Below, piece after piece: positions 1 to 64,000 of a stretch of 64,000 nucleotides of DNA. The DNA comes from Gammaproteobacteria bacterium (lineage in GTDB: Bacteria > Pseudomonadota > Gammaproteobacteria > JAABTG01). The stretch lies in assembly GCA_034522055.1 (NCBI GenBank), contig JAXHLS010000002.1:2294001-2358000 (forward strand), written 5' to 3'. Position numbers and translations under genes: made by a program. Numbering within the stretch: position 1 is the first letter of the stretch; each line of letters opens with the position of its first letter. The notes beneath the pieces are model-generated. The model saw only the letters and a list, made by a program, of their open reading frames with translations. It ran no database searches and was not told where the DNA came from.

Positions 1-221
1 AGGATCAGCCGCATAGCGGCCACCCAGGCACCGGTGGCGCGGGCGCGCACGATGAGGTGGCGGGCCCTGTCGTCGGCGGCATCCCGCTCCTGGCGGTCGG
101 GGAACTGGTGGTGCGGCTCGAAGCTGCGCTCCTCACAGTAGATGCGGTAGCGCAGGCGATGGTGAATGGCGCGGGCCTCCGCCGTGTCTGCCAGGAACGT
201 CTCGTATCGGTCATCGAACAT
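1..221 (-). CDS. PEP-CTERM/exosortase-associated N-acyltransferase, N-terminal part (runs off left edge)
   Basis: The minus strand reads from an ATG at 221 to the window edge without a stop, giving about 73 residues. The start MFDDRYETFLADT, then LRYRIYCEERSFEP, then ERDAADDRARHLIVRAR and AAMRLI, matches the layout I know for the autoinducer-synthase-like acyltransferases that accompany PEP-CTERM/exosortase loci. Family members have an N-acyl amino acid synthase or LuxI-like GNAT fold; their substrate is not firmly established. AGGGAG lies about 11 bases before the ATG. The rest of the gene and any exosortase cluster lie to the left, outside the window. The family call rests on the N-terminal third only. 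Confidence 0.78.
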   Translation of the reverse strand, partial: MFDDRYETFLADTAEARAIHHRLRYRIYCEERSFEPHHQFPDRQERDAADDRARHLIVRARATGAWVAAMRLI

Positions 222-542
222 TCGTCGTCGGGCTCCCTGACGTCGCTACCCGGTGGCGGTACACACGGCCTGATGAATCTATTTCCCGCAGAAGGCCAGC
301 GCTCATCGGTGATGCGAGGGCAGCAATGAAAATGGTTTGTGGGAACGGGTCTGAGTCTACGTCGTTAGCGTGCTGCAAACACGGTCAAGGTTGCTACCCA
401 ATAAACGTGACGTCAATCACGGATTGAAGCTTGACAATGCATTTTACGCCAAAACGAAGAATGTGAGTCTTTGGCAAGCTAGAGGGCCTTGCCGGTGTTT
501 TGGCCCACCAGGGGAGGGGATAAGGCAAGGGTTTCAGCAACC

Positions 543-558
543 TGGCAGAGGTTTCGCT
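543..558 (+). promoter_or_regulatory. Possible sigma-54 (-24/-12) promoter
   Basis: TGGCAGAGGTTTCGCT fits the TGGCAC-N5-TTGCW pattern with GG and GC in the required 10-base spacing and a pyrimidine before the first T. Two or three positions deviate. Sigma-54 promoters are a known feature of PEP-CTERM loci, but this one points away from the acyltransferase, toward the small frame at 594 and the 3' end of mazG. Confidence 0.35.
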
Positions 559-593
559 CAATTTGCTTGAATCATCAAGAAGGCAATTCCTAT

Positions 594-725
594 ATGATGG
601 GGGCGGCGACGAGGGTATGCCGGATTCCTCAGGGGGTGGCTACCCGGTATGCGAAAACATTTAGTCAGGCGCCGAAGTATGCCGTAACCCGCGCGTTTCG
701 CGAGGGTCTCGGTCGGTCTCGGTGA
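594..725 (+). CDS. Possible small ORF of 43 codons, doubtful
   Basis: ATG at 594 is preceded by AAGAAGG about 10 bases upstream and lies about 36 bases after the sigma-54-like site. The product starts MMGAATRVCRIPQG and is basic, without a recognisable domain or membrane segment. It ends just before the convergent mazG. Codon composition is not clearly coding. It may equally be untranslated, or part of a small RNA. Confidence 0.15.
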   Translation: MMGAATRVCRIPQGVATRYAKTFSQAPKYAVTRAFREGLGRSR

Positions 726-753
726 CACCGTGTGGCGCAGCTTTTTGGATCGC

Positions 754-1107
754 TCAGGTATCGCGGAACTCGGATACTCGGATGCGGCCGTTGACCATGC
801 GGGATTCGCGCTCCATGAGCTTTTCCATCTTGTCCCAGAAGGCGGCCTTGAGGTCGAAGTCGGCGGCGATGGCGGTGCCCATCACCAGGATCATCAGGTC
901 CGCTACCTCCTCGGCCAGCTTGTGGGTGTCCTTGCCCTTGGTGACGCATGACGAGATCTCCCCCAACTCCTCGGCCATGAGGGCCACCCGGTAGGCCAGC
1001 TCCTCGCCGCCGGTGTTGCGGAAGTCGTGCTTGTCATGGAAGGCCTGGACGGCCGCCAGCATGGCATCGTAGGAATCACGGTCGGTCTCGGATGCCTGGT
1101 CGTTCAT
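754..1107 (-). CDS. mazG: MazG-family nucleotide pyrophosphohydrolase
   Basis: This 117-residue all-helical protein belongs to the single-domain MazG-like NTP pyrophosphatases, which hydrolyse (d)NTPs to the monophosphate and pyrophosphate. The metal-binding pattern is visible: MAEELGEIS around residues 45-53 gives the ExxE half, and LAEEVADLMILV around 65-76 gives the ExxD half. It is the short form, not the two-domain E. coli MazG. It follows glyS by 65 bp on the same strand and could be the last gene of a glyQ-glyS-mazG unit. The symbol is used for the family; the preferred substrate cannot be told. Confidence 0.82.
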   Translation of the reverse strand: MNDQASETDRDSYDAMLAAVQAFHDKHDFRNTGGEELAYRVALMAEELGEISSCVTKGKDTHKLAEEVADLMILVMGTAIAADFDLKAAFWDKMEKLMERESRMVNGRIRVSEFRDT

Positions 1108-1172
1108 GGCGTTGAACCTCGGGTGGTGTTGCCCTGGGCCCGCGGCAGGCGGGACCCCGGGCCGGCGGCGGC

Positions 1173-3248
1173 TCAGTCTTGGAGCCGCGAGATATCGGCG
1201 GTGGCCAGGAACAGTCCCCCCAGGCGGTTCAGGAGGGCGAGGCGGTTGTTGCGCACCGCCGGGTCGTCGGCCATCACCATCACCTGGTCGAAGAAGGTGT
1301 CCACGGTTGCCCGCAGGGTGGCGAGACGGGCCAGGGCCGTGGCGTAGTCGCCGGCCTCCAGCAGCGGGGCCACGGTGGTGGCGGCCTCCTCGGTGGCGGC
1401 GGCCAGGGCGCGCTCGGCGGGATCCTGGAGCAGGCCCACGTCCACGTGGTCCGGGGGCTTGACGTCAGCCTTGCGCAGGATGTTGTGGATACGTTTGTTG
1501 GCTCCAGCCAGGACCTCCGCCTCGGGCAGGGTGCGGAAACGGGTGACGGCGTCGATGCGGGCATCGAAGTCGGCCACCCGGGCGGGGGCCACGGCGGCCA
1601 CGGCCTCGAATACATCGGCGCCGACGCCGGCCTCCAGGTACAGGCCCTTGAGGCGCTCAAGCATGAAATCGTACACGGCGTCCACGGTGTCGGCCTCGGT
1701 GACGAGGTCTCCCAGGCCGGCCCGCGCCTGCTCCAGCAGGCCCCGCAGCTCCAGGGGCAGGCCCTCCTCGCGCAGCATGCGCAGGGCGCCCAGCGCCGCG
1801 CGGCGCAGGGCGAAGGGGTCGCGGTCGCCGGTGGGGCGCTGGCCGATGCCGAAGATCCCCACCAGGGTGTCCAGGCGCTCGGCCAGGGAGACGGCGCGGC
1901 CGGTGACGGTCCCGGGCAGGCGGTCGCCGGAGAAGCGGGGCATGTAGAACTCGTCCATGGCCGTCGCCAGCTCGGCGGGCTCGCTGTCCCGCAGGGCCTG
2001 GTAGCGCCCCATGATGCCCTGCATTTCCGGGAACTCGTAGACCATCTCGGTCATGAGGTCGCAGCGGGACAGCATGCCGGCGCGGCGCGCCAGGGCGGCG
2101 TCGCCGCCGATGTCCTCGGCGATGGCCGCCGCCAGCTCCGCTACCCGCAGGGACTTGGCGTGGATGGACCCCAGGCGCTGCTGGAACACCACCGACTTCA
2201 GGGACTCCACCCGCTCGGCCAGGGTCTTCTTGCCGTCCTGTTCCCAGAAGAACATGGCGTCCGTGAGACGCGGGCGGATGACCCGTTCGTTGCCCTCCTT
2301 GATGACTTCCGGGCGCGGACTGTCCACGTTGGCGATGGTGATGAAGTGGGGCAGCAAACGCCCTTCGGCATCCACCAGGTGGAAGTACTTCTGGTTCTTC
2401 TTCATGGTGAGGATGAGGGCCTCGTGGGGCACCTCGAGGAAGCGCTCCTCGAAGCCGCCGGTGATGGCCACCGGCCACTCCACCAGGGCCGTTACCTCCT
2501 CCAGCAGGGCCTCGTCCATCTCCGCCCGTCCTCCCAGGGCGCCGGCCGCCTGTTCCACCTGGTGGCGGATGGTGTCGCGGCGCTCGTCGAAGTCGGCCAC
2601 CACCCGCCCCGGGGCCCTGAGGAGTTCGCGGTAGTGATGGGGATGGTCCACGGTGATGGCCGCCGGGTGGTGGAAGCGGTGGCCGCGGGTGGTGTTGCCG
2701 GCCGGGGTCTCCAGCAGCCGGCAGGGCACCACGTCGGCACCATGGAGGAACAGCACCCAATGCACCGGGCGCACGAACTCGGCGGACCGTTCCCCCCAGC
2801 GCATGCGCTTGGGGATCGGCAGGTGGTCGAGGGCGGCGGCGGCGATGGCGGGCAGCAGCTCGGTGGCGTCCTGGCCCTGCTCGTGGACCGTGTAGGCCAG
2901 CCATTCGCCCTTGTCCGTGGCCACCCGAGCCAGGTCCTCCACCGGCACCCCGCAGGAGCGGGCGAAGCCCTGGGCGGCCTTGGTGGGCATGCCGTCGGCG
3001 TCGAAGGCGGCCTTCACGGCGGGGCCGCGGCGCTCGGTCTCGCGGTCCGGCTGGCGCCGCTCCAGGTCCTCCACCAGCACCGCCAGGCGGCGCGGGGTGG
3101 CGAACATGGTCACGGCACCGTGGGCCAGCCCGGCCTTGTCCAGGCCGGCGGCGAAGCCCCGGGCCAGGGCCTCCCCCAGCCCCTTCAGCGCCGTGGGGGG
3201 CAATTCCTCGGTGCCCACCTCCAGCAGCATGGGGGCGCTACCGGTCAT
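1173..3248 (-). CDS. glyS: Glycyl-tRNA synthetase beta subunit
   Basis: A 691-residue protein, the normal length for bacterial GlyS. It begins [21 protein letters not shown], the typical GlyS N-terminus, and contains [15 protein letters not shown] near residues 48-62 and [20 protein letters not shown] around 160-180. With GlyQ it forms the alpha2beta2 enzyme that charges tRNA-Gly. Its ATG overlaps the glyQ stop as ATGA (3245-3248), so the two are translationally coupled, as usual for this pair. Confidence 0.97.
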
Positions 3249-4180
3249 GCCGCCACCTCCGCCCGGGCCATGGGGAAGCCGCGGGCCTCGCGGGCGGCGT
3301 AGTAGGCCTCCGCCACGGCGCGCGCCAGGGTGCGTACCCTGAGGATGTAGCGCTGGCGCTCGGTGACGGAGATGGCGTGGCGGGCGTCCAGCAGATTAAA
3401 GGTGTGGGAGGCCTTGAGGACCTGCTCATAGCCCGGCAGGGGCAGCCTCAGTTCGATGAGCTTGCGGCTCTCGGCCTCGCAGGCATCGAAGCGGTGGAAC
3501 AGCTCCGCCGTGTCGGCATGCTCGAAGTTGTAGGTGGACTGCTCCACCTCGTTCTGATGGAACACGTCGCGGTAGGTGATGCGGCCCAGGGGACCGTCGG
3601 CCCAGGTGAGGTCGAACACGCTCTCCACACCCTGCAGGTACATGGCGATGCGCTCCAGGCCATAGGTGATCTCCCCCATCACGGGCCGGCATTCGAGGCC
3701 CCCCACCTGCTGGAAATAGGTGAACTGGGTGATCTCCATGCCGTTCAGCCATACCTCCCAGCCCAGACCCCAAGCCCCCAGGGTGGGGGACTCCCAGTTG
3801 TCCTCCACGAAGCGGATGTCGTGCACCAGGGGGTCGATGCCGAGACGGCGCAGGCTCTCCAGGTACATGTCCTGGAAGTCGTCGGGTGACGGCTTGATGA
3901 CCACCTGGAACTGGTAGTAGTGCTGCAGCCGGTTGGGGTTGTCGCCGTAACGGCCGTCGGTGGGGCGCCGCGAGGGCTGCACGTAGGCCGCGCTCCAGGG
4001 TTCGGGACCCACGGCCCGCAGGAAGGTGGCGGGATGAAAGGTGCCGGCCCCCACCTCCATGTCGTAGGGCTGCTGCAGCACGCAGCCCCGCGCCGCCCAG
4101 TAGTCCTGCAGGGCGAGGATGAGGCCCTGGAAGGTGGATGGCTCCAGGGTGCCGGCGGCGGGCTGGGTTGCGGTGGACAC
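3245..4180 (-). CDS. glyQ: Glycyl-tRNA synthetase alpha subunit
   Basis: GTG start at 4180 gives 311 residues, close to E. coli GlyQ (303). An ideal GAGGAGG lies seven bases upstream, which decides against the much longer open frame. The body is strongly diagnostic: [18 protein letters not shown], then [20 protein letters not shown] and [20 protein letters not shown]. This is the catalytic class II core that makes glycyl-adenylate. It is coupled to glyS through an ATGA overlap. Confidence 0.97.
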
Positions 4181-4349
4181 GATGTCCCCTCCTCGGTTAA
4201 AGGGGCGCAAGTATAGTCGCAGCCGCCGTCCCTCGCGAAGGGAACCCTGATTATCGGCCAGGTAGGGCCGATTGCTACACAAGACAAAAAGGCTCGTCAG
4301 CAGAGTTCGTGGGTGTACAAAGAAGAATACCCTCTCGCTAAGACGCCAA

Positions 4350-4395
4350 GTAGGTCGGGCTGTAGGTCGGGCTGTAGGTCGGACTTCAGTCCGAC
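4350..4395 (+). repeat. Three 12-bp direct repeats ending in a REP-like hairpin
   Basis: GTAGGTCGGGCT occurs at 4350-4361 and 4362-4373, then GTAGGTCGGACT at 4374-4385. The last copy forms a perfect hairpin, GTCGGACT-TC-AGTCCGAC (4378-4395). The GTAGGTCGG head plus an 8-2-8 palindrome is typical of REP elements mobilised by RAYT (IS200-like) transposases. No RAYT gene is in the window. Confidence 0.75.
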
Positions 4396-4452
4396 ACCCA
4401 ACGCTGGCGGTTGGTACCGACCCGGCACGAGGTATGCGCGGCGGGTTTGAAT

Positions 4453-4474
4453 GTCGGGATGAATCACGACCTAC
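4453..4474 (-). repeat. Inverted REP-like element, partner of the 4378-4395 hairpin
   Basis: GTCGGGAT-GA-ATCACGAC (4453-4470) is an 8-2-8 hairpin with one mismatch. It is followed by CTAC, so on the minus strand it reads GTAGGTCGTGATTCATCCC. It lies opposite in orientation to the element at 4374-4395, which makes the pair a BIME-like unit. Confidence 0.65.
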
Positions 4475-4730
4475 ATCCGTGCCGCAGGAAGGCGCGGTGC
4501 GCCTCCTCGCTAACATTTGTCCATGAGCATCAGCTACTTGGCATTCGCCGTGAGCGCAACATTTACCCGCAGATTCTGCAAACGAGCCGACAAAAACCGG
4601 GTTTCGCTTCCCCGCTCCACTCGGGCACACCGGGCCTGTTTGATTTAAGTAAAAGAATATTCTGATATTCTAATACTACAATCCGCGCCCATATCGGAAT
4701 TCATTAAACCTACTAGCGTGGAGATCAAAC

Positions 4731-5114
4731 ATGAACAACAAGACCCTGCCATTGCTTTCCCTGCTGGCCGCGGCCGGCCTCGTCGGCTGTGGCTCCGAGC
4801 CCACCACCTCCGCGGTGAGCTTCAGCCAGCAGGTGAAGCCCATCCTCGAGCAGAATTGCAGTGACTGCCATCAGTCGGGCGGCAAGGGGGCCGAGAAGTC
4901 GGGCCTGGTGCTGGCGGACCATGCCGCCATCATGGAGGGGACCCGTCTGGGGCCCGTGGTACAGCCCGGCTCCGCCATATCGAGCACCCTGTATCTTGCG
5001 GTGGCGGGCAAGACCCATCCCACCATCCAGATGCCCCACGGCGAGCAGCCCCTGAACGAGCAGCAGGTGGCCGTCATCGAGCAATGGATCGACCAGGGCG
5101 CCAAGAACAACTGA
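4731..5114 (+). CDS. Small c-type cytochrome-like lipoprotein
   Basis: This 127-residue protein begins with a lipoprotein signal peptide (MNNKTLPLLSLLAAAGLVGC; lipid-bearing Cys20), so it should be exported and anchored in a membrane. One heme c motif, CSDCH, lies at residues 43-47 after VSFSQQVKPILEQN, a context seen in planctomycete-type or 'PSCyt1' cytochromes. A possible axial Met is in IQMPHGEQP near residue 103. GGAG lies eight bases before the ATG. The neighbour at 5238 also has a heme motif. The electron partner is unknown. Confidence 0.75.
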   Translation: MNNKTLPLLSLLAAAGLVGCGSEPTTSAVSFSQQVKPILEQNCSDCHQSGGKGAEKSGLVLADHAAIMEGTRLGPVVQPGSAISSTLYLAVAGKTHPTIQMPHGEQPLNEQQVAVIEQWIDQGAKNN

Positions 5115-5237
5115 GTCGTCCCCTTCTCTGAACGCCGTGGCCGTCGTGGGCCCCGTCATGAATGACGGCGTCCGTCGGGCCGGTGTGCTGTCTTCCATCC
5201 CGTGCCGGGCCGGCGCGGGCATTCGAGGTACATATTC

Positions 5238-6026
5238 ATGAACAGCTCCAACACCCAACATTTCCTCTGGCTGCCCCTCAGTCTGCGCCTGACCTTCACC
5301 CTGACCCTGCTGGTGCTGGGTTTGGGATACCTCTTCGCCATGCTGCACGTGTTCTCGTCCCATGCCGGGCGGGACGGTGACCCTGGCCTGTCTGTCGATG
5401 ACCTCATCATCGCCTACAGCGGCAGCCCCGGTGACACCCGCCTGGAGGCGGCCCTCAAGGGACCGATGCAGAATATGCTGTCCGGCGAGGAGCGCAACAC
5501 CATCATCGCCTGGGTGCGCAGCGAGACGGGCGAGGCGGGTTACCGGTCCGAGGTGGAGCCCATCGTCGAGGCCCGCTGCCTCAGTTGCCACGAGGGTTCC
5601 AACCCCCATATCCCCAGCCTGGCCAGCTACCAGGACGTGAGCAAGCTGGTGGAGCGGGACACCGGCATGGACATCTTCACCCTGGTGCGGGTGTCCCATA
5701 TCCACCTCTTCGGCCTGACCTTCATCTTCTTCCTCACCAGCCTCATCTTCAGCCACGCTTTCCTGCGGCCCTTGTGGTTCAAGTGCGTGGTCATCGCCGT
5801 GCCCTTCGTGGGCATCATCTTCGATATCGCCTCGTGGTATCTCACCAAGCTCTATCCGGGCTTCGCCTGGGTGGTGATGGGCAGCGGGGCCCTGATGGCC
5901 CTGTCCTTCGCCGTCCAGTGGGCGGTGTCCATCTGGCAGATGTGGTTCTACAGGCTGCCCCGGGACCTGGTGGAAGCGGAGGGGGCCCTGCCCATCGTGG
6001 GACAGCCCGCCAACCTGCGGGCCTGA
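5238..6026 (+). CDS. Multi-pass membrane protein with one heme c motif
   Basis: The protein of 262 residues has an N-terminal membrane segment (about 15-38), a soluble stretch with CLSCH at 114-118, and then four hydrophobic segments between about 150 and 250. HIHLFGLTFIFFLTSLIFSHAF contains several His residues that could be further metal or heme ligands. The start at 5238 (MNSSNTQH) removes an unlikely basic extension and has CGAGG about ten bases upstream. It lies 123 bp after the heme lipoprotein, and both are probably one periplasm-facing redox unit. I do not recognise an established function. Confidence 0.65.
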   Translation: MNSSNTQHFLWLPLSLRLTFTLTLLVLGLGYLFAMLHVFSSHAGRDGDPGLSVDDLIIAYSGSPGDTRLEAALKGPMQNMLSGEERNTIIAWVRSETGEAGYRSEVEPIVEARCLSCHEGSNPHIPSLASYQDVSKLVERDTGMDIFTLVRVSHIHLFGLTFIFFLTSLIFSHAFLRPLWFKCVVIAVPFVGIIFDIASWYLTKLYPGFAWVVMGSGALMALSFAVQWAVSIWQMWFYRLPRDLVEAEGALPIVGQPANLRA

Positions 6027-6039
6027 GGGCGGCGGGGAC

Positions 6040-6471
6040 TCAGCGGGGGGCGGAGCCGGGCTTGCTGCCGGGGACGCCCGGGCCCGACATCGCGCACGAG
6101 CCGCCGAGGCGATGGGGGCCCCTCGCCATCAGCAGCAACCCGACGGCCACGGGCAACAGCAGCATGGCCAGGGAAGGCAGGGCGATCGCCGCCAGCTCGC
6201 GGGTCAGGAACGCGAGCAGCCAGGTGATGACGGTGGCGAGGAGGTAGATGCTGACGTAGCTGATGCGGTAGCAGGTGCCGACGCCCGGGCCTGTCGCCAG
6301 CCGGACCAACAGCCCGGTGTGGATCAGCAAGGCCGCCACCACGACAGCCGGCAGGTATGCCGCGCCATCGTCGGCCGCCACGGCGGTAGCGGGCAGGGCC
6401 GCGACCAGGCTCGCGGTCAGGGCCGGGCCGCGCATGGGGCCGGCCGGGTTGAGGACATGAAGGATGCTCAT
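6040..6471 (-). CDS. Small hydrophobic membrane protein, function unknown
   Basis: A 143-residue protein with three or four hydrophobic stretches: LTASLVAALPATAVA near 18-32, YLPAVVVAALLIHTGLLV near 39-56, then two adjoining segments between about 70 and 115. The tail is polar, Gly/Pro-rich and ends in PGSAPR. It faces the heme protein gene tail to tail, with 13 bp between them, and lies 37 bp downstream of the ArsR-rhodanese gene on the same strand, so it may be co-transcribed with that regulator. I do not recognise the family. Confidence 0.5.
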   Translation of the reverse strand: MSILHVLNPAGPMRGPALTASLVAALPATAVAADDGAAYLPAVVVAALLIHTGLLVRLATGPGVGTCYRISYVSIYLLATVITWLLAFLTRELAAIALPSLAMLLLPVAVGLLLMARGPHRLGGSCAMSGPGVPGSKPGSAPR

Positions 6472-6508
6472 GGACGGGGTGGGGAGGCAGGGGGCGGATG
6501 GCCGGAGA

Positions 6509-7168
6509 TTACTGCTCCACCGGCAGGCCGGCCAGCCGCCACTCCGGGAAGCCGTCCTCCAGGCGGTAGGCCTTGAAGCCCTTCTCCCGCAACCGCGCCA
6601 CGGCGTCGAAGGCCAGCACGCAATAGGGGCCCCGGCAGTAGGCCACGATGTCCTGGTCCGGGGGCAGCCGTTGCAGGCTCTTCTCCAGTTCCCCCAGGGG
6701 CACGTTGGTGGCCCCGGGCAGATGGCCCGAGGCGAACTCCTCCGGCGGCCGCACGTCGAGCACGGTCACCAGCCCGGCGCGGGCCCTTTCCAGCAACTCC
6801 GCGGCGGGGATGGGTTCCAGGCTGTCCTTGAGGGTGAGATAGGCGCTGACCATGCGCTCCACCTCGGCCACGTGGCGCTCGGCCACGCTACGCACCTTGT
6901 CCAGCAACTCCAGCACATCGTCGCCGCTCACCCGATAGTAAACGCTCACCCCTTCCTTGCGGCACGCCACCATGCCGGCATGACGCAACTGCTGGAGATG
7001 CTGGGAGGTATTGGCGATGCTCAGGCCGGAGACGCGGGCCAGGGCATCGACGCTGCGTTCCCCCTGGGCGAGGAACTCCAGCAGCTCCAGGCGCCGGCCG
7101 TTGCCCAGGGCCTTGGCCACACGCGCGAACTGGTTGAACAGATCGGTCTTGAAATTTTCGGTTGACAT
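6509..7168 (-). CDS. ArsR/SmtB-type regulator fused to a rhodanese domain
   Basis: This 219-residue fusion has a winged helix at residues 10-95 (LGNGRRLELLEFLAQGERSV, then SGLSIANTSQHLQQLRHAGM) and a rhodanese domain at about 120-215 with active-site Cys178 in the CRGPYC loop (second Cys at 183). Cys69 (VACRKEG) sits at the end of the recognition region. The architecture is known for metal- or sulfur-responsive repressors; sensing persulfide or sulfane sulfur through these thiols is inference. A long AT-rich palindrome directly upstream (7186-7215) is a likely autoregulatory operator. A separate rhodanese gene follows divergently at 7665. Confidence 0.88.
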   Translation of the reverse strand: MSTENFKTDLFNQFARVAKALGNGRRLELLEFLAQGERSVDALARVSGLSIANTSQHLQQLRHAGMVACRKEGVSVYYRVSGDDVLELLDKVRSVAERHVAEVERMVSAYLTLKDSLEPIPAAELLERARAGLVTVLDVRPPEEFASGHLPGATNVPLGELEKSLQRLPPDQDIVAYCRGPYCVLAFDAVARLREKGFKAYRLEDGFPEWRLAGLPVEQ

Positions 7169-7185
7169 GGCGTCACCACGTTATT

Positions 7186-7215
7186 TATATAATCAATTGA
7201 CTTATTGAATATATA
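7186..7215. promoter_or_regulatory. AT-rich palindrome, probable operator of the ArsR-rhodanese regulator
   Basis: TATATAATCAAT and ATTGAATATATA are 12-bp arms with one mismatch around the 6-bp spacer TGACTT, starting 18 bp upstream of the regulator's ATG. A second, weaker inverted repeat (ATATACC...GGTAATAT) follows at 7210-7231. ArsR/SmtB proteins bind such AT-rich dyads over their own promoters. Confidence 0.6.
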
Positions 7216-7231
7216 CCAATAATCGGTAATA

Positions 7232-7664
7232 TACGTTAACAAACGGAAAGAATGGAAAAATCCTAACACCTCCGGCCTTTCTGAACGACTTTCGCGAGGA
7301 GCGACGTCATTTCCGAGTCCGGCCACGAAGTCGCCAGGCGCCTTCCAGCGACCCGTGGGGCGGTGCTTATCGCGGAATGCTCAGCGCTTCCCGTTCCCTT
7401 GGATAATCAACGCTTGCGCGCACCGGGATGGCCCGTGAATCGCCTGTCCCCGGGGGCTGGGGATGGCGTCGGAATTGTGCTGTAATCCGTTCTGACCGAT
7501 GGGGCGAACCCCCGCCCGAGGGATAACAACAGGGGGCGTTCCACGGTCCGGGAATGGGCCGCAAGGGCCCCCGGAGGGGTCGCATCGGCGTCCTTGAAAC
7601 AAAAACTTTAGCGATGCCCCGAGGTGGATGCCGAGGGGCTGGTTTGTCCAGGGGTAGACAGAGC
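7232..7664. other. Intergenic region, about 430 bp
   Basis: This is the leader between the divergent ArsR-rhodanese and periplasmic rhodanese genes. It contains GC-rich inverted segments around 7500-7575 (GGGGCG, CCCCCGCCC, GGGGGCG, GGGCCGC, GGGCCCCC) that could fold. I recognise no riboswitch class or gene. Confidence 0.35.
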
Positions 7665-8651
7665 ATGAATGCTGAAGATCGCGTGATGCGTCCCGGCCGG
7701 GGCGCCCTTTTGCTTGGCCTGTGGGGCCTGATGCTGGCCCTGGCGTCGCCGGTGGCGGCGGTGACCGGCGGCGCGGCGTGCGGCCCGGATCGGATCGTCG
7801 CCGGCGGCCGGCCCGAGGTAATGATCAGTGCGCCGGAACTCTATCATGGGCTCAAGGACGGGGAGCCCTATGTGGTGGTGGATACCCGCAGCCTGTGGTG
7901 GTACGCCCTCGGGCACATCGAGGGCGCCCGCCACCTGCCGGTGGAAAAGGTGATGGCCACCGTGGACGGCGTGCCCCAGATGCTCGCCCCCCCCGAGCAG
8001 GTGGCCGAGGCCCTGGGCAAGGCCGGCATCGCGCCGGATGACACCGTGGTGCTCTACAGCGACGCCCCCTACAAGGCCGCCCGGGTATGGTGGACCCTCC
8101 ATAATTACGGTCACCGCAAGGTACGGGTGCTGGACGGCGGCATCATGGGCTGGCATCGCTACGCCTTCCCCACCACCATCCTGTGGCCCTTTCACCGCGA
8201 GACCGACTATCCCGTGCCCGAACCCCGCCAGCCCCTGGTGGTGGATCTGAGGCAGACTTTCCGCGCCCTGGACGACGACTGCGCCGCCGTCATCGACGTG
8301 CGTGACCGGGAGGAGTACGTGGGCGACGTGGTGCACGCGGGGACCGAGGAGAAGGGACGCATCGCCGGATCCACCCATATCCATTGGTCGGCATTCCTCG
8401 ATGACTTCGAGAAGCTCAAGTCCACCCCGGAGATCGTCGCCCTGCTGGAAGACCATGGCATCAGCCCGAACCAGCGCATCATCACCTACTGCCACATCGG
8501 CCTGCGTTCATCCCACACGGTGATGGCGCTTTATGCCGCCGGCTTTCCAGCGGACCGCATCGGCAACTACGACGGATCATGGATGGAGTGGAGCGTGAAT
8601 CCGTCTCTGCCGATGGCTGGGGGGGAAGGAATGGGGAATAACGGAGAATAG
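7665..8651 (+). CDS. Exported tandem-rhodanese sulfurtransferase
   Basis: A 328-residue protein with an N-terminal signal-like segment (residues 8-33, ending SPVAAV), so it is probably periplasmic. Two rhodanese domains follow. The first (about 50-155; VVVDTRSLWWYALGHIEGARHLP) has no Cys in its active loop (LYSDAPYKAARV) and looks inactive. The second carries Cys276 in CHIGLRSS. That is the layout of thiosulfate:cyanide sulfurtransferases. The start at 7665 was chosen over an upstream basic extension. The last residues (GGEGMGNNGE) and the TAG stop are made by the first unit of a heptamer repeat array. Confidence 0.82.
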   Translation: MNAEDRVMRPGRGALLLGLWGLMLALASPVAAVTGGAACGPDRIVAGGRPEVMISAPELYHGLKDGEPYVVVDTRSLWWYALGHIEGARHLPVEKVMATVDGVPQMLAPPEQVAEALGKAGIAPDDTVVLYSDAPYKAARVWWTLHNYGHRKVRVLDGGIMGWHRYAFPTTILWPFHRETDYPVPEPRQPLVVDLRQTFRALDDDCAAVIDVRDREEYVGDVVHAGTEEKGRIAGSTHIHWSAFLDDFEKLKSTPEIVALLEDHGISPNQRIITYCHIGLRSSHTVMALYAAGFPADRIGNYDGSWMEWSVNPSLPMAGGEGMGNNGE

Positions 8652-8700
8652 TGAATAGTGAATAGTGAATAGGGAATAGGGAATAGTGAATAGTGAATAG
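8646..8700 (+). repeat. Heptamer tandem array, GAATAGT/GAATAGG, 8 units
   Basis: Eight uninterrupted units lie at 8646-8700, the last one base short: GAATAGT x3, GAATAGG x2, GAATAGT x2, GAATAG. The rhodanese stop codon (8649-8651) lies in the first unit. Confidence 0.95.
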
Positions 8701-8942
8701 AAAAACAACGGTAACCGCATCGCCCTCAAGGTATTCGACGGTTTCGAAGAAAGAGGTCTGCTGAAAAACGGTATGAGGGTCAGGCCTCAGTCCGGCGAAG
8801 GACCCCACTCAAGGGCTGGTATAGAGCCCAGTGACAACCCGCCGTCGCCGGCCCACACTCCACCATTCACCATTCACCATTCACCATTCACCATTCACCA
8901 TTCACCATTCCCTATTCACTATTCTACGTTCTTCACCATTCC
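8652..8942. other. Convergent intergenic region framed by inverted heptamer arrays
   Basis: About 160 bp of ordinary GC-rich sequence (8701-8860) lies between two heptamer arrays of opposite orientation. The plus-strand frame from 8701 reads RIALKVFDGFEERGLLKNG without a start of its own, and might be a gene relic. No complete gene is visible. Confidence 0.45.
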
Positions 8943-8947
8943 CTATC
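8861..8947 (-). repeat. Heptamer tandem array, CACCATT and variants, about 11 units
   Basis: Seven CACCATT units (8861-8909) are followed by CCCTATT, CACTATT, a 10-bp interruption, CACCATT and CCCTATC. CACTATT is the reverse complement of the GAATAGT-type unit in register, so the array is inverted relative to 8646-8700. The stop codon of the dehydrogenase gene (8943-8945) lies in the last unit. Confidence 0.93.
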
Positions 8948-9830
8948 CCCTCCTTCCCATCCCCGGCCTCTTCAACCTATACAACGCCGAGATGTCCTCG
9001 CCGCCGCAGTCCCGCTCCATTAGGGCCTCGTAGTCCGCTACCGTGGCGTCCGTCAGGGGCAGGGGCGGGCCGCCGGCGTCGCCGGCCATGGCCTGGCCGA
9101 TCTGCAGGTCCTTGTGGTGGAGTTCGAGGCGAAAGCCGGGCGCGTAGCTGCCCGCCACCATGGTCTTGCCCCGGTGTTCCAGGAACCAGTTGCCGGCGGC
9201 GCCCTGGCTCACTACGTCGATGACCCGCTCCATGGGCAGGCCCATGGTCTGGCCGAAGGCCAGGGCCTCGCACACCGCCTGGTTGATGCCGGCGGCCATG
9301 ATCTGGTTCACCGCCTTGGTGGCCTGGCCGCTGCCGGCCGGCCCCATGTAGACCACGCGCCGGGCGATGGCCGCCAGGGTCGGGGCCACCCGCATCAGCA
9401 CCTGGCGATCACCGCCCACCATCATGGCCAGGGTGCCCGCGCGGGCGCCTTCCACGCCCCCCGATACCGGGGCATCGAGAAAGTCCGCTCCCAGGGGCGC
9501 GAGCTGGCCGTAGATGCGTCGCGCCGTGGCGGCGGCCACGGTGGAGGTGTCCACCACCACCTGGCCCTCGCCGAGGCCCGGCGCCATGGCGTCCACCACC
9601 GCCTGCAGATCTGAGTCCCGGGACACGCAGGTGATCACCAGGTCGACGCGGCGGGCGAGGTCGGCCGGGTCATCGGCCACCGCTACATCGAGGGCCGCGG
9701 CCACGGTGTCGGCCGTGGTCGTAGTACGGTTCCACACCGTCTTCAGGTGGCCCGCCGCGGCCAGGTTGGCGGCCATGGCGCTGCCCATGGCCCCGAGGCC
9801 GATGACGCCGGTTGCGAGGCCTGCCCTCAT
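8943..9830 (-). CDS. NAD(P)-dependent beta-hydroxyacid dehydrogenase (3-hydroxyisobutyrate dehydrogenase / tartronate semialdehyde reductase family)
   Basis: A 295-residue protein of normal family length. The Rossmann motif GVIGLGAMGSAMAANL is at residues 8-23, the substrate loop DAPVSGGVEGARAGTLAMMVGG at about 119-140, and the catalytic Lys is in GSGQATKAVNQIMAAGINQ near 172. The family oxidises or reduces 3-hydroxy acids and semialdehydes with NAD(P); the exact substrate cannot be told. Its stop codon is supplied by the heptamer array. It ends one base after speA on the same strand, so the two may be co-transcribed. Confidence 0.85.
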   Translation of the reverse strand: MRAGLATGVIGLGAMGSAMAANLAAAGHLKTVWNRTTTTADTVAAALDVAVADDPADLARRVDLVITCVSRDSDLQAVVDAMAPGLGEGQVVVDTSTVAAATARRIYGQLAPLGADFLDAPVSGGVEGARAGTLAMMVGGDRQVLMRVAPTLAAIARRVVYMGPAGSGQATKAVNQIMAAGINQAVCEALAFGQTMGLPMERVIDVVSQGAAGNWFLEHRGKTMVAGSYAPGFRLELHHKDLQIGQAMAGDAGGPPLPLTDATVADYEALMERDCGGEDISALYRLKRPGMGRRG

Positions 9831-9831
9831 G

Positions 9832-11736
9832 TCATTCCTCCAGATAGGTGTAGCCTTCGAGGCCGTGGGCCAGCTCGGCGAGGTGGCCCTCGGCCTCGGC
9901 CCCGGACAGCCCGGCCCGGGCCGCCTGGTGCCGGTAGTTGTCCAGCAACTCCGCGGCGGAGAAATGGACGTAGTTGAGCACGCTGCTCACCTTGTCGCCG
10001 TGCAGCGGCTCGCTGAGGCGATATGCGCCGTCCCCCGTGAGGGTCACGTTCACCGAATGGGTGTCGCCGAACAGGTTGTGCATGTCCCCCAGGATCTCCT
10101 GGTAGGCCCCCACCATGAAGATCCCCAGCAGGTAGGGTTGCCCGGCGGCCACCGCATGCAGGGGCAGGTTGGATTCCACGCCGTCCGGGCCGACGTACTG
10201 GTGGAGCTGACCGTCGGAGTCGCAGGTGAGGTCATGGATGACGCCCTGGCGTGCGGGACGTTCGTTCAGACGATGCAGGGGCACCACCGGGAAGATCTGG
10301 TCGATGGCCCAGGCGTCGGGCAGGGACTGGAACAGGGAGAAGTTGCAGATGTACTTGTCCGACAGGGATTCGTTGAGGGTGTCCAGCACCTCCCGGTGAC
10401 CCCGGGAGGAGGCGTCCAGCAGGCCGCGGATGCGCAGGCAGGCGATGGCATACAGATGCTCCGCGGCGGCCCGTTCGGCCAGGGAGATGGCGCCATGGGA
10501 GAAGCCGTCCTGGGCCTCCCGCAGCCAGTGCACGCTGTCGTGGAAGGTCTCCACGGCGTTGCGCCGGGACAGCCCCTCCAGGCCGCGCCGCAGGGCGTCG
10601 AGGATGAAGGGCTCGTCGGCGGCCGGCGGGGCCAGCTCACCCGGGTCCGAGAGCACCGCCGTGTCCGTGACCTCGGTGATCAGCATGGCATGGTGGGCGG
10701 TCATGGCCCGGCCCGCCTCGGTGATGATGTCCGGGTGGGGAAGATCATGGGTCTCACACATCTCACCCAGGGCCTGGACCACGTTGTTGGCGTATTCCTG
10801 GATGGAGTAGTTCATGGAGCAGAAGCTGCGCCTGGCCGTGCCCTCGTAGTCCACGCCGAGGCCGCCGCCCACGTCCACCCTCGTGATGGGCACCCCCAGC
10901 CGGCGCAACTCCGCGTAGTAGCGTGCAGCCTCCCGCAGGCCGGTCTGGATGTCGCGGATGTTGGCCACCTGGGAGCCGAGGTGGAAATGCATCAGGCGCA
11001 GGTGCTCCAGCAGGCCCGCCTGCCTCAGGGTGTCGATGGCCTCCAGCACCTCGCGGGCGGTGAGGCCGAACTTGGAGCGCTCGCCGCCCGAGTTTTGCCA
11101 CTTGCCCTTGCCGATGGAGGCCAGCCGCAGGCGAATGCCGAGGGCGGGCTCGATGCCGAGATCCCGGGCGGCCGCGACGACGATGGGCAGCTCCGAGGGC
11201 TTCTCGATGACGATGCAGGTATCGTGGCCGAGGCGCCGGCCGATGAGGGCCAGGCGGATGTACTCGCGGTCCTTGTAGCCGTTGCAGATGACCGTCGGGT
11301 TGTCGTCCGAGGCGAGGCCGAGCACCGCCATCAGCTCCGGCTTGCTGCCCGCCTCCAGGCCTACCCGCCCGCGTCCATGGTGCAGTACCTCGCTGACCAC
11401 GCGGGCCTGCTGGTTGACCTTGATGGGGTACACCGCCGTATAGGTGCCCTCGTAGCCCCGGGCCGCCATGGCGCTGCCGAAGGCGCCGGCCAGGGCATCC
11501 AGGCGGTGGTGCAGGATGTCCGTGAAGCGCACCAGCACCGGGGGGGCGAGACCCATGGCCCGCAATTCCGTGGCGAGGTCGTAGAGGCCCACGCCGCCAA
11601 CGTTCCCGGGGCCCGCCGGCAGGGCCCGCAGCTGGCCGTCATCGCCCACGCCGAAGTAGCCGTCGCTCCAGTGGGGGATGTTGTAGAGTTCGGCGGCCTG
11701 GCTTGGGCCCCAGGCGTTGTCTGCAGGTGTTTTCAA
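9832..11736 (-). CDS. speA: Biosynthetic arginine decarboxylase
   Basis: PLP-dependent fold III enzyme making agmatine from arginine for polyamine synthesis. A TTG start at 11736 is proposed: AAGGGGA lies five bases upstream and the protein then starts LKTPADNAWGPSQAAELYNI, giving 634 residues against 658 in E. coli. A longer open frame upstream is unlike the family. YTAVYPIKVNQQARVV contains the PLP Lys (near residue 100), and HFHLGSQVANIRD and VDVGGGLGVDYEGT are typical. It is divergent from speE, with a 206-bp gap, and both serve spermidine synthesis. Confidence 0.92.
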   Translation of the reverse strand: MKTPADNAWGPSQAAELYNIPHWSDGYFGVGDDGQLRALPAGPGNVGGVGLYDLATELRAMGLAPPVLVRFTDILHHRLDALAGAFGSAMAARGYEGTYTAVYPIKVNQQARVVSEVLHHGRGRVGLEAGSKPELMAVLGLASDDNPTVICNGYKDREYIRLALIGRRLGHDTCIVIEKPSELPIVVAAARDLGIEPALGIRLRLASIGKGKWQNSGGERSKFGLTAREVLEAIDTLRQAGLLEHLRLMHFHLGSQVANIRDIQTGLREAARYYAELRRLGVPITRVDVGGGLGVDYEGTARRSFCSMNYSIQEYANNVVQALGEMCETHDLPHPDIITEAGRAMTAHHAMLITEVTDTAVLSDPGELAPPAADEPFILDALRRGLEGLSRRNAVETFHDSVHWLREAQDGFSHGAISLAERAAAEHLYAIACLRIRGLLDASSRGHREVLDTLNESLSDKYICNFSLFQSLPDAWAIDQIFPVVPLHRLNERPARQGVIHDLTCDSDGQLHQYVGPDGVESNLPLHAVAAGQPYLLGIFMVGAYQEILGDMHNLFGDTHSVNVTLTGDGAYRLSEPLHGDKVSSVLNYVHFSAAELLDNYRHQAARAGLSGAEAEGHLAELAHGLEGYTYLEE

Positions 11737-11942
11737 TCCGGTCCCCTTCGCGCGCTGGTGGCGGCAGTATAGACGACACCGGGGGTCGCCCGGTGCCCTG
11801 TTCGCCGCCCTATCGGTGGAGCGATTCTGGCCTCCCCGCGGTGGCGCGTCTATCATCGGGCGCCTTACATACAGTTGGCTCGCCCGGCCATCATCGTGGC
11901 CATGGTTGGTTACGGTTGTCCGGCGCGGCGCGGGAGGAAACG

Positions 11943-12812
11943 GTGGTAATAGAAAGCGGGGAATGGTTCACCGAGGTGTGCGAGGAGGGCGGCAGCGCCT
12001 TTTCCCTAAGGCTCGGCAGCAAGGTCCACGAGGAACAGAGTCCGTATCAGCGCATCGAGATCTACGAGACGGCACGCTTCGGCCACCTCATGACCATCGA
12101 CGGCTTCGTCATGCTGACGAGCCGCGACAACTTCATCTACCACGAGATGATGGCCCATCCCGCGCTGTTCACCCATGCGGACCCGAAGCGGGTGGTGATC
12201 ATCGGCGGCGGCGACTGCGGCACCCTGCGCGAGGTCCTGAAACACCCGGGGGTTGAGCGGGTGACCCAGGTGGACATCGACGAGCGGGTCACCCGCCTGG
12301 CGGAGCGCTATTTTCCCGAGTTGTGCGAGTCCAACGACGATCCGCGGGCCGAGCTGCTGTTCGCCGACGGCATCCAGTGGGTGAAGGACGCCCCCGCCGG
12401 CAGCATCGACGTCATCATCGTCGACAGCACCGATCCCATCGGCCCCGCCGAGGGCCTGTTTCGTGAGCCCTTTTACCGCGACTGCCGGCGGGCGCTGACG
12501 GGCGGGGGCCTGGTGGTGCAGCAGAGCGAGTCCCCCCTCTACCACACCGAGGGCATCATCCTGCCCCTGCACCAGAGGGTGCGCGAGGCCGGGTTCGCGG
12601 CGTCCGTGGCCCTCCATTTCCCTCAATGCAGCTATCCCTCGGGGTGGTGGACCGCCACCCTGTCCGCCCGGTCCGGCGACCCCCGGGCGTTCCGGGAGGC
12701 CGACGCCCGCGCCTGCACCTTCGAGACCCGGTACTACAACGCCGACATCCACCGCGCCGCCCTGGCCCAGCCGGAGTTCCTGCGCCGGCGCCTGGAGTCC
12801 CTGGCGCCGTGA
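11943..12812 (+). CDS. speE: Spermidine synthase
   Basis: GTG start at 11943 behind GGGAGGAAA gives 289 residues, close to E. coli SpeE (288). Aminopropyl transfer from decarboxylated SAM to putrescine is supported by VVIIGGGDCGTLREVLKHP (cofactor-binding glycine loop), VTQVDIDERV, IDVIIVDSTDPIGPAEGLF (catalytic Asp) and QCSYPSGWWTATL. It is divergent from speA. The stop TGA overlaps the GTG of the truncated Uma2-type frame. Confidence 0.95.
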   Translation: MVIESGEWFTEVCEEGGSAFSLRLGSKVHEEQSPYQRIEIYETARFGHLMTIDGFVMLTSRDNFIYHEMMAHPALFTHADPKRVVIIGGGDCGTLREVLKHPGVERVTQVDIDERVTRLAERYFPELCESNDDPRAELLFADGIQWVKDAPAGSIDVIIVDSTDPIGPAEGLFREPFYRDCRRALTGGGLVVQQSESPLYHTEGIILPLHQRVREAGFAASVALHFPQCSYPSGWWTATLSARSGDPRAFREADARACTFETRYYNADIHRAALAQPEFLRRRLESLAP

Positions 12813-13054
12813 GCGATCCCGCCCAAGCCCCCGCCACCCCCCAGGATCTGCTCCAGGTCCCGCCGGAACGGGTGGCGGAGATCCTGGGGGGCCGGCTGGT
12901 CAGCCATCCGCGCCCGGTGCCCCGGCACGCCCTGGCGGCCTCCTCCCTGGGTGATGAACTGGTGGGCCCGTTCCAGGGCGTTCCAGACCGCTGCATTCCC
13001 GACCTGGTGCGCGTTACCGGGTCGGGTTGTTCGGCTAATATTATCTATACATGA
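12809..13054 (+). pseudogene. Truncated Uma2-type endonuclease-like gene (N-terminal fragment)
   Basis: A GTG overlapping the speE stop opens a frame reading TPQDLLQVPPERVAEILGGR, then RHALAASSLGDELVGPFQG. This is the start of Uma2-family (DUF820, PD-(D/E)XK-like) proteins, which normally continue for about 180-200 residues through a GGWW-type catalytic region. Here similarity stops near residue 58 (about 12983). The following residues (VPDRCIPDLVRVTG...) do not fit, and the frame ends at 13054 in AT-rich DNA. It looks like a gene cut by arrival of the HTH/Fic cassette. Confidence 0.6.
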
Positions 13055-13055
13055 T

Positions 13056-13157
13056 AATTTTGATGCGTCTATATCATTTACAGGCGATATTCTTGTTGTC
13101 TGGAGATCATTTTAATGTGATAAAATAATCATAAATTAATCATTTAAAAGTGATTTT
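13056..13157 (+). promoter_or_regulatory. AT-rich leader of the HTH/Fic pair
   Basis: About 100 bp is strikingly AT-rich within high-GC surroundings, with repeated ATCAT and TGAT words (TGATAAAATAATCA, then AATCATT) just before the HTH gene's ATG. This is where an autoregulated promoter and operator would be expected. The composition supports acquisition by transfer. Confidence 0.5.
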
Positions 13158-13628
13158 ATGCGCCCTGAAGAACGCGCCACCGCGCGCCGAATCCTCGATA
13201 ACCGACTGAATTTACTGCGGGAGTCAGAAGCTCTCGCCTGTCCGCCGCGTGGTTGGATCAGGGCGATCCGCGAAGCGCTTGGCATGACGACCTCCCAACT
13301 CGCCGGGCGGTTGGGCGTTGTCCAATCGCGAGTCCCTGCGCTTGAACAGTCAGAAGCCAAGAAGACGGTGACACTCGCCAGCCTGGAGAAAGCGGCCAAC
13401 GCGCTGGACTGCCGCCTGGTCTATGCGCTCGTGCCCCGCAGGCCTCTCGAGGACCTTGTGGAGGAGCGCGCCCGGCACAAGGCGAAGCAATGGCTGGAAT
13501 CGACCAGCCACAGCATGGCGCTCGAAGCACAGAGCGTGGCCGATGCAGACGAGGAGGAACAGCTCAAGCGCCTGACCCGGCAGCTGATTGAGAAGGCCGG
13601 CTCCGAGCTGTGGGACGGGGATGAATGA
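13158..13628 (+). CDS. Mobile mystery protein A, HTH antitoxin-like
   Basis: A 156-residue protein. Residues about 32-80 are a Cro/C1-type helix-turn-helix (REALGMTTSQLAGRLGVVQSRVPALEQSE), and GWIRAIREALGMT fits the 'mobile mystery protein A' family, which is always found beside a Fic-domain protein B. Residues 85-156 are charged and helical. Its stop overlaps the next gene's ATG (13625-13628), so the two are coupled. Acting as autorepressor and antitoxin to the Fic partner is inferred from context. Confidence 0.85.
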   Translation: MRPEERATARRILDNRLNLLRESEALACPPRGWIRAIREALGMTTSQLAGRLGVVQSRVPALEQSEAKKTVTLASLEKAANALDCRLVYALVPRRPLEDLVEERARHKAKQWLESTSHSMALEAQSVADADEEEQLKRLTRQLIEKAGSELWDGDE

Positions 13629-14212
13629 AAGACCCTCTGGAGGAACAGGACGACGCCTCCACCCCCCTTACCGGGGAAGAGCGCGAAGACCTCATTCCGT
13701 CCTATATCACCGTTCGCTCGGAGCTAAACGAAGCCGAACAGGCAAATATCCTGGACGCTGGGCAATGGGCGTTTGCGCGCAAACGCGACGTGCTCGACGA
13801 ACGGTTCCTGATCAATCTGCACAAGCGCATGTTTGGCAGGGTCTGGCGCTGGGCGGGGACGCTTAGAAAGTCGGAGCGGAACATCGGCATGGACGCCTAC
13901 CGTATCCCGGTCGAGCTTCGCCAGCTACTCGACGATTGCCGTTTCTGGATCGACCATGGCACTCATGAACCGGACGAGATCGCTGCCCGCTTTCATCACC
14001 GACTGGTCCTGATTCATCCCTTTCCGAACGGCAATGGCCGACACGCCCGCATGGCGACCGACCTGCTGCTGGTTGCCATGAACCGCACCCGCTTTTCCTG
14101 GGGACGAGTCAACCTCGTTGACACCGGGCAGACGCGGCAACGCTATGTCGAGGCCCTGCGCGCAGCCGACCATCACGACATCGAGCCGTTGCTGGACTTC
14201 GTACGGTCTTGA
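13625..14212 (+). CDS. Mobile mystery protein B, Fic-domain protein
   Basis: A 195-residue protein. The complete Fic motif HPFPNGNGRH lies at residues 131-140, with the upstream Fic fold (LHKRMFGRVWRWAG at 65-78). Fic proteins usually transfer AMP from ATP to a target protein, and the intact motif predicts activity. I see no clear inhibitory (S/T)xxxE(G/N) helix inside the protein, so control may come from the partner at 13158. The pair lies between a truncated Uma2 frame and an orphan parA. Confidence 0.88.
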   Translation: MKDPLEEQDDASTPLTGEEREDLIPSYITVRSELNEAEQANILDAGQWAFARKRDVLDERFLINLHKRMFGRVWRWAGTLRKSERNIGMDAYRIPVELRQLLDDCRFWIDHGTHEPDEIAARFHHRLVLIHPFPNGNGRHARMATDLLLVAMNRTRFSWGRVNLVDTGQTRQRYVEALRAADHHDIEPLLDFVRS

Positions 14213-14380
14213 AGGGAAGTCCAGCCGCACGGGTGCGGGCGCCACCGGCTACGGGTGGTGGTGGACGACGAGGCGTTGCACAATGCTACCCAGCATGGGA
14301 GCACGCGGGGCGACGTGGACAGACTCATTTTGAACGGGTGGCGTGATGCACGCGGGCATTGATCACGGCGGGGATGCACG
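14213..14380 (+). other. Short region with a coding-like frame but no start
   Basis: Downstream of the Fic gene, a plus-strand frame reads RLRVVVDDEALHNATQHG and stays open to TGA at about 14361-14363. No plausible start or RBS is seen, and I do not recognise a family. It could be the tail of a gene disrupted by the cassette, or chance. Confidence 0.2.
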
Positions 14381-15010
14381 ATGGCCGTAATCGCCCTGGT
14401 GGGCAACAAGGGCGGTGCGGGCAAGACCACGCTGGCCGTGAACCTCGCCGCGGCCCTCGCGCGCCGCGGTGCTACCGCCGTGCTGGATGTCGACCCCCAG
14501 GGCTCGGCCCTGCAGTGGCGGGCCTTCATCGACCACGACCGGGCGCCGCCGGTGTTCGGCCCCGAGGGGGACGAGCTGGAGGGCCAGGTGGCGGTACTGC
14601 GGCGGCGCTTCGAGCACCTGGTGGTGGACTGCCCGCCCTCGGTCCATGCCCCGGCCACCGACGCCGCGCTGCGCGTGGTGGAGCTGGCCCTCATCCCGGT
14701 GCAGCCCTCGCCCGTGGACCTGTGGGCCACGGTGCACGTGGAACGGGCGGTGGCGGAGGCCCGGGAGACGAACCCGGGGCTCGAGGCTATGCTGGTGATC
14801 AACCAGCTGGAGCCTCGCACCACCCTGTCCAGGCTCATGCGTGAGGCCCTGGCCGAGTTGGAGCTGCCGGTGGCGACCACCGCCATCCGTCGCCGCGCCA
14901 TCTATCGGAACACCGCCCTGGAGGGCAGGACCGTTTACGATGCGGGACGCCGGGGCGCCGCCGCGGCGGCCGAAGTGGACGAACTCATCAACGAGGTAAT
15001 CAGGCCATGA
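14381..15010 (+). CDS. ParA-family ATPase, orphan type
   Basis: A 209-residue protein with a deviant Walker A loop, LVGNKGGAGKTTLAVNLA (residues 5-22), LDVDPQGSALQW (Walker A') and LVVDCPPSVH (Walker B). This is shorter than the chromosomal ParA at 38594 and has no ParB neighbour. Such orphan ParAs position other cargo (chemoreceptors, granules, secretion complexes), and the cargo here is unknown. It overlaps the start of the small Pro/Ala-rich gene at 15007 by ATGA, so the two products probably work together. Confidence 0.85.
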   Translation: MAVIALVGNKGGAGKTTLAVNLAAALARRGATAVLDVDPQGSALQWRAFIDHDRAPPVFGPEGDELEGQVAVLRRRFEHLVVDCPPSVHAPATDAALRVVELALIPVQPSPVDLWATVHVERAVAEARETNPGLEAMLVINQLEPRTTLSRLMREALAELELPVATTAIRRRAIYRNTALEGRTVYDAGRRGAAAAAEVDELINEVIRP

Positions 15011-15264
15011 CCGACGCCGACAAGACCCGCCAGCGCCTGGTGGACTCCATCCGCAAGGCCCGCAGCGGGGCCGGTGCCCCGGTGGACTCCGCCCCGGCGA
15101 CCCCCGCGCACTCCACTCCGGCACCGGCCCGGAAGCGGGCCCCGGCGCGCCCGCGACCGGCCCCGGCCGCCAAGGCCCCGCGAGCCGCCGCGAAGCCAAC
15201 GCCGGCCGATCCAGGGCCGCCCGGCGATCCCTTCCACCGCGGTCGCCGGGTGTGGCCCGACTGA
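15007..15264 (+). CDS. Small Ala/Pro-rich basic protein coupled to the orphan ParA
   Basis: An 85-residue protein. A short acidic/basic N-terminus (MTDADKTRQRLVDSIRKAR) is followed by a low-complexity segment rich in Ala, Pro, Arg and Lys (about 25-70), then a compact tail DPFHRGRRVWPD. Its ATG overlaps the ParA stop. The low-complexity middle and short defined ends suit a ParA-interacting tether, but that is inference. It does not match a family I can name. Confidence 0.6.
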   Translation: MTDADKTRQRLVDSIRKARSGAGAPVDSAPATPAHSTPAPARKRAPARPRPAPAAKAPRAAAKPTPADPGPPGDPFHRGRRVWPD

Positions 15265-15407
15265 GGGGGCACCTCATCGGCTGCAGGCGGGGGCCGCCGT
15301 TGACGTTGGTTTGGTGAAACATCTCGCGGTAAGCCAGGTACGGGTGGCGGTCGCGCGCGGCGTAAGGAACGATCGCACCGGCCTTGCGGCCGTCCTTTCC
15401 CTGTAGG
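15265..15407. other. Convergent gap with a coding-like minus-strand stretch
   Basis: On the minus strand, 15290-15403 reads AGAIVPYAARDRHPYLAY and then MFHQTNVNGGPRLQPM with coding-like codon use. No start codon with an RBS is seen, and the frame runs on into the opposite gene. It may be a relic downstream of narL. Confidence 0.2.
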
Positions 15408-16088
15408 CTAACGCGAGGCCTCGGTGTCGGTCGGCGCCAGCCCCGGGACGTGACTGACACCCCATACCGCCGCCTCGGTGCGGGAATTGAGGCGCAACTT
15501 CTTCAGGATGTTCTTCATGTGGACCTTGACCGTGCCTTCGGAGATGGCCAGTTGGCGGGCAATCACCTTGTTGCTGCCGCCGCCGGTGAGCGCCGCCAGC
15601 ACCTCCACCTCCCGCTCGGTGAGCCCCGCCTCGTGGGGGGTGCGCGGCAGGGCCTCCTGGCGCAGGGCGCGGCCGAGCAGGCCCACCACCCGCGGGCTCA
15701 AGGTGAGTTTTCCGGCGGCGACGTCGTGCAGGCTGGCCAGCATCGCCTCGGGTTCCATGTCCTTGAGCAGGTAACCCTCGGCCCCGGCGCGCAGGGCCGC
15801 GACCACGTCTTTTTCGTCATCGGAGACCGTCAGGACCACCACTCGGGCCTCCGGGTCCTGGGTCTTGAGGGCGCGCAGGGTCTCGTGGCCACCCATGCCG
15901 GCCATGTTGAGGTCGAGCAGGATGATATCGGGGGCCAGTCGCCGAGCGAGTTCCAGACCCTCCTCGCCGGACACGGCCTCTCCCACCAACGTCAACCCGT
16001 CGTCCAGGGCCAGCAGCTGGTCAACGCCCTTGCGCAACAGGGGGTGGTCGTCGATTACGAGGACCGACGTGACTTCGTCCCCGCTCAT
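15408..16088 (-). CDS. narL: NarL-type nitrate/nitrite response regulator
   Basis: ATG at 16088 overlaps the sensor kinase stop (ATGA) and gives 226 residues. It has a receiver domain (SVLVIDDHPLLRKGVDQLL; phospho-acceptor Asp in IILLDLNMAGMGG; Lys in EGYLLKDMEPE) and a C-terminal LuxR/NarL HTH (LTEREVEVLAALTGGGSNKVIARQL, then SEGTVKVHMKNILKKL). It is placed with a NarX-like kinase beside the nar genes, so it should respond to nitrate. A 7-2-7 NarL-type site lies upstream of the fused narK. Confidence 0.93.
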   Translation of the reverse strand: MSGDEVTSVLVIDDHPLLRKGVDQLLALDDGLTLVGEAVSGEEGLELARRLAPDIILLDLNMAGMGGHETLRALKTQDPEARVVVLTVSDDEKDVVAALRAGAEGYLLKDMEPEAMLASLHDVAAGKLTLSPRVVGLLGRALRQEALPRTPHEAGLTEREVEVLAALTGGGSNKVIARQLAISEGTVKVHMKNILKKLRLNSRTEAAVWGVSHVPGLAPTDTEASR

Positions 16089-18079
16089 CGCGTCGTCACC
16101 GAGGGGTCGCCGGTCCAGGTCCGCCACAGCCCGTCAGCGCCCTTCCCGGGCGCCGCCGCCGTAGCGCCGGCCACGGTGCGGGATGAGTGGTCCTCGCTCA
16201 GGGGAAAGGCCACCTGGACCGCGGTCCCGCCCTGCGGGGTCTGCTCCAGGACCAGGGTGCCCCCGAGGCTCTCGGCCCGCTCGCTCATGATGGTCAGACC
16301 GTAGTGATGGACGCCGGCGCCAGCCGCGGCCAGGCCGATCCCGTCATCGCTCACGGTCACGGCGACCCGCCCGTCACCGCTGCAGTTCAGGGCAACGGTG
16401 GCGTGGGTCGCGCGGGCGTGATGGATCACATTGCTCAGGGCCTCGCGCACGATCTGCAACACATGGATCTCCTCATTGGGGCTCAGCCGGCAACCGCCGA
16501 GGCGGTTGTCCAGGTACAACCGGGTGGAGGTCCGGTCCTGCAGTTCCGCCACCGTCTCTTCCAGGGCCCGCGCGAGTCCGCGCCCGTCCATCTCCAGCCG
16601 GAAGGTGGTGAGCAGTTCCCGTAGTTGCCGGTAGGCCCCGTTGAGGCCGTCCTTCAGTTCGCGGATCAAGGGGGCGGTTGCATCGTCCGCCCCGCCCCGC
16701 GCCAGGGACGACTCCAGGCGGGCGACCTGGATCTTGAGATAAGACAAGGACTGTGCCAGGGAATCGTGAAGATCCCGGGCCAGGGCCGCCCGCTCCTCCA
16801 GAAGCGCAGCGCGATGCGTCTCCACGCTGCGCCGGCCGTTGGCCAGGGCCATGGTCACGTGGTTTCCAACCGCCGTGGCAAGCTGGAGCTGCCAGTCCTC
16901 GAGTCGGGCCCCGGGGCGTAACTCCAGATTGATCACGCCATAGGTTTGGCCCTTGTCCACCAGAGGCACCGTGAGCAGCCGCGCCGGCGCGCCGCCGTCG
17001 GGAAGGTGCCCGTCGCGGATCTCCGTCTGGCGCTGCTCCAGACACGGGGTGCAGGAAGGCGCAGCGCAGGTGCTCGTGGCGGTGGGTACGGTGATCCAGA
17101 CGTGTCCCCGGCCGTCCCCCGGGTCCACCATGCACAGGGCTCCGGAGGCGAGACCCAGGACTTCCCGCAGGTCGTCGAGCAGGGCCCGGTAGGTGGCCGC
17201 GACGGCGGGGGCCGAGTTGAGCCGGCTTAGGGTCCGGTAAAGCAGCTCGAGGGCCCGGTTGCTGCGGCGCAGGGCCTCGGTGCGCTCCGCCACCCGGGCC
17301 TCCAGGTCCCGGTATTGGGCGGAGAGGTCCTCGGCCATGCTGTTGAAGGCCCCTCCCAACTGCCCCAACTCGTGGCCGCTGGTATCGCTCACCCGCACGG
17401 AGAAGTCGCCTTTGCGGGCACGCTGGGCGCCCTTCAGCAGGGCCTTCAGGGGCACCAATACCTCCGTCTGCATGAAGTACATGGTGAGGAAGATCAGGGG
17501 CAGGGTCATGAAGAGGGTCGCGGTGTGCAGGGCCCTCAGGCTCAATACCTTGTCCTCGGAGCGTTGCTCCAGCATGCGGACGAAGCCGTCGATCCGCGTG
17601 ACCACCTCGCGGATCCCTTCCCGGGCCCGGTCTTGGGCCTGCTCCTGGGCCTGGGCCTGGCGCCGCGTCGCCTCATCCGTGCCAGGGTTCTTCACCTCCA
17701 GGTATTGCCGAAGCAACGGCCGCGCCACTTCCCCCCAGGCCTGCCCCAGCGCCCGGTATGACTGGCGTACCGGATCGGCGGGGTCGGTGGGGAGGACCTG
17801 GGTCAGGCGCGGATTGTGGTAGCGCTGGAGGAACGCCGCCTCGGCGGCGTCGAAGGCGGGGTCCGGCTCACCGCTCTCCGCGGGGGTCGTGGTCAGGGCG
17901 GTGCTCAAGGCCACGTAGGCCTGCATGCGCAGGGAACCCGCCTGGTTGATGGCGCTGGCGTCACCCAACAGTCGATCGGCAATGACCATGGAGGTCACCA
18001 TGCTCACCACCGCGAGCATCGTGATGCTCGCCATGAGCAGCCACAGGCGCACCAGCAACGAGTTCTTGGGCAGCGACAT
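16085..18079 (-). CDS. narX: NarX-type nitrate/nitrite sensor histidine kinase
   Basis: A 664-residue inner-membrane kinase. TM1 is at about 9-33, followed by the P-box-like nitrate-binding segment INQAGSLRMQAYVAL. TM2 is at about 188-208, followed by HAMP, a Cys-containing central module (CAAPSCTPCLEQRQ, as in NarX), HisKA_3 with the phospho-His in ALARDLHDSLAQSL, and a HATPase_c domain (NVIHHARATHATVAL, SDDGIGL). GGAG lies six bases before the ATG. Narrow coupling to narL. It faces away from the nar structural operon, with about 380 bp between. Confidence 0.93.
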   Translation of the reverse strand: MSLPKNSLLVRLWLLMASITMLAVVSMVTSMVIADRLLGDASAINQAGSLRMQAYVALSTALTTTPAESGEPDPAFDAAEAAFLQRYHNPRLTQVLPTDPADPVRQSYRALGQAWGEVARPLLRQYLEVKNPGTDEATRRQAQAQEQAQDRAREGIREVVTRIDGFVRMLEQRSEDKVLSLRALHTATLFMTLPLIFLTMYFMQTEVLVPLKALLKGAQRARKGDFSVRVSDTSGHELGQLGGAFNSMAEDLSAQYRDLEARVAERTEALRRSNRALELLYRTLSRLNSAPAVAATYRALLDDLREVLGLASGALCMVDPGDGRGHVWITVPTATSTCAAPSCTPCLEQRQTEIRDGHLPDGGAPARLLTVPLVDKGQTYGVINLELRPGARLEDWQLQLATAVGNHVTMALANGRRSVETHRAALLEERAALARDLHDSLAQSLSYLKIQVARLESSLARGGADDATAPLIRELKDGLNGAYRQLRELLTTFRLEMDGRGLARALEETVAELQDRTSTRLYLDNRLGGCRLSPNEEIHVLQIVREALSNVIHHARATHATVALNCSGDGRVAVTVSDDGIGLAAAGAGVHHYGLTIMSERAESLGGTLVLEQTPQGGTAVQVAFPLSEDHSSRTVAGATAAAPGKGADGLWRTWTGDPSVTTR

Positions 18080-18337
18080 CTATGCTCCATGGGTGCCGTG
18101 GATTTCGCCCCGGTGCCGGTCGCGGCCGGGCGGATGGCGTGGGGACGACCGTCGCCACGGGCACTCCGCAACGACCGTGGCATCTTCCCCTAGTGTAGCC
18201 GTTTCGGGGGCGGCGCCGACGGGTTACCCCCAATGCGCTTCGCCCCCGTCGCCGGTAGCCCGCAAGGTCTGCCCAGGGATCCCTTGGGCCCGGTAAAAAA
18301 TGTTATAAAACAGTAAGTTATAGCCTTATAGTCCGAC

Positions 18338-18353
18338 TACCTCGAAGGGGGTA
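18338..18353. promoter_or_regulatory. NarL/NarP-type 7-2-7 binding site
   Basis: TACCTCG-AA-GGGGGTA is an inverted pair of heptamers with 2-bp spacing. Each arm matches the TACYYMT consensus at six of seven positions. It lies about 35 bp upstream of the FNR-type box, as in nitrate-activated promoters. Confidence 0.6.
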
Positions 18354-18380
18354 GGGAGCAATCTCGCGCTTTTTTTATCC

Positions 18381-18394
18381 CTGATCCAGGTCAA
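18381..18394. promoter_or_regulatory. FNR/Anr-type box
   Basis: CTGATCCAGGTCAA matches TTGAT-N4-ATCAA at eight of ten defined positions. Its centre is about 73 bp before the fused narK ATG. If it acts at -41.5, transcription would start near 18429. Confidence 0.68.
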
Positions 18395-18460
18395 AAACGC
18401 CGTCCTCCGGGAGGGCTAGCCTGCGTCTCGAGTCGGGTCACGAGACGAGAGGCACGTCCC

Positions 18461-21202
18461 ATGACGGGGACCACTAGCAACACAGACGGCAGGCGCGATC
18501 ATCCGGACGGGGACGAGCGCGTATTCGAGCGCGGGAAGCAGATCTCGGTGCTCACCATGAGCACCCTGGCCTTCACGGTGAATTTCGCCGTGTGGACCAT
18601 GTTCTCCATCATCGGCATCCGCATCAAAGACGAGCTGGGTCTCAACGAAACGGAGTTCGGCCTGCTGGTGGCCACTCCCATCCTGACCGGCTCCCTGGTA
18701 CGCCTGCCCCTGGGCATCCTCACCGACCGCTACGGCGGGCGTATCGTCTATTTCATCCAGATGATCCTGGTGGCGATCCCCACCTACGGGCTCGCCTTCG
18801 CCGACCAGTATTGGCAGTACCTGGTGATCGGCCTGTTCGTCGGCCTTGCGGGAGGCTCCTTCGCCATCGGCATCGCCTACACCTCGGCCTGGTTCGAGAA
18901 GAAGTACCAGGGCACGGCCATGGGTATCTTCGGGGCCGGCAACGCCGGGGCCGCGGTGACCAACCTGGTGGCACCCATGATCGTGGTGGCCCTGGGCTGG
19001 CGGGCGGTGCCCCAGATCTATTCCGTGGCCATGCTGGTGATGGCGGTGGTGTTCTGGTTCTTCACCTATCCCGACCCGGCCCAGCAGGAGCGCAAGCGCC
19101 GCAAGAGCCACATCACCCTCGCCGCTCAGCTCGCGCCCCTGACCGAGGCCCGGGTGTGGCGCTTCGGTCTCGCCTATTACTTCGTGTTCGGCGGCTTCGT
19201 GGCCCTGGCCCTGTGGTTGCCCAGGTACTACGTGGGCGAGTACGGCCTCGACCTGCAGACCGCCGCCCTGATCACCATCTTCTTCACCCTGCCATCGGGG
19301 TTGGTGCGCGCCTTGGGTGGTTGGATATCGGACCGCTACGGTGGCACCACGGTGACCTGGGCGGTGTTCTGGGTCTCCCTGGTGTGCCTGTTCTTCCTCT
19401 CCTACCCGGCCACCACCATGACCATCCACGGCATCGAGGGGGACGTCTCCTTCGAGGTGGCGGTAGGGGTGGTGATGTTTACGATGCTGGTGTTCGTGGT
19501 AGGGGTCGCGCAGGGCATCGGCAAGGCGAGCGTCTATCGCCTGCTGGCCGATTACTACCCCGGGAATATGGGTTCGGTGGGGGGCCTGGTGGGGGTCATC
19601 GGCGGGCTCGGGGGCTTCACCCTGCCGATCATGTTCGGGATCGCGGCGGATGCCCTCAACGTGCGCTCCTCGGCCTTCATGCTGCTCTACGGTGTGCTGG
19701 CGGGGGTGATGGTGTGGACCTGGCTCGCCGAACGGGCCGAACGCACCAATGTGCTGGAACGGCGCAGCGATCTGCAACAGGAACTGGTCAAGGAGCACCT
19801 CATATCGCGGGTGCGGCGTGGCCGCCACTGCCTCGAGGACTGGCGCCCCGAGGACCCGGAGTTCTGGGAGCGGCGCGGCAAGGCCATCGCCAACCGCAAC
19901 CTGTGGTTGTCCATGCCGGCGCTGCTCATCGCGTTCTCGGTGTGGCTGGTGTGGTCGGTGGTGGTGGTGCAGTTGCCCCGGGTCGGCTTCCAGTTCAGCC
20001 CCAGCCAACTGTTCTGGCTGGCCGCCCTGCCGGGCCTCTCGGGGGCCGCGTTCCGGGTCCTCTACGCCTTCATGGTGCCCATATTCGGGGGCCGCAACTG
20101 GACCGTGTTCAGTACCCTGGTGCTGCTGCTGCCGGCCCTCTGGATGGGCTTCGCGGTCCAGGATCCCGGTACCGATTATGCGGTGTTCGTGGCCGTCGCC
20201 CTGCTGTGCGGGCTCGGTGCGGGCAACTTCGCCTCCTCCATGGCCAATATCAGTTTCTTCTATCCCAAGTGGATGCAGGGCACGGCCCTGGGGTTGAACG
20301 CCGGGATCGGCAATCTGGGGGTGTCCCTGGTTCAGATCGTCACACCCCTGGTGATCTACTCGGGGGCCCTGATGTTCTTCGGGGGTGAGCCCCAGACCCA
20401 GGTGGTGGACGGCCAGCAGCGGCAGGTATGGCTGCAGAATGCGGGCTTCATCTGGGTCCCATTCATCCTGCTTTCCGCCTTCGCCTCGTATTTGGGGATG
20501 CACGACATCCGCCGGGTGCGGGGGACGTTCCGGGAGCAACTGGTGGTCTTTCGGCGCAAGCATCAGTGGCTCATGAGCGTGCTCTACACCGGTACCTTCG
20601 GCTCCTTCATCGGCCTCGCCGCCAGCTACCCCATGCTGGTGTCCAACCAGTTCCCCGACCAGGATGCCTTCAAGTATGCCTTCCTGGGGCCCCTGCTGGG
20701 GGCCCTGGTGCGGCCCGTCGGTGGTTGGCTCGCGGACCGCGTCGGGGGTGCCCGGGTCACCCTGGTGGTGTTCGCGGTCATGGCACTCGCGGCGCTGGCG
20801 GTCATCGGGACCCTCCCCGGCTACGGCGGCAGCGGCGATTACGAGGCCTTCCTGACTCTCTTCCTGGTCTTGTTCGCGGCCGCCGGCATCGGCAACGGCT
20901 CGACGTTCAAGATGGTGCCGGTGGTGTTCCACAAGCTCCACCTGCGCTGGTCCGAGGGGCTCGCCGACGAGGTGCGGGCGCGGGCCGTCATCGCCGGAGA
21001 CAAGGAGGCGGCAGCCGTCCTGGGGTTGTCGTCCGCCGTGGCGGCCTTCGGCGGTTTCTTCATCCCCATCGCCTATGCCACGGCCCTGGACCTGACCGGC
21101 GGGGTCACCGCGGCGCTGGGCTTCTTCACCCTGTTCTACCTCGCCTGTCTGGCCGTCACCTGGTGGTGGTACGGCCGCCGCGATGCGGAGGTGCCCTGCT
21201 GA
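18461..21202 (+). CDS. narK: Fused double NarK nitrate/nitrite transporter
   Basis: A 913-residue polytopic protein made of two complete major-facilitator units. Unit one (about 28-430) has RLPLGILTDRYGGR and FAIGIAYTSAWFEKKYQGTAMG. A charged linker follows. Unit two (about 485-905) has NLWLSMPALLIAFSVWLVW and GAGNFASSMANISFFYPKWM. Fusions of NarK1-like (nitrate/proton symport) and NarK2-like (nitrate/nitrite antiport) units are known, for example in Paracoccus. This is likely the first gene of the nar structural unit, directly behind the FNR and NarL sites. Confidence 0.93.
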   Translation: MTGTTSNTDGRRDHPDGDERVFERGKQISVLTMSTLAFTVNFAVWTMFSIIGIRIKDELGLNETEFGLLVATPILTGSLVRLPLGILTDRYGGRIVYFIQMILVAIPTYGLAFADQYWQYLVIGLFVGLAGGSFAIGIAYTSAWFEKKYQGTAMGIFGAGNAGAAVTNLVAPMIVVALGWRAVPQIYSVAMLVMAVVFWFFTYPDPAQQERKRRKSHITLAAQLAPLTEARVWRFGLAYYFVFGGFVALALWLPRYYVGEYGLDLQTAALITIFFTLPSGLVRALGGWISDRYGGTTVTWAVFWVSLVCLFFLSYPATTMTIHGIEGDVSFEVAVGVVMFTMLVFVVGVAQGIGKASVYRLLADYYPGNMGSVGGLVGVIGGLGGFTLPIMFGIAADALNVRSSAFMLLYGVLAGVMVWTWLAERAERTNVLERRSDLQQELVKEHLISRVRRGRHCLEDWRPEDPEFWERRGKAIANRNLWLSMPALLIAFSVWLVWSVVVVQLPRVGFQFSPSQLFWLAALPGLSGAAFRVLYAFMVPIFGGRNWTVFSTLVLLLPALWMGFAVQDPGTDYAVFVAVALLCGLGAGNFASSMANISFFYPKWMQGTALGLNAGIGNLGVSLVQIVTPLVIYSGALMFFGGEPQTQVVDGQQRQVWLQNAGFIWVPFILLSAFASYLGMHDIRRVRGTFREQLVVFRRKHQWLMSVLYTGTFGSFIGLAASYPMLVSNQFPDQDAFKYAFLGPLLGALVRPVGGWLADRVGGARVTLVVFAVMALAALAVIGTLPGYGGSGDYEAFLTLFLVLFAAAGIGNGSTFKMVPVVFHKLHLRWSEGLADEVRARAVIAGDKEAAAVLGLSSAVAAFGGFFIPIAYATALDLTGGVTAALGFFTLFYLACLAVTWWWYGRRDAEVPC

Positions 21203-21271
21203 AGACCGGGCAAGAACAAAACATGAACCACTACACACTCAATCAACCGGACCCTGTGAGGACCCCAAGCC

Positions 21272-22885
21272 ATGTCTGATCTCACCCAATGGGATGTCGA
21301 GGACGATCACTTCTGGAACACCACCGGCAAGCGCATCGCCTACCGCAATCTGTGGATATCCATCCCCAGCCTGCTGTGCGGTTTTGCCGTATGGCTGTAC
21401 TGGGGCATCATCACGGTACAGATGTTGAACCTCGGCTTTGCGTTCAGCACCGCCGATCTCTTCACCCTGGCCGCCATCGCCGGTCTGTCCGGGGCCACCC
21501 TGCGCATCCCCTCGAGTTTCTTCATCCGCATTGCCGGGGGCCGCAACACCATCTTCTTCACCACATCCCTGTTGATGATACCGGCCCTCGGCACCGGCAT
21601 CGCGCTCCAGGACCCGGATACGCCGCTGTGGGTGTTCCAGCTGTTGGCCCTCCTCTCGGGCTTCGGCGGCGGCAACTTCGCCTCGTCCATGTCCAACATC
21701 AGCTTCTTTTTCCCCAAGCGCATCCAGGGCCTTGCCCTCGGGCTCAATGCCGGCCTCGGCAACGCCGGTGTCACCATCATGCAGATCCTGGTGCCCCTGG
21801 CGATGACCTTTGGCCTGTTCGGGGCCCTCGGCGGGGAGCCCTTGGTGCTCGAGACCACCTCGGGCACCCTCATCGGCAAGATCCCGGCGGGTACGGAGAC
21901 GTGGATACAGAATGCCGGCTTCGTATGGCTGCTGTTGCTGGTGCCCCTGGCCTTCGCCACCTGGTTCGGTATGAACAATATCCGCACCGACCAGGTGTCC
22001 CCCCTCATCGGCTCGCCCCTGGCCTCCTTCACCAAGATCACGGGTATGCTCGCCATCGGCCTGATGACCGCCGCCCTGGGGTTGTATCTGATCCTGCCGG
22101 CGCCCACCGGGCTCGGCGCACCCGACTGGGCGAAGTGGCCGGTGATCGCCGGGGTCATCCTGGCCACGGTGCTCCTGCTCAAGCTGATCCCCGGGGACAT
22201 CAAGCCCAATCTCAAGCGCCAGTTCCAGATCTTCGGCAATCGCCACACCTGGGTCATGAGCATCATCTACACCATGACCTTCGGCAGCTTCATCGGCTAC
22301 TCGGCGGGCTTCGCCCTGGCCATCAAGGTGGTGTTCGGTTTCCAGCACCTGGAGGTGGCCGGGATGCTCACCCACGACACCCCGAACCCCAATGGCCCCA
22401 GCGCCCTCATGTACGCCTGGATGGGACCCTTCATCGGCGCTCTTATCCGTCCCTTGGGGGGCTGGGTGGCGGACAAGATGGGCGGCGCCAAGGTGACCCA
22501 GATCGTGACCATCATCATGATCGCCAGTGCCCTGGGGGTCGCCTACTTCCTGCAACAGGCCTATAGCTCCCCCACCCCGGAGGAGTACTTCGTGCCTTTC
22601 TTCCTGCTGTTCCTGGTGCTGTTCGCGGGCACCGGTATCGGCAACGGCTCCACCTTTCGCACCATCGCCATGATTTTCCCCAAGGAGCAGGCGGGCCCCG
22701 CCCTGGGTTGGACCTCGGCGGTGGCGGCCTACGGGGCCTTCATCATCCCCCAGGTCTTCGGTGAGCAGATCAGGGCCGCGACCCCCGAGCACGCCCTCTA
22801 CGGCTTTGCCGCCTTCTACCTGTTCTGCCTGCTGCTGAACTGGTGGTTCTACCTGCGCCCCGGGGCCGATTTCAAGAACCCCTGA
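21272..22885 (+). CDS. narK2: NarK-family nitrate/nitrite antiporter
   Basis: A 537-residue single-unit MFS transporter resembling the second half of the preceding fusion: YRNLWISIPSLLCGFAVWLYWG, IRIAGGRNTIFFTT and GGGNFASSMSNISFFFPKRIQGLALGLNAG are nitrate-transporter signatures. Length exceeds E. coli NarK (463), with an extended loop around residues 190-215 and 250-300. It is 69 bp behind the fused transporter and 55 bp ahead of narG, so all are probably one transcript. It is the third NarK module of the locus. Confidence 0.92.
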   Translation: MSDLTQWDVEDDHFWNTTGKRIAYRNLWISIPSLLCGFAVWLYWGIITVQMLNLGFAFSTADLFTLAAIAGLSGATLRIPSSFFIRIAGGRNTIFFTTSLLMIPALGTGIALQDPDTPLWVFQLLALLSGFGGGNFASSMSNISFFFPKRIQGLALGLNAGLGNAGVTIMQILVPLAMTFGLFGALGGEPLVLETTSGTLIGKIPAGTETWIQNAGFVWLLLLVPLAFATWFGMNNIRTDQVSPLIGSPLASFTKITGMLAIGLMTAALGLYLILPAPTGLGAPDWAKWPVIAGVILATVLLLKLIPGDIKPNLKRQFQIFGNRHTWVMSIIYTMTFGSFIGYSAGFALAIKVVFGFQHLEVAGMLTHDTPNPNGPSALMYAWMGPFIGALIRPLGGWVADKMGGAKVTQIVTIIMIASALGVAYFLQQAYSSPTPEEYFVPFFLLFLVLFAGTGIGNGSTFRTIAMIFPKEQAGPALGWTSAVAAYGAFIIPQVFGEQIRAATPEHALYGFAAFYLFCLLLNWWFYLRPGADFKNP

Positions 22886-22940
22886 TGGCCAGATTACTCA
22901 ACCCCGAGCGTTCCCTGAACCCGACCAAGAGGTACCGGCC

Positions 22941-25900
22941 ATGAGCCACTTTCTCGATCGCCTGATGTTTTTCAAGAAGGTCCAGTACGACTTCGCCGAC
23001 GGTCACGGGCAGACCACCCGGGAAGACCGGGCCTGGGAGAAGGCCTACCGCCAGCGTTGGCAGCACGACAAGGTGGTGCGTTCCACCCACGGGGTGAACT
23101 GCACCGGCTCCTGCAGTTGGAAGATCTACGTCAAGGACGGCCTGGTCACCTGGGAGACCCAGCAGACCGATTACCCGCGCACGCGTCCCGATCTCCCCAA
23201 TCATGAACCCCGCGGCTGCCCCCGGGGGGCCAGCTACTCCTGGTACATGTACAGCGCCAACCGGCTCAAGTACCCGATGGTGCGGGGCGCCCTGCTGCGC
23301 CAGTGGCGCCAGGCCCGCCAGCAGTACGACGACCCGGTGGAGGCCTGGGCCGCCATCGCGGGGGATCCCGACAAGGCGCGTGCCTACAAGTCGAAGCGCG
23401 GCCTGGGTGGCCTGGTGCGGGCAAACTGGGACGAGGTCAACGAGCTGGTGGCCGCCGCCAACGTCTATACCGCCAAGACCTGGGGGCCGGACCGGGTGGT
23501 GGGCTTCTCTCCCATCCCCGCCATGTCCATGGTCTCCTATGCCGCCGGCAGTCGCTATCTGTCCCTCATCGGCGGCGTCGCCTTGAGCTTCTATGACTGG
23601 TACTGCGACCTGCCCCCCAGTTCCCCCATGACCTGGGGCGAGCAGACCGACGTGGCCGAGTCGGCGGACTGGTACAACGCCGATTTCCTCATGATGTGGG
23701 GCTCCAACGTGCCCCAGACCCGCACCCCGGACGCCCATTTCATGACCGAGGCCCGCTACAAGGGCACCAAGGTGGTAGTGGTGTCTCCGGACTACGCCGA
23801 GAACACCAAGTTCGCCGACCTGTGGCTCTCACCCAAGCAGGGCACCGATGCGGCCCTGGCCATGGCCCTCGGCCACGTGGTGTTCCGGGAGTTCCATGTC
23901 GAGCGCCCGAGCGCCTACTTCCAGGACTACTGCCGGCGCTACACCGACATGCCGGTGCTGGTGTGCCTGGAGGAGACCGGACATGGTCTTACGCCCGGGC
24001 GCTACCTGCGTGCCAGCGACCTGGCCGGCGGCGCCGGCCAGGAGAAGAACCCGGAATGGAAGACCCTGGCGGTGGATACGGCCAGCGGCGATCTGGTGGT
24101 GCCCACCGGCTCGGTGGGATTCCGCTGGGACGGCTCCGGCAAGTGGAACCTGGAGTCCAGGGAGGGTAGTGAGGGGCGTGAGGTGGAACTGGCCCTCACT
24201 CTCCTGGATCGCCACGACACCGTGGCGGAGGTGGCGTTCCCCTATTTCGGCGGGATAGTCCACGACTACTTCCCCAACAATCCCCACCCGGAGGTGATTA
24301 CCCACCGCGTCCCGGCCAAGCGGATCATGCTCGCCGACGGACGGGAGGTGCTGGTGGCGACGGTGTTCGACCTCCAGGGAGCCCACTACGGGGTCGAGCG
24401 GGGGCTCGACGACCCCAACGCCGCCGCCGACTATGCCGAGGACAAGCCCTACACCCCGGCCTGGCAGGAAGCCATTACCTCGGTGCCCGCCGCCCACGTG
24501 ATACGGGTCGCCCGGGAGTTCGCCGACAACGCCGACAAGACCCGCGGGCGGTCCATGGTGATCGTGGGGGCCGGACTCAATCACTGGTACCACATGGACA
24601 TGAACTATCGGGGCATCATCAACCTGCTGATGATGTGCGGCTGCGTGGGTCAGTCCGGCGGCGGTTGGGCCCACTACGTGGGTCAGGAGAAGCTGCGGCC
24701 CCAGGCCGGCTGGCTGCCGCTGGCCTTCGCCCTGGACTGGTCGCGCCCGCCACGGCAGATGAACGGCACCTCCTTCTGGTACGCCCACAGCAACCAGTGG
24801 CGCTACGAGAAGCTGGGAGTGGCGGAGATCCTGTCGCCCCTGGCGGACGCCGACGCCTATGCCGGTTGCCTCATCGACTTCAATGTGCGCGCCGAACGCA
24901 TGGGCTGGTTGCCATCGGCGCCGCAACTGGGACGCAACCCACTGGAGGTGGCCCGGGAGGCGGCCGCCGCCGGCCAGGACCCCAAGGAGTACGTGGTCGA
25001 TCAACTCAAGTCCGGCGCCCTGCGCTTCGCCTGTGAGGATCCGGACAACCCGGCCAACTTCCCGCGCAACCTCTTCGTGTGGCGGTCTAACCTGCTGGGC
25101 TCCAGCGGCAAGGGCCACGAGTACCTGTTGAAGCATCTGCTGGGGACCAGCGATGGGGTCCAGGGTCCGGACATGAGCGCCGAGACCCGGCGCCCCCAGG
25201 AGGTGGAATGGCACGACGAGGCGCCGGAGGGGAAACTGGACCTGCTGGTGACCATAGACTTTCGCATGTCCACCACCTGCTTGTACTCGGACGTGGTGCT
25301 GCCCACCGCCACCTGGTACGAGAAGGACGACCTCAACACCTCGGATATGCACCCCTTCATCCACCCCCTGAGCGAGGCGGTGAACCCGGCCTGGGAGTCC
25401 CGCAGCGACTGGGAGATCTTCAAGGGTCTGGCGCGGGCCTATTCCCAAGTGGTGCCCGGGCACCTGGGGGTGGAGAAGGACATCGTGACCCTGCCCCTGC
25501 TCCATGACACCCCCACCGAATTGGGACAGGCCATGGAGGTGAAGGACTGGAAACGGGGGGAGGTGGAGCCCATACCGGGCAAGACCATGCCCCAGATCGC
25601 GGTGGTGGAGCGCGACTTTCCCGCCGTCTACGACCGCTTCACCAGCCTCGGCCCCCTGATGGAGTCCGCGGGCAACGCGGTCAAGGGCTTCGCCTGGGAC
25701 ACCAAGGACGAGGTGGCCTTTCTGGGCCAGTTGAACGGTGTGCGGGAGGGTGATGGCCCGACCGCGGGCCGGCCGCGCATCGATACCGCCATCGACGCCG
25801 CCGAGGTGATCCTGAGCCTGGCTCCGGAGACCAACGGGGAGGTGGCGGTAAAGACCTGGCAGGCCTTATCCCGCATCACCGGCCGCGAGCATGCCCACCT

Positions 25901-26690
25901 GGCGGCAGGGGCCCACCACACCAAGCACCGCTTTCACGACCTGGTGGCCCAACCGCGCAAGATCATCTCCGCTCCCACGTGGTCCGGCATCGAGTCCGAG
26001 GAGGTGAGCTACAACGCCGGCTGGACCAACGTCCATGAGTTGATCCCCTGGCGCACCCTCACCGGGCGCCAGCACTTCTACCAGGACCACCCCTGGATGC
26101 GGGCCTTCGGCGAGTCCCTGTCCAGCTACCGGCCGCCGGTGGACACCAAGACCCTGAAGGGGATCCATCAGGCCCGCAGCAACGGCCACAAGGAGATCGT
26201 GCTCAACTGGATCACCCCCCACCAGAAGTGGGGCATCCACAGCACCTACAGCGACAACCTGATCATGTTGACCCTGTCCCGGGGTGGTCCCTGCGTGTGG
26301 ATCTCCGAGGACGATGCCCGCGAGGCCGGCATCGAGGACAACGACTGGATCGAGGTGTTCAACGTCAACGGTGCGGTGGTGGCCAGGGCGGTGGTGTCCC
26401 AGCGGGTGCGCCCGGGCATGACCATGATGTACCACGCCCAGGAACGCATCGTGAACACCCCCGGCTCGGAGATCACCGGTCGCCGGGGGGGCATCCACAA
26501 CTCCGTGACCCGGGCCGTGGTCAAGCCGACCCATATGATCGGTGGCTACGCCCAGCAGGCCTATGGGTTCAACTATTACGGTACGGTCGGTTCCAACCGC
26601 GACGAGATGGTCATCTTGCGCAAGATGGCCAAGGTCGACTGGTTGGAAGGCGACGACACCAGCATTCTCGCTCAGAGGTACACACGATGA
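22941..26690 (+). CDS. narG: Respiratory nitrate reductase alpha subunit
   Basis: A 1249-residue catalytic subunit of the cytoplasm-facing membrane nitrate reductase, which reduces nitrate to nitrite with quinol electrons. The N-terminus MSHFLDRLMFFKKVQYDFADG resembles E. coli NarG and has no functional Tat signal. STHGVNCTGSCSWK (about 49-62) gives His and Cys ligands of the FS0 cluster. WYNADFLMMWGSNVPQTRT holds the Asp ligand to Mo-bisMGD. The stop overlaps the narH start (ATGA at 26687-26690). Gene order and length are canonical. Confidence 0.98.
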   Translation: MSHFLDRLMFFKKVQYDFADGHGQTTREDRAWEKAYRQRWQHDKVVRSTHGVNCTGSCSWKIYVKDGLVTWETQQTDYPRTRPDLPNHEPRGCPRGASYSWYMYSANRLKYPMVRGALLRQWRQARQQYDDPVEAWAAIAGDPDKARAYKSKRGLGGLVRANWDEVNELVAAANVYTAKTWGPDRVVGFSPIPAMSMVSYAAGSRYLSLIGGVALSFYDWYCDLPPSSPMTWGEQTDVAESADWYNADFLMMWGSNVPQTRTPDAHFMTEARYKGTKVVVVSPDYAENTKFADLWLSPKQGTDAALAMALGHVVFREFHVERPSAYFQDYCRRYTDMPVLVCLEETGHGLTPGRYLRASDLAGGAGQEKNPEWKTLAVDTASGDLVVPTGSVGFRWDGSGKWNLESREGSEGREVELALTLLDRHDTVAEVAFPYFGGIVHDYFPNNPHPEVITHRVPAKRIMLADGREVLVATVFDLQGAHYGVERGLDDPNAAADYAEDKPYTPAWQEAITSVPAAHVIRVAREFADNADKTRGRSMVIVGAGLNHWYHMDMNYRGIINLLMMCGCVGQSGGGWAHYVGQEKLRPQAGWLPLAFALDWSRPPRQMNGTSFWYAHSNQWRYEKLGVAEILSPLADADAYAGCLIDFNVRAERMGWLPSAPQLGRNPLEVAREAAAAGQDPKEYVVDQLKSGALRFACEDPDNPANFPRNLFVWRSNLLGSSGKGHEYLLKHLLGTSDGVQGPDMSAETRRPQEVEWHDEAPEGKLDLLVTIDFRMSTTCLYSDVVLPTATWYEKDDLNTSDMHPFIHPLSEAVNPAWESRSDWEIFKGLARAYSQVVPGHLGVEKDIVTLPLLHDTPTELGQAMEVKDWKRGEVEPIPGKTMPQIAVVERDFPAVYDRFTSLGPLMESAGNAVKGFAWDTKDEVAFLGQLNGVREGDGPTAGRPRIDTAIDAAEVILSLAPETNGEVAVKTWQALSRITGREHAHLAAGAHHTKHRFHDLVAQPRKIISAPTWSGIESEEVSYNAGWTNVHELIPWRTLTGRQHFYQDHPWMRAFGESLSSYRPPVDTKTLKGIHQARSNGHKEIVLNWITPHQKWGIHSTYSDNLIMLTLSRGGPCVWISEDDAREAGIEDNDWIEVFNVNGAVVARAVVSQRVRPGMTMMYHAQERIVNTPGSEITGRRGGIHNSVTRAVVKPTHMIGGYAQQAYGFNYYGTVGSNRDEMVILRKMAKVDWLEGDDTSILAQRYTR

Positions 26691-28243
26691 AGATCCGCGC
26701 TCAGATTGGAATGGTCCTCAACCTGGACAAGTGCATCGGTTGTCACACCTGCTCCATCACCTGCAAGAACGTGTGGACCTCCAGGGAGGGGATGGAGTAC
26801 GCCTGGTTCAACAACGTGGAGACCAAGCCGGGCATCGGCTATCCCAAGGAATGGGAGAACCAGGGGCGCTGGAACGGGGGTTGGCGCCGGACCGGCAACG
26901 CTAAGCTGGTGCCGCGCATCGGCGGCAAGTGGCAGGTGCTGGCGAACATCTTCGCCAACCCGGACCTGCCCCTCATCGATGACTATTACGAGCCCTTCAA
27001 CTTCGACTATCAGCGCCTGCACAACGCCCCGGAGTCCCGTGCCCAGCCCACGGCCAAGCCCTACTCCGCCATCACCGGCAAGCCCATGGACAAGATCGAA
27101 TGGGGGCCCAACTGGGAGGAGATCCTGGGCACGGAGTTCGCGAAGCGCTCCAAGGACGCCAACTTCGAGGCGGTGCAGAAGGAGATGTACGGGCAGTTCG
27201 AGAATACCTTCATGATGTACTTGCCGCGGTTGTGCGAGCACTGTCTCAACCCGACATGCGTCGCCGCCTGTCCCTCGGGGGCCATCTACAAACGGGAGGA
27301 GGACGGCATCGTCCTCATCGACCAGGACAAGTGTCGCGGCTGGCGCATGTGCATCAGCGCCTGTCCCTACAAGAAGATCTACTACAACTGGCAGTCCGGC
27401 AAATCGGAGAAGTGCATCTTCTGCTATCCCCGCATCGAGGCCGGCCAGCCCACGGTGTGTTCCGAGACCTGCGTCGGCCGGATCCGTTACCTGGGGGTGT
27501 TGTTGTACGACGCCGACCGTATCCACCAGGCGGCCAATGTCGCGCGGGAGCAGGACCTGTATCCGTCGCAGCTGGAGATATTCCTCGACCCTCATGACCC
27601 GGAAGTGATCGCCGCGGCCCGCGCCGACGGGGTCCCGGAGTCGTGGCTGGAGGCGGCGCGGCGTTCGCCCGTCTACAAGATGGCCATGGACTGGCAGGTG
27701 GCCTTCCCCCTGCACCCGGAGTACCGCACCCTGCCCATGGTCTGGTACGTGCCGCCCCTGTCCCCCATCCAGGCCGCCGCCGATGCCGGAAAGGTGGGCC
27801 AGGAGGGGCTCATTCCGGACGTGGATTCCCTGCGCATCCCCCTCAAGTACCTGGCCAATCTGCTCACTGCAGGGGATGAGGCTCCGGTGTCCCTGGCCCT
27901 CAAGCGCATGCTTGCCATGCGCGTGTACAAGCGCCGCCAGCGGGTGGACCACGTGGACGACCAAGCGGTGCTGGAGCAGGTGGGGCTCACCCCGGAGCGG
28001 GTGGAAGAGATGTACCAGACCATGGCCATCGCCAACTACGAAGACCGCTTCGTGGTTCCCACCGGCCACCGGGAGGATATGCCCGACCCGTACGGCACCC
28101 GCAGCGGCTGCGGCTTCACCTTCGGTGACGGTTGCAACACCCATGGCCTGTCCCAGGGCAACCTGTTCGGCAGCAAGGACCCGAAGCGGCGCAAGTTCGC
28201 CTATCCCTCGTGGACGGTGGAGGTCGACAATGACAAATCCTGA
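26687..28243 (+). CDS. narH: Respiratory nitrate reductase beta subunit
   Basis: A 518-residue iron-sulfur subunit. ATG at 26687 overlaps narG and starts MKIRAQIGMVLNLDKCIGCH. The cysteine clusters for one 3Fe-4S and three 4Fe-4S centres are all visible: CIGCHTCSITCKNVW near residues 16-30, CEHCLNPTCVAACPSGAIY and DKCRGWRMCISACPYKK near 185-230 (Trp in place of one Cys marks the 3Fe-4S site), and CIFCYPRIEAGQPTVCSETC near 245. It passes electrons from NarI hemes to NarG. Confidence 0.98.
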   Translation: MKIRAQIGMVLNLDKCIGCHTCSITCKNVWTSREGMEYAWFNNVETKPGIGYPKEWENQGRWNGGWRRTGNAKLVPRIGGKWQVLANIFANPDLPLIDDYYEPFNFDYQRLHNAPESRAQPTAKPYSAITGKPMDKIEWGPNWEEILGTEFAKRSKDANFEAVQKEMYGQFENTFMMYLPRLCEHCLNPTCVAACPSGAIYKREEDGIVLIDQDKCRGWRMCISACPYKKIYYNWQSGKSEKCIFCYPRIEAGQPTVCSETCVGRIRYLGVLLYDADRIHQAANVAREQDLYPSQLEIFLDPHDPEVIAAARADGVPESWLEAARRSPVYKMAMDWQVAFPLHPEYRTLPMVWYVPPLSPIQAAADAGKVGQEGLIPDVDSLRIPLKYLANLLTAGDEAPVSLALKRMLAMRVYKRRQRVDHVDDQAVLEQVGLTPERVEEMYQTMAIANYEDRFVVPTGHREDMPDPYGTRSGCGFTFGDGCNTHGLSQGNLFGSKDPKRRKFAYPSWTVEVDNDKS

Positions 28244-28955
28244 AGAGATGGCCCCCATGGATATCGTGAAGGTGATCGCCGTGCTCCTGCACTATCCCCA
28301 GGCGGAGGTTCAGGCGGCGGCGGCCGAGCTGCGGGATGCGATCACGGCCGCGCCCGACCTGCCGGCAGCGGAACGGGTCGCCCTGACGACCTTCCTCGCC
28401 CGTCTGGAGGAGGGTGACCTGCTGGATTTGCAGGCGGAGTACGTGGCCACCTTCGACCGCGGGCGGCGCCTGTCCCTGCACCTGTTCGAGCATATCCACG
28501 GCGAGTCGCGGGACCGGGGTCAGGCCATGGTGGACCTGTTGGCCCACTACCGGGCCGCCGGGTTGGAGCCGGCGGTATCGGAGCTGCCGGACTACTTGCC
28601 CCTGTTCCTCGAGTACTGTTCCCTGCTGCCCGCGCAGGCGGCCCGGGAATGGCTCGAGGGGGTGGGAGAACTGCTCGCCCTGTTACATGCCCGCCTGCAG
28701 CGGCGCGCCAGCCCCTACGCCCCCCTGTTCCCGCCCCTGCTGCGCCTGGCGGGTGTGGACCGGGAGCGGGTGCTGGAAGCCATCGCGCGGGAGGTCGCCG
28801 GGGAGTCCGACGATGCCACCCCCGGGGCCCTGGACCGGGATTGGCAGGAGGGGCCCGTCACCTTCGGCCCCGACGCGGCCGCCGGCTGCACCCCGGGAAG
28901 ACCCGCCGGCGGTGCGTCCGGCACCCAATGGGTGGCGCCGCCGCGGGCGCTTTGA
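28230..28955 (+). CDS. narJ: Nitrate reductase molybdenum cofactor assembly chaperone
   Basis: A 241-residue NarJ/TorD-family chaperone that helps insert Mo-bisMGD and FS0 into NarG; it is not part of the mature enzyme. ATG at 28230 follows GGAGG by seven bases and overlaps the narH end by 14 bp. Supporting sequence: LLHYPQAEVQAAAAELR, YVATFDRGRRLSLHLFEHIHGESRDRGQAM (the central NarJ signature) and ELPDYLPLFLEYCSLLP. The tail beyond about residue 195 is low in complexity. Confidence 0.95.
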   Translation: MTNPEEMAPMDIVKVIAVLLHYPQAEVQAAAAELRDAITAAPDLPAAERVALTTFLARLEEGDLLDLQAEYVATFDRGRRLSLHLFEHIHGESRDRGQAMVDLLAHYRAAGLEPAVSELPDYLPLFLEYCSLLPAQAAREWLEGVGELLALLHARLQRRASPYAPLFPPLLRLAGVDRERVLEAIAREVAGESDDATPGALDRDWQEGPVTFGPDAAAGCTPGRPAGGASGTQWVAPPRAL

Positions 28956-28986
28956 ATTCCGTTGCCATCGTCCCAGGAGGACTACC

Positions 28987-29673
28987 ATGGACCATCTTCA
29001 TGCCCTGCTGTTTCAGCTCTATCCTTACTTGGCCGGCGCCGTGTTCATCATCGGCAGCATCCTGCGCTTCGATGTCGCGCCCTACACCTGGAAGACCAAT
29101 TCCAGTCAGATCTTCCACAGTGGCCCGTCGTTCCGGCTCGCCAGCAACCTGTTCCACATCGGCATCCTGGCCCTCTTCTTCGGCCACCTGGTGGGGCTGC
29201 TCATGCCCCACTCCTGGTACCCGGTGTTCGGGCTCACCGCCGGCAGCAAGCAGGTCCTGTCCATGGTGGCGGGGGGCGTCTTCGGGCTCATCTGTCTGGT
29301 GGGCGCCACCATGCTCCTGCACCGGCGCCTGTTCAACGTCCGTATACGCGCCCACAACTCCCAGGGGGATACCTTCATCCTGGTGCTGCTCTACCTCCAG
29401 TTGCTCACCGGCCTGGTGACCATCTTTTCTTCCATGGGACACCTGGACGGCGAGATGATGATGGTGCTCACCACCTGGGCCCAGGATATCGTCACCTTCC
29501 ATGGTGGCGCGGGCCAGATCCTGGTGGATGCCCCCCTGGTGTACAAGGTGCACATCGTGCTCGGTATCACCATGTTCCTGGTGTTCCCCTTCACCCGCCT
29601 GGTGCATGTATGGAGCGCCCCGGTGTGGTACCTGGGGCGCTCCTACCAGTTGGTTCGGGAGCGGATCACCTGA
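28987..29673 (+). CDS. narI: Respiratory nitrate reductase gamma subunit (cytochrome b)
   Basis: A 228-residue five-helix membrane subunit that oxidises ubiquinol and carries two b hemes. Heme ligands are visible as FHIGILALFFGH (first His pair, about residues 56-66) and YKVHIVLGITMFLVFPFTRLVHVW (second pair near 186 and 204). AGGAGG lies a few bases upstream of the ATG at 28987. It closes the narGHJI block; a GC-rich hairpin follows before the DsrC-like gene. Confidence 0.97.
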   Translation: MDHLHALLFQLYPYLAGAVFIIGSILRFDVAPYTWKTNSSQIFHSGPSFRLASNLFHIGILALFFGHLVGLLMPHSWYPVFGLTAGSKQVLSMVAGGVFGLICLVGATMLLHRRLFNVRIRAHNSQGDTFILVLLYLQLLTGLVTIFSSMGHLDGEMMMVLTTWAQDIVTFHGGAGQILVDAPLVYKVHIVLGITMFLVFPFTRLVHVWSAPVWYLGRSYQLVRERIT

Positions 29674-29687
29674 CCTCGAGGGGTAGA

Positions 29688-29710
29688 GGGGTAGCCGCGG
29701 CGGCTACCCC
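29688..29710. other. Strong intercistronic hairpin after narI
   Basis: GGGGTAGCCG-CGG-CGGCTACCCC is a perfect 10-bp stem with a 3-base loop, starting 14 bp after the narI stop. No T-run follows, so it is not a classical rho-independent terminator on the plus strand. It could be a processing or stability element, or partly block read-through. Confidence 0.6.
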
Positions 29711-29827
29711 CACCCCGGCCCGATGGGCAATGGCAAAGGCCCGTCCGTAGTCGCAACATTGGACTCAAGGCACACGCTACAGGGGACACCCACCCGAGAG
29801 GGGGCCGTCCCCCGGAGACCACATACG

Positions 29828-30187
29828 ATGATTACCAAAGTGATTGACAAGAACCTGGACCTGGGTGGCCGCATGGTGCCTGTCGACGAGGAAGGCTACC
29901 TGGTGGATCCCGAGGACTGGGACCCGGAGGTGGCCGCGCGCCTGGCCGAGCAAGAGGGCCTGGAATTGAACGATGATCACTGGAAGGTGATCCGTTTCGT
30001 CCGCGACCATTACGCCGAACATCAGGTGGCGGTGGATGCCCGCTTCGTGATCCGCTACCTGGCGGAGGAACTGGGCAAGGGCAAGGACGCCCGGAGTTAC
30101 CTGTTCGAGCTCTTCCCCTACGGTTATGTCAAGCAGGCCTGCAAGGTTGCGGGCATGCGCCGGCCGCGGGCCTGGAGTACCGGTTGA
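29828..30187 (+). CDS. DsrC/TusE-family protein lacking the penultimate cysteine
   Basis: A 119-residue DsrC-fold protein (DSM/sulfur-relay family): LVDPEDWDPEVAARLAEQEG at 25-44, ELNDDHWKVIRFVRDHYAEH at 46-65, and LFPYGYVKQACKVAGMRRPR at 95-114. Cys105 occupies the position of the upstream DsrC cysteine. The residue 11 further on, normally the penultimate Cys of a flexible arm ending PTGC-V, is Trp116, and the end reads AWSTG. Canonical trisulfide transfer chemistry is therefore unlikely; a regulatory role is inference. ATG at 29828 follows a GGGGG-CCGT-CCCCC hairpin. It sits 154 bp after narI. Confidence 0.88.
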   Translation: MITKVIDKNLDLGGRMVPVDEEGYLVDPEDWDPEVAARLAEQEGLELNDDHWKVIRFVRDHYAEHQVAVDARFVIRYLAEELGKGKDARSYLFELFPYGYVKQACKVAGMRRPRAWSTG

Positions 30188-30262
30188 CCCGGGGATGGCG
30201 TGCCTTCGCCCTCGGGTCGGCCCCGGGGGCGAGACCGATGGTGCTACGCGGAGGACAGCGAG

Positions 30263-30754
30263 ATGCGCAAGGTGCGATGGAAAGGCAGCTTCCTGACCCA
30301 TATCGACTGCCTGGATACCGCCAAGACCCGCCTGTTTCGGTCCCTCGACGGCCTGGGCGAGGAGGTGGCGCGGGTCGAGCACTGCCAGGACATCGAGGAC
30401 CTGCTGCGGGATCTGAACGCCCGGGCGTCGGAACTCTACGGTAGTCCGGCCCCGGACCCGGATGCCGCCGCTCGCGTCCTGGGCGCCGCCAAGGCGGATG
30501 TGGAGCGGATCCTGGACCAGGGCCTGCCCCTGGCCGCCCTGGGCACCCCCTCCTGTCATGACTGCGGGATGTGCGATGTCACCGGTGAGCGGTTGCGCGA
30601 GTGGCTGGGGGAGGCGCGCTGCGACCCGGGCGGGACGCCGCGCGGGGCGGCCCCCTGGAACCCTGGGCACGGGGATGAAGCCGGCGATGAGGCCGGGAAC
30701 GAGGGAGAGACGGCCGCCAAGCGGACCGTCTCGGGAGGCCACGATGGGCGATGA
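30263..30754 (+). CDS. Unrecognised protein with a CxxCxxC motif
   Basis: A 163-residue soluble protein; the start at 30263 follows GGAGG by eight bases. The N-terminal part (VRWKGSFLTHIDCLDTAKTR, Cys16) continues to a helical middle (EEVARVEHCQDIEDLLRDLN, Cys41). Cys98, Cys101 and Cys104 form CHDCGMC, with Cys120 nearby; this could bind Fe-S, zinc or perform thiol chemistry. The last 40 residues are Gly/Pro/Glu-rich and weakly constrained. It lies between the DsrC-like and CBS genes and overlaps the latter by 11 bp. I do not recognise the family. Confidence 0.7.
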   Translation: MRKVRWKGSFLTHIDCLDTAKTRLFRSLDGLGEEVARVEHCQDIEDLLRDLNARASELYGSPAPDPDAAARVLGAAKADVERILDQGLPLAALGTPSCHDCGMCDVTGERLREWLGEARCDPGGTPRGAAPWNPGHGDEAGDEAGNEGETAAKRTVSGGHDGR

Positions 30755-31352
30755 TGGGCGGTCGAAACGGCCCGACAGAGAGGACTACGAGCGTGCCCTG
30801 AAGAGCATGGGTACCTTCGTGGATATCAGTGTCGATGATCTGATGAGCCTGACCCGCACCGCCGAACGCATCGCGCAACAGCACACCAAAGAGGTGAAGC
30901 GTATCGCCGACGTCATGACCTCCCCGGTGCAGGTGGTGCATCCGGAGACCCCGCTGTCTGCGGCCGCCCGCCTGATGATGACCCATCGTATCAGCGGTCT
31001 GCCGGTGGTGGATGGGACGGGGCGCGCCGTGGGCATCGTCAGCGAGACCGACTTCCTGCGTGCTCTCGGGGTACCGGGTCCCCATGCCAGTCATGGTTTT
31101 TGGCACGCCGTGAAGTCCGCCTTCACGAGGATGATGGCGCGACCTAAGGACCAGGACGCAGAGGCAAGCGTGGCCGATTACATGACTCCCGATGTGGTGT
31201 GTGCCGGTCCCGGGTCGGATCTGCATGACGTGCTCGACCTGATGCGCCGCCATCGGGTGGGGCGGGTGCTGGTATGCGACCCGGAGGGCCGTTGCGTCGG
31301 GGTCGTGACCCGCGCCGACCTGCTGCCCGTGTTCTTCGCGCCGGCGGACTAG
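30744..31352 (+). CDS. Two-CBS-domain protein
   Basis: A 202-residue protein with a 55-residue N-terminal helix region (YERALKSMGTFVDISVDDLM) and a CBS pair: VMTSPVQVVHPETPLSAAARLM...GLPVVDGTGRAVGIVSETDFL and YMTPDVVCAGPGSDLHDVLDLM...RVLVCDPEGRCVGVVTRADLL. CBS pairs bind adenine nucleotides or other ligands and regulate partners. No enzyme domain is attached. GGGAGG precedes the ATG. It is translationally linked to the CxxCxxC gene by an 11-bp overlap. A degenerate copy of its 3' end appears near 35105-35140. Confidence 0.85.
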   Translation: MGDDGRSKRPDREDYERALKSMGTFVDISVDDLMSLTRTAERIAQQHTKEVKRIADVMTSPVQVVHPETPLSAAARLMMTHRISGLPVVDGTGRAVGIVSETDFLRALGVPGPHASHGFWHAVKSAFTRMMARPKDQDAEASVADYMTPDVVCAGPGSDLHDVLDLMRRHRVGRVLVCDPEGRCVGVVTRADLLPVFFAPAD

Positions 31353-31414
31353 CGTGCGGCCCCCACTCCGCCCATTCCTGCCCCCCCTCTGTCCGCGCCT
31401 GGGGCTTCCTCGCG

Positions 31415-32377
31415 ATGGACGATGACAGGGTGAATCGAGGACTGGCATTGCGTTCCGGCGGCCTGACCTTGGCGGACTACGTGCCAACCTTTGGACAGGA
31501 CCTGCTGCATCGCTATGGTGTGCGGGTACACAAGGTCGCTCTCGACACCGCGTTCACTTGCCCGAACCGGGATGGTAGCAAGGGCCGCGGCGGTTGCACC
31601 TTCTGTAACAACGCATCTTTCAGTCCCCACGGGCGCAACCCGGTATCGGTAGCCGAACAGATCGAATCCGGGCGCCGGGTGGTCGCCAAACGTACCGGGG
31701 CGCGGCGTTTGCTGGCCTACTTCCAGGCCTACACCAACACCTACGCCGATACGGAACGGCTCGCCGCCCTGTACGGGGCGGCCCTCGCGGAGGAAGACGT
31801 CATCGGCTTGGCCGTGGGAACCCGTCCGGACTGTGTTGCACCCGCCACCCTGGACCTCCTCTGCAGCTACCGTGACCGGGGTTATGAGGTGTGGCTGGAG
31901 CTGGGACTGCAATCGGCCTTTGACGGCACCCTGGAGCGGGTCAACCGGGGCCACGGGTTCGCCGACTATCGCCGCACCCTGCTTGCAGCCCGCACACGGG
32001 GCCTCAAGGTGTGTACCCATCTGATCGTCGGATTGCCCGGGGAGACCGCAACCCACGCCCGGCAGACCCTGAAGCGGGTGTTGGAGCTGGGCGTCGATGG
32101 CCTGAAGCTCCATCCCCTACATGTGGTCAAGGGCACGGTCCTGGCCAACGAGTGGCGGCGCGGTGAGTACCTGCCGCTGACTCTCCCCGAGTATGTGGAG
32201 GTGGCCGCGGATTTGGTCCAGATGACCCCCCCCGGTGTGGTGTACCACCGGCTCACCGGTACCGCGCCACGGGGGATCCTTTTGGCTCCAGGGTGGTGCG
32301 CAGAGAAGTGGCGGGTGCTCAACGCCATTACCTGGGAGCTGCACCGGCGTGCCGTAAAACCCGCACCGCGAACGTGA
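31415..32377 (+). CDS. Radical SAM protein of the YhcC family
   Basis: A 320-residue protein of the TIGR01212/YhcC radical SAM group. The cluster-binding cysteines are Cys49, Cys61 and Cys64 (CPNRDG...GGCTFC), a CX11CX2C spacing typical of this group, not CX3CX2C. LAYFQAYTNTYAD and LELGLQSAFDGTLERVNRGH are further family signatures. The biochemical role of the family is not established. It lies directly ahead of ubiUVT, suggesting an anaerobic function. Start ATG at 31415 (MDDDRVNRGL). Confidence 0.85.
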   Translation: MDDDRVNRGLALRSGGLTLADYVPTFGQDLLHRYGVRVHKVALDTAFTCPNRDGSKGRGGCTFCNNASFSPHGRNPVSVAEQIESGRRVVAKRTGARRLLAYFQAYTNTYADTERLAALYGAALAEEDVIGLAVGTRPDCVAPATLDLLCSYRDRGYEVWLELGLQSAFDGTLERVNRGHGFADYRRTLLAARTRGLKVCTHLIVGLPGETATHARQTLKRVLELGVDGLKLHPLHVVKGTVLANEWRRGEYLPLTLPEYVEVAADLVQMTPPGVVYHRLTGTAPRGILLAPGWCAEKWRVLNAITWELHRRAVKPAPRT

Positions 32378-32460
32378 TGACCACAGGGCCTGGCCGAACG
32401 GCTTCGACCCATCTCTCCGCGACCCGTACGGCGGGTTGCTCGAACCGAGGCACCTCTCCG

Positions 32461-33456
32461 ATGGAACTGGTCTGTCCGGCAGGTAACCTGCCATCCCTCA
32501 AGGCCGCCGTGGACAACGGCGCCGATGCGGTCTACCTGGGTCTGCAGGGCGACACCAACGCGCGCCACTTTCCCGGTTTGAACTTCGACCAGCAACGGTT
32601 GGGTCAGGGGATCGACTACATCCACGCCCGAGGTCGTCGGGTTTTTCTGGCCATCAACACCTACCCCCAACCCGAGGGCTGGCACCGTTGGATACGCGCC
32701 GTGGACAGCGCCGCCGATCTGGGCGTGGACGCCCTGATCCTGGCGGATATCGGGATCATGGATTATGCCGCTCGGCGCTGGCCGGAACTGCCCCTACACC
32801 TGTCGGTACAGGCCTCTTGCACCAACTACGAGGCCCTGCGCTTCTACCATGAGCTGTTCGGCATCCGCCGCGCCGTAGTGCCTCGGGTCCTGTCCTTGGC
32901 CCAGGTGCGCCATACGGCAGCCAACAGCCCGGTGGACATCGAGGTGTTCGGCTTCGGCAGCCTGTGCGTGATGGTGGAGGGGCGATGCCTGCTGTCCTCC
33001 TATGCCACCGGCAAGTCCCCCAACACCTACGGCGCGTGCTCTCCCGCCGAGGCAGTGGCCTGGGTGGAATCCCCCCGGGGGCTCGAGTCGCGCCTCGGCG
33101 GGCTGCTCACCGACTGCTACGGCCCTGGAGAGGAGGCCGGTTATCCCACCATCTGCAAGGGTCGCTACCGGGTGGGGGGAAGTACCTACTACGCCATCGA
33201 GGAACCCATCAGCCTGAACACCCTGGAACTGCTGCCGGAACTGATGGCCGCCGGGGTGGCAGCAATCAAGATCGAGGGGCGCCAGCGCAGTCCGGCCTAT
33301 GTGGGCCAAGTGACACGCGTCTGGCGCCAGGCCATCGACGCCTGCCGGGCGCGGCCGAAGGCCTTCCGGGTGCGAGAGGACTGGTTCAGGGAACTGGCCA
33401 AAGTATCCGAGGGTGCACAGACCACTCTTGGCGCCTATCACAGGCCGTGGCAGTGA
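32461..33456 (+). CDS. ubiU: Oxygen-independent ubiquinone hydroxylase component UbiU
   Basis: A 331-residue U32-family protein. It begins MELVCPAGNLPSLKAAVDNGADAVYLG, the standard start of UbiU (formerly YhbU). Fe-S ligands are expected among SLCVMVEGRCLLSSY, YGACSPAEA and YPTICKGRY (four Cys in the order C-C-C-C). UbiU pairs with UbiV to hydroxylate the quinone ring without oxygen, apparently with prephenate as the oxygen source in E. coli. The location behind narGHJI supplies ubiquinol under anaerobic nitrate respiration. Confidence 0.93.
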   Translation: MELVCPAGNLPSLKAAVDNGADAVYLGLQGDTNARHFPGLNFDQQRLGQGIDYIHARGRRVFLAINTYPQPEGWHRWIRAVDSAADLGVDALILADIGIMDYAARRWPELPLHLSVQASCTNYEALRFYHELFGIRRAVVPRVLSLAQVRHTAANSPVDIEVFGFGSLCVMVEGRCLLSSYATGKSPNTYGACSPAEAVAWVESPRGLESRLGGLLTDCYGPGEEAGYPTICKGRYRVGGSTYYAIEEPISLNTLELLPELMAAGVAAIKIEGRQRSPAYVGQVTRVWRQAIDACRARPKAFRVREDWFRELAKVSEGAQTTLGAYHRPWQ

Positions 33457-33466
33457 GGAATGTGGC

Positions 33467-34360
33467 ATGAGTGAATACACCCCACGCCTGGCTCTGGGTC
33501 CGGTGCCCTACTACTGGTCCCGGAACGACTTGGAGAGTTTCTACGCCCAAGTTGCCGGCTGGCCGGTGGACATCGTCTACCTGGGCGAGACGGTTTGCTC
33601 CAAACGGCGCAGCCTATCCACCAACCAGTGGTTGGATTTGGCCGAAGGCCTGCGGGACCATGGAAAAGAAGTAGTTCTCTCCACCTTGAATCTGATCGAG
33701 GCGGAATCGGAGCTGACGGCCCTGCGCCGCTTATGCCGCAACGGGCGCTTCCCGGTCGAGGCCAATGACCTGGGTGCCGTGCGCCTGTTGATGGATATCG
33801 GCACTGCCTTCGTAACCGGCCCTACCCTGAATATCTACAACTCCGCGACCCTGGCCGTCCTCGCCCGTGGCGGCCTGCGTCGGTGGGCACTTCCCGTAGA
33901 GCTATCCCGGGATACCTTAGCGGATATGCAGGCAGCCCGCCCGGCGGGCGTACAAACCGAGGTGCTGGCCTACGGGCGCCTGCCGCTGGCCCTGTCGGCC
34001 CGATGCTTCACTGCCCGCTCGCGCAACCTGCCCAAGGATAAGTGCCGATTCTGCTGTTCGGAAGACCCAGAGGGGCGCTTAGTGCAGACCCAGGAGGACG
34101 CCCCGTTCGTGGTTTTGAACGGCATTCAGACCCTGTCCGCCGCCACCTGCAACTTGCTGCCACACCTGGCGGAGTTGCGAAGACTCGAGGTGGACGTGCT
34201 GCGCATCACTCCGCAGTCCCTCGACACCGAACGGGTGGTGCGTGCGTTCGTCGATGAACTCTCAGGAGCCCCCGGAAAGTGCGACCTTGCTCCCTTGGCG
34301 CCCCAGGGCCTTGCCGACGGCTATTGGCGCGGGGAAGCGGGCATGGAAGCGCCACCTTGA
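33467..34360 (+). CDS. ubiV: Oxygen-independent ubiquinone hydroxylase component UbiV
   Basis: A 297-residue U32-family protein, partner of UbiU. It begins LALGPVPYYWSRNDLESFYAQVAGWPVDIVYLGETVCSKRR, matching UbiV (formerly YhbV). The Fe-S ligand set is Cys near 39, then CFTARSRNLPKDKCRFCC around 181-198. There is an extra Cys next to the usual pair (KCRFCCSED). It is 10 bp behind ubiU. The two form a heterodimer carrying two 4Fe-4S clusters in E. coli. Confidence 0.92.
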   Translation: MSEYTPRLALGPVPYYWSRNDLESFYAQVAGWPVDIVYLGETVCSKRRSLSTNQWLDLAEGLRDHGKEVVLSTLNLIEAESELTALRRLCRNGRFPVEANDLGAVRLLMDIGTAFVTGPTLNIYNSATLAVLARGGLRRWALPVELSRDTLADMQAARPAGVQTEVLAYGRLPLALSARCFTARSRNLPKDKCRFCCSEDPEGRLVQTQEDAPFVVLNGIQTLSAATCNLLPHLAELRRLEVDVLRITPQSLDTERVVRAFVDELSGAPGKCDLAPLAPQGLADGYWRGEAGMEAPP

Positions 34361-34478
34361 GTTCCATGGTGAGGCGCGGCCAGAGACGACCATTCGGCTT
34401 CGAATACATTGCCTGTCCCGGTACGTCTCCCGAACGGCCTGTGTGTTACTGCCGCCGAACGCAGATCGGAGAACAGGT

Positions 34479-34961
34479 ATGAGTCAGAAGTCCCCAGCCC
34501 CCCGACTGCCCCGAGCCCTGACGTTGCCCCTGAGCCTGCTCCCCGACAAATTGCACGGCGCCGTCGCCGCCGCCACCCTGCACCGGGTCTTCGCCGCGCA
34601 ACGGGCCGGTGGCGAGCTGGATTTCATGGATGGCAAGACGACCCACATCCGAGTTCTGGACGCCGGTGTTTGCCTGCGACTCACCCTGGGTGAGAAGGGT
34701 TTTGCGGTGGACGACTCCGGGGAATCCCCCGACCTGCTGGTCCAGGGGACAGCCTATGATTACCTGTTGCTTCTGAGCGGGGACGAGGACCCGGACACGC
34801 TGTTCTTCCAGCGCCGCCTGCGCATGTCCGGCGACACGGCCCTCGGCGTACACTTGAAAAATTTCCTCGCCTCGGCGGAACCGGGCTCGCTGCCCTTGTT
34901 TGCTCTTGCGGTCCCGCTCCTGCAGCGGGGCATGCGGTGGTTCGAACGCGTGCTCGGCTGA
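34479..34961 (+). CDS. ubiT: SCP2-domain ubiquinone biosynthesis factor UbiT
   Basis: A 160-residue protein with an SCP2 sterol-carrier-like fold: LHRVFAAQRAGGELDFMDGKTTHIRVLDAG, PDLLVQGTAYDYLLLLSGDEDPDTLFFQRRLRMSG and a C-terminal basic/aromatic end MRWFERVL. UbiT (formerly YhbT) is the anaerobic counterpart of UbiJ and presents prenylated intermediates to UbiUV. GGAG lies eight bases before ATG at 34479. It completes ubiUVT in order. Confidence 0.9.
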   Translation: MSQKSPAPRLPRALTLPLSLLPDKLHGAVAAATLHRVFAAQRAGGELDFMDGKTTHIRVLDAGVCLRLTLGEKGFAVDDSGESPDLLVQGTAYDYLLLLSGDEDPDTLFFQRRLRMSGDTALGVHLKNFLASAEPGSLPLFALAVPLLQRGMRWFERVLG

Positions 34962-35273
34962 GGCCAGACCGGACCTCGCGGCCGATCCACGCGCGCATCC
35001 CTCTGCCCCGTCGTCGCCGACTACGCCGCAGGGTGCGAGCGGTCCGCGCGCCGACGACCGCACCGGCAGGTGGACCTGCGGGCGCGGATGCGGCCCCGAG
35101 TCGGACCTGCCGCCCGTGTTCTTCGCGCCGGCGGGCTGGGCGACTACCCCCGCGCCGCGGATGGCGTTACCATTGCCCGCCGCGGCGCCGGACGCAGGGT
35201 CGGGGCAAGCCGCCACCGGCGATGCGGCCCGCACCCCGTCATCCGATCCACCATGTCCAGGCAGCGAGATCCC
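34962..35273 (+). other. Intergenic region of about 310 bp containing a CBS-gene relic
   Basis: No intact gene was seen. Positions about 35105-35140 nearly repeat the 3' end of the CBS gene (31316-31348): the frame reads ESDLPPVFFAPAG where the CBS protein ends RADLLPVFFAPAD. Upstream, DDRTGRW resembles the CBS segment DPEGRC, with a frameshift between. This looks like a decayed duplicate. Confidence 0.5.
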
Positions 35274-35810
35274 ATGACCGCCATCGCCCGCATCGGAATC
35301 GTCACCGTGTCCGACCGTGCCAGTCGCGGCGCATACCCGGATCGCGGCGGCCCGGCCGTCCGCGAGTGGCTGCAAAGGGCCCTCAAGAGCCCCTGGGAGG
35401 CGGTCACGCGCGTGGTCCCGGACGAACAGGACCAGGTGGAAGAGACCCTGCGGGAGCTGTGCGCGCGGGAGGGCTGCTGCCTGGTGGTCACCACCGGCAG
35501 CACCGGGCCCGCCAGACGGGACATCGTGCCCGAGGCCACCGCGGCGGTGTGTGACAAGTTGCTGGATGGCTTCGGCGAGTTGATGCGCTCCGTCTCTCTG
35601 CGTGCGGTGCCGACGGCGATCCTGTCCCGCCAGATCGCCGGTATCCGGGGTGCGTCCCTGATCATCAACCTGCCCGGCAAGCCCACCGCCATCGGCGAGT
35701 GCCTGGATGCCGTGTTTCCCGCGGTACCCTACTGTATCGACCTGATCGAGGGGCCGTACCTGGAGACCGACCCGGCGGTCATCCAGGCCTTCCGGCCCCA
35801 GGGCCGCTGA
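35274..35810 (+). CDS. mog: Molybdopterin adenylyltransferase, MogA/MoaB family
   Basis: A 178-residue MoCF-domain protein. RIGIVTVSDRASRGAYPDRGGPAV and VVTTGSTGPARRDIVPEATAAV contain the MPT/ATP-binding TTGsTGP loop and the catalytic Asp/Glu set of MogA, which adenylylates molybdopterin before molybdate insertion. PTAILSRQIAGIRGASLIINLPGKP is the conserved second half. ATG at 35274 is preferred; an in-frame ATG at 35253 is possible. Supplying Moco beside narG makes functional sense. Confidence 0.88.
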   Translation: MTAIARIGIVTVSDRASRGAYPDRGGPAVREWLQRALKSPWEAVTRVVPDEQDQVEETLRELCAREGCCLVVTTGSTGPARRDIVPEATAAVCDKLLDGFGELMRSVSLRAVPTAILSRQIAGIRGASLIINLPGKPTAIGECLDAVFPAVPYCIDLIEGPYLETDPAVIQAFRPQGR

Positions 35811-35981
35811 CCCACCCGCCCGGCTGGCAGGAAGGGGACAGGACGCGTTGAGAACGGTGGTGTGTCACCGGGGGCATCGGGACGCGACCGCTTCTCCCCG
35901 CGTGAGAACGGACTTCATGAAAGGCCGGATCGCCGTTTCCCCTGCACAGGGGCCCGAGGAAAAACGTTAACGGAGACGCCC

Positions 35982-37874
35982 ATGCGTTATCCCCAGTCCT
36001 TCGATGTCATCGTGGTGGGCGGCGGCCATGCCGGTACCGAGGCGGCCCTGGCGGCGGCGCGCATGGGGGTGCGCACCCTGCTGCTCACCCATAATATCGA
36101 GACTCTAGGCCAGCTCTCCTGCAACCCGGCCATCGGCGGCATCGGCAAGGGCCATCTGGTGAAGGAAATCGATGCCCTGGGCGGCCTCATGGCCCACGCC
36201 GCGGATCGCGCCGGCATCCAGTTCCGTCGCCTCAACGCCCGCAAGGGGCCGGCGGTGCGCGCCACCCGGGCGCAGATAGACCGCACCCTCTACAAGGCGG
36301 TGGTGCGCGACGCCCTGGCCACCGCCCCCAACCTTACCCTGTTCCAGCAGGGGGTGGACGACCTGGTGGTGGAGGGCGAGACCCTGCGGGGGGTGGTGAC
36401 CCAGATGGGGCTGCGCTTCGATGCCCCCTGCGTCATCCTCACGGTGGGTACCTTCCTCGGCGGCCGTATTCATATCGGCCTCGAGAACCACCTGGGCGGA
36501 CGGGCCGGCGACCCGCCCTCCATGGCCCTGGCGCGGCGCCTGCGCGAGCTGCCCTTCAGGGTGGAACGCCTGAAGACGGGCACGCCGCCGCGTATCGATG
36601 CCCGCTCCATCGACTTCTCCCGTCTCGCGAAGCAGCACGGGGACCGGCCGGTGCCGGTGTTCTCCTTCATGGGCCGCGCCGATGAGCATCCGCGGCAGGT
36701 GCCGTGCCACATCACCCGCACCAACGCCCGCACCCACGACATCATCCGCGGTGGCCTTGACCGCTCGCCCATGTACAGCGGGGTCATCGAGGGCACGGGG
36801 CCGCGCTACTGCCCCTCGGTGGAGGACAAGGTGATGCGCTTCGCCGACAAGGACTCCCACCAGATATTCGTGGAGCCCGAGGGTCTGGACGCCCACGAGG
36901 TCTACCCCAACGGCATCTCCACCAGCCTGCCCTTCGACATCCAGCTCGCCATGGTGCGTTCCATCGAGGGCTTCGAGGGCGCCCACATCACCCGGCCGGG
37001 CTATGCCATCGAGTACGATTTCTTCGATCCCCGCGACCTGCGGCCGTGGCTGGAGACCCGCTTCATTCCCGGCCTCTACTTCGCGGGCCAGATCAACGGC
37101 ACCACCGGCTACGAGGAGGCGGCGGCCCAGGGGTTGCTGGCAGGCATCAACGGCGCCCTCGGGGTTCAGGGCCGGGAACCCTGGTTTCCCCGCCGCGATG
37201 AGGCCTATCTGGGGGTGCTGGTGGACGACCTCATCACCCAGGGCACCAACGAGCCCTACCGCATGTTCACCAGCCGCGCCGAGTACCGGCTGATGCTGCG
37301 GGAGGACAACGCCGACCTGCGCCTCACCCCGCGCGGCCGCGAACTCGGCGTGGTGGACGACGCCCGCTGGCGGCGCTTCGAGACCAAGCGCACGGCCCTG
37401 GATACCGAGCTGGCCCGCCTCAAGGCCACCCGGGTGGGCCCCGCGAGCGTGCCGCGGGAACGTGCCGAGGACTTCCTCGGCCAGGCCCTGACCCGGGACG
37501 CCAGCCTCTACGATCTGTTGCGCCGCCCGGAGTTGGACTACGCCCAGGTGACGGGGCTGGAGCCGGGCCCGCCCCGCGTGGCGGATCCCGAGGTCATCGA
37601 ACAACTGGAGATCGACGCCGCCTACCATGGCTATATTCATCGCCAGCAGGCGGAGGTGGCGCGGCATCGCCATCACGAGGAACTGACCCTGTCCGCCCTG
37701 GACTACGGCGCCGTGCACGGCCTGTCCGCGGAGGTGCGCCAGAAGCTCGCCGCCCAGCGGCCCGCCACCCTGGGCCAGGCCTCGCGCATTCCCGGGGTGA
37801 CCCCGGCCGCCATCTCCATCCTGCTCATTCATCTGAAGAAACGGTCCGGGGTCGACGGGCGGCAGAGCGCCTGA
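35982..37874 (+). CDS. mnmG: tRNA uridine-5-carboxymethylaminomethyl modification enzyme MnmG
   Basis: A 630-residue FAD protein (E. coli MnmG has 629). [23 protein letters not shown] (residues 7-29) is the FAD site. [27 protein letters not shown] is the family signature, and [34 protein letters not shown] the second. With MnmE (not in the window) it installs cmnm5 at wobble U34. GGAG lies a few bases before the ATG. It starts the usual mnmG-rsmG-parA-parB run and sits 171 bp after mog. Confidence 0.97.
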
Positions 37875-37877
37875 GGG

Positions 37878-38516
37878 GTGGACGCGGCGGCGCGGCTGGA
37901 CTGGGGACTGGAGCGGTTGGGCCTGCCGTTGTCGGGGGCCGCCCGCGACCTGCTGTTGGACTACGTGGCCCTGCTGGCGCGCTGGAACCGGGCCTTCAAC
38001 CTCACGGCGGTGCGGGAACCGGAGGCCATGGTGAGCCGCCATATCCTCGATTCCCTCACCCTCGTGCCCCACGTCCACGGTGCCTCCCTGCTGGACGTGG
38101 GCACCGGGGCCGGCCTGCCGGGCATGGTGGTGGCCGCCGCCTGCCCGGGATTGGCGGTGACCCTCCTCGACGCCAACGGCAAGAAGACGCGCTTCTGCCG
38201 CCAGGCGGTGGCGCAGCTGGGGCTGGCCAACGTCACGGTGGTGCACCTGCGGGTGGAGGGATTTCGCCCACCGGCGGGCTTCGACACGGTGGTGAGCCGT
38301 GCCTTCCGGGATCAGGAACGCTTCCTGGCCGCCTGTGAAAGGCTGGCGGCCCCCGGCGGGCGCCTGGTGGCCATGGCGGGGCGGCGGGTGGATGGTTGGC
38401 GGGGGGCGGTGCACGCCGTGGCCGTGCCCGGGGTCTCGGAGGCGCGCCACATCGTGGTGGTGGAGCGGAGGGCTGCCGGGTTCGTTCGTGAAGGTGGAGC
38501 TTCGGGGCGAGTGTGA
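37878..38516 (+). CDS. rsmG: 16S rRNA m7G527 methyltransferase RsmG
   Basis: A 212-residue Rossmann methyltransferase with a GTG start three bases behind mnmG. RWNRAFNLTAVREPEAMVSRHILDSLTLVPH precedes the SAM loop LLDVGTGAGLPGMVVAAACPG (about 71-91); LLDANGKKTRFCRQAV and VVSRAFRD are further RsmG signatures. Length and position after mnmG are canonical. Confidence 0.96.
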   Translation: MDAAARLDWGLERLGLPLSGAARDLLLDYVALLARWNRAFNLTAVREPEAMVSRHILDSLTLVPHVHGASLLDVGTGAGLPGMVVAAACPGLAVTLLDANGKKTRFCRQAVAQLGLANVTVVHLRVEGFRPPAGFDTVVSRAFRDQERFLAACERLAAPGGRLVAMAGRRVDGWRGAVHAVAVPGVSEARHIVVVERRAAGFVREGGASGRV

Positions 38517-38593
38517 TAAAGTCATGTGTCCCTGCCGGTCAGTCCCTACTGCCCGGCCACCATGCGCCCCCGACCCGAAAGACATTACCGCGT

Positions 38594-39382
38594 ATGACCA
38601 AGGTCATCTCCATTGCGAACCAGAAAGGCGGTGTGGGCAAGACCACCACCAGCGTCAATCTCGCCGCCTCCCTGGCGGCCGCGCGGCGCCGGGTGTTGCT
38701 GGTGGACATGGATCCCCAGGGCAACGCCACCATGGGCAGCGGCATCAACAAGGCCGTGCTCTCCATGTCCGCTTATGACGTGCTGATGGACGATGCCGCA
38801 CCGCGGGACGTGGTGGTGCGGGCCGAGGAGCCGGGTTACGACCTCGTCCCCAGCAACGGCGACCTCACCGGGGCCGAGGTGGGGCTGCTGGAGGAACTGG
38901 GGCGGGAACTCAAGCTGCGCCAGGCCATGGAGCAGCTCAAGTCCGGTTACGACTACGTGCTCATCGACTGCCCGCCGTCCCTCAACATGCTGACGGTCAA
39001 CGCACTGGCGGCCTCGGACTCGGTGATGATCCCCATGCAGTGCGAATATTACGCCCTCGAGGGGCTGTCGGCGTTGCTGGACACCATCGAGAAGATCCGC
39101 AAGGTGTTGAACGCCAACCTGCGGGTGGAAGGCCTGTTGCGGACCATGTTCGACCCCCGCAACAACCTCGCCAACCAGGTCTCGGCACAACTGGTGCAGC
39201 ATTTCGGCGAGCGGGTCTATCGCACCATCATCCCGCGTAATATCCGCCTCGCCGAGGCCCCCAGCCATGGCCTGCCGGTGCTGCTGTATGACAGGACCTC
39301 CAAGGGGGCCCTGGCCTATCTGGCCCTGGCCGGGGAGATCCTGCGTCGCGATGGCGTGGCACCCCTGGCGGCCGCCAGCTGA
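38594..39382 (+). CDS. parA: Chromosome partitioning ATPase ParA (Soj)
   Basis: A 262-residue ParA of the chromosomal type: KVISIANQKGGVGKTTTSVNLAASL (deviant Walker A, residues 3-27), LLVDMDPQGNATMGSG and YVLIDCPPSLNMLTVNALAASD. It moves ParB-parS complexes to segregate replicated origins. It is followed by parB after 184 bp. No 16-bp parS of the TGTTTCACGTGAAACA type was seen in the window. Confidence 0.96.
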   Translation: MTKVISIANQKGGVGKTTTSVNLAASLAAARRRVLLVDMDPQGNATMGSGINKAVLSMSAYDVLMDDAAPRDVVVRAEEPGYDLVPSNGDLTGAEVGLLEELGRELKLRQAMEQLKSGYDYVLIDCPPSLNMLTVNALAASDSVMIPMQCEYYALEGLSALLDTIEKIRKVLNANLRVEGLLRTMFDPRNNLANQVSAQLVQHFGERVYRTIIPRNIRLAEAPSHGLPVLLYDRTSKGALAYLALAGEILRRDGVAPLAAAS

Positions 39383-39566
39383 CATCACCCGGCTCGGAAA
39401 ACCAGTGCCCTGCTCCGTGAGAATCATCCAATCCCCGCTGGCTCGCGCCATGTCCCGGGGCGTCGTTCATCGTCGTTCCGCGGCGGCGATGCCTCCTCAT
39501 CCCGCCTCGCCTGGTGCGTCGCAGCCGGCACGAACTCCTGAACATCCTTACGGGGCAAGACGCTAG

Positions 39567-40448
39567 ATGGTGGCCAAGAAGAGGGGGTTGGGACGCGGTC
39601 TCGATGCGCTGCTCGGTACCGGTTCGGCCGGGTCGGAGGGCGGTGATACCGCGGCTACGGAGGCGGCGCGTCCGGAGAGCCGCCTCACGGATCTGCCGGT
39701 GGACCTGCTCCAGAAGGGGCGCTATCAGCCCCGCGGTGAGATGGACGCCGCGGCCCTCCAGGACCTCGCCTCCTCCATCAGGGCCCAGGGGGTGGTACAG
39801 CCCATCGTGGTACGCCCGCTGGAGGGGGGCCGCTACGAGATCATCGCCGGTGAGCGGCGCTGGCGCGCGGCCCAGATGGCCGGCCTCGATGCGGTGCCCG
39901 TGGTGGTCAGGGACGTGCCCGATCAGGCCGCCATCGCCATCGCCCTCATCGAGAACATCCAGCGCGAGAATCTCAACCCGGTGGAGGAGGCCCAGGCCCT
40001 CAAGCGCCTGCTGGAGGAGTTCGGCCTCACCCACCAGCAGACCGCCGACGCGGTGGGACGCTCCCGGGCCGCGGTCACCAATCTCCTGAGACTGCTGGAA
40101 CTCGAGCCCCGGGTGCGGGGGATGCTGGAGAACGGCGACCTGGAGATGGGCCACGCCCGCGCTATGCTCTCCCTGGCGCCCGAACTCCAGGCCCAGGCGG
40201 CCCGCGAGGTGGTCGAGAAGGGGCTGTCGGTGCGCGACACCGAGCGTTTGGTGAAGCGCCTGCAGGAACCCACCCGGAAACCACCGCCGGCGCCGCCGAA
40301 CCCCGATGTCACCCGCCTCCAGGACGATCTCGCCCAGCGCCTGGGGGCGCCGGTGAACATCCGCCACAGCCCCCGGGGGAAAGGGAAGTTGGTCATAGAA
40401 TTCAATAGTTTGGACGAACTGGACGGGATCCTGGGCCACATCCAGTGA
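39567..40448 (+). CDS. parB: Chromosome partitioning protein ParB (Spo0J)
   Basis: A 293-residue ParB. The N-terminal VAKKRGLGRGLDALLG motif is the ParA-contacting peptide. The CTPase fold has LQKGRYQPRGEMDAAALQDLASSIRAQGVVQPIVVRP and YEIIAGERRWRAAQMAG (the GERR box), followed by the HTH (LTHQQTADAVGRSRAAVTNLLRLLEL) and a C-terminal dimer domain. It immediately precedes the atp operon promoter. Confidence 0.97.
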   Translation: MVAKKRGLGRGLDALLGTGSAGSEGGDTAATEAARPESRLTDLPVDLLQKGRYQPRGEMDAAALQDLASSIRAQGVVQPIVVRPLEGGRYEIIAGERRWRAAQMAGLDAVPVVVRDVPDQAAIAIALIENIQRENLNPVEEAQALKRLLEEFGLTHQQTADAVGRSRAAVTNLLRLLELEPRVRGMLENGDLEMGHARAMLSLAPELQAQAAREVVEKGLSVRDTERLVKRLQEPTRKPPPAPPNPDVTRLQDDLAQRLGAPVNIRHSPRGKGKLVIEFNSLDELDGILGHIQ

Positions 40449-40472
40449 ATGTCCGGGTCCCTTCGTCGGCCG

Positions 40473-40501
40473 TTGCCCTGGTGGTATCCATTGCGTATAC
40501 T
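40473..40501 (+). promoter_or_regulatory. Sigma-70 promoter of the ATP synthase operon
   Basis: TTGCCC (40473-40478) and TATACT (40496-40501) are separated by exactly 17 bp. The -10 matches the consensus at five of six positions and the -35 at four of six. It lies 75 bp ahead of the atpI GTG, in the only gap before the operon. Confidence 0.65.
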
Positions 40502-40575
40502 TCGCGCGCTTTCGGCGTGGCAGATGGAGTCATAACGATAACGAAACGGTTCATGACCGCCGAGGAGACTGCTTA

Positions 40576-41840
<1,265 letters not shown>

Positions 41841-41897
41841 AGTGGTGCCGGTCAACCGTTTTCATTTTTCCAGTTCGTTCGATTAAGGAGTCCTTCC

Positions 41898-42182
41898 ATG
41901 AGTCCAGCTGATATTGCCTTCATCTATTCACTCACCGCCCTGGGTGTGGGTGTCATTCTCGCCGCCGCCGGCCTGGGGTCCGCCCTCGGCTGGGGCATCA
42001 TCTGCTCCAAGTACCTGGAGGGCATCGCCCGCCAGCCGGAGATGCGTCCCCAGCTGCTGGGCCAGATGCTGTTCACGGGCGGCCTCATGGAGGCCTTCCC
42101 CATGATCGTGCTCGGCATCTCCATGTGGTTCGTGTTCGCCAATCCCTTCATTGGAGCCGCCCAGAACGCCATCGGCGGTTGA
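41898..42182 (+). CDS. atpE: ATP synthase Fo subunit c
   Basis: A 94-residue hairpin of two helices joined by the polar loop GIARQPEMRP. The ion-binding carboxylate is Glu65 in GGLMEAFPMIVLG. The residues around it lack the Gln and Ser/Thr set of Na+-type rings, so a proton-driven enzyme is expected. AAGGAG lies about eight bases before the ATG. Confidence 0.96.
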   Translation: MSPADIAFIYSLTALGVGVILAAAGLGSALGWGIICSKYLEGIARQPEMRPQLLGQMLFTGGLMEAFPMIVLGISMWFVFANPFIGAAQNAIGG

Positions 42183-42243
42183 GGATGCCGACGGGGTTTC
42201 GTTCCGGGTGGAATCAAGTCACGCGCAATCAAGGGGTTAGACA

Positions 42244-42714
42244 GTGAACGTAACTGCCACGTTGTTCGGGCAAATGCTCACTTTCGCGGTACTGGTCTGG
42301 TTCATCAAGGGCGTCCTGTGGGAGCCCATGCTGAAGGCCCTCGAAGACAGAAAGAAGCGTATCGCCGACGGGCTCGCCGCAGCCGAGAGGGGGCTCCATG
42401 AGAAGGAGCTGTCCGAGAAGCGGGCGAAGGATCTTCTCCATGAGGCCAAGGACCAGGCCAACGAGATCATCAACAACGCCCAGAAGCGGGCGGGGGAGAT
42501 CGTCGAGGAGGCCAAGGACCAGGCGCGAGCCGAGGGGGACAAGCTGAAGTCCGCCGCCAAGATCGAGATCGAGCAGGAGGGCAATCGCGTGCGGGAGGAT
42601 TTGCGCAAGCAGGTGGCGGTGCTGGCCGTGGCCGGCGCCGAGCAGATCCTCAAGCAGGAAGTCGATGCCGCCAAACACAACGCCATGCTCGAGAAGCTGG
42701 CCGCCGAACTCTGA
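42244..42714 (+). CDS. atpF: ATP synthase Fo subunit b
   Basis: A 156-residue peripheral-stalk subunit with a GTG start. One membrane helix (TATLFGQMLTFAVLVWFIKGVLW, residues 4-26) is followed by a long charged coiled coil (EDRKKRIADGLAAAERGLHEKEL onward). Length equals that of E. coli b (156). It dimerises and joins Fo to F1 through delta. Confidence 0.95.
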   Translation: MNVTATLFGQMLTFAVLVWFIKGVLWEPMLKALEDRKKRIADGLAAAERGLHEKELSEKRAKDLLHEAKDQANEIINNAQKRAGEIVEEAKDQARAEGDKLKSAAKIEIEQEGNRVREDLRKQVAVLAVAGAEQILKQEVDAAKHNAMLEKLAAEL

Positions 42715-42726
42715 GGCGATTCGACT

Positions 42727-43260
42727 ATGGAAGAGAGAAGCACGCTCGCCAGACCTTACGCCAACGCGGTGTTCAAGATCGCCAGCGCAGAGGACGGCCT
42801 CGACAGCTGGTCGGAACAGCTGGCCTTCCTGGCCTCCGTCATCAATGATGGCACCATGAAGGGCCTGCTGGCCGACCCCCGCATCGAACATGAGCGCCTG
42901 GCGGACCTCGTGGTGGACGTGGCCGGGGGCCGCCTGACGGAGAAGGGCCAGAACGTGGTGAGGGTACTGGCCGCGAACGGGCGCCTGAGTCTGCTGGACG
43001 AGATCGTGCGTCTCTACGAATTGGAGCGGGCCCGCGCCCAGCGCACCGAACGGGTGCGGGTGACCTCGGCCTATGCGGTGAACGCCAAGTTCCAGACCCT
43101 CATCAGGGAGGCCATGGCCAAGCGCCTGGGCTGTGAGGTGGAACTCGAGACCGAGACCGACCGCACGCTCATCGGGGGCATCATCATCAGGGCGGGTGAC
43201 ATGGTCATAGACGCATCGTTGCGGGGACGGTTGAACAGCCTCGCGGGTGACATCGCCTAG
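42727..43260 (+). CDS. atpH: ATP synthase F1 subunit delta
   Basis: A 177-residue protein (E. coli 177). TLARPYANAVFKIA at the start, LVVDVAGGRLTEKGQNVVRVLAANGRLSLLDEI in the middle and LIGGIIIRAGDMVIDASLRGRLNSLA at the end are delta/OSCP signatures. It caps F1 and binds subunit b. It sits 12 bp after atpF. Confidence 0.96.
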   Translation: MEERSTLARPYANAVFKIASAEDGLDSWSEQLAFLASVINDGTMKGLLADPRIEHERLADLVVDVAGGRLTEKGQNVVRVLAANGRLSLLDEIVRLYELERARAQRTERVRVTSAYAVNAKFQTLIREAMAKRLGCEVELETETDRTLIGGIIIRAGDMVIDASLRGRLNSLAGDIA

Positions 43261-43305
43261 CCTCCGCCGGCCGGCTTTGAATGAATACTAATTAGGGGTT
43301 CGAGA

Positions 43306-44847
43306 ATGCAACTCAGCGCAACCGAAATCAGCGACCTGATCAAGAAGAAGATAGAAAACTTCGATCTGGGTACCGAAGCACGTACGGAAGGCACCGTGGT
43401 CAGCCTCACCGATGGCATCGCCCGCATCCACGGCCTCGCCGACGTCATGCAGGGAGAGATGATCGAGTTTCCCGGCGACACCTTCGGCCTCGCCCTCAAC
43501 CTGGAGCGCGACTCGGTGGGCGCGGTCATCATGGGTGAATACGGGCACATCACCGAGGGTGACACGGTCAAGTGTACCGGCCGCATCCTCGAGGTACCGA
43601 TCGGCGAGGGTCTGTTGGGCCGCGTGGTGGATGCCCTGGGTCGCCCCATCGACGGCAAGGGCGAGGTGGCCAGCGACCAGTTCGCTCCCATCGAGAAGGT
43701 GGCGCCCGGCGTCATCTCCCGCAAGTCCGTATCCCAGCCGCTGCAGACCGGCCTCAAGGCCATCGACGCCATGGTGCCCGTGGGCCGCGGCCAGCGCGAA
43801 CTCATCATCGGCGACCGTCAGACCGGCAAGACCGCCATCGCCGTCGACGCCATCATCAACCAGAAGGACACGGGCGTTAAGTGCATCTATGTGGCTATCG
43901 GCCAGAAAAACTCCTCCATCGCCGGTGTGGTGCGCAAGCTCGAGGAGCACGGCGCCATGGATCACACCATCGTGGTGGCGGCGGCGGCGGCCGAATCGGC
44001 GGCCCTGCAGTTCATCGCCCCCTATGCCGGCTGCACCATGGGCGAGTATTTCCGCGACATCGGCCAGGACGCCCTCATCATCTACGACGACCTGACCAAG
44101 CAGGCCTGGGCCTACCGCCAGGTATCCCTGCTGCTGCGGCGCCCGCCGGGGCGCGAGGCCTACCCCGGTGACGTCTTCTACCTCCACTCGCGTCTGCTGG
44201 AGCGGGCGGCCCGGGTCAACGCGGATTACGTGGAGAAGGAGACCGGCGGCAAGGTCAAGGGCCAGACGGGGTCTCTCACCGCCCTGCCGATCATCGAGAC
44301 CCAGGCGGGCGATGTATCCGCCTTCGTGCCCACCAACGTCATCTCCATCACGGATGGCCAGATCTTCCTGGAGAGCGACCTGTTCAATGCCAACATCCGG
44401 CCCGCCATCAACGCCGGTCTGTCGGTGTCCCGCGTGGGCGGTGCCGCCCAGACCAAGGCCATCAAGAAGCTCGGCGGCGGTGTGCGTCTGGCCCTGGCCC
44501 AGTACCGCGAGCTGGCGGCCTTCTCCCAGTTCGCCTCGGACCTGGACGAGGCCACCCGCAAGCAGCTGGAGCGTGGCCAGCGGGTCACGGAACTCATGAA
44601 GCAGAACCAGTATGCGCCCATGAGCGTGGGCAGCATGGCGGTGAGCCTGTTTGCCGTGGAAGGAGGCTATCTGGACGACGTGGAGATCAGCAAGATCGGC
44701 GATTTCGAGGCCGCCCTGCAGCGGCATATGCAGAGCGAGCACAAGGACCTGATGGCGCAGATGGACGAATCGGGTGACTGGAACGATGACATCGAAGCCG
44801 CCCTCGTCAAGGCCCTGGATGACTTCAAGGCCCATCACGCCTGGTAG
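43306..44847 (+). CDS. atpA: ATP synthase F1 subunit alpha
   Basis: A 513-residue non-catalytic nucleotide-binding subunit, the same length as in E. coli. Walker A is GDRQTGKTA (about 169-177); [25 protein letters not shown] and [24 protein letters not shown] are alpha signatures. It forms the alpha3beta3 hexamer with atpD. Confidence 0.98.
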
Positions 44848-44962
44848 CATCGGCCTCGGGAGGAGGTCTCCCGCCTGTGCAGATGGGCGGGAGCCGGTTC
44901 AGGGAGGCAGGCCCATGACGGGCCATCGGGCACCGCAACGACCAAGAGGTTTTTAGAGACCA

Positions 44963-45823
44963 ATGGCTGGCGCAAAAGAGATCCGCACCAAGATTAAGAG
45001 TATCCAGAGTACTCAGAAGATCACCCGTGCCATGGAGATGGTGGCCGCGAGCAAGATGCGCAAGGCCCAGGACCGCATGAAGTCGGCGCGGCCCTATGCG
45101 GACAAGATCCGCAATGTCATCGCCCACGTGGCCCATGCCAGCAGCGAGTATCGCCACCCCTTTCTCGAGGAGCGCGAGGTGAAACGGGTGGGCTATATCG
45201 TGGTGTCCACGGATCGCGGCCTGTGCGGCGGGCTCAACGTCAACCTGTTCCGCACCACCCTGGCGGACATGAAGCGGTGGCGCGAGCAGGATATCGACAT
45301 GGATTTCTGCACCATCGGCTCCAAGGCCATCGGCTTCTTCAAGCGCGTGGGCGGGAATATCGTCGGGGAGACCAGTCAGCTCGGGGATCGTCCGCGCCTG
45401 GAAGACCTCATCGGCACGGCGAAGGTGATGATGGACGCCTACGAGGAGGGTACGGTCGATCGGGTCTACCTGGTGTTCAACGAGTTCGTCAACTCCATGA
45501 CCCAGAGGCCGCAGATCGAACAGATTCTGCCGCTGCCGCCGTCGGAAGACGAGGAACTCAGGCATCACTGGGATTACCTCTACGAGCCCGATGCCCAGGA
45601 CGTGATGGAAAACCTCCTCATGCGTTACATCGAATCCCTGCTCTACCAGTCCGTGGTGGAGAACATCGCCTGCGAACAGGCGGCCCGCATGGTGGCCATG
45701 AAGGCGGCCTCGGACAACGCCGGTGACCTCATCGACGACCTGCAGATGGTCTACAACAAGGCCCGGCAGGCGGCCATCACCCAGGAGATCTCCGAGATCG
45801 TGAGCGGGGCCGCCGCCGTCTAG
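44963..45823 (+). CDS. atpG: ATP synthase F1 subunit gamma
   Basis: A 286-residue rotor shaft. [33 protein letters not shown] at the N-terminus and [41 protein letters not shown] at the C-terminus are the two coiled-coil arms. The central segment [17 protein letters not shown] is typical. Gap to atpA is 115 bp. Confidence 0.97.
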
Positions 45824-45895
45824 GCCGGCCCGGGACCCTACTGCAATGCCTTTTGGTGCGCGCCGAGCGCATCCACAGAAAAAACCTGAGGATAA

Positions 45896-47284
<1,389 letters not shown>

Positions 47285-47336
47285 GCCCCGTGCCCGAGGT
47301 CTTCCCCCAACCCCCCAACGGAGCATTGAGTCGAAT

Positions 47337-47762
47337 ATGGCCATGACCCTACACGTCGACATCGTCAGCGCCGAGTCCGCCATCTTTTCCGGCACCGCCG
47401 AGATGGTGTTCGCCCCCGCCGTGATGGGTGAGGTGGGCATCGCGCCCCGCCACTCGCCGCTGCTGAGCCCCCTCAAGCCGGGGGAGGTGAGGGTGCGGCT
47501 GCCGGGCGGTGAGGAGGAAGTATTTTACGTCTCCGGCGGCATCCTGGAGGTTCAGCCCCACGTGGTGACGGTGCTGTCGGATACCAGCCTGCGGGCCCAC
47601 GACCTGGACGAGGCCAAGGCCCTGGAGGCCAAGGAGAGCGCCGAGGCGGCGCTGGCGGACCGCAGCGCCGACATCGACTACGCCAAGGCCCAGGCCGAAC
47701 TGGCGGAGGCCATGGCCCAGTTGCAGATGATCCAGCGCCTGCGCAAGAAGGCCAATCGTTGA
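47337..47762 (+). CDS. atpC: ATP synthase F1 subunit epsilon
   Basis: A 141-residue regulatory subunit. The beta-sandwich part has [47 protein letters not shown], and the C-terminal helices have [46 protein letters not shown]. It completes the standard gene order atpIBEFHAGDC. Confidence 0.96.
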
Positions 47763-47809
47763 AGGCGGGTAGCGCGCCGCGGTTGCACTGATTCACCCGG
47801 AGTCCGGCC

Positions 47810-49174
47810 ATGCCCAGCCTCAGCGTCATCATCCTCGCGGCAGGTCAGGGCAAGCGCATGCACTCCGCCCTGCCCAAGGTCCTCCATCCCATCGCCGGCA
47901 AGCCCCTCCTGGGCCATGTCATCGACCGCGCCGCAGAGCTGGCCGCGGACCACATCGCCGTGGTCTACGGCCACGGTGGTGACCAGGTGCTTGAAGGCAT
48001 GGCGGCGGCGCCCGTGCGCTGGGTGCTGCAGGCCCAGCAACTGGGTACGGGCCATGCCGTCGCCCAGGCCATGCCGGAGGTGGACGACGAGGCCACGGTG
48101 CTGGTGCTCTACGGCGACGTGCCCCTGACCCGCACCGCTACCCTGCGGCGCCTGGTGGACCTAGTCGGTCCCCGCAGTCTCGGCCTGGTGACCGTCCGCC
48201 TGGATGATCCCACGGGCTACGGCCGGGTGGTGCGGAATGCGGACGGTGCCGTCACGCACATCGTCGAGCAGAAGGATGCGGACTCCGAGGAACTGGCGGT
48301 AAGGGAGATCAACACGGGGATCCTGGCGGCGCCCGCGGGGGCCCTGCGGGGCTGGTTGGCCCGCCTCGATAACGCCAACGCCCAGGGCGAGTATTACCTG
48401 ACGGACGTCATCTCCATGGCGGTGGCGGACGGCCTGGTGGTCCATACCGTCCATCCCGCCCACAGCCACGAGGTGGAGGGGGTCAACAACCGCGCCCAGC
48501 TCGCGGCCCTGGAACGCACCTACCAGCGGGCCCGGGCCGAAGAGCTGCTCCACCAGGGAGTGACCCTGATGGACCCGGCGCGCTTCGACCTGCGGGGCAC
48601 TCTGGAGGCGGGCCGGGACGTGACCATCGACGTCAACGTGATCTGCGAGGGCCGGGTGGTGCTGGGGGACGGCGTGGTGGTGGGGGCCAACGTGGTCCTG
48701 AGGAACGTGGAGATCGGTCCCCACACCGAGGTCTTACCCTTCTCCATGGTGGATACGGCAACCGTGGGGGCGGACGCCCGCATCGGCCCTTACGCCCGCA
48801 TTCGCCCCGAGAGCCACTTGGCGGATCACGTGCATGTGGGCAACTTCGTGGAGATAAAGAAATCGGCGGTGGGCGAGGGCTCCAAGATCAATCACCTCAG
48901 CTATGTGGGGGACAGCGAGGTCGGCCGCGGGGTTAATATCGGCGCCGGCACCATCACCTGCAACTACGACGGCGCCAACAAGCATCGTACCGTCATCGGC
49001 GACGACGTGTTCGTGGGATCCGACACCCAGCTGGTGGCACCGGTCACGGTGGGGGCGGGGGCGACCATCGGCGCCGGGACCACGGTGACCCGCGATGTCC
49101 CCCCCGGCGAACTGGCTCTCAGCCGGGTCGCCCAGACCATCCGCACGGGCTGGCAGCGGCCGCGAAAGAAGTAG
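47810..49174 (+). CDS. glmU: Bifunctional UDP-GlcNAc pyrophosphorylase / GlcN-1-P acetyltransferase
   Basis: A 454-residue two-domain enzyme. The uridylyltransferase domain has [29 protein letters not shown] (residues 5-33) and [10 protein letters not shown]. The C-terminal left-handed beta-helix acetyltransferase has hexapeptide repeats and [28 protein letters not shown], then [15 protein letters not shown]. It makes UDP-GlcNAc for peptidoglycan and LPS. Its partner GlmS follows after 120 bp. Confidence 0.97.
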
Positions 49175-49294
49175 CCACCCCGGCCGCTATCTGAAGCCAG
49201 ACCCCGGCGTTTCCGGCCGGGCCGTCCGGTCCCGCGATGGCCCGGGCGAACGGCATATCATGGGTCCGGCACAGTCACTAGGGGGTACTGATTC

Positions 49295-51118
49295 ATGTGT
49301 GGAATAGTCGGCGCAATCGCCAATCGGGACGTGGTCTCCACGCTGATGGATGGCCTCCAGCGCCTGGAATACCGCGGTTATGACTCCGCGGGTCTCGCCG
49401 TGCAGGGGCCCAACGGCCTGCAGCGCATGCGTTCCGTGGGCAAGGTGGCGGCCCTGCGTGGCCTGCTGGACCAGGGCGGTTTCAGCGGTGACCTCGGCAT
49501 CGCCCACACCCGCTGGGCCACCCACGGCATGCCTGCCGAACGCAATGCCCACCCCCATATGAGCGGCGAGCGGGTGGCCGTGGTTCATAACGGCATCATC
49601 GAGAACCACTGGGCCCTGCGTACCATGCTTTCCGCCGAGGGCTATCGCTTCAGCTCCGATACCGATACCGAGGTCATCGCCCACCTGCTGGCCCGCGAGC
49701 TGGCGGGCAATACCGATCTACTGTCGGCGGTGCGCGCGGCCATCCGCCAACTGGTGGGGGCCTATGCCCTGGCGGTGGTGGCCCCCGATGATCGCGACCG
49801 GCTGGTGGTGGCGCGGGCCGGCAGTCCCCTGGTCATCGGCATCGGTGAGGGCGAGAACTTCATCGCTTCGGATGTGCTCGCCCTGCTGCCGGTGACCCAG
49901 CGCTTCGTGTTTCTGGAAGAGGGAGACCTGGCCGAGGTGCGGCGCGACGGTGTGATGGTCTACGACGAGCACGGGGAGGCCGTCGAGCGGGAAGCCAAGG
50001 TCTCCGTGCAAGTGGCCGGCACCATGGACAAGGGCCCCTACCGGCATTTCATGGAAAAGGAGATCGCCGAGCAGCCCGCCGTCATCGCCGAGACCCTGGA
50101 GGGCAGGATCTTCAAGGGCCGCCTGCTGGAGGAGAGCTTCGGCCACGAGGCCACGCAACTCCTGAACCAGGTGCAATGTGTGCACATCATCGCCTGCGGC
50201 ACCAGCTACCATGCCGGGCTGGTGGCTCGCTACTGGATAGAGGAGGTGGGTATACCCTGCACCGTGGAGGTGGCGAGCGAGTATCGCTACCGCTCGGTGG
50301 TGGTGCCCCCCAACACTCTGTTCCTGACCCTGTCCCAGTCCGGAGAGACGGCGGATACCCTGGCGGCCCTGCGAGTGGCCAAGTCCGCCGGCTATCTGGG
50401 CAGCATGACCATCTGCAACGTGCCCGAGAGTTCCCTGACCCGGGAATCGGACGTGGTCCTGATGACCCGTGCCGGCCCCGAGATCGGCGTGGCCTCCACC
50501 AAGGCCTTCACCACCCAGCTCGTGTGCCTGCGCCTGCTCACCCTCGCCCTGGCGCGCCGTCGCGGCCTCACCGCGGACCAGGAACGGGTGCTGGTGGAGG
50601 AACTCCACGCCCTGCCGCGCCAGGTGGAGGTGGTGTTGGAGCTGTCCGATGCCATCAAGGCCATGGCGGATGCCTTTGCCGAACGCAGCCATGCCCTGTT
50701 CCTGGGACGGGGTACCTTCTACCCCATCGCCATGGAAGGGGCGCTGAAAATGAAGGAGATCTCCTACATCCACGCCGAGGCCTACCCTGCCGGGGAACTC
50801 AAGCATGGCCCCCTGGCCCTGGTGGACGCCGATATGCCCGTGGTGTGCGCGCTGCCGGACGACCCCCTGCTGGACAAGGTGCTTTCCAACCTCCAGGAGG
50901 TGCGGGCCCGCGGCGGTGAACTGTTCCTGTTCAGCGACCTCAAGGTGTCCATCGATCTGGACAACTACCAGAATCTCACCCTGTCGGATATCTGTCCCAC
51001 CACCGCGCCCATCGTTTACACCGTACCCCTGCAATTGCTGGCCTACCACGTGGCGGTACTGAAAGGCACCGACGTTGACCAGCCCAGGAACCTCGCCAAG
51101 TCGGTCACGGTGGAGTAG
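49295..51118 (+). CDS. glmS: Glutamine-fructose-6-phosphate aminotransferase
   Basis: A 607-residue enzyme making glucosamine-6-phosphate. Cys2 of the mature chain (MCGIVGAIANRDV) is the N-terminal nucleophile of the glutaminase domain. Two SIS isomerase domains follow (CGTSYHAGLVARYWIEE and LFLGRGTFYPIAMEGALKMKEISYIHAEAYPAGELKHG). The C-terminus PRNLAKSVTVE is canonical. No glmS ribozyme-like leader was seen. Confidence 0.97.
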   Translation: MCGIVGAIANRDVVSTLMDGLQRLEYRGYDSAGLAVQGPNGLQRMRSVGKVAALRGLLDQGGFSGDLGIAHTRWATHGMPAERNAHPHMSGERVAVVHNGIIENHWALRTMLSAEGYRFSSDTDTEVIAHLLARELAGNTDLLSAVRAAIRQLVGAYALAVVAPDDRDRLVVARAGSPLVIGIGEGENFIASDVLALLPVTQRFVFLEEGDLAEVRRDGVMVYDEHGEAVEREAKVSVQVAGTMDKGPYRHFMEKEIAEQPAVIAETLEGRIFKGRLLEESFGHEATQLLNQVQCVHIIACGTSYHAGLVARYWIEEVGIPCTVEVASEYRYRSVVVPPNTLFLTLSQSGETADTLAALRVAKSAGYLGSMTICNVPESSLTRESDVVLMTRAGPEIGVASTKAFTTQLVCLRLLTLALARRRGLTADQERVLVEELHALPRQVEVVLELSDAIKAMADAFAERSHALFLGRGTFYPIAMEGALKMKEISYIHAEAYPAGELKHGPLALVDADMPVVCALPDDPLLDKVLSNLQEVRARGGELFLFSDLKVSIDLDNYQNLTLSDICPTTAPIVYTVPLQLLAYHVAVLKGTDVDQPRNLAKSVTVE

Positions 51119-51308
51119 CCCGGACGCGCATCGCGGGGGCGGCGGGACGTCCGGACTTCGTATATTCTTTACTCGAGAGAAGGTGTCCTGCATTGGCAGG
51201 AAAAGCGGAACCGTCGCACACTTTGACTGCACCGGCCTCGAAGGGTCGGGGGTGCCGCCGCTAACCGTTGCGCGGGCAGGATTGGACAAGGTGAGGCATG
51301 GGTCGACC

Positions 51309-52157
51309 ATGGTGAATCAGGGGCATGAAGAAGACGGCGGCTCCGAGGTCAAGCGCTTCGGTTCGCACCTCGCCTCCCTGGTGAAGGTACCCTCCGCCCG
51401 CATCGCCGAGTTCGTGGACAGCTCTGCCCTGGAGCTGCAGCAACAACTCGCCGTCCTCGACGATGTCGATGGCCGTTTCGAGGCCATACTGCTGACGCTC
51501 CGGCGGGATCCGGAGCAGGGGCTGGAGGCCTTTTCCAGACTCGATCTGCGCATTGTGTCGCGGGACCATGGTTGGCGCGACATCCTCGCCAGGGAGGCGC
51601 TGCGGCAACCGGATGGCCTGCCCTTCCTCGTCGTGGCCCTGGAGAAATACATCGAGTATCTCCACTTTCGGCGCCGGCTTCTGGAGTTCATTCTCGAACG
51701 GCGGGCCGTGATGGAGACGGAGAGCAGGACCGACGTCTCCCCCTTCATGGCCACCCTGCACGATGTGGCCAGACGCGAGACCAGTGCCTTCGATCGGCCC
51801 GCGCGGGATCTCGGTGCCATGGCCTCCGACGTCTATCGCCGCCTGCCGCCGCGGGAGGCCTATCCGCTACATATTTCCGAAGGTGAGGAGATGACCCTGG
51901 TGATGGCGGGTCATTCGTTCCGCATGAGCCGGACGGCGGAGGTTCTGAACCTGACGGACGAGAACGGCGCCGCCTACCAACTTCCGTCCGGCAGCCACAG
52001 CGTCGGTCGCAGCCGTGATTGCGACGTGGTCCTGGACCCGAACCTGCGCGAGGTGTCCCGCAAACACTTGGTGATTGACTGGGATGGGCAGTCCGCACTC
52101 ACCCTCATGGACGTGTCCCATCTGGGTACCTTCGTGCCCAAGCAGAGTGCCGGCTGA
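51309..52157 (+). CDS. FHA-domain protein
   Basis: A 282-residue cytoplasmic protein. The N-terminal two thirds are helical and unassigned (LTLRRDPEQGLEAFSRLDLRIVS, LPFLVVALEKYIEYLHFRRRLLEFI). A forkhead-associated domain fills about 195-278: YQLPSGSHSVGRSRDCDVVLDPNLREVSRKHLVIDW contains the GR, S and H residues that bind phosphothreonine. No kinase or phosphatase gene is nearby. The start at 51309 is uncertain; an in-frame GTG lies at 51291. Confidence 0.75.
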   Translation: MVNQGHEEDGGSEVKRFGSHLASLVKVPSARIAEFVDSSALELQQQLAVLDDVDGRFEAILLTLRRDPEQGLEAFSRLDLRIVSRDHGWRDILAREALRQPDGLPFLVVALEKYIEYLHFRRRLLEFILERRAVMETESRTDVSPFMATLHDVARRETSAFDRPARDLGAMASDVYRRLPPREAYPLHISEGEEMTLVMAGHSFRMSRTAEVLNLTDENGAAYQLPSGSHSVGRSRDCDVVLDPNLREVSRKHLVIDWDGQSALTLMDVSHLGTFVPKQSAG

Positions 52158-52169
52158 AGGCTCGCCCGC

Positions 52170-52184
52170 TCGGTTCCTAACCGA
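52170..52184. terminator. Small hairpin between convergent genes, weak terminator candidate
   Basis: TCGGTT-CCT-AACCGA lies in the 43-bp gap between the FHA gene and hemL. The stem is only six pairs and no T-run follows, so termination here is uncertain. Confidence 0.3.
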
Positions 52185-52200
52185 CGATCCGCGCCACCCT

Positions 52201-53481
52201 TCAGAGGGTCTTGAAGACCTCCGCCGCCGCGGCCAAAGTGGTATCGAGGGTGTCGTCGTTGTGGGCGGCGGATATGAAGCCGGCCTCGAAGGCGGACGGG
52301 GCGAGGTAGATGCCGCGGTCCAGCATGCCGTGGAAGAAGCGCTTGAAGCGCTCCATATCGCAGGCGGTCACCTGGTCGAAGCGGGTGATGCGCGGCTCCT
52401 CGGAGAAGAACAGCCCGAACATGCCCCCCGCCTGATTGGTGGTGAAGGGTATCCCCGCATCCGCCGCTGCCGCGCGCAGCCCGGTGGTGAGACGGTCGGC
52501 CTTGATGGACAGGTCCTCGAAGAAGCCGGGCGCGGAGATGAGCTCCAGAGTCTTGAGGCCGGCCGCCATGGCCACTGGATTGCCCGACAGGGTCCCCGCC
52601 TGGTAGACGGGGCCGTCCGGCGACAACCGGGACATGACGTCGGCCCGCCCGCCAAAGGCCCCCACGGGCATGCCGCCGCCGATGACCTTGCCCAGGGTGG
52701 TGAGGTCGGGGGTGATGCCGAAGACCCCCTGGGCGCCGCCCAGGGAGACCCGGAAACCGCTCATCACCTCGTCGAATATCAGCAGGCTGCCGTACTCGTC
52801 ACACAGTCCGCGCAGACCCTTCAGGAAGCCGGGATCGGGCAGCACGCAGTTCATGTTGCCCGCCACCGGCTCCACGATGACGGTGGCGATTTCGTTCCCC
52901 ATGCGCCGGAACAGGTCGGTCACGGTATCCAGGTCGTTGTAGGTGACGGTGAGGGTATGCCGGGCCAGATCCGCCGGTACCCCGGGAGACGTGGGGACGC
53001 CCATGGTCAGCGCCCCCGAACCCGCCTTCACCAGCAGCGAGTCACCGTGGCCGTGGTAGCAGCCCTCGAACTTGACGATGGCGTCCCGTCCGGTGAAGCC
53101 GCGGGCCAGCCGGATGGCGCTCATGGTGGCCTCGGTGCCGGAGTTGACCATGCGTACCTGGGCCATGGAGGGCACCAGCTCGCACACCTTGGCGGCCATG
53201 AGCGTCTCCACCACCGTGGGGGCGCCGAAGCTCAACCCCCGGGCGGCCGCCTCCTGGACCACCCGCACCACCTCCGGATGGGCGTGGCCCAGTACCATGG
53301 GTCCCCATGAGCCCACGTAGTCCACGTAACGCTTGTCGTCCTCGTCCACCAGGTAGGGGCCTTCGGCCCGCTTGAAGAACACGGGATCCCCGCCCACGCC
53401 CTTGAACGCCCGCACCGGGGAATTGACGCCGCCCGGGATGTAGCGCCGTGCCTGCTCGAACAATTCATGGGACTGGGACAT
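52201..53481 (-). CDS. hemL: Glutamate-1-semialdehyde 2,1-aminomutase
   Basis: A 426-residue PLP enzyme converting glutamate-1-semialdehyde to 5-aminolevulinate for heme. [23 protein letters not shown] at the start is diagnostic. [33 protein letters not shown] and the PLP Lys in [18 protein letters not shown] (about residue 265) are present. AGAGGT lies five bases before the ATG. It is followed upstream on the same strand by thiE and thiD. Confidence 0.97.
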
Positions 53482-53501
53482 GGGTGACCTCTGCGCTGGG
53501 T

Positions 53502-54158
53502 TCAGTTGCCGGGTGGGTGGGATGGCTGCTCGAAGAGCCGTTGAAAACCCGTTGCCGCACGGCGGGGATCCGGCGCCTCGAACAGGGCGCCGATGACCGC
53601 CAGCAGATCGGCCCCGGCCGCCAGCAGCGCGGCGCCATTTTCCTCACGGATCCCGCCGATGGCAACCACGGGTATCCGCAGGCGCGGGCGGGCCCGGCTC
53701 AGCACCTCGATGGGGGCGCCGGATGCACCGGGCTTCGAGGACGAAGGGAAGAAGCGCCCGAAGGCCACATAGTCCGCGCCGGCCTCCTGGGCCGCCACGG
53801 CCGCGTCGGGTCGATCGTAACAGGACACGCCGATGATGCCCCGCGGGCCCAGGGCACGGCGCGCCGTGGTGATGTCCACGTCCTCCTGCCCCAGATGCAC
53901 CCCGTCCGCGCCGATGGTAGCGGCTAGCTCCAGGTCGTCGTTGATCACGAGGGGCACGCCGTGACGCCGCGTCAGTCGCAGCAGGCCCTCGGCATCGGCC
54001 CGCCGGCGGGCCGAGGGAGAGTCCTTGTCGCGATACTGCAGCATGACGGCGCCGCCGGCGAGGACGGCCTCGCAGCGCTCCATGAGGGTCTCGCCGGCGA
54101 GGCCGTCACCGCTAATGGCATAGAGACCGCGGTGGGGCATGGGCCTGGGCCCGGTCAT
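53502..54158 (-). CDS. thiE: Thiamine-phosphate synthase
   Basis: Start at 54158 overlaps the thiD stop by ATGA and gives 218 residues, dropping an unlikely Pro/Arg-rich extension. The TIM-barrel enzyme joins HMP-PP and [47 protein letters not shown] (conserved Asp and Gln ligands) and [16 protein letters not shown] are ThiE signatures, and [25 protein letters not shown] closes the phosphate site. Confidence 0.95.
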
Positions 54159-54982
54159 TCGGCCCGCCCGTGGGCCGCCCAGAACAGGCGGTTGGGCACA
54201 TGCTGGCCGTGGCCGATGCGGTAGCCGTGGCGCAGGGCCTGCCAAGTATATTCCTGGGCATGATGTATGGCGGAGGTCAATTCCCGGCCATGGGCGGCGA
54301 GCCCGGCGATGGCGCCGGCCAGGGTGCAGCCGGAGCCATGGTAGCCGTGGGGGAGACGCTCCCAGTGGAAGGTATCGATCTCCCGCCGGTGTCCGAAGAG
54401 CCGGTTCGCGATCCGGGTGCCTGCCATGTCGCCGCCGGTGATGAGCACGTACTCGGCACCCAGGTCCATCATCTCATGAGCCGCCGCCTCGGGAGTGTCG
54501 GCATGGCGCGCGAGGACGAAGGCCTCGGCGGTGTTGGGCGTGGCCACGGTGGTGCGGGGCAATAGAAGGGCCCGTATGGCGTCCGGCACCTCGTCGTCCA
54601 CCAGGCTGTCGCCGCGCCCGGATGCCAGCACCGGGTCCAGGATCACCGGCACATTCGGGTGGTCGGCGAGGATCCCCGCCACCGCCTCCACCAGGGCGGT
54701 GTCGGGCAACAGCCCGATCTTGCAGGCGGCCATGTCCAGGTCGGCGAGCAGGTGGCGGGCCTGCTCGATGAACTGCAGGGCGTCGACCGCATAGCAGGCC
54801 TGCGCGCCACGGGTGTCCTGGACGGTGAGGGCGGTCACCAGGGGGGCGGCGTGGCAACCCATACTGGCGATGGCCTCGATATCCGCCTGGATGCCCGCGC
54901 CGCCCGTGGGGTCCAGGCCGGACATGGTGACGACTATCGGATTGTCAGTAGGAGCCGGATTGTCGGAACGGGATTGAGACAT
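54155..54982 (-). CDS. thiD: Hydroxymethylpyrimidine (phosphate) kinase
   Basis: A 275-residue ribokinase-fold kinase that makes HMP-PP for ThiE. VVTMSGLDPTGGAGIQADIEAIASMGCHAAPLVTALTVQ (residues 17-55) is the ThiD N-terminal signature. PVILDPVLASGRGDSLVDDE and the catalytic GYHGSGCTLAGAIAGLAAHG loop near 215-234 are intact. It is coupled to thiE. No TPP riboswitch was recognised upstream. Confidence 0.94.
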   Translation of the reverse strand: MSQSRSDNPAPTDNPIVVTMSGLDPTGGAGIQADIEAIASMGCHAAPLVTALTVQDTRGAQACYAVDALQFIEQARHLLADLDMAACKIGLLPDTALVEAVAGILADHPNVPVILDPVLASGRGDSLVDDEVPDAIRALLLPRTTVATPNTAEAFVLARHADTPEAAAHEMMDLGAEYVLITGGDMAGTRIANRLFGHRREIDTFHWERLPHGYHGSGCTLAGAIAGLAAHGRELTSAIHHAQEYTWQALRHGYRIGHGQHVPNRLFWAAHGRAE

Positions 54983-55023
54983 GATGGGAATAGTTTACGT
55001 GAAAGTCGCGAAGCACGAACTCC

Positions 55024-55044
55024 CCCTCTCCCTCTGGGAGAGGG
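55024..55044. repeat. Interspersed palindromic repeat, CCCTCTCCC type
   Basis: CCCTCTCCC-TCT-GGGAGAGGG is a perfect 9-bp stem with a 3-base loop, followed by ATGGGGTGAGGG. This form is familiar as a dispersed intergenic palindrome in many proteobacterial genomes. Confidence 0.7.
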
Positions 55045-55063
55045 ATGGGGTGAGGGCACGAAC

Positions 55064-55112
55064 ATGGCGATACGCGCTCCTCTTTCATCATCTTGGCGGC
55101 GCGTATCGCCAT
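55064..55112. repeat. 14-bp perfect inverted repeat around a 21-bp loop
   Basis: ATGGCGATACGCGC (55064-55077) and GCGCGTATCGCCAT (55099-55112) are exact reverse complements. With the palindrome 19 bp to its left it makes a compound element in the thiD/rubredoxin gap. It could be the end structure of a small non-autonomous repeat. Confidence 0.7.
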
Positions 55113-55192
55113 GAGAGTTAACACCGGCCCGTTCAAGCGCGCGCCGCATCGCGTTATTCTTCCCGTACCACTCGAGCGTCCCTTACGGAACC

Positions 55193-55357
55193 ATGGCCAA
55201 ATATATGTGCGTGATATGCGGCTTCGTTTACGACGAGGCCGAAGGCTTGCCGGAGGAGGGGATCCCCCCCGGCACGGCCTTCGACGATCTGCCCCTCAAC
55301 TGGACCTGCCCCGACTGCGGCGCGCGGCGCGATGACTTCGAGATCATGCCGGAATGA
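55193..55357 (+). CDS. Rubredoxin
   Basis: A 54-residue electron carrier binding one iron through four cysteines: Cys6 and Cys9 (YMCVICGFVYDEAEG) and Cys39 and Cys42 (NWTCPDCGARRDDFE). Length and spacing are those of typical rubredoxins. It is divergent from thiD, an arrangement common in gammaproteobacteria. The redox partner is not identified. Confidence 0.95.
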   Translation: MAKYMCVICGFVYDEAEGLPEEGIPPGTAFDDLPLNWTCPDCGARRDDFEIMPE

Positions 55358-55457
55358 CAGGCGGTAAAACCCATAGCGGCCGATGGTTGAAAGTGGCTGG
55401 CGAAGCTGCCATCTTTTCCCTACAATTCCACAGGCCTATGGCTTAGAGGTGAAGATT

Positions 55458-55853
55458 ATGAGCGAGACCGCAGTTGCCTTCGACAACAGAGTGACCGATC
55501 AGCAGATCAAACTGACCCCGCCGGCCCTGGAACAGATGCGCAGGCTCCTCGACCAGGTCGATGATGACGCCGTGGAGGCGGTGCGGGTGTTCGTCTCCGG
55601 TGGCGGCTGCGGTGGCATGACCTACGGCATGACCTTCACCGATCGGCGCAGCCCCTACGACTGCGTGCTCGAGGATGACCAGGGCTTCAGGTTGTACGTG
55701 GACTCGGTGGCCATCAACTACCTGCAGGGTGTGGAGATAGACTTCGTGGACCGCCCCATGGGCGCCAGCTTCGTGTTCAACAATGTCTTCCAGGCCACCG
55801 GCGGCAGCGGCTCCTGCAAGGCTTGTGGCTCCACCGGCGGTGGTTGCGGCTGA
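55458..55853 (+). CDS. HesB/IscA-family protein with an atypical cysteine tail
   Basis: A 131-residue A-type Fe-S carrier fold: IKLTPPALEQMRRLLDQ, VRVFVSGGGCGGMTYGMTF (Cys51, the first conserved position), LYVDSVAINYLQGVEIDFV and GASFVFNNVF. Canonical IscA/ErpA ends in a CGCG pair after the last strand. Here the tail is SCKACGSTGGGCG, with Cys120, Cys123 and Cys130, so the metal site must be rearranged. AGAGGT precedes ATG at 55458. A canonical ErpA is encoded at 60780. Confidence 0.83.
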   Translation: MSETAVAFDNRVTDQQIKLTPPALEQMRRLLDQVDDDAVEAVRVFVSGGGCGGMTYGMTFTDRRSPYDCVLEDDQGFRLYVDSVAINYLQGVEIDFVDRPMGASFVFNNVFQATGGSGSCKACGSTGGGCG

Positions 55854-55948
55854 GGCCATTCGCCACCCGGCCTCCCACCCCGGTATCTCCTACCGGGTCC
55901 TGATCCTCGGGGGCGGGCACCCGCCCGCCCCCTGACTGTCTCGTACCC

Positions 55949-57205
55949 ATGTCGAAAGCAGGCGGCGTCCTTCTCGTAACGCCGCCCACCAGTTATCGCC
56001 TGCCCGCCTATCTGCGTGCCGCCGGGCGCCTGGGTCTGGGGGTGGTGGTGGCTTCCCAGGGGCATCACCCTCTCATCCAGGCCGCTTTCACCGGCATCCA
56101 TTACGACCCCGATGAACCCGACTGGCCGCTGCGGCTGGCCGCGGCCGCGGCACCCCACGGCCCGCGCATGGTGGTGGCCACCGACGACGGCACCGTAGAG
56201 GCCGCGGCGCGGGTGGCCCCCGAACTGGGGCTGCCCCACAACAGCCTGCGCAGCGTACAGACGTCGCGGCGCAAGGATCTCGCCCGCCAGGCCCTGGGCC
56301 GCGCCGGCCTGCCGGTACCCCGCTTCAGGCGGCTCCACCTGGATAGCCCCCTGGCCCCTCAACTGGAGGGCCTGTCCTTTCCCTGCGTGGTCAAACCCCT
56401 GGCCCTGTCCGGCAGTCGCGGGGTCATGCGGGTGGACGACGCGGCGGACATGGGCACGGCCTGCGCCCGCATCCAGACCATCCTGCGCCACGCCGCATCA
56501 GGCGAGGAACGGGATTGGGTGTTGGTGGAGGACTACCTGCCGGGGCGGGAGGTGGCCTTCGAGGGCCTGCTGGTGGATGGACGCCTGGTACCCCTGGTGC
56601 TGTTCGATAAGCCTGATCCCCTGGAGGGGCCGTTTTTCGAGGAGACCTACTACATCACGCCGTCGCGCTTGCCGGCGTCAATCCAGTCACGCCTGGTCGC
56701 CCATGTGGCCGCGGCCTGCGCGGCCTATGGGCTGCGCCAGGGGCCCGTCCACGCGGAGCTGAGGGTGAAAGGGGACGATTCGTGGATCCTGGAGCTCGCG
56801 GCCCGCACCATCGGTGGCCAGTGCGCGCGGCTCCTTAGCCTGGGGACGGGGCACAGCCTGGAGGAACTGGTGTTGCGGGCCGCCATGGGCAGGGAGGTGG
56901 CACCCGTGGCCCTGGAGGGTGGTGCCGGAGTCCTCATGATCCCCATCCCCGGACACGGCATCCTGCGTCGCGTCGAGGGGGTGAGCGCGGCATTGCGGGT
57001 GCCCTGCATCGAGGAACTGGAGATCAGCGTGCGGGAGGGGTATGAACTGGTGCCGCTACCCGAAGGTTCGAGCTATCTCGGCTTCATTTTCGCCCGGGCG
57101 CCGACGCCGGCGGCCGCCGAGGAGGCCCTACGGGCGGCCCACCGGGAACTCAAGGTGGTGGTCAGCCCGGTGCTGGGCCGTCAGCCCGTGGAGACTATTT
57201 CTTAG
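55949..57205 (+). CDS. ATP-grasp family ligase, substrate unknown
   Basis: A 418-residue protein. A pre-ATP-grasp domain (VLLVTPPTSYRLPAYLRAAGRLGLGVVVASQG) is followed by the ATP-grasp fold: SFPCVVKPLALSGSRGVMRVDD (ATP-binding Lys and loop, about 145-165), WVLVEDYLPGREVAFEGLLVDG, and GPVHAELRVKGDDSWILELAARTIGGQ (metal-binding Glu and the R/GG end). The C-terminal region resembles the L-amino-acid ligase group. It probably couples a carboxylate to an amine with ATP hydrolysis. Its 3' end overlaps yggX tail to tail by 11 bp. Confidence 0.8.
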   Translation: MSKAGGVLLVTPPTSYRLPAYLRAAGRLGLGVVVASQGHHPLIQAAFTGIHYDPDEPDWPLRLAAAAAPHGPRMVVATDDGTVEAAARVAPELGLPHNSLRSVQTSRRKDLARQALGRAGLPVPRFRRLHLDSPLAPQLEGLSFPCVVKPLALSGSRGVMRVDDAADMGTACARIQTILRHAASGEERDWVLVEDYLPGREVAFEGLLVDGRLVPLVLFDKPDPLEGPFFEETYYITPSRLPASIQSRLVAHVAAACAAYGLRQGPVHAELRVKGDDSWILELAARTIGGQCARLLSLGTGHSLEELVLRAAMGREVAPVALEGGAGVLMIPIPGHGILRRVEGVSAALRVPCIEELEISVREGYELVPLPEGSSYLGFIFARAPTPAAAEEALRAAHRELKVVVSPVLGRQPVETIS

Positions 57206-57479
57206 CGCCGGGGGCCTGGAAGCCGGAGGGCGGGCCGCCACCCTCTCCTTCATTGAAGAAGAAACCGACCATGTGGCGTTCGATGATCTCGATGGTGCCG
57301 GGGTCAGCGGTGTTCAGCCCGTTCTCGTTGATGATGGTGGTGAGGCGATCGAGCCATTGCTGCCAGCCTTCCCTGGAGACGTTCTCATAGATACGCTCTC
57401 CCAGTTCGCCCGGATGGGGCGGGGCGTCCAGGCCATCCGCTTCCCGCTTGAGGACCACGCAGTGCACCGTTCTCGTCAT
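57195..57479 (-). CDS. yggX: Probable Fe(2+)-trafficking protein YggX
   Basis: A 94-residue protein; ATG at 57479 gives MTRTVHCVVLKREADGLD with Cys7, the conserved single cysteine. PHPGELGERIYENVSREGWQQWLDRLTTIINENGLN is the YggX core. The family protects Fe-S proteins from oxidative damage in E. coli and Salmonella. It is convergent with the ATP-grasp gene and not next to mutY, its usual neighbour. Confidence 0.95.
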   Translation of the reverse strand: MTRTVHCVVLKREADGLDAPPHPGELGERIYENVSREGWQQWLDRLTTIINENGLNTADPGTIEIIERHMVGFFFNEGEGGGPPSGFQAPGAKK

Positions 57480-57595
57480 GAAGTGTTTCCCGTTTTTTCT
57501 GTGTCCCGCTCGTCGGACCAACAGCCGACGAGGTCGTATGGCGTGGCATATTAACACGGGAGACGGGCCCATATCCCGATGACATGGCGGGACTT

Positions 57596-58126
57596 TTACC
57601 CACCTTCGGTCACGAGGTCGAGCACCCGCCGGGTGTCCAGGGTGCCCACGTGGTGGAGCGCGATCCCGCCGTCACCGTCGATGAGGAAATGGGTGGGTGT
57701 ACCGGGGACATGGCCGAAGGCGTGGAGTACCCGGCCCTGGACATCCAGGGCCACGTCATAGGGCAGTTCCCGGTCGGCCACCAGGGCCAGCACCTCGCTG
57801 GGAGGGTCGTAGGGCATCGCCACCGCCACCATCACCAGCCCCCGGGGAGCGGCCTTTCGATAGAGGGCCTTGAGATGGGGGATCTCCCGCAGGCAGGCCG
57901 GGCAGGTGGTGGACCAGAAGCTCACCAGCACCGGCCGCCCGCGCATTTCTTCCAGGGCGAGGCGCCGCCCGTCGATGAGCTGGAACACGACGTCCCGGGG
58001 CGCCGTGGCCGGGGGGGAAAGCAGATTCCAGGTGGCGAGGGCCAGCACGAGCGCCAGCATCAGGACGGGGAAGATCCACGGTCGCCGCCGTCGTGGACGC
58101 AGGGAATAGGGGCTAGTGGTAGACAC
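57596..58126 (-). CDS. Membrane-anchored thioredoxin-like (TlpA/ResA-type) protein
   Basis: GTG start at 58126 gives 176 residues. A basic N-terminus and one membrane helix (RRPWIFPVLMLALVLALATWNLL, about 14-36) put the domain in the periplasm. The thioredoxin fold carries a CPAC active site (Cys75 and Cys78 in STTCPACLREIPHLKALY) and the cis-Pro loop GTPTHFLID. Such proteins reduce apo-cytochrome c or other periplasmic thiols. Heme c proteins occur at 4731-6026. The start is uncertain since the RBS is weak. Confidence 0.82.
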   Translation of the reverse strand: MSTTSPYSLRPRRRRPWIFPVLMLALVLALATWNLLSPPATAPRDVVFQLIDGRRLALEEMRGRPVLVSFWSTTCPACLREIPHLKALYRKAAPRGLVMVAVAMPYDPPSEVLALVADRELPYDVALDVQGRVLHAFGHVPGTPTHFLIDGDGGIALHHVGTLDTRRVLDLVTEGG

Positions 58127-58191
58127 GGGACGGCATGCTACGCGGAAACATGGGCCGATCGCACGCGCGCGCAGATGGGCACGGCTGTTAG

Positions 58192-58209
58192 GTCGGACTC
58201 CAGCCGGCC
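58192..58209 (+). repeat. REP-like hairpin related to the 4378-4395 element
   Basis: GTTAG precedes GTCGGACT-CC-AGCCGGCC, an 8-2-8 hairpin with two mismatches. Its first arm is identical to that of the element at 4378-4385. Confidence 0.5.
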
Positions 58210-58287
58210 AGCCGGACGCGTCGCACGCGCGCGGCCGATCGCCCGACATCCCGGACTGACCCATGCTTCTGCCGTTAAATCATAGAG

Positions 58288-58316
58288 TTGACAGCTTATG
58301 CGGAAGTGCTTAGTTT
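58288..58316 (+). promoter_or_regulatory. Candidate sigma-70 promoter of the argC-leader island
   Basis: TTGACA (58288-58293) is a perfect -35. After 17 bp, TAGTTT (58311-58316) is a poor -10 (three of six). Transcription would begin near 58323 and meet two hairpins within 75 nt. Confidence 0.4.
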
Positions 58317-58357
58317 ACCAGCCCGATGAGTTGACCGATTATGAATTAAGCGCGTAA
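58298..58357 (+). CDS. Possible 19-residue leader peptide
   Basis: ATG at 58298 opens [19 protein letters not shown] and stops at TAA (58355-58357), inside the right arm of the first hairpin. No strong RBS is seen, and the ATG lies before the start point predicted from the promoter at 58288, so a different promoter would be needed. It has only one Arg and would not serve as a classical arginine attenuator. Confidence 0.2.
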
Positions 58358-58396
58358 TCGGTGTATCCGAAGCGGCCGCGGCCGCTTTTTTATTTT
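58323..58396 (+). ncRNA. Candidate small RNA or attenuated argC leader
   Basis: The stretch folds into a perfect 8-bp stem (ACCGATTA 58334-58341 with TAATCGGT 58355-58362) followed by the terminator hairpin at 58372-58385 and a U-run. A transcript of about 75 nt with two hairpins and a U-tract is the typical build of a small RNA. Alternatively it is a leader that ends argC transcription prematurely. No known RNA family was recognised. Confidence 0.4.
58372..58396 (+). terminator. Rho-independent terminator upstream of argC
   Basis: GCGGCC-GC-GGCCGC is followed at once by TTTTTTATTTT. This is the clearest intrinsic terminator noticed in the window. Nothing but the 58288-58371 island lies upstream on the plus strand, since the preceding gene is on minus. 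Confidence 0.8.
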
Positions 58397-58494
58397 CTGC
58401 CGATATCTCATACCGGCCGTGGCGGGACCCTGAGGCACGGGTGGTTCAGGGTGAGGCCCGGTCGAGGTGTCGCGAGACGGGGGTGGCGAAGCGC

Positions 58495-59526
58495 ATGATC
58501 GAAGTGGGGATCGTAGGGGGCACGGGGTATACCGGTGCCGAGTTGCTGAGGTTTCTGGTGCAACACCCGGAGGTGCGGTTGCGCGTCATCACCTCCCGCG
58601 GCGAGGCCGGCAAGGCGGTTGCGGAGGTGTTTCCCAACCTGCGGGGTTACACCGATCTGGCGTTCAGCGCCCCGGACGAGGCAGCCCTGGCGGGCTGTGA
58701 TGTGGTGTTCTTCGCCACCCCCAATGGCACCGCCATGACCATGACCCGAACCTTGCTGGAGGCCGGGACCCGGGTCATCGATCTGGCGGCGGATTTCCGC
58801 CTCCGGGACGCCGCCGCGTGGCGTCACTGGTATGGCATGGACCACGGGGCGCCCGAACTGCTTGAGGAGGCCGTGTATGGCCTGCCCGAGGCGAACCGCG
58901 CCGCCATCCGGGGGGCCCGGCTGGTGGCCAACCCCGGTTGTTATCCGACGGCGGTCCTTCTGGGGTTCATGCCGTTGATTGAGGCGGGCGTGGTGGATAA
59001 CGGGAGCCTGGTGGCCGACGCCAAGTCCGGGGCCAGCGGCGCAGGCCGTGCCGCCAGCGTGCCGCTCCTGTTGTGCGAGACGGGTGAGTCCTTCAAGGCC
59101 TACGGCGTTCCCGGCCATCGGCATCTGCCGGAGATCCGCCAAGGACTCGCCGCCATGGCGGGCGGCGCGGTGGGCCTGACCTTCGTGCCCCATCTCGTAC
59201 CCATGATCCGCGGCATCCATGCCACCCTGTACGGGCGGCTCGTCGCGCCTGACACGGACCTCCAGGGGCTCTTCGAGGCCCGCTACCGTGACGAGCCCTT
59301 CGTCGACGTGTTGCCGGCCGGGGCCCACCCCGAGACGCGCAGCGTGCGCGGGACCAATATGTGTCGCCTGGCGGTCCATCGGCCCCAGGATGGTGATACC
59401 GTGGTGGTGTTGTCCGTCATCGACAATCTGGCCAAGGGGGCGGCCTCCCAGGCCATCCAGAACATGAACATCATGCTCGGTCTGCTCGAGGCCACGGGGC
59501 TGCGGGCCCCGGGCCTGCTGCCGTAG
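58495..59526 (+). CDS. argC: N-acetyl-gamma-glutamyl-phosphate reductase
   Basis: A 343-residue arginine-synthesis enzyme. [26 protein letters not shown] is the NADP-binding start; the catalytic Cys is in [15 protein letters not shown] (about residue 148). [12 protein letters not shown] and HRHLPEI are also present. ATG at 58495 matches the usual N-terminus; an in-frame GTG at 58483 is possible. It precedes the coiled-coil membrane protein and bactofilin genes, a common gammaproteobacterial order. Confidence 0.96.
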
Positions 59527-59535
59527 GGTACGTCC

Positions 59536-60273
59536 GTGGCGAGATTCGACCGTCTGGCCATCAAGGACCATCGCCCCTGGCGCACCGCGCTACGGTTCAT
59601 GATGGTGTTGGTGTTGGTCCTCACGGCGGCGGCGGCCCTCTATTGGCGGGAGCTGGGTGACACTCTCGGCGCCCTGGCCCAATCCACCACGGAACGGCGC
59701 GACCTGGCCCGGCACGTGGATGAACTGTCGGCGGACAATGACAGGCTGGCGGCGGAGGTGGCCATCCTGCAACGTCGGATCCAGGTCAAGGGCGAGGCCT
59801 ACCGGGCGGTGGAGGCCGACCTGGCGGCCCAGGGCAGGCGTATCGCGGAATTGCGCGACGAGGTCCAGTTCTATCGCGGGCTCTTCAAGCGCTCTTTGGA
59901 GACGGAGACCCTGGGAGTGCACGGTCTTCGGTTCCGGCCGGCTGGAGGAGACGGCGCCTACGGCTATCGCGTCGTGTTAACGCACATGGGTAAAGGTGAT
60001 AATGTGGTGCAGGGTGCCGTGGCTTTGCGCATCACGGGGATGCTGGAGGGCGAACGCCACACCATCGATGCCGGGGATCTGGGAGCGGATGGGCACCGTG
60101 AATTCAAGCTCAAACACTTCAAGCAGCTGGATGGCAGGATCCTGCTGCCAGCCGGCTTCGAGGCCGAGCAGGTGGAGGTGTCGGTGAGGGCCGGCGACAA
60201 GGACAGTATCCACGTCGAACAAAGCTATCAGTGGTCCACGGTGGTGGACAGCGTACAGAGAGAGCAACGGTGA
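59536..60273 (+). CDS. Single-pass membrane protein with coiled coil (DUF6776-like)
   Basis: GTG start; 245 residues. One membrane helix (LRFMMVLVLVLTAAAALYW, about 19-37), then a coiled coil (RDLARHVDELSADNDRLAAEVAILQRRIQ to about residue 115), then a beta-rich domain (HGLRFRPAGGDGAYGYRVVLTHMGKGDNVVQGAVALRI). This arrangement between argC and a bactofilin is conserved in many gammaproteobacteria. The function is not established; a link to bactofilin filaments at the membrane is inference. The stop overlaps the bactofilin GTG. Confidence 0.75.
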   Translation: MARFDRLAIKDHRPWRTALRFMMVLVLVLTAAAALYWRELGDTLGALAQSTTERRDLARHVDELSADNDRLAAEVAILQRRIQVKGEAYRAVEADLAAQGRRIAELRDEVQFYRGLFKRSLETETLGVHGLRFRPAGGDGAYGYRVVLTHMGKGDNVVQGAVALRITGMLEGERHTIDAGDLGADGHREFKLKHFKQLDGRILLPAGFEAEQVEVSVRAGDKDSIHVEQSYQWSTVVDSVQREQR

Positions 60274-60701
60274 TTGGACGTAACAGGAAACACAAGGCCC
60301 CCAAGGCCGATACCGATACCCTGGTGGGCAGGAACACCGAGGTCTTCGGGGACATCCGTTTCAGCGGTGCGGTGCGTCTGCACATCGATGGCTCCGTGCG
60401 CGGCAGCGTGCTCGCCGATGACCATACCGGGGCCCTGCTGACGGTAAGCAAGACCGGCATCATCGAGGGCGAAGTGCGGGTACCCAACATCATTCTGGAT
60501 GGGGGTGTCCTCGGCGATGTCCATGCCGCCGAGCATATTGAACTGGCGTCCAATGCCAAGGTCACAGGGAACGTCTATTACAATCTCATCGAGATGGCCA
60601 TGGGCGCCGAGGTGAACGGCAACCTGGTGCGGTCCCAGGGTGATACGGCGCCACCACCGGTCTTGAGCCACGCCGATGCCGAGCTATCCCCCGAAGAGTG
60701 A
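60270..60701 (+). CDS. Bactofilin-family cytoskeletal protein
   Basis: GTG at 60270, overlapping the previous stop as GTGA, gives 143 residues. The DUF583/bactofilin beta-helix core spans about 18-120: TLVGRNTEVFGDIRFSGAVRLHIDGSVRGSVL, VRVPNIILDGGVLGDVHAAEHIELASNAKVTGNVYYNLIEMAMGAEVNGNL. The basic head and Pro-rich tail are disordered, as usual. Bactofilins polymerise without nucleotide and organise cell-envelope enzymes; an M23 peptidase gene is nearby at 62423. Confidence 0.93.
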   Translation: MIGRNRKHKAPKADTDTLVGRNTEVFGDIRFSGAVRLHIDGSVRGSVLADDHTGALLTVSKTGIIEGEVRVPNIILDGGVLGDVHAAEHIELASNAKVTGNVYYNLIEMAMGAEVNGNLVRSQGDTAPPPVLSHADAELSPEE

Positions 60702-60779
60702 TACTTGATTACGACAGGCGGGAATGTCAACTTACCCAAATGACAACTTTGGCAATGACCACTTGGGAGCCTCGATAGA

Positions 60780-61133
60780 ATGAACGCGACGATCATGGAA
60801 ACCTCCGATGCCCTCAGTATCTCCGACAGCGCGGCCACCAAGGTCAAGCAGTTGATAGACGACGAAGGCAATACTGCCCTCATGTTGCGCGTCTATGTCC
60901 AGGGCGGCGGTTGTTCCGGATTCCAGTATGGTTTCAGCTTCGACGAGACCATCCAGGATGGTGACAGCGTGGTGGAAAAGTGTGGAGTCAAGTTCATCGT
61001 GGACCCCATGAGCGCCCAGTATCTGGAGGGCGCCGAACTCGATTACAAGGAAGACCTCCAGGGGGCCCAGTTCGTCGTGCGCAACCCCAACGCCAGCACC
61101 ACCTGCGGCTGCGGGTCTTCCTTCGCCATCTGA
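60780..61133 (+). CDS. erpA: Iron-sulfur cluster insertion protein ErpA
   Basis: A 117-residue A-type carrier with the three conserved cysteines: Cys45 ([15 protein letters not shown]) and Cys109/Cys111 (CGCGSSFAI at the end). It delivers Fe-S clusters to apo-proteins; nitrate reductase and UbiUV in this window would be plausible clients. The bactofilin-erpA-anmK neighbourhood is typical. Confidence 0.95.
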
Positions 61134-61210
61134 CGGACCTCCCGCAGCAGCACCCCGGCCGCGCAGAGCCATCGCCTCATGGGCGGAGGCCGCTGTCCGG
61201 GCCGCCGGCA

Positions 61211-62365
61211 TCAACTCCCTGGGGATGATTGTCCGTTCGGTCTCGGCGCGGCGACCCCGCCGGGATAGACGGTCCCCAGCACCACCGCATGGCGAGCCCC
61301 GGTGACCCCTGGCACATTGCCCGGCTCCCCCGTCAGGGTGCGGTGGGCGAGCCAGGCGAAGGCCGCCGCCTCGACGTAATCCGGGTCCAGGCCGACCTGC
61401 GCCGTGGACGCCACCCGGCAATCCGGCAAGGCCTCTTCGAGGGCCTTCATCAATACCGGGTTGTGTACCCCGCCGCCACACACCAGCACCTGCTCCACCG
61501 CCTGCGCCCATCGCTTCAGGGCCCGGGCCACCGACTCCGCCGTGAGGGCCACCAGGGTGGCCTGGATGTCCGCGGCCCCATGGCGGTGTAAAGCCTCACC
61601 CAGGCGCGTCTCCAGCCATTCCAGGTTGAAGTATTCACGCCCCGTGCTCTTCGGCGGGAGCCTTTCGAGGTAGGGATCCGCCAGCAGGACCTCCAGGCAC
61701 TCGGGGATCGCCCTGCCCGTCGCCGCCCAGCGGCCGCCCCGGTCCAGGGGCTCCGCCAGGTGGCGCCGGGTCCAGAGGTCGAGGAGGGTGTTGGCGGGAC
61801 CGCAATCGAAGCCCATGAGTCCGCCTGGCGCATCCAGCAGGGTGAGGTTGGCGATCCCCCCGAGATTGAGCACGGCGCGGCGCACGGGGCCGCGGCCGAG
61901 GAAGAACTGATGAAAGGCGGGGGCCAGGGGTGCGCCCTCGCCACCGGCCGCCATATCGCGGCGGCGGAAGTCCGCCACCGTGGTGATGCCGGTGCGTTCC
62001 GCGATGATGTTCGGGTCACCCACCTGCAGAGTGCTGTGGATCCCGGCCTCCGGGTAATGGCGCAGGGTCTGGCCGTGGCTGCCCACGGCGGTGATGGCCC
62101 GGGCCGGCACACCGGTGTCGCGCAGAATGGCCTCCGCGGCCGCGGCGAAGGCCTCGCCGAGGGCATGGTCCAGGCCCATCATGCGCCGCAGTTCGTCGGC
62201 CCCGCCCGGCTGGCACAGGGCGTGGAGTTCTCGCTGCAAGGCTTCGGGGAGGGGCCATGTCAGGCCGTGGTCGAAACTCACGCCACCATCCCCGGTCATG
62301 CTTACCAGGGCGGCATCGATACCGTCCATGCTGGTGCCGGAGATGAGGCCGATGTAGCGGGCCAT
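61211..62365 (-). CDS. anmK: Anhydro-N-acetylmuramic acid kinase
   Basis: A 384-residue ASKHA-fold kinase for peptidoglycan recycling, converting anhydroMurNAc to MurNAc-6-P. YIGLISGTSMDGIDAALV at the start is the signature, with FDCGPANTLLDLW and LVCGGGVHNPVLMKALEEALP as later nucleotide-site motifs. It is convergent with erpA and 57 bp downstream of the M23 peptidase gene on the same strand. Confidence 0.95.
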   Translation of the reverse strand: MARYIGLISGTSMDGIDAALVSMTGDGGVSFDHGLTWPLPEALQRELHALCQPGGADELRRMMGLDHALGEAFAAAAEAILRDTGVPARAITAVGSHGQTLRHYPEAGIHSTLQVGDPNIIAERTGITTVADFRRRDMAAGGEGAPLAPAFHQFFLGRGPVRRAVLNLGGIANLTLLDAPGGLMGFDCGPANTLLDLWTRRHLAEPLDRGGRWAATGRAIPECLEVLLADPYLERLPPKSTGREYFNLEWLETRLGEALHRHGAADIQATLVALTAESVARALKRWAQAVEQVLVCGGGVHNPVLMKALEEALPDCRVASTAQVGLDPDYVEAAAFAWLAHRTLTGEPGNVPGVTGARHAVVLGTVYPGGVAAPRPNGQSSPGS

Positions 62366-62422
62366 CAGGTCGGGATGGAGGAAGCGCGGCCCGGGGATGC
62401 CACGAGCGGCGGAGGGAACGCC

Positions 62423-64000
62423 CTACTCGCCGTCGTTGAGGGCCAGTCGAGTCCGGCGCAGGCGCTCCAGGTGGGCGAGAAGGGGCGCGGTTTTCTCCTG
62501 GAAGTCGGCCATGTGCCGCCGTTCCAGGGGCAGTGCCTTGGGCAGTTCCACCTTGAGGGGGTCCCGATGCACGCCGGCGACCCGGAACTCATAGTGGACA
62601 TGGGGCCCGGTGGCGAGCCCGCTGCTGCCCACGTAACCGATGACCTGGCCCTGTCTCACGCGGCTTCCCGCTCCCGTCTTCTTGCCGTATCCCGACATGT
62701 GGGCATAGAGCGTGGTGTAGCGTTCGCCGTGCTTGATGACGATGGTCTTGCCATAGCCGCCCTTGGTGCCGCGCAATATCACCTTGCCGTCGCCGGTCGC
62801 CAGGATGGGCGTACCCCGCGAGGCCGCATAATCCACCCCCTTGTGGGCCCGGAAACGGTGCAGCACGGGGTGCCAGCGGGCGGTGGTGAAACGCGAACTC
62901 ACACGGCCGAAACGCACCGGCATGCGCCGGAACGCCTTACGCATGCTGTGGCCGTCGGGCGAATAGTAGTCGGTCTCACCGGAGGGCTTGGTGAACCGCA
63001 GGGCACTGACGGTGCGGCCGCGGTTGACGAACTCCAGGGCCAGGATGTCGCCGTCCTTGATTTTCTCACCCTGGTCGTCGAAGTGTTCCTCGTAGAGGAC
63101 GGTGAAGCGGTCACCCTCCCGCAGATCCTGGGCGAAGTCGATGTCCCAGCCCAGGATCTCGGCCATCTCCATGATGGTGCGGTCCGCCAGACCGGCGGCG
63201 ATGCCCGCCTCGAACAGGGAACTGCTGATGTTCCCGGAGGCGGCCACACGGCGCGTGGATACCTCCATTTCCTCCACCCGGATGGAGAAACCCCGGGGCT
63301 TCCGCTCGGCTACCAGGGTGGTTATGCGGTCCTGTTGCCACACCAGCCGCTGGAGGCTGTTGGCGTCGTCCACCTCCAGGGTGATCGCCTGTCCGGGCTG
63401 GATCCGCGACAGGCGCTCCCGGTTGCTGCGATCCCTCACCAGGCCGGCCAGTTCCGCCGGCGGTACGCCGAGGCGGCGGAAGATGAGGGCCAGGGAATCC
63501 CCGCGTTTCACCTTGGCGTCCAGGGCCTTAACGGGGGGTTCCTCGTTGGCGGGTGCGTCCATGGCCCGCGCCTGCCCCTGCGGGGTCGTTGCCGCGGGTG
63601 AACGGGTCCCCGGCCTCAGGGCAGCGGCGTCGATCGTGGTGTCGTGGGGCGTTTGCTCTCCTCGGAACTCCTCGAAAGAGAAGCCTTCAGGGGTGCGCGT
63701 GGCCACCAGTGTCGCGTCGGCGGCCTGTCGCCAAGCCAGCCGCTGCAGGCGGTCGTCTCCGGTTATCTGCAAGGACAGTTCCTGTCCGGGCTTCATTCGG
63801 GACAGACGGTCCTTGGCATTCCCTTCCCGTACCAGGGCCACCAACTCGGCGGCCGGTATCTCCAGGCGCCTAAAGATGCGCGCAAGGGAGTCGCCCGGGG
63901 CGACGGTGGCGGTGAGTTCGGTGATGTCGGGTGGGGCCGTGACCGCGTCGACCGAGGCCGTGCCCGTTGCCGCGGATGAAGCCTCCCCATCCGGGTATGC
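62423..64000 (-). CDS. M23 metallopeptidase with duplicated OapA/LysM-like units, 5' end beyond right edge
   Basis: The frame is open to the window edge, leaving about 525 C-terminal residues. A first OapA-like unit (LTATVAPGDSLARIFRRLEIPAAELVALVREG...) and a second (VKRGDSLALIFRRLGVPPAELAGLVRDR...) are clear duplicates about 130 residues apart. The peptidase domain has HKGVDYAASRGTPI (HxxxD zinc site) and HVHYEF (HxH), so it looks active as a murein DD-endopeptidase of the MepM type. Neighbours anmK and bactofilin also concern the cell wall. The true start is not in the window. Confidence 0.9.
   Translation of the reverse strand, partial: AYPDGEASSAATGTASVDAVTAPPDITELTATVAPGDSLARIFRRLEIPAAELVALVREGNAKDRLSRMKPGQELSLQITGDDRLQRLAWRQAADATLVATRTPEGFSFEEFRGEQTPHDTTIDAAALRPGTRSPAATTPQGQARAMDAPANEEPPVKALDAKVKRGDSLALIFRRLGVPPAELAGLVRDRSNRERLSRIQPGQAITLEVDDANSLQRLVWQQDRITTLVAERKPRGFSIRVEEMEVSTRRVAASGNISSSLFEAGIAAGLADRTIMEMAEILGWDIDFAQDLREGDRFTVLYEEHFDDQGEKIKDGDILALEFVNRGRTVSALRFTKPSGETDYYSPDGHSMRKAFRRMPVRFGRVSSRFTTARWHPVLHRFRAHKGVDYAASRGTPILATGDGKVILRGTKGGYGKTIVIKHGERYTTLYAHMSGYGKKTGAGSRVRQGQVIGYVGSSGLATGPHVHYEFRVAGVHRDPLKVELPKALPLERRHMADFQEKTAPLLAHLERLRRTRLALNDGE

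Follow-up and report, generated by a model that had tools for sequence, protein, structure and literature searches.

DsrC has a central place in dissimilatory sulfur metabolism, and genes of the DsrC family serve as markers of the sulfur cycle. TusE, its relative of the E. coli type, carries sulfur on the penultimate cysteine, and DsrC proteins without this residue are said to be regulators, an idea that goes by the name of 'RspA'. In the DsrC of Allochromatium vinosum, persulfide and sulfite bind to the penultimate cysteine (CysA) only, and this cysteine has been stated to be conserved in all DsrC sequences (PMC3397948). Also of relevance here are the membrane proteins of the HPP family (PF04982), together with the CBS proteins that accompany them: one HPP protein is a candidate transporter of nitrite (PMC4137279), and in Desulfovibrio desulfuricans NO induces an HPP gene (PMC5701242). 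The nnrS gene is part of NO regulons (PMC1274295).

Here, we have analysed a window of 64,000 nucleotides from a gammaproteobacterial genome, in which three small genes, encoding a DsrC-like protein, a protein with a CxxCxxC motif and a protein with a CBS pair, follow the nitrate reductase genes narGHJI. We show that the DsrC-like protein belongs to a subfamily, called W-type below, that has tryptophan in place of the penultimate cysteine and is linked to genes of nitrogen-oxide (N-oxide) metabolism. The W-type protein is a variant of the known DsrC family and not a new kind of system. A literature search, with the main DsrC review outside its scope, found no relevant paper on a nitrate-linked DsrC.

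Layout of the nar-ubiUVT locus

From narK (18461) to ubiT (34961), every gene lies on the forward strand and the gaps are short. The features are as follows.

22941-29673, forward: narGHJI, from the reading frames
22941-26690, forward: narG (TIGR01580, 2216.6 bits)
about 26687-28243, forward: narH, named by position and matches to nar loci elsewhere
about 28248-28955, forward: narJ, named in the same way
about 28987-29673, forward: narI, named in the same way
29680-29716, forward: GC-rich hairpin between narI and the dsrC-like gene, with no T-run
29828-30187, forward: W-type DsrC-family protein, 119 residues (TIGR03342, PF04358, AlphaFold, subfamily tree)
30263-30754, forward: degenerate bacteriohemerythrin-like protein, 163 residues, with a C-terminal CxxCxxC (weak bacteriohemerythrin matches of its homologues)
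30744-31352, forward: CBS-pair protein, 202 residues, a free-standing relative of the HPP-tail/CBS family
31415-32377, forward: radical SAM protein TIGR01212 (MnmL/YtqA-type, tRNA-modifying; 361 bits, cut-off 180)
32461-33456, forward: ubiU (NF047963, 549.7 bits, cut-off 440)
33467-34360, forward: ubiV (NF047965, 378.8 bits, cut-off 275)
34479-34961, forward: ubiT, SCP2 domain (NF047962, 116.4 bits, cut-off 46.9)

An earlier note on this DNA had described the three genes as lying on one strand between narGHJI and ubiUVT, with the middle and the CBS reading frames overlapping by 11 bp. The sequence confirms the genes, their positions, the strand and the overlap; the placement also stands, except that the note overlooked the TIGR01212 gene, which follows the CBS gene at a distance of 60 bp and separates it from ubiU. 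The note had also pointed to a hairpin after narI (29688) as a place where transcription might stop. The hairpin is real, and the intergenic stretch as a whole folds with a z of -2.2, but it has no T-run and was not called in the search for intrinsic terminators. An intrinsic terminator after narI was thus rejected, and the hairpin is no argument against read-through. In the window, no LysR site matching those of other loci was found near the trio, and the count of FNR-like boxes was not above chance.

Upstream of the nar region, the window also holds a mobile mystery protein A/B pair (13158-14209; TIGR02612/TIGR02613). A nitrate sensor kinase of the NarX/NarQ type (16085-18079, reverse strand) is divergent from the narK genes, the first of which (18461-21202) encodes a double-module NarK-type transporter of 913 residues and is followed by the second.

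A W-type subfamily of DsrC

The DsrC-like protein scores 108.9 bits against TIGR03342 (cut-off 53.5) and 121.5 bits against PF04358, which places it in the DsrC/TusE/DsvC superfamily. The AlphaFold model (pLDDT 89) predicts with confidence a DsrC fold with a loose tail, and its best match in the PDB is the DsrC of A. vinosum (1yx3; 42% identity, TM 0.83/0.88), with which it has in common the predicted fold, the flexible arm and the inner cysteine (CysB). Alignment to DsrC and TusE bears out the earlier reading that Cys105 (CysB) is retained and that Trp116 stands at the position of the penultimate cysteine; the tail is ACKVAGMRRPRAWSTG, compared with ACKYAGLPKPTGCV in the host's own canonical DsrC. 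The protein thus lacks one of the two C-terminal cysteines of a dissimilatory DsrC, and no dsrAB lies near the window gene. Superfamily and size are in common with TusE, but the protein reaches 87.5 bits against an equivalog cut-off of 191 (NF008562) and is without the penultimate cysteine. The loss of CysA that marks RspA-type proteins is seen in it.

Among 274 genomes of the class, the orthologues of this protein have 48-69% identity and align through the last residue. C105, W116, S117 and G119 are invariant across 18 diverse W-type members, and the tail can be written as RPR[A/G]W[S/T]xG. In a tree of 133 DsrC-family sequences, which is built on few columns and whose bootstrap is not fully settled, all 107 W-type rows form one clade (support 97/99), separate from the canonical two-cysteine DsrC. 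A neighbouring clade (support 100/98), from which the canonical DsrC is also separate, has likewise lost CysA and kept CysB; its tail is RKPRKLMLDV, ending in LMLDV and not WSTG, and some of its members are linked to HPP, CBS, LysR or nirBD. The claim of a penultimate cysteine common to every DsrC sequence (PMC3397948) fails for the W-type subfamily. Since persulfide binds only to this cysteine, which the W-type proteins have lost, they cannot act as sulfur carriers of the ordinary kind.

At least 556 stretches with relatives came out of a genome-wide scan, and we analysed the 80 best-scoring loci, which were picked by the protein alone and are rich in Thiobacillus. They include Thiobacillus, Thioalkalivibrio denitrificans, Thiohalomonas denitrificans, Thiomargarita, Parabeggiatoa, Burkholderiaceae and others. 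Within 6 kb of the W-type gene in these best 80, we counted narGHJI in 14, NnrS in 15, HPP in 23, NsrR in 7, the flavohaemoglobin Hmp in 6, a matching divergent LysR family in 30 and TIGR01212 in 4; at least one N-oxide gene was present in 44 of the 80. The W-type gene lies by nar in the window, in Thiobacillus and in Acidiferrobacteraceae; elsewhere its neighbours are nap (Thiotrichaceae), nirBD, NnrS, or a divergent LysR together with an HPP membrane protein, often accompanied by NsrR and Hmp. Thiobacillus denitrificans is among the species that have the gene near both narGHJI and NnrS. The order in Thiobacillus is narGHJI, a flavoprotein resembling sulfide:quinone reductase, W-type dsrC and then NnrS; this flavoprotein fills the gap between narI and W-type dsrC in L119, L139, L141, L147, L158, L166, L174, L180, L184, L186 and L187 (Thiobacillus and relatives). 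In another genome (G197), nirBD is followed by W-type dsrC. Between LysR and dsrC, we observed a conserved operator-like site, ATATCG-N6-CGATATTA (L110, L111, L115, L118, L128 and others), followed by a second AT-rich block with a TCGTT[TG] end.

Neither an N-oxide gene nor LysR was found in 30 of the 80 loci, and the W-type genes of Burkholderiaceae lie a few kb from dsrAB; the association is therefore not universal. Two of these 30 are Thiotrichaceae loci in which nap genes (napGHBC or napBC) stand directly upstream of W-type dsrC, so that both kinds of nitrate reductase are involved. As exceptions to the general avoidance of dsrAB by W-type genes, arrangements with dsrAB also occur as dsrAB-CBS-dsrC (L067, L155), CBS-dsrAB-dsrC (L098) and CBS/dsrC/LysR/dsrAB (L157).

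A sample of the class, less biased than the 80 best-scoring loci, provided a control. An N-oxide gene was nearby in 10 of 36 W-type loci and in 1 of 25 other DsrC loci (p 0.017), and LysR in 10/36 and 0/25, respectively. For dsrAB the relation was reversed (1/36 and 17/25), i.e. unlike those of dissimilatory DsrC, W-type genes are seldom beside dsrAB in this sample. The N-oxide sum, LysR and dsrAB were significant; single N-oxide families were not. At the level of genomes, narG is present in 15 of 33 with a W-type gene and in 29 of 241 others (p 1.6e-5), or in 15/33 and 7/107 when only genomes with a DsrC-family gene are compared (p 1.1e-6), where the W-type genomes were taken from the table of matches, from which some weakly matching members could be absent, and where the genomes counted include relatives that are not independent. 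On the DsrC tree, the nar context needs seven changes, at least four of which are forced by well-supported branches, and it is therefore not one inherited accident. We consider the link of the W-type to nitrate and N-oxide genes to be well supported.

The host is a sulfur-oxidising, denitrifying bacterium. As it has a nirS cluster (cd1 nitrite reductase), nirB, and dsrAB with a canonical DsrC, it is able to produce both nitrite and NO, and a sulfur relay is present as well. Its genome also has further DsrC-like copies. A second W-type dsrC on contig C2 near 2971.2 kb (L203, 7180-7450) is a remnant that misses its N-terminal half, with the frame shifted before a tail ending in QQACKVAGMRRPRAWSTG. 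Near 1131 kb of C2 (L197, 7108-8442), there is an LMLDV-type DsrC with a divergent LysR and a damaged N-terminus, and at 3655.5 kb (L202, 5506-5880), about 7 kb ahead of the nirS-type cluster (3662.2 kb), a DsrC-like gene encodes a product that is poor in cysteines and lacks those of the C-terminus. Contig C3 (L096) carries a CBS-HPP-DsrC(LMLDV) set with reverse-transcriptase reading frames inside that resemble group II introns.

The CBS and CxxCxxC proteins

The CBS pair assigned earlier to the third protein is borne out by two CBS domains (Pfam E 1.4e-35), and its motifs GIVSETD and GVVTRAD, read directly from the translation, appear to be intact and of the nucleotide type. Among 369 genomes of the class, 13 had any match at E < 1e-20. 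In all ten loci besides the window (E below 1e-21, four partial, weaker matches being left out), the homologue is accompanied by HPP, NsrR, NnrS, the same LysR or a DsrC-family gene. Moreover, a match to the cytosolic tail was obtained for residues 13-44 of this CBS protein with each of the 21 HPP proteins tested (z 5.7-9.3), i.e. it shares the segment in which HPP proteins end. The neighbours and this N-terminal segment place it in the HPP-associated CBS family. Unlike the HPP/CBS sets elsewhere, the trio has no adjoining HPP gene; the host's HPP is on contig C3 with another CBS gene. That the relatives go with HPP, NsrR and NnrS points to nitrite and NO, and the earlier suggestion that the CBS protein senses energy charge is not specifically supported. 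A compact N-oxide module, HPP-CBS-NnrS followed by NsrR and then by a cysteine-poor DsrC-like gene, occurs in L097 (G311).

The middle protein has the motif C98-H-D-C-G-M-C104, as was noted before, and itself matches no NCBIfam or Pfam family. Three homologues were found in three other genomes among those searched, and the CxxCxxC is invariant in all four sequences. Two of the three homologue genes adjoin an rpoH-like sigma-factor gene, and none of the three loci has a W-type dsrC beside it. The first ~50 residues of the homologues match the bacteriohemerythrin models of NCBIfam (NF033749, TIGR02481) weakly, with E-values of 1.7e-5 to 6.5e-4, below the cut-offs (at best 24.9 bits, compared with 84). 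Pfam and HHalign comparisons of the middle protein with local hemerythrins gave no match; its AF2 model is of low confidence, and Foldseek gave no informative match. Compared with bacteriohemerythrin, the family mostly lacks the iron-binding histidines and has the C-terminal CxxCxxC instead. Judging from these sequences, we take the middle protein to be a degenerate hemerythrin relative that may have a metal or thiol site.

As we never found the CxxCxxC gene next to its two neighbours in any other genome searched, the proposed joint function of the three genes falls, and the trio was rejected as a conserved unit. It is unique to the host among the genomes searched, while the DsrC-nar and CBS-DsrC pairs recur. 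The suggested link to nitrate respiration holds for the DsrC-like gene (by neighbourhood, co-occurrence and tree) and for the CBS family (by neighbourhood) but not for the CxxCxxC gene, which would be a lineage-specific rider.

Possible roles of the W-type protein

Our results suggest that the W-type is a branch of the DsrC family that has moved from sulfur transfer to nitrogen-oxide metabolism. The reading that we hold to be just on the probable side is that the W-type dsrC and CBS genes serve in the handling of nitrite and NO as accessories added to the nar-ubiUVT directon, the DsrC variant being a one-cysteine adaptor or a thiol switch. This directon of anaerobic respiration runs from narKK-GHJI through the block with the three small genes to ubiUVT, the oxygen-independent ubiquinone genes. 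The W-type subfamily would have left the sulfur pathway: it keeps CysB, the flexible arm at the C-terminus and the predicted DsrC fold but has the conserved tryptophan instead of CysA, and lacking CysA, it cannot carry persulfide by the known route. Most likely, the protein is expressed together with nitrate reduction as a single-cysteine adaptor or thiol switch. As to its docking partner and thiol chemistry, our guess is that the arm docks on a siroheme enzyme or a sulfurtransferase, or on LysR or nitrite-transport partners. From the gene contexts we infer a role in nitrite/NO handling, in which the protein would tune the handling of sulfur or nitrite as nitrite and NO accumulate. HPP-type proteins are putative nitrite transporters, and the CBS protein, which is related to their cytosolic tail but stands by itself, probably acts as the relay for a ligand that it binds; that HPP is a nitrite carrier in these bacteria is an extrapolation.

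A sulfur- or redox-state regulator, as guessed in the earlier note, is possible. That the W-type protein is, in the sense of the 'RspA' idea, a DNA-binding regulator acting on nar or sulfur genes seems unlikely to us. The absence of CysA argues against sulfur transfer (PMC3397948), and the pairing with a divergent LysR in 30 of the best 80 loci, with the operator-like site in between, would fit a regulator; however, LysR is the obvious regulator at those loci, with the dsrC gene as its apparent target, and the conserved Cys105 and the arm tail suggest chemistry of the thiol or docking kind. We give a small chance to the reading that the W-type protein competes with DsrC at DsrAB without itself carrying sulfur, its tryptophan arm plugging the siroheme site and throttling sulfur oxidation under nitrate. 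The fold and the arm are kept, the host has dsrAB and a canonical DsrC, and W-type genes accompany dsrAB in L067, L155, L098 and a Burkholderiaceae locus, yet dsrAB is beside 1 of the 36 W-type genes of the class sample.

The TIGR01212 gene, 60 bp behind the CBS gene and within 6 kb in 4 of the 80 loci, might suggest that the W-type protein serves with this MnmL-type neighbour as a TusE-like relay for the modification of tRNA wobble uridine, but the low score against the TusE model (87.5 bits, cut-off 191), the loss of the sulfur-binding cysteine in the whole subfamily and an association rarer than that with N-oxide genes make this highly improbable. It is also very unlikely that the genes behind narI are altogether unrelated hitch-hikers. 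The uniqueness of the trio to the host and the absence of the middle gene from the company of the others elsewhere speak for such a chance neighbourhood, which stands for the CxxCxxC gene; for the DsrC and CBS genes it is unlikely, as the W-type DsrC-nar and CBS-DsrC pairs are found repeatedly in lineages without close kinship, in line with the statistics and the tree.

Returning to the W-type protein as a nitrite/NO-handling accessory, we tentatively extend this reading, in a form that falls short of being probable, to the LMLDV clade. The two clades could together be an unrecognised N-oxide branch of DsrC, whose one-cysteine proteins may sense or buffer nitrite and NO, e.g. by S-nitrosation of CysB, and link denitrification with the sulfur relay in sulfur oxidisers. 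The W-type patterns have matches in several hundred stretches of genomes, whose annotation as 'TusE/DsrC/DsvC sulfur relay' would mislead. If the link to nitrite and NO is true, the W-type protein would be a molecular handle on the coordination of sulfur oxidation and denitrification in Thiobacillus, Thioalkalivibrio, Thiomargarita and their relatives.
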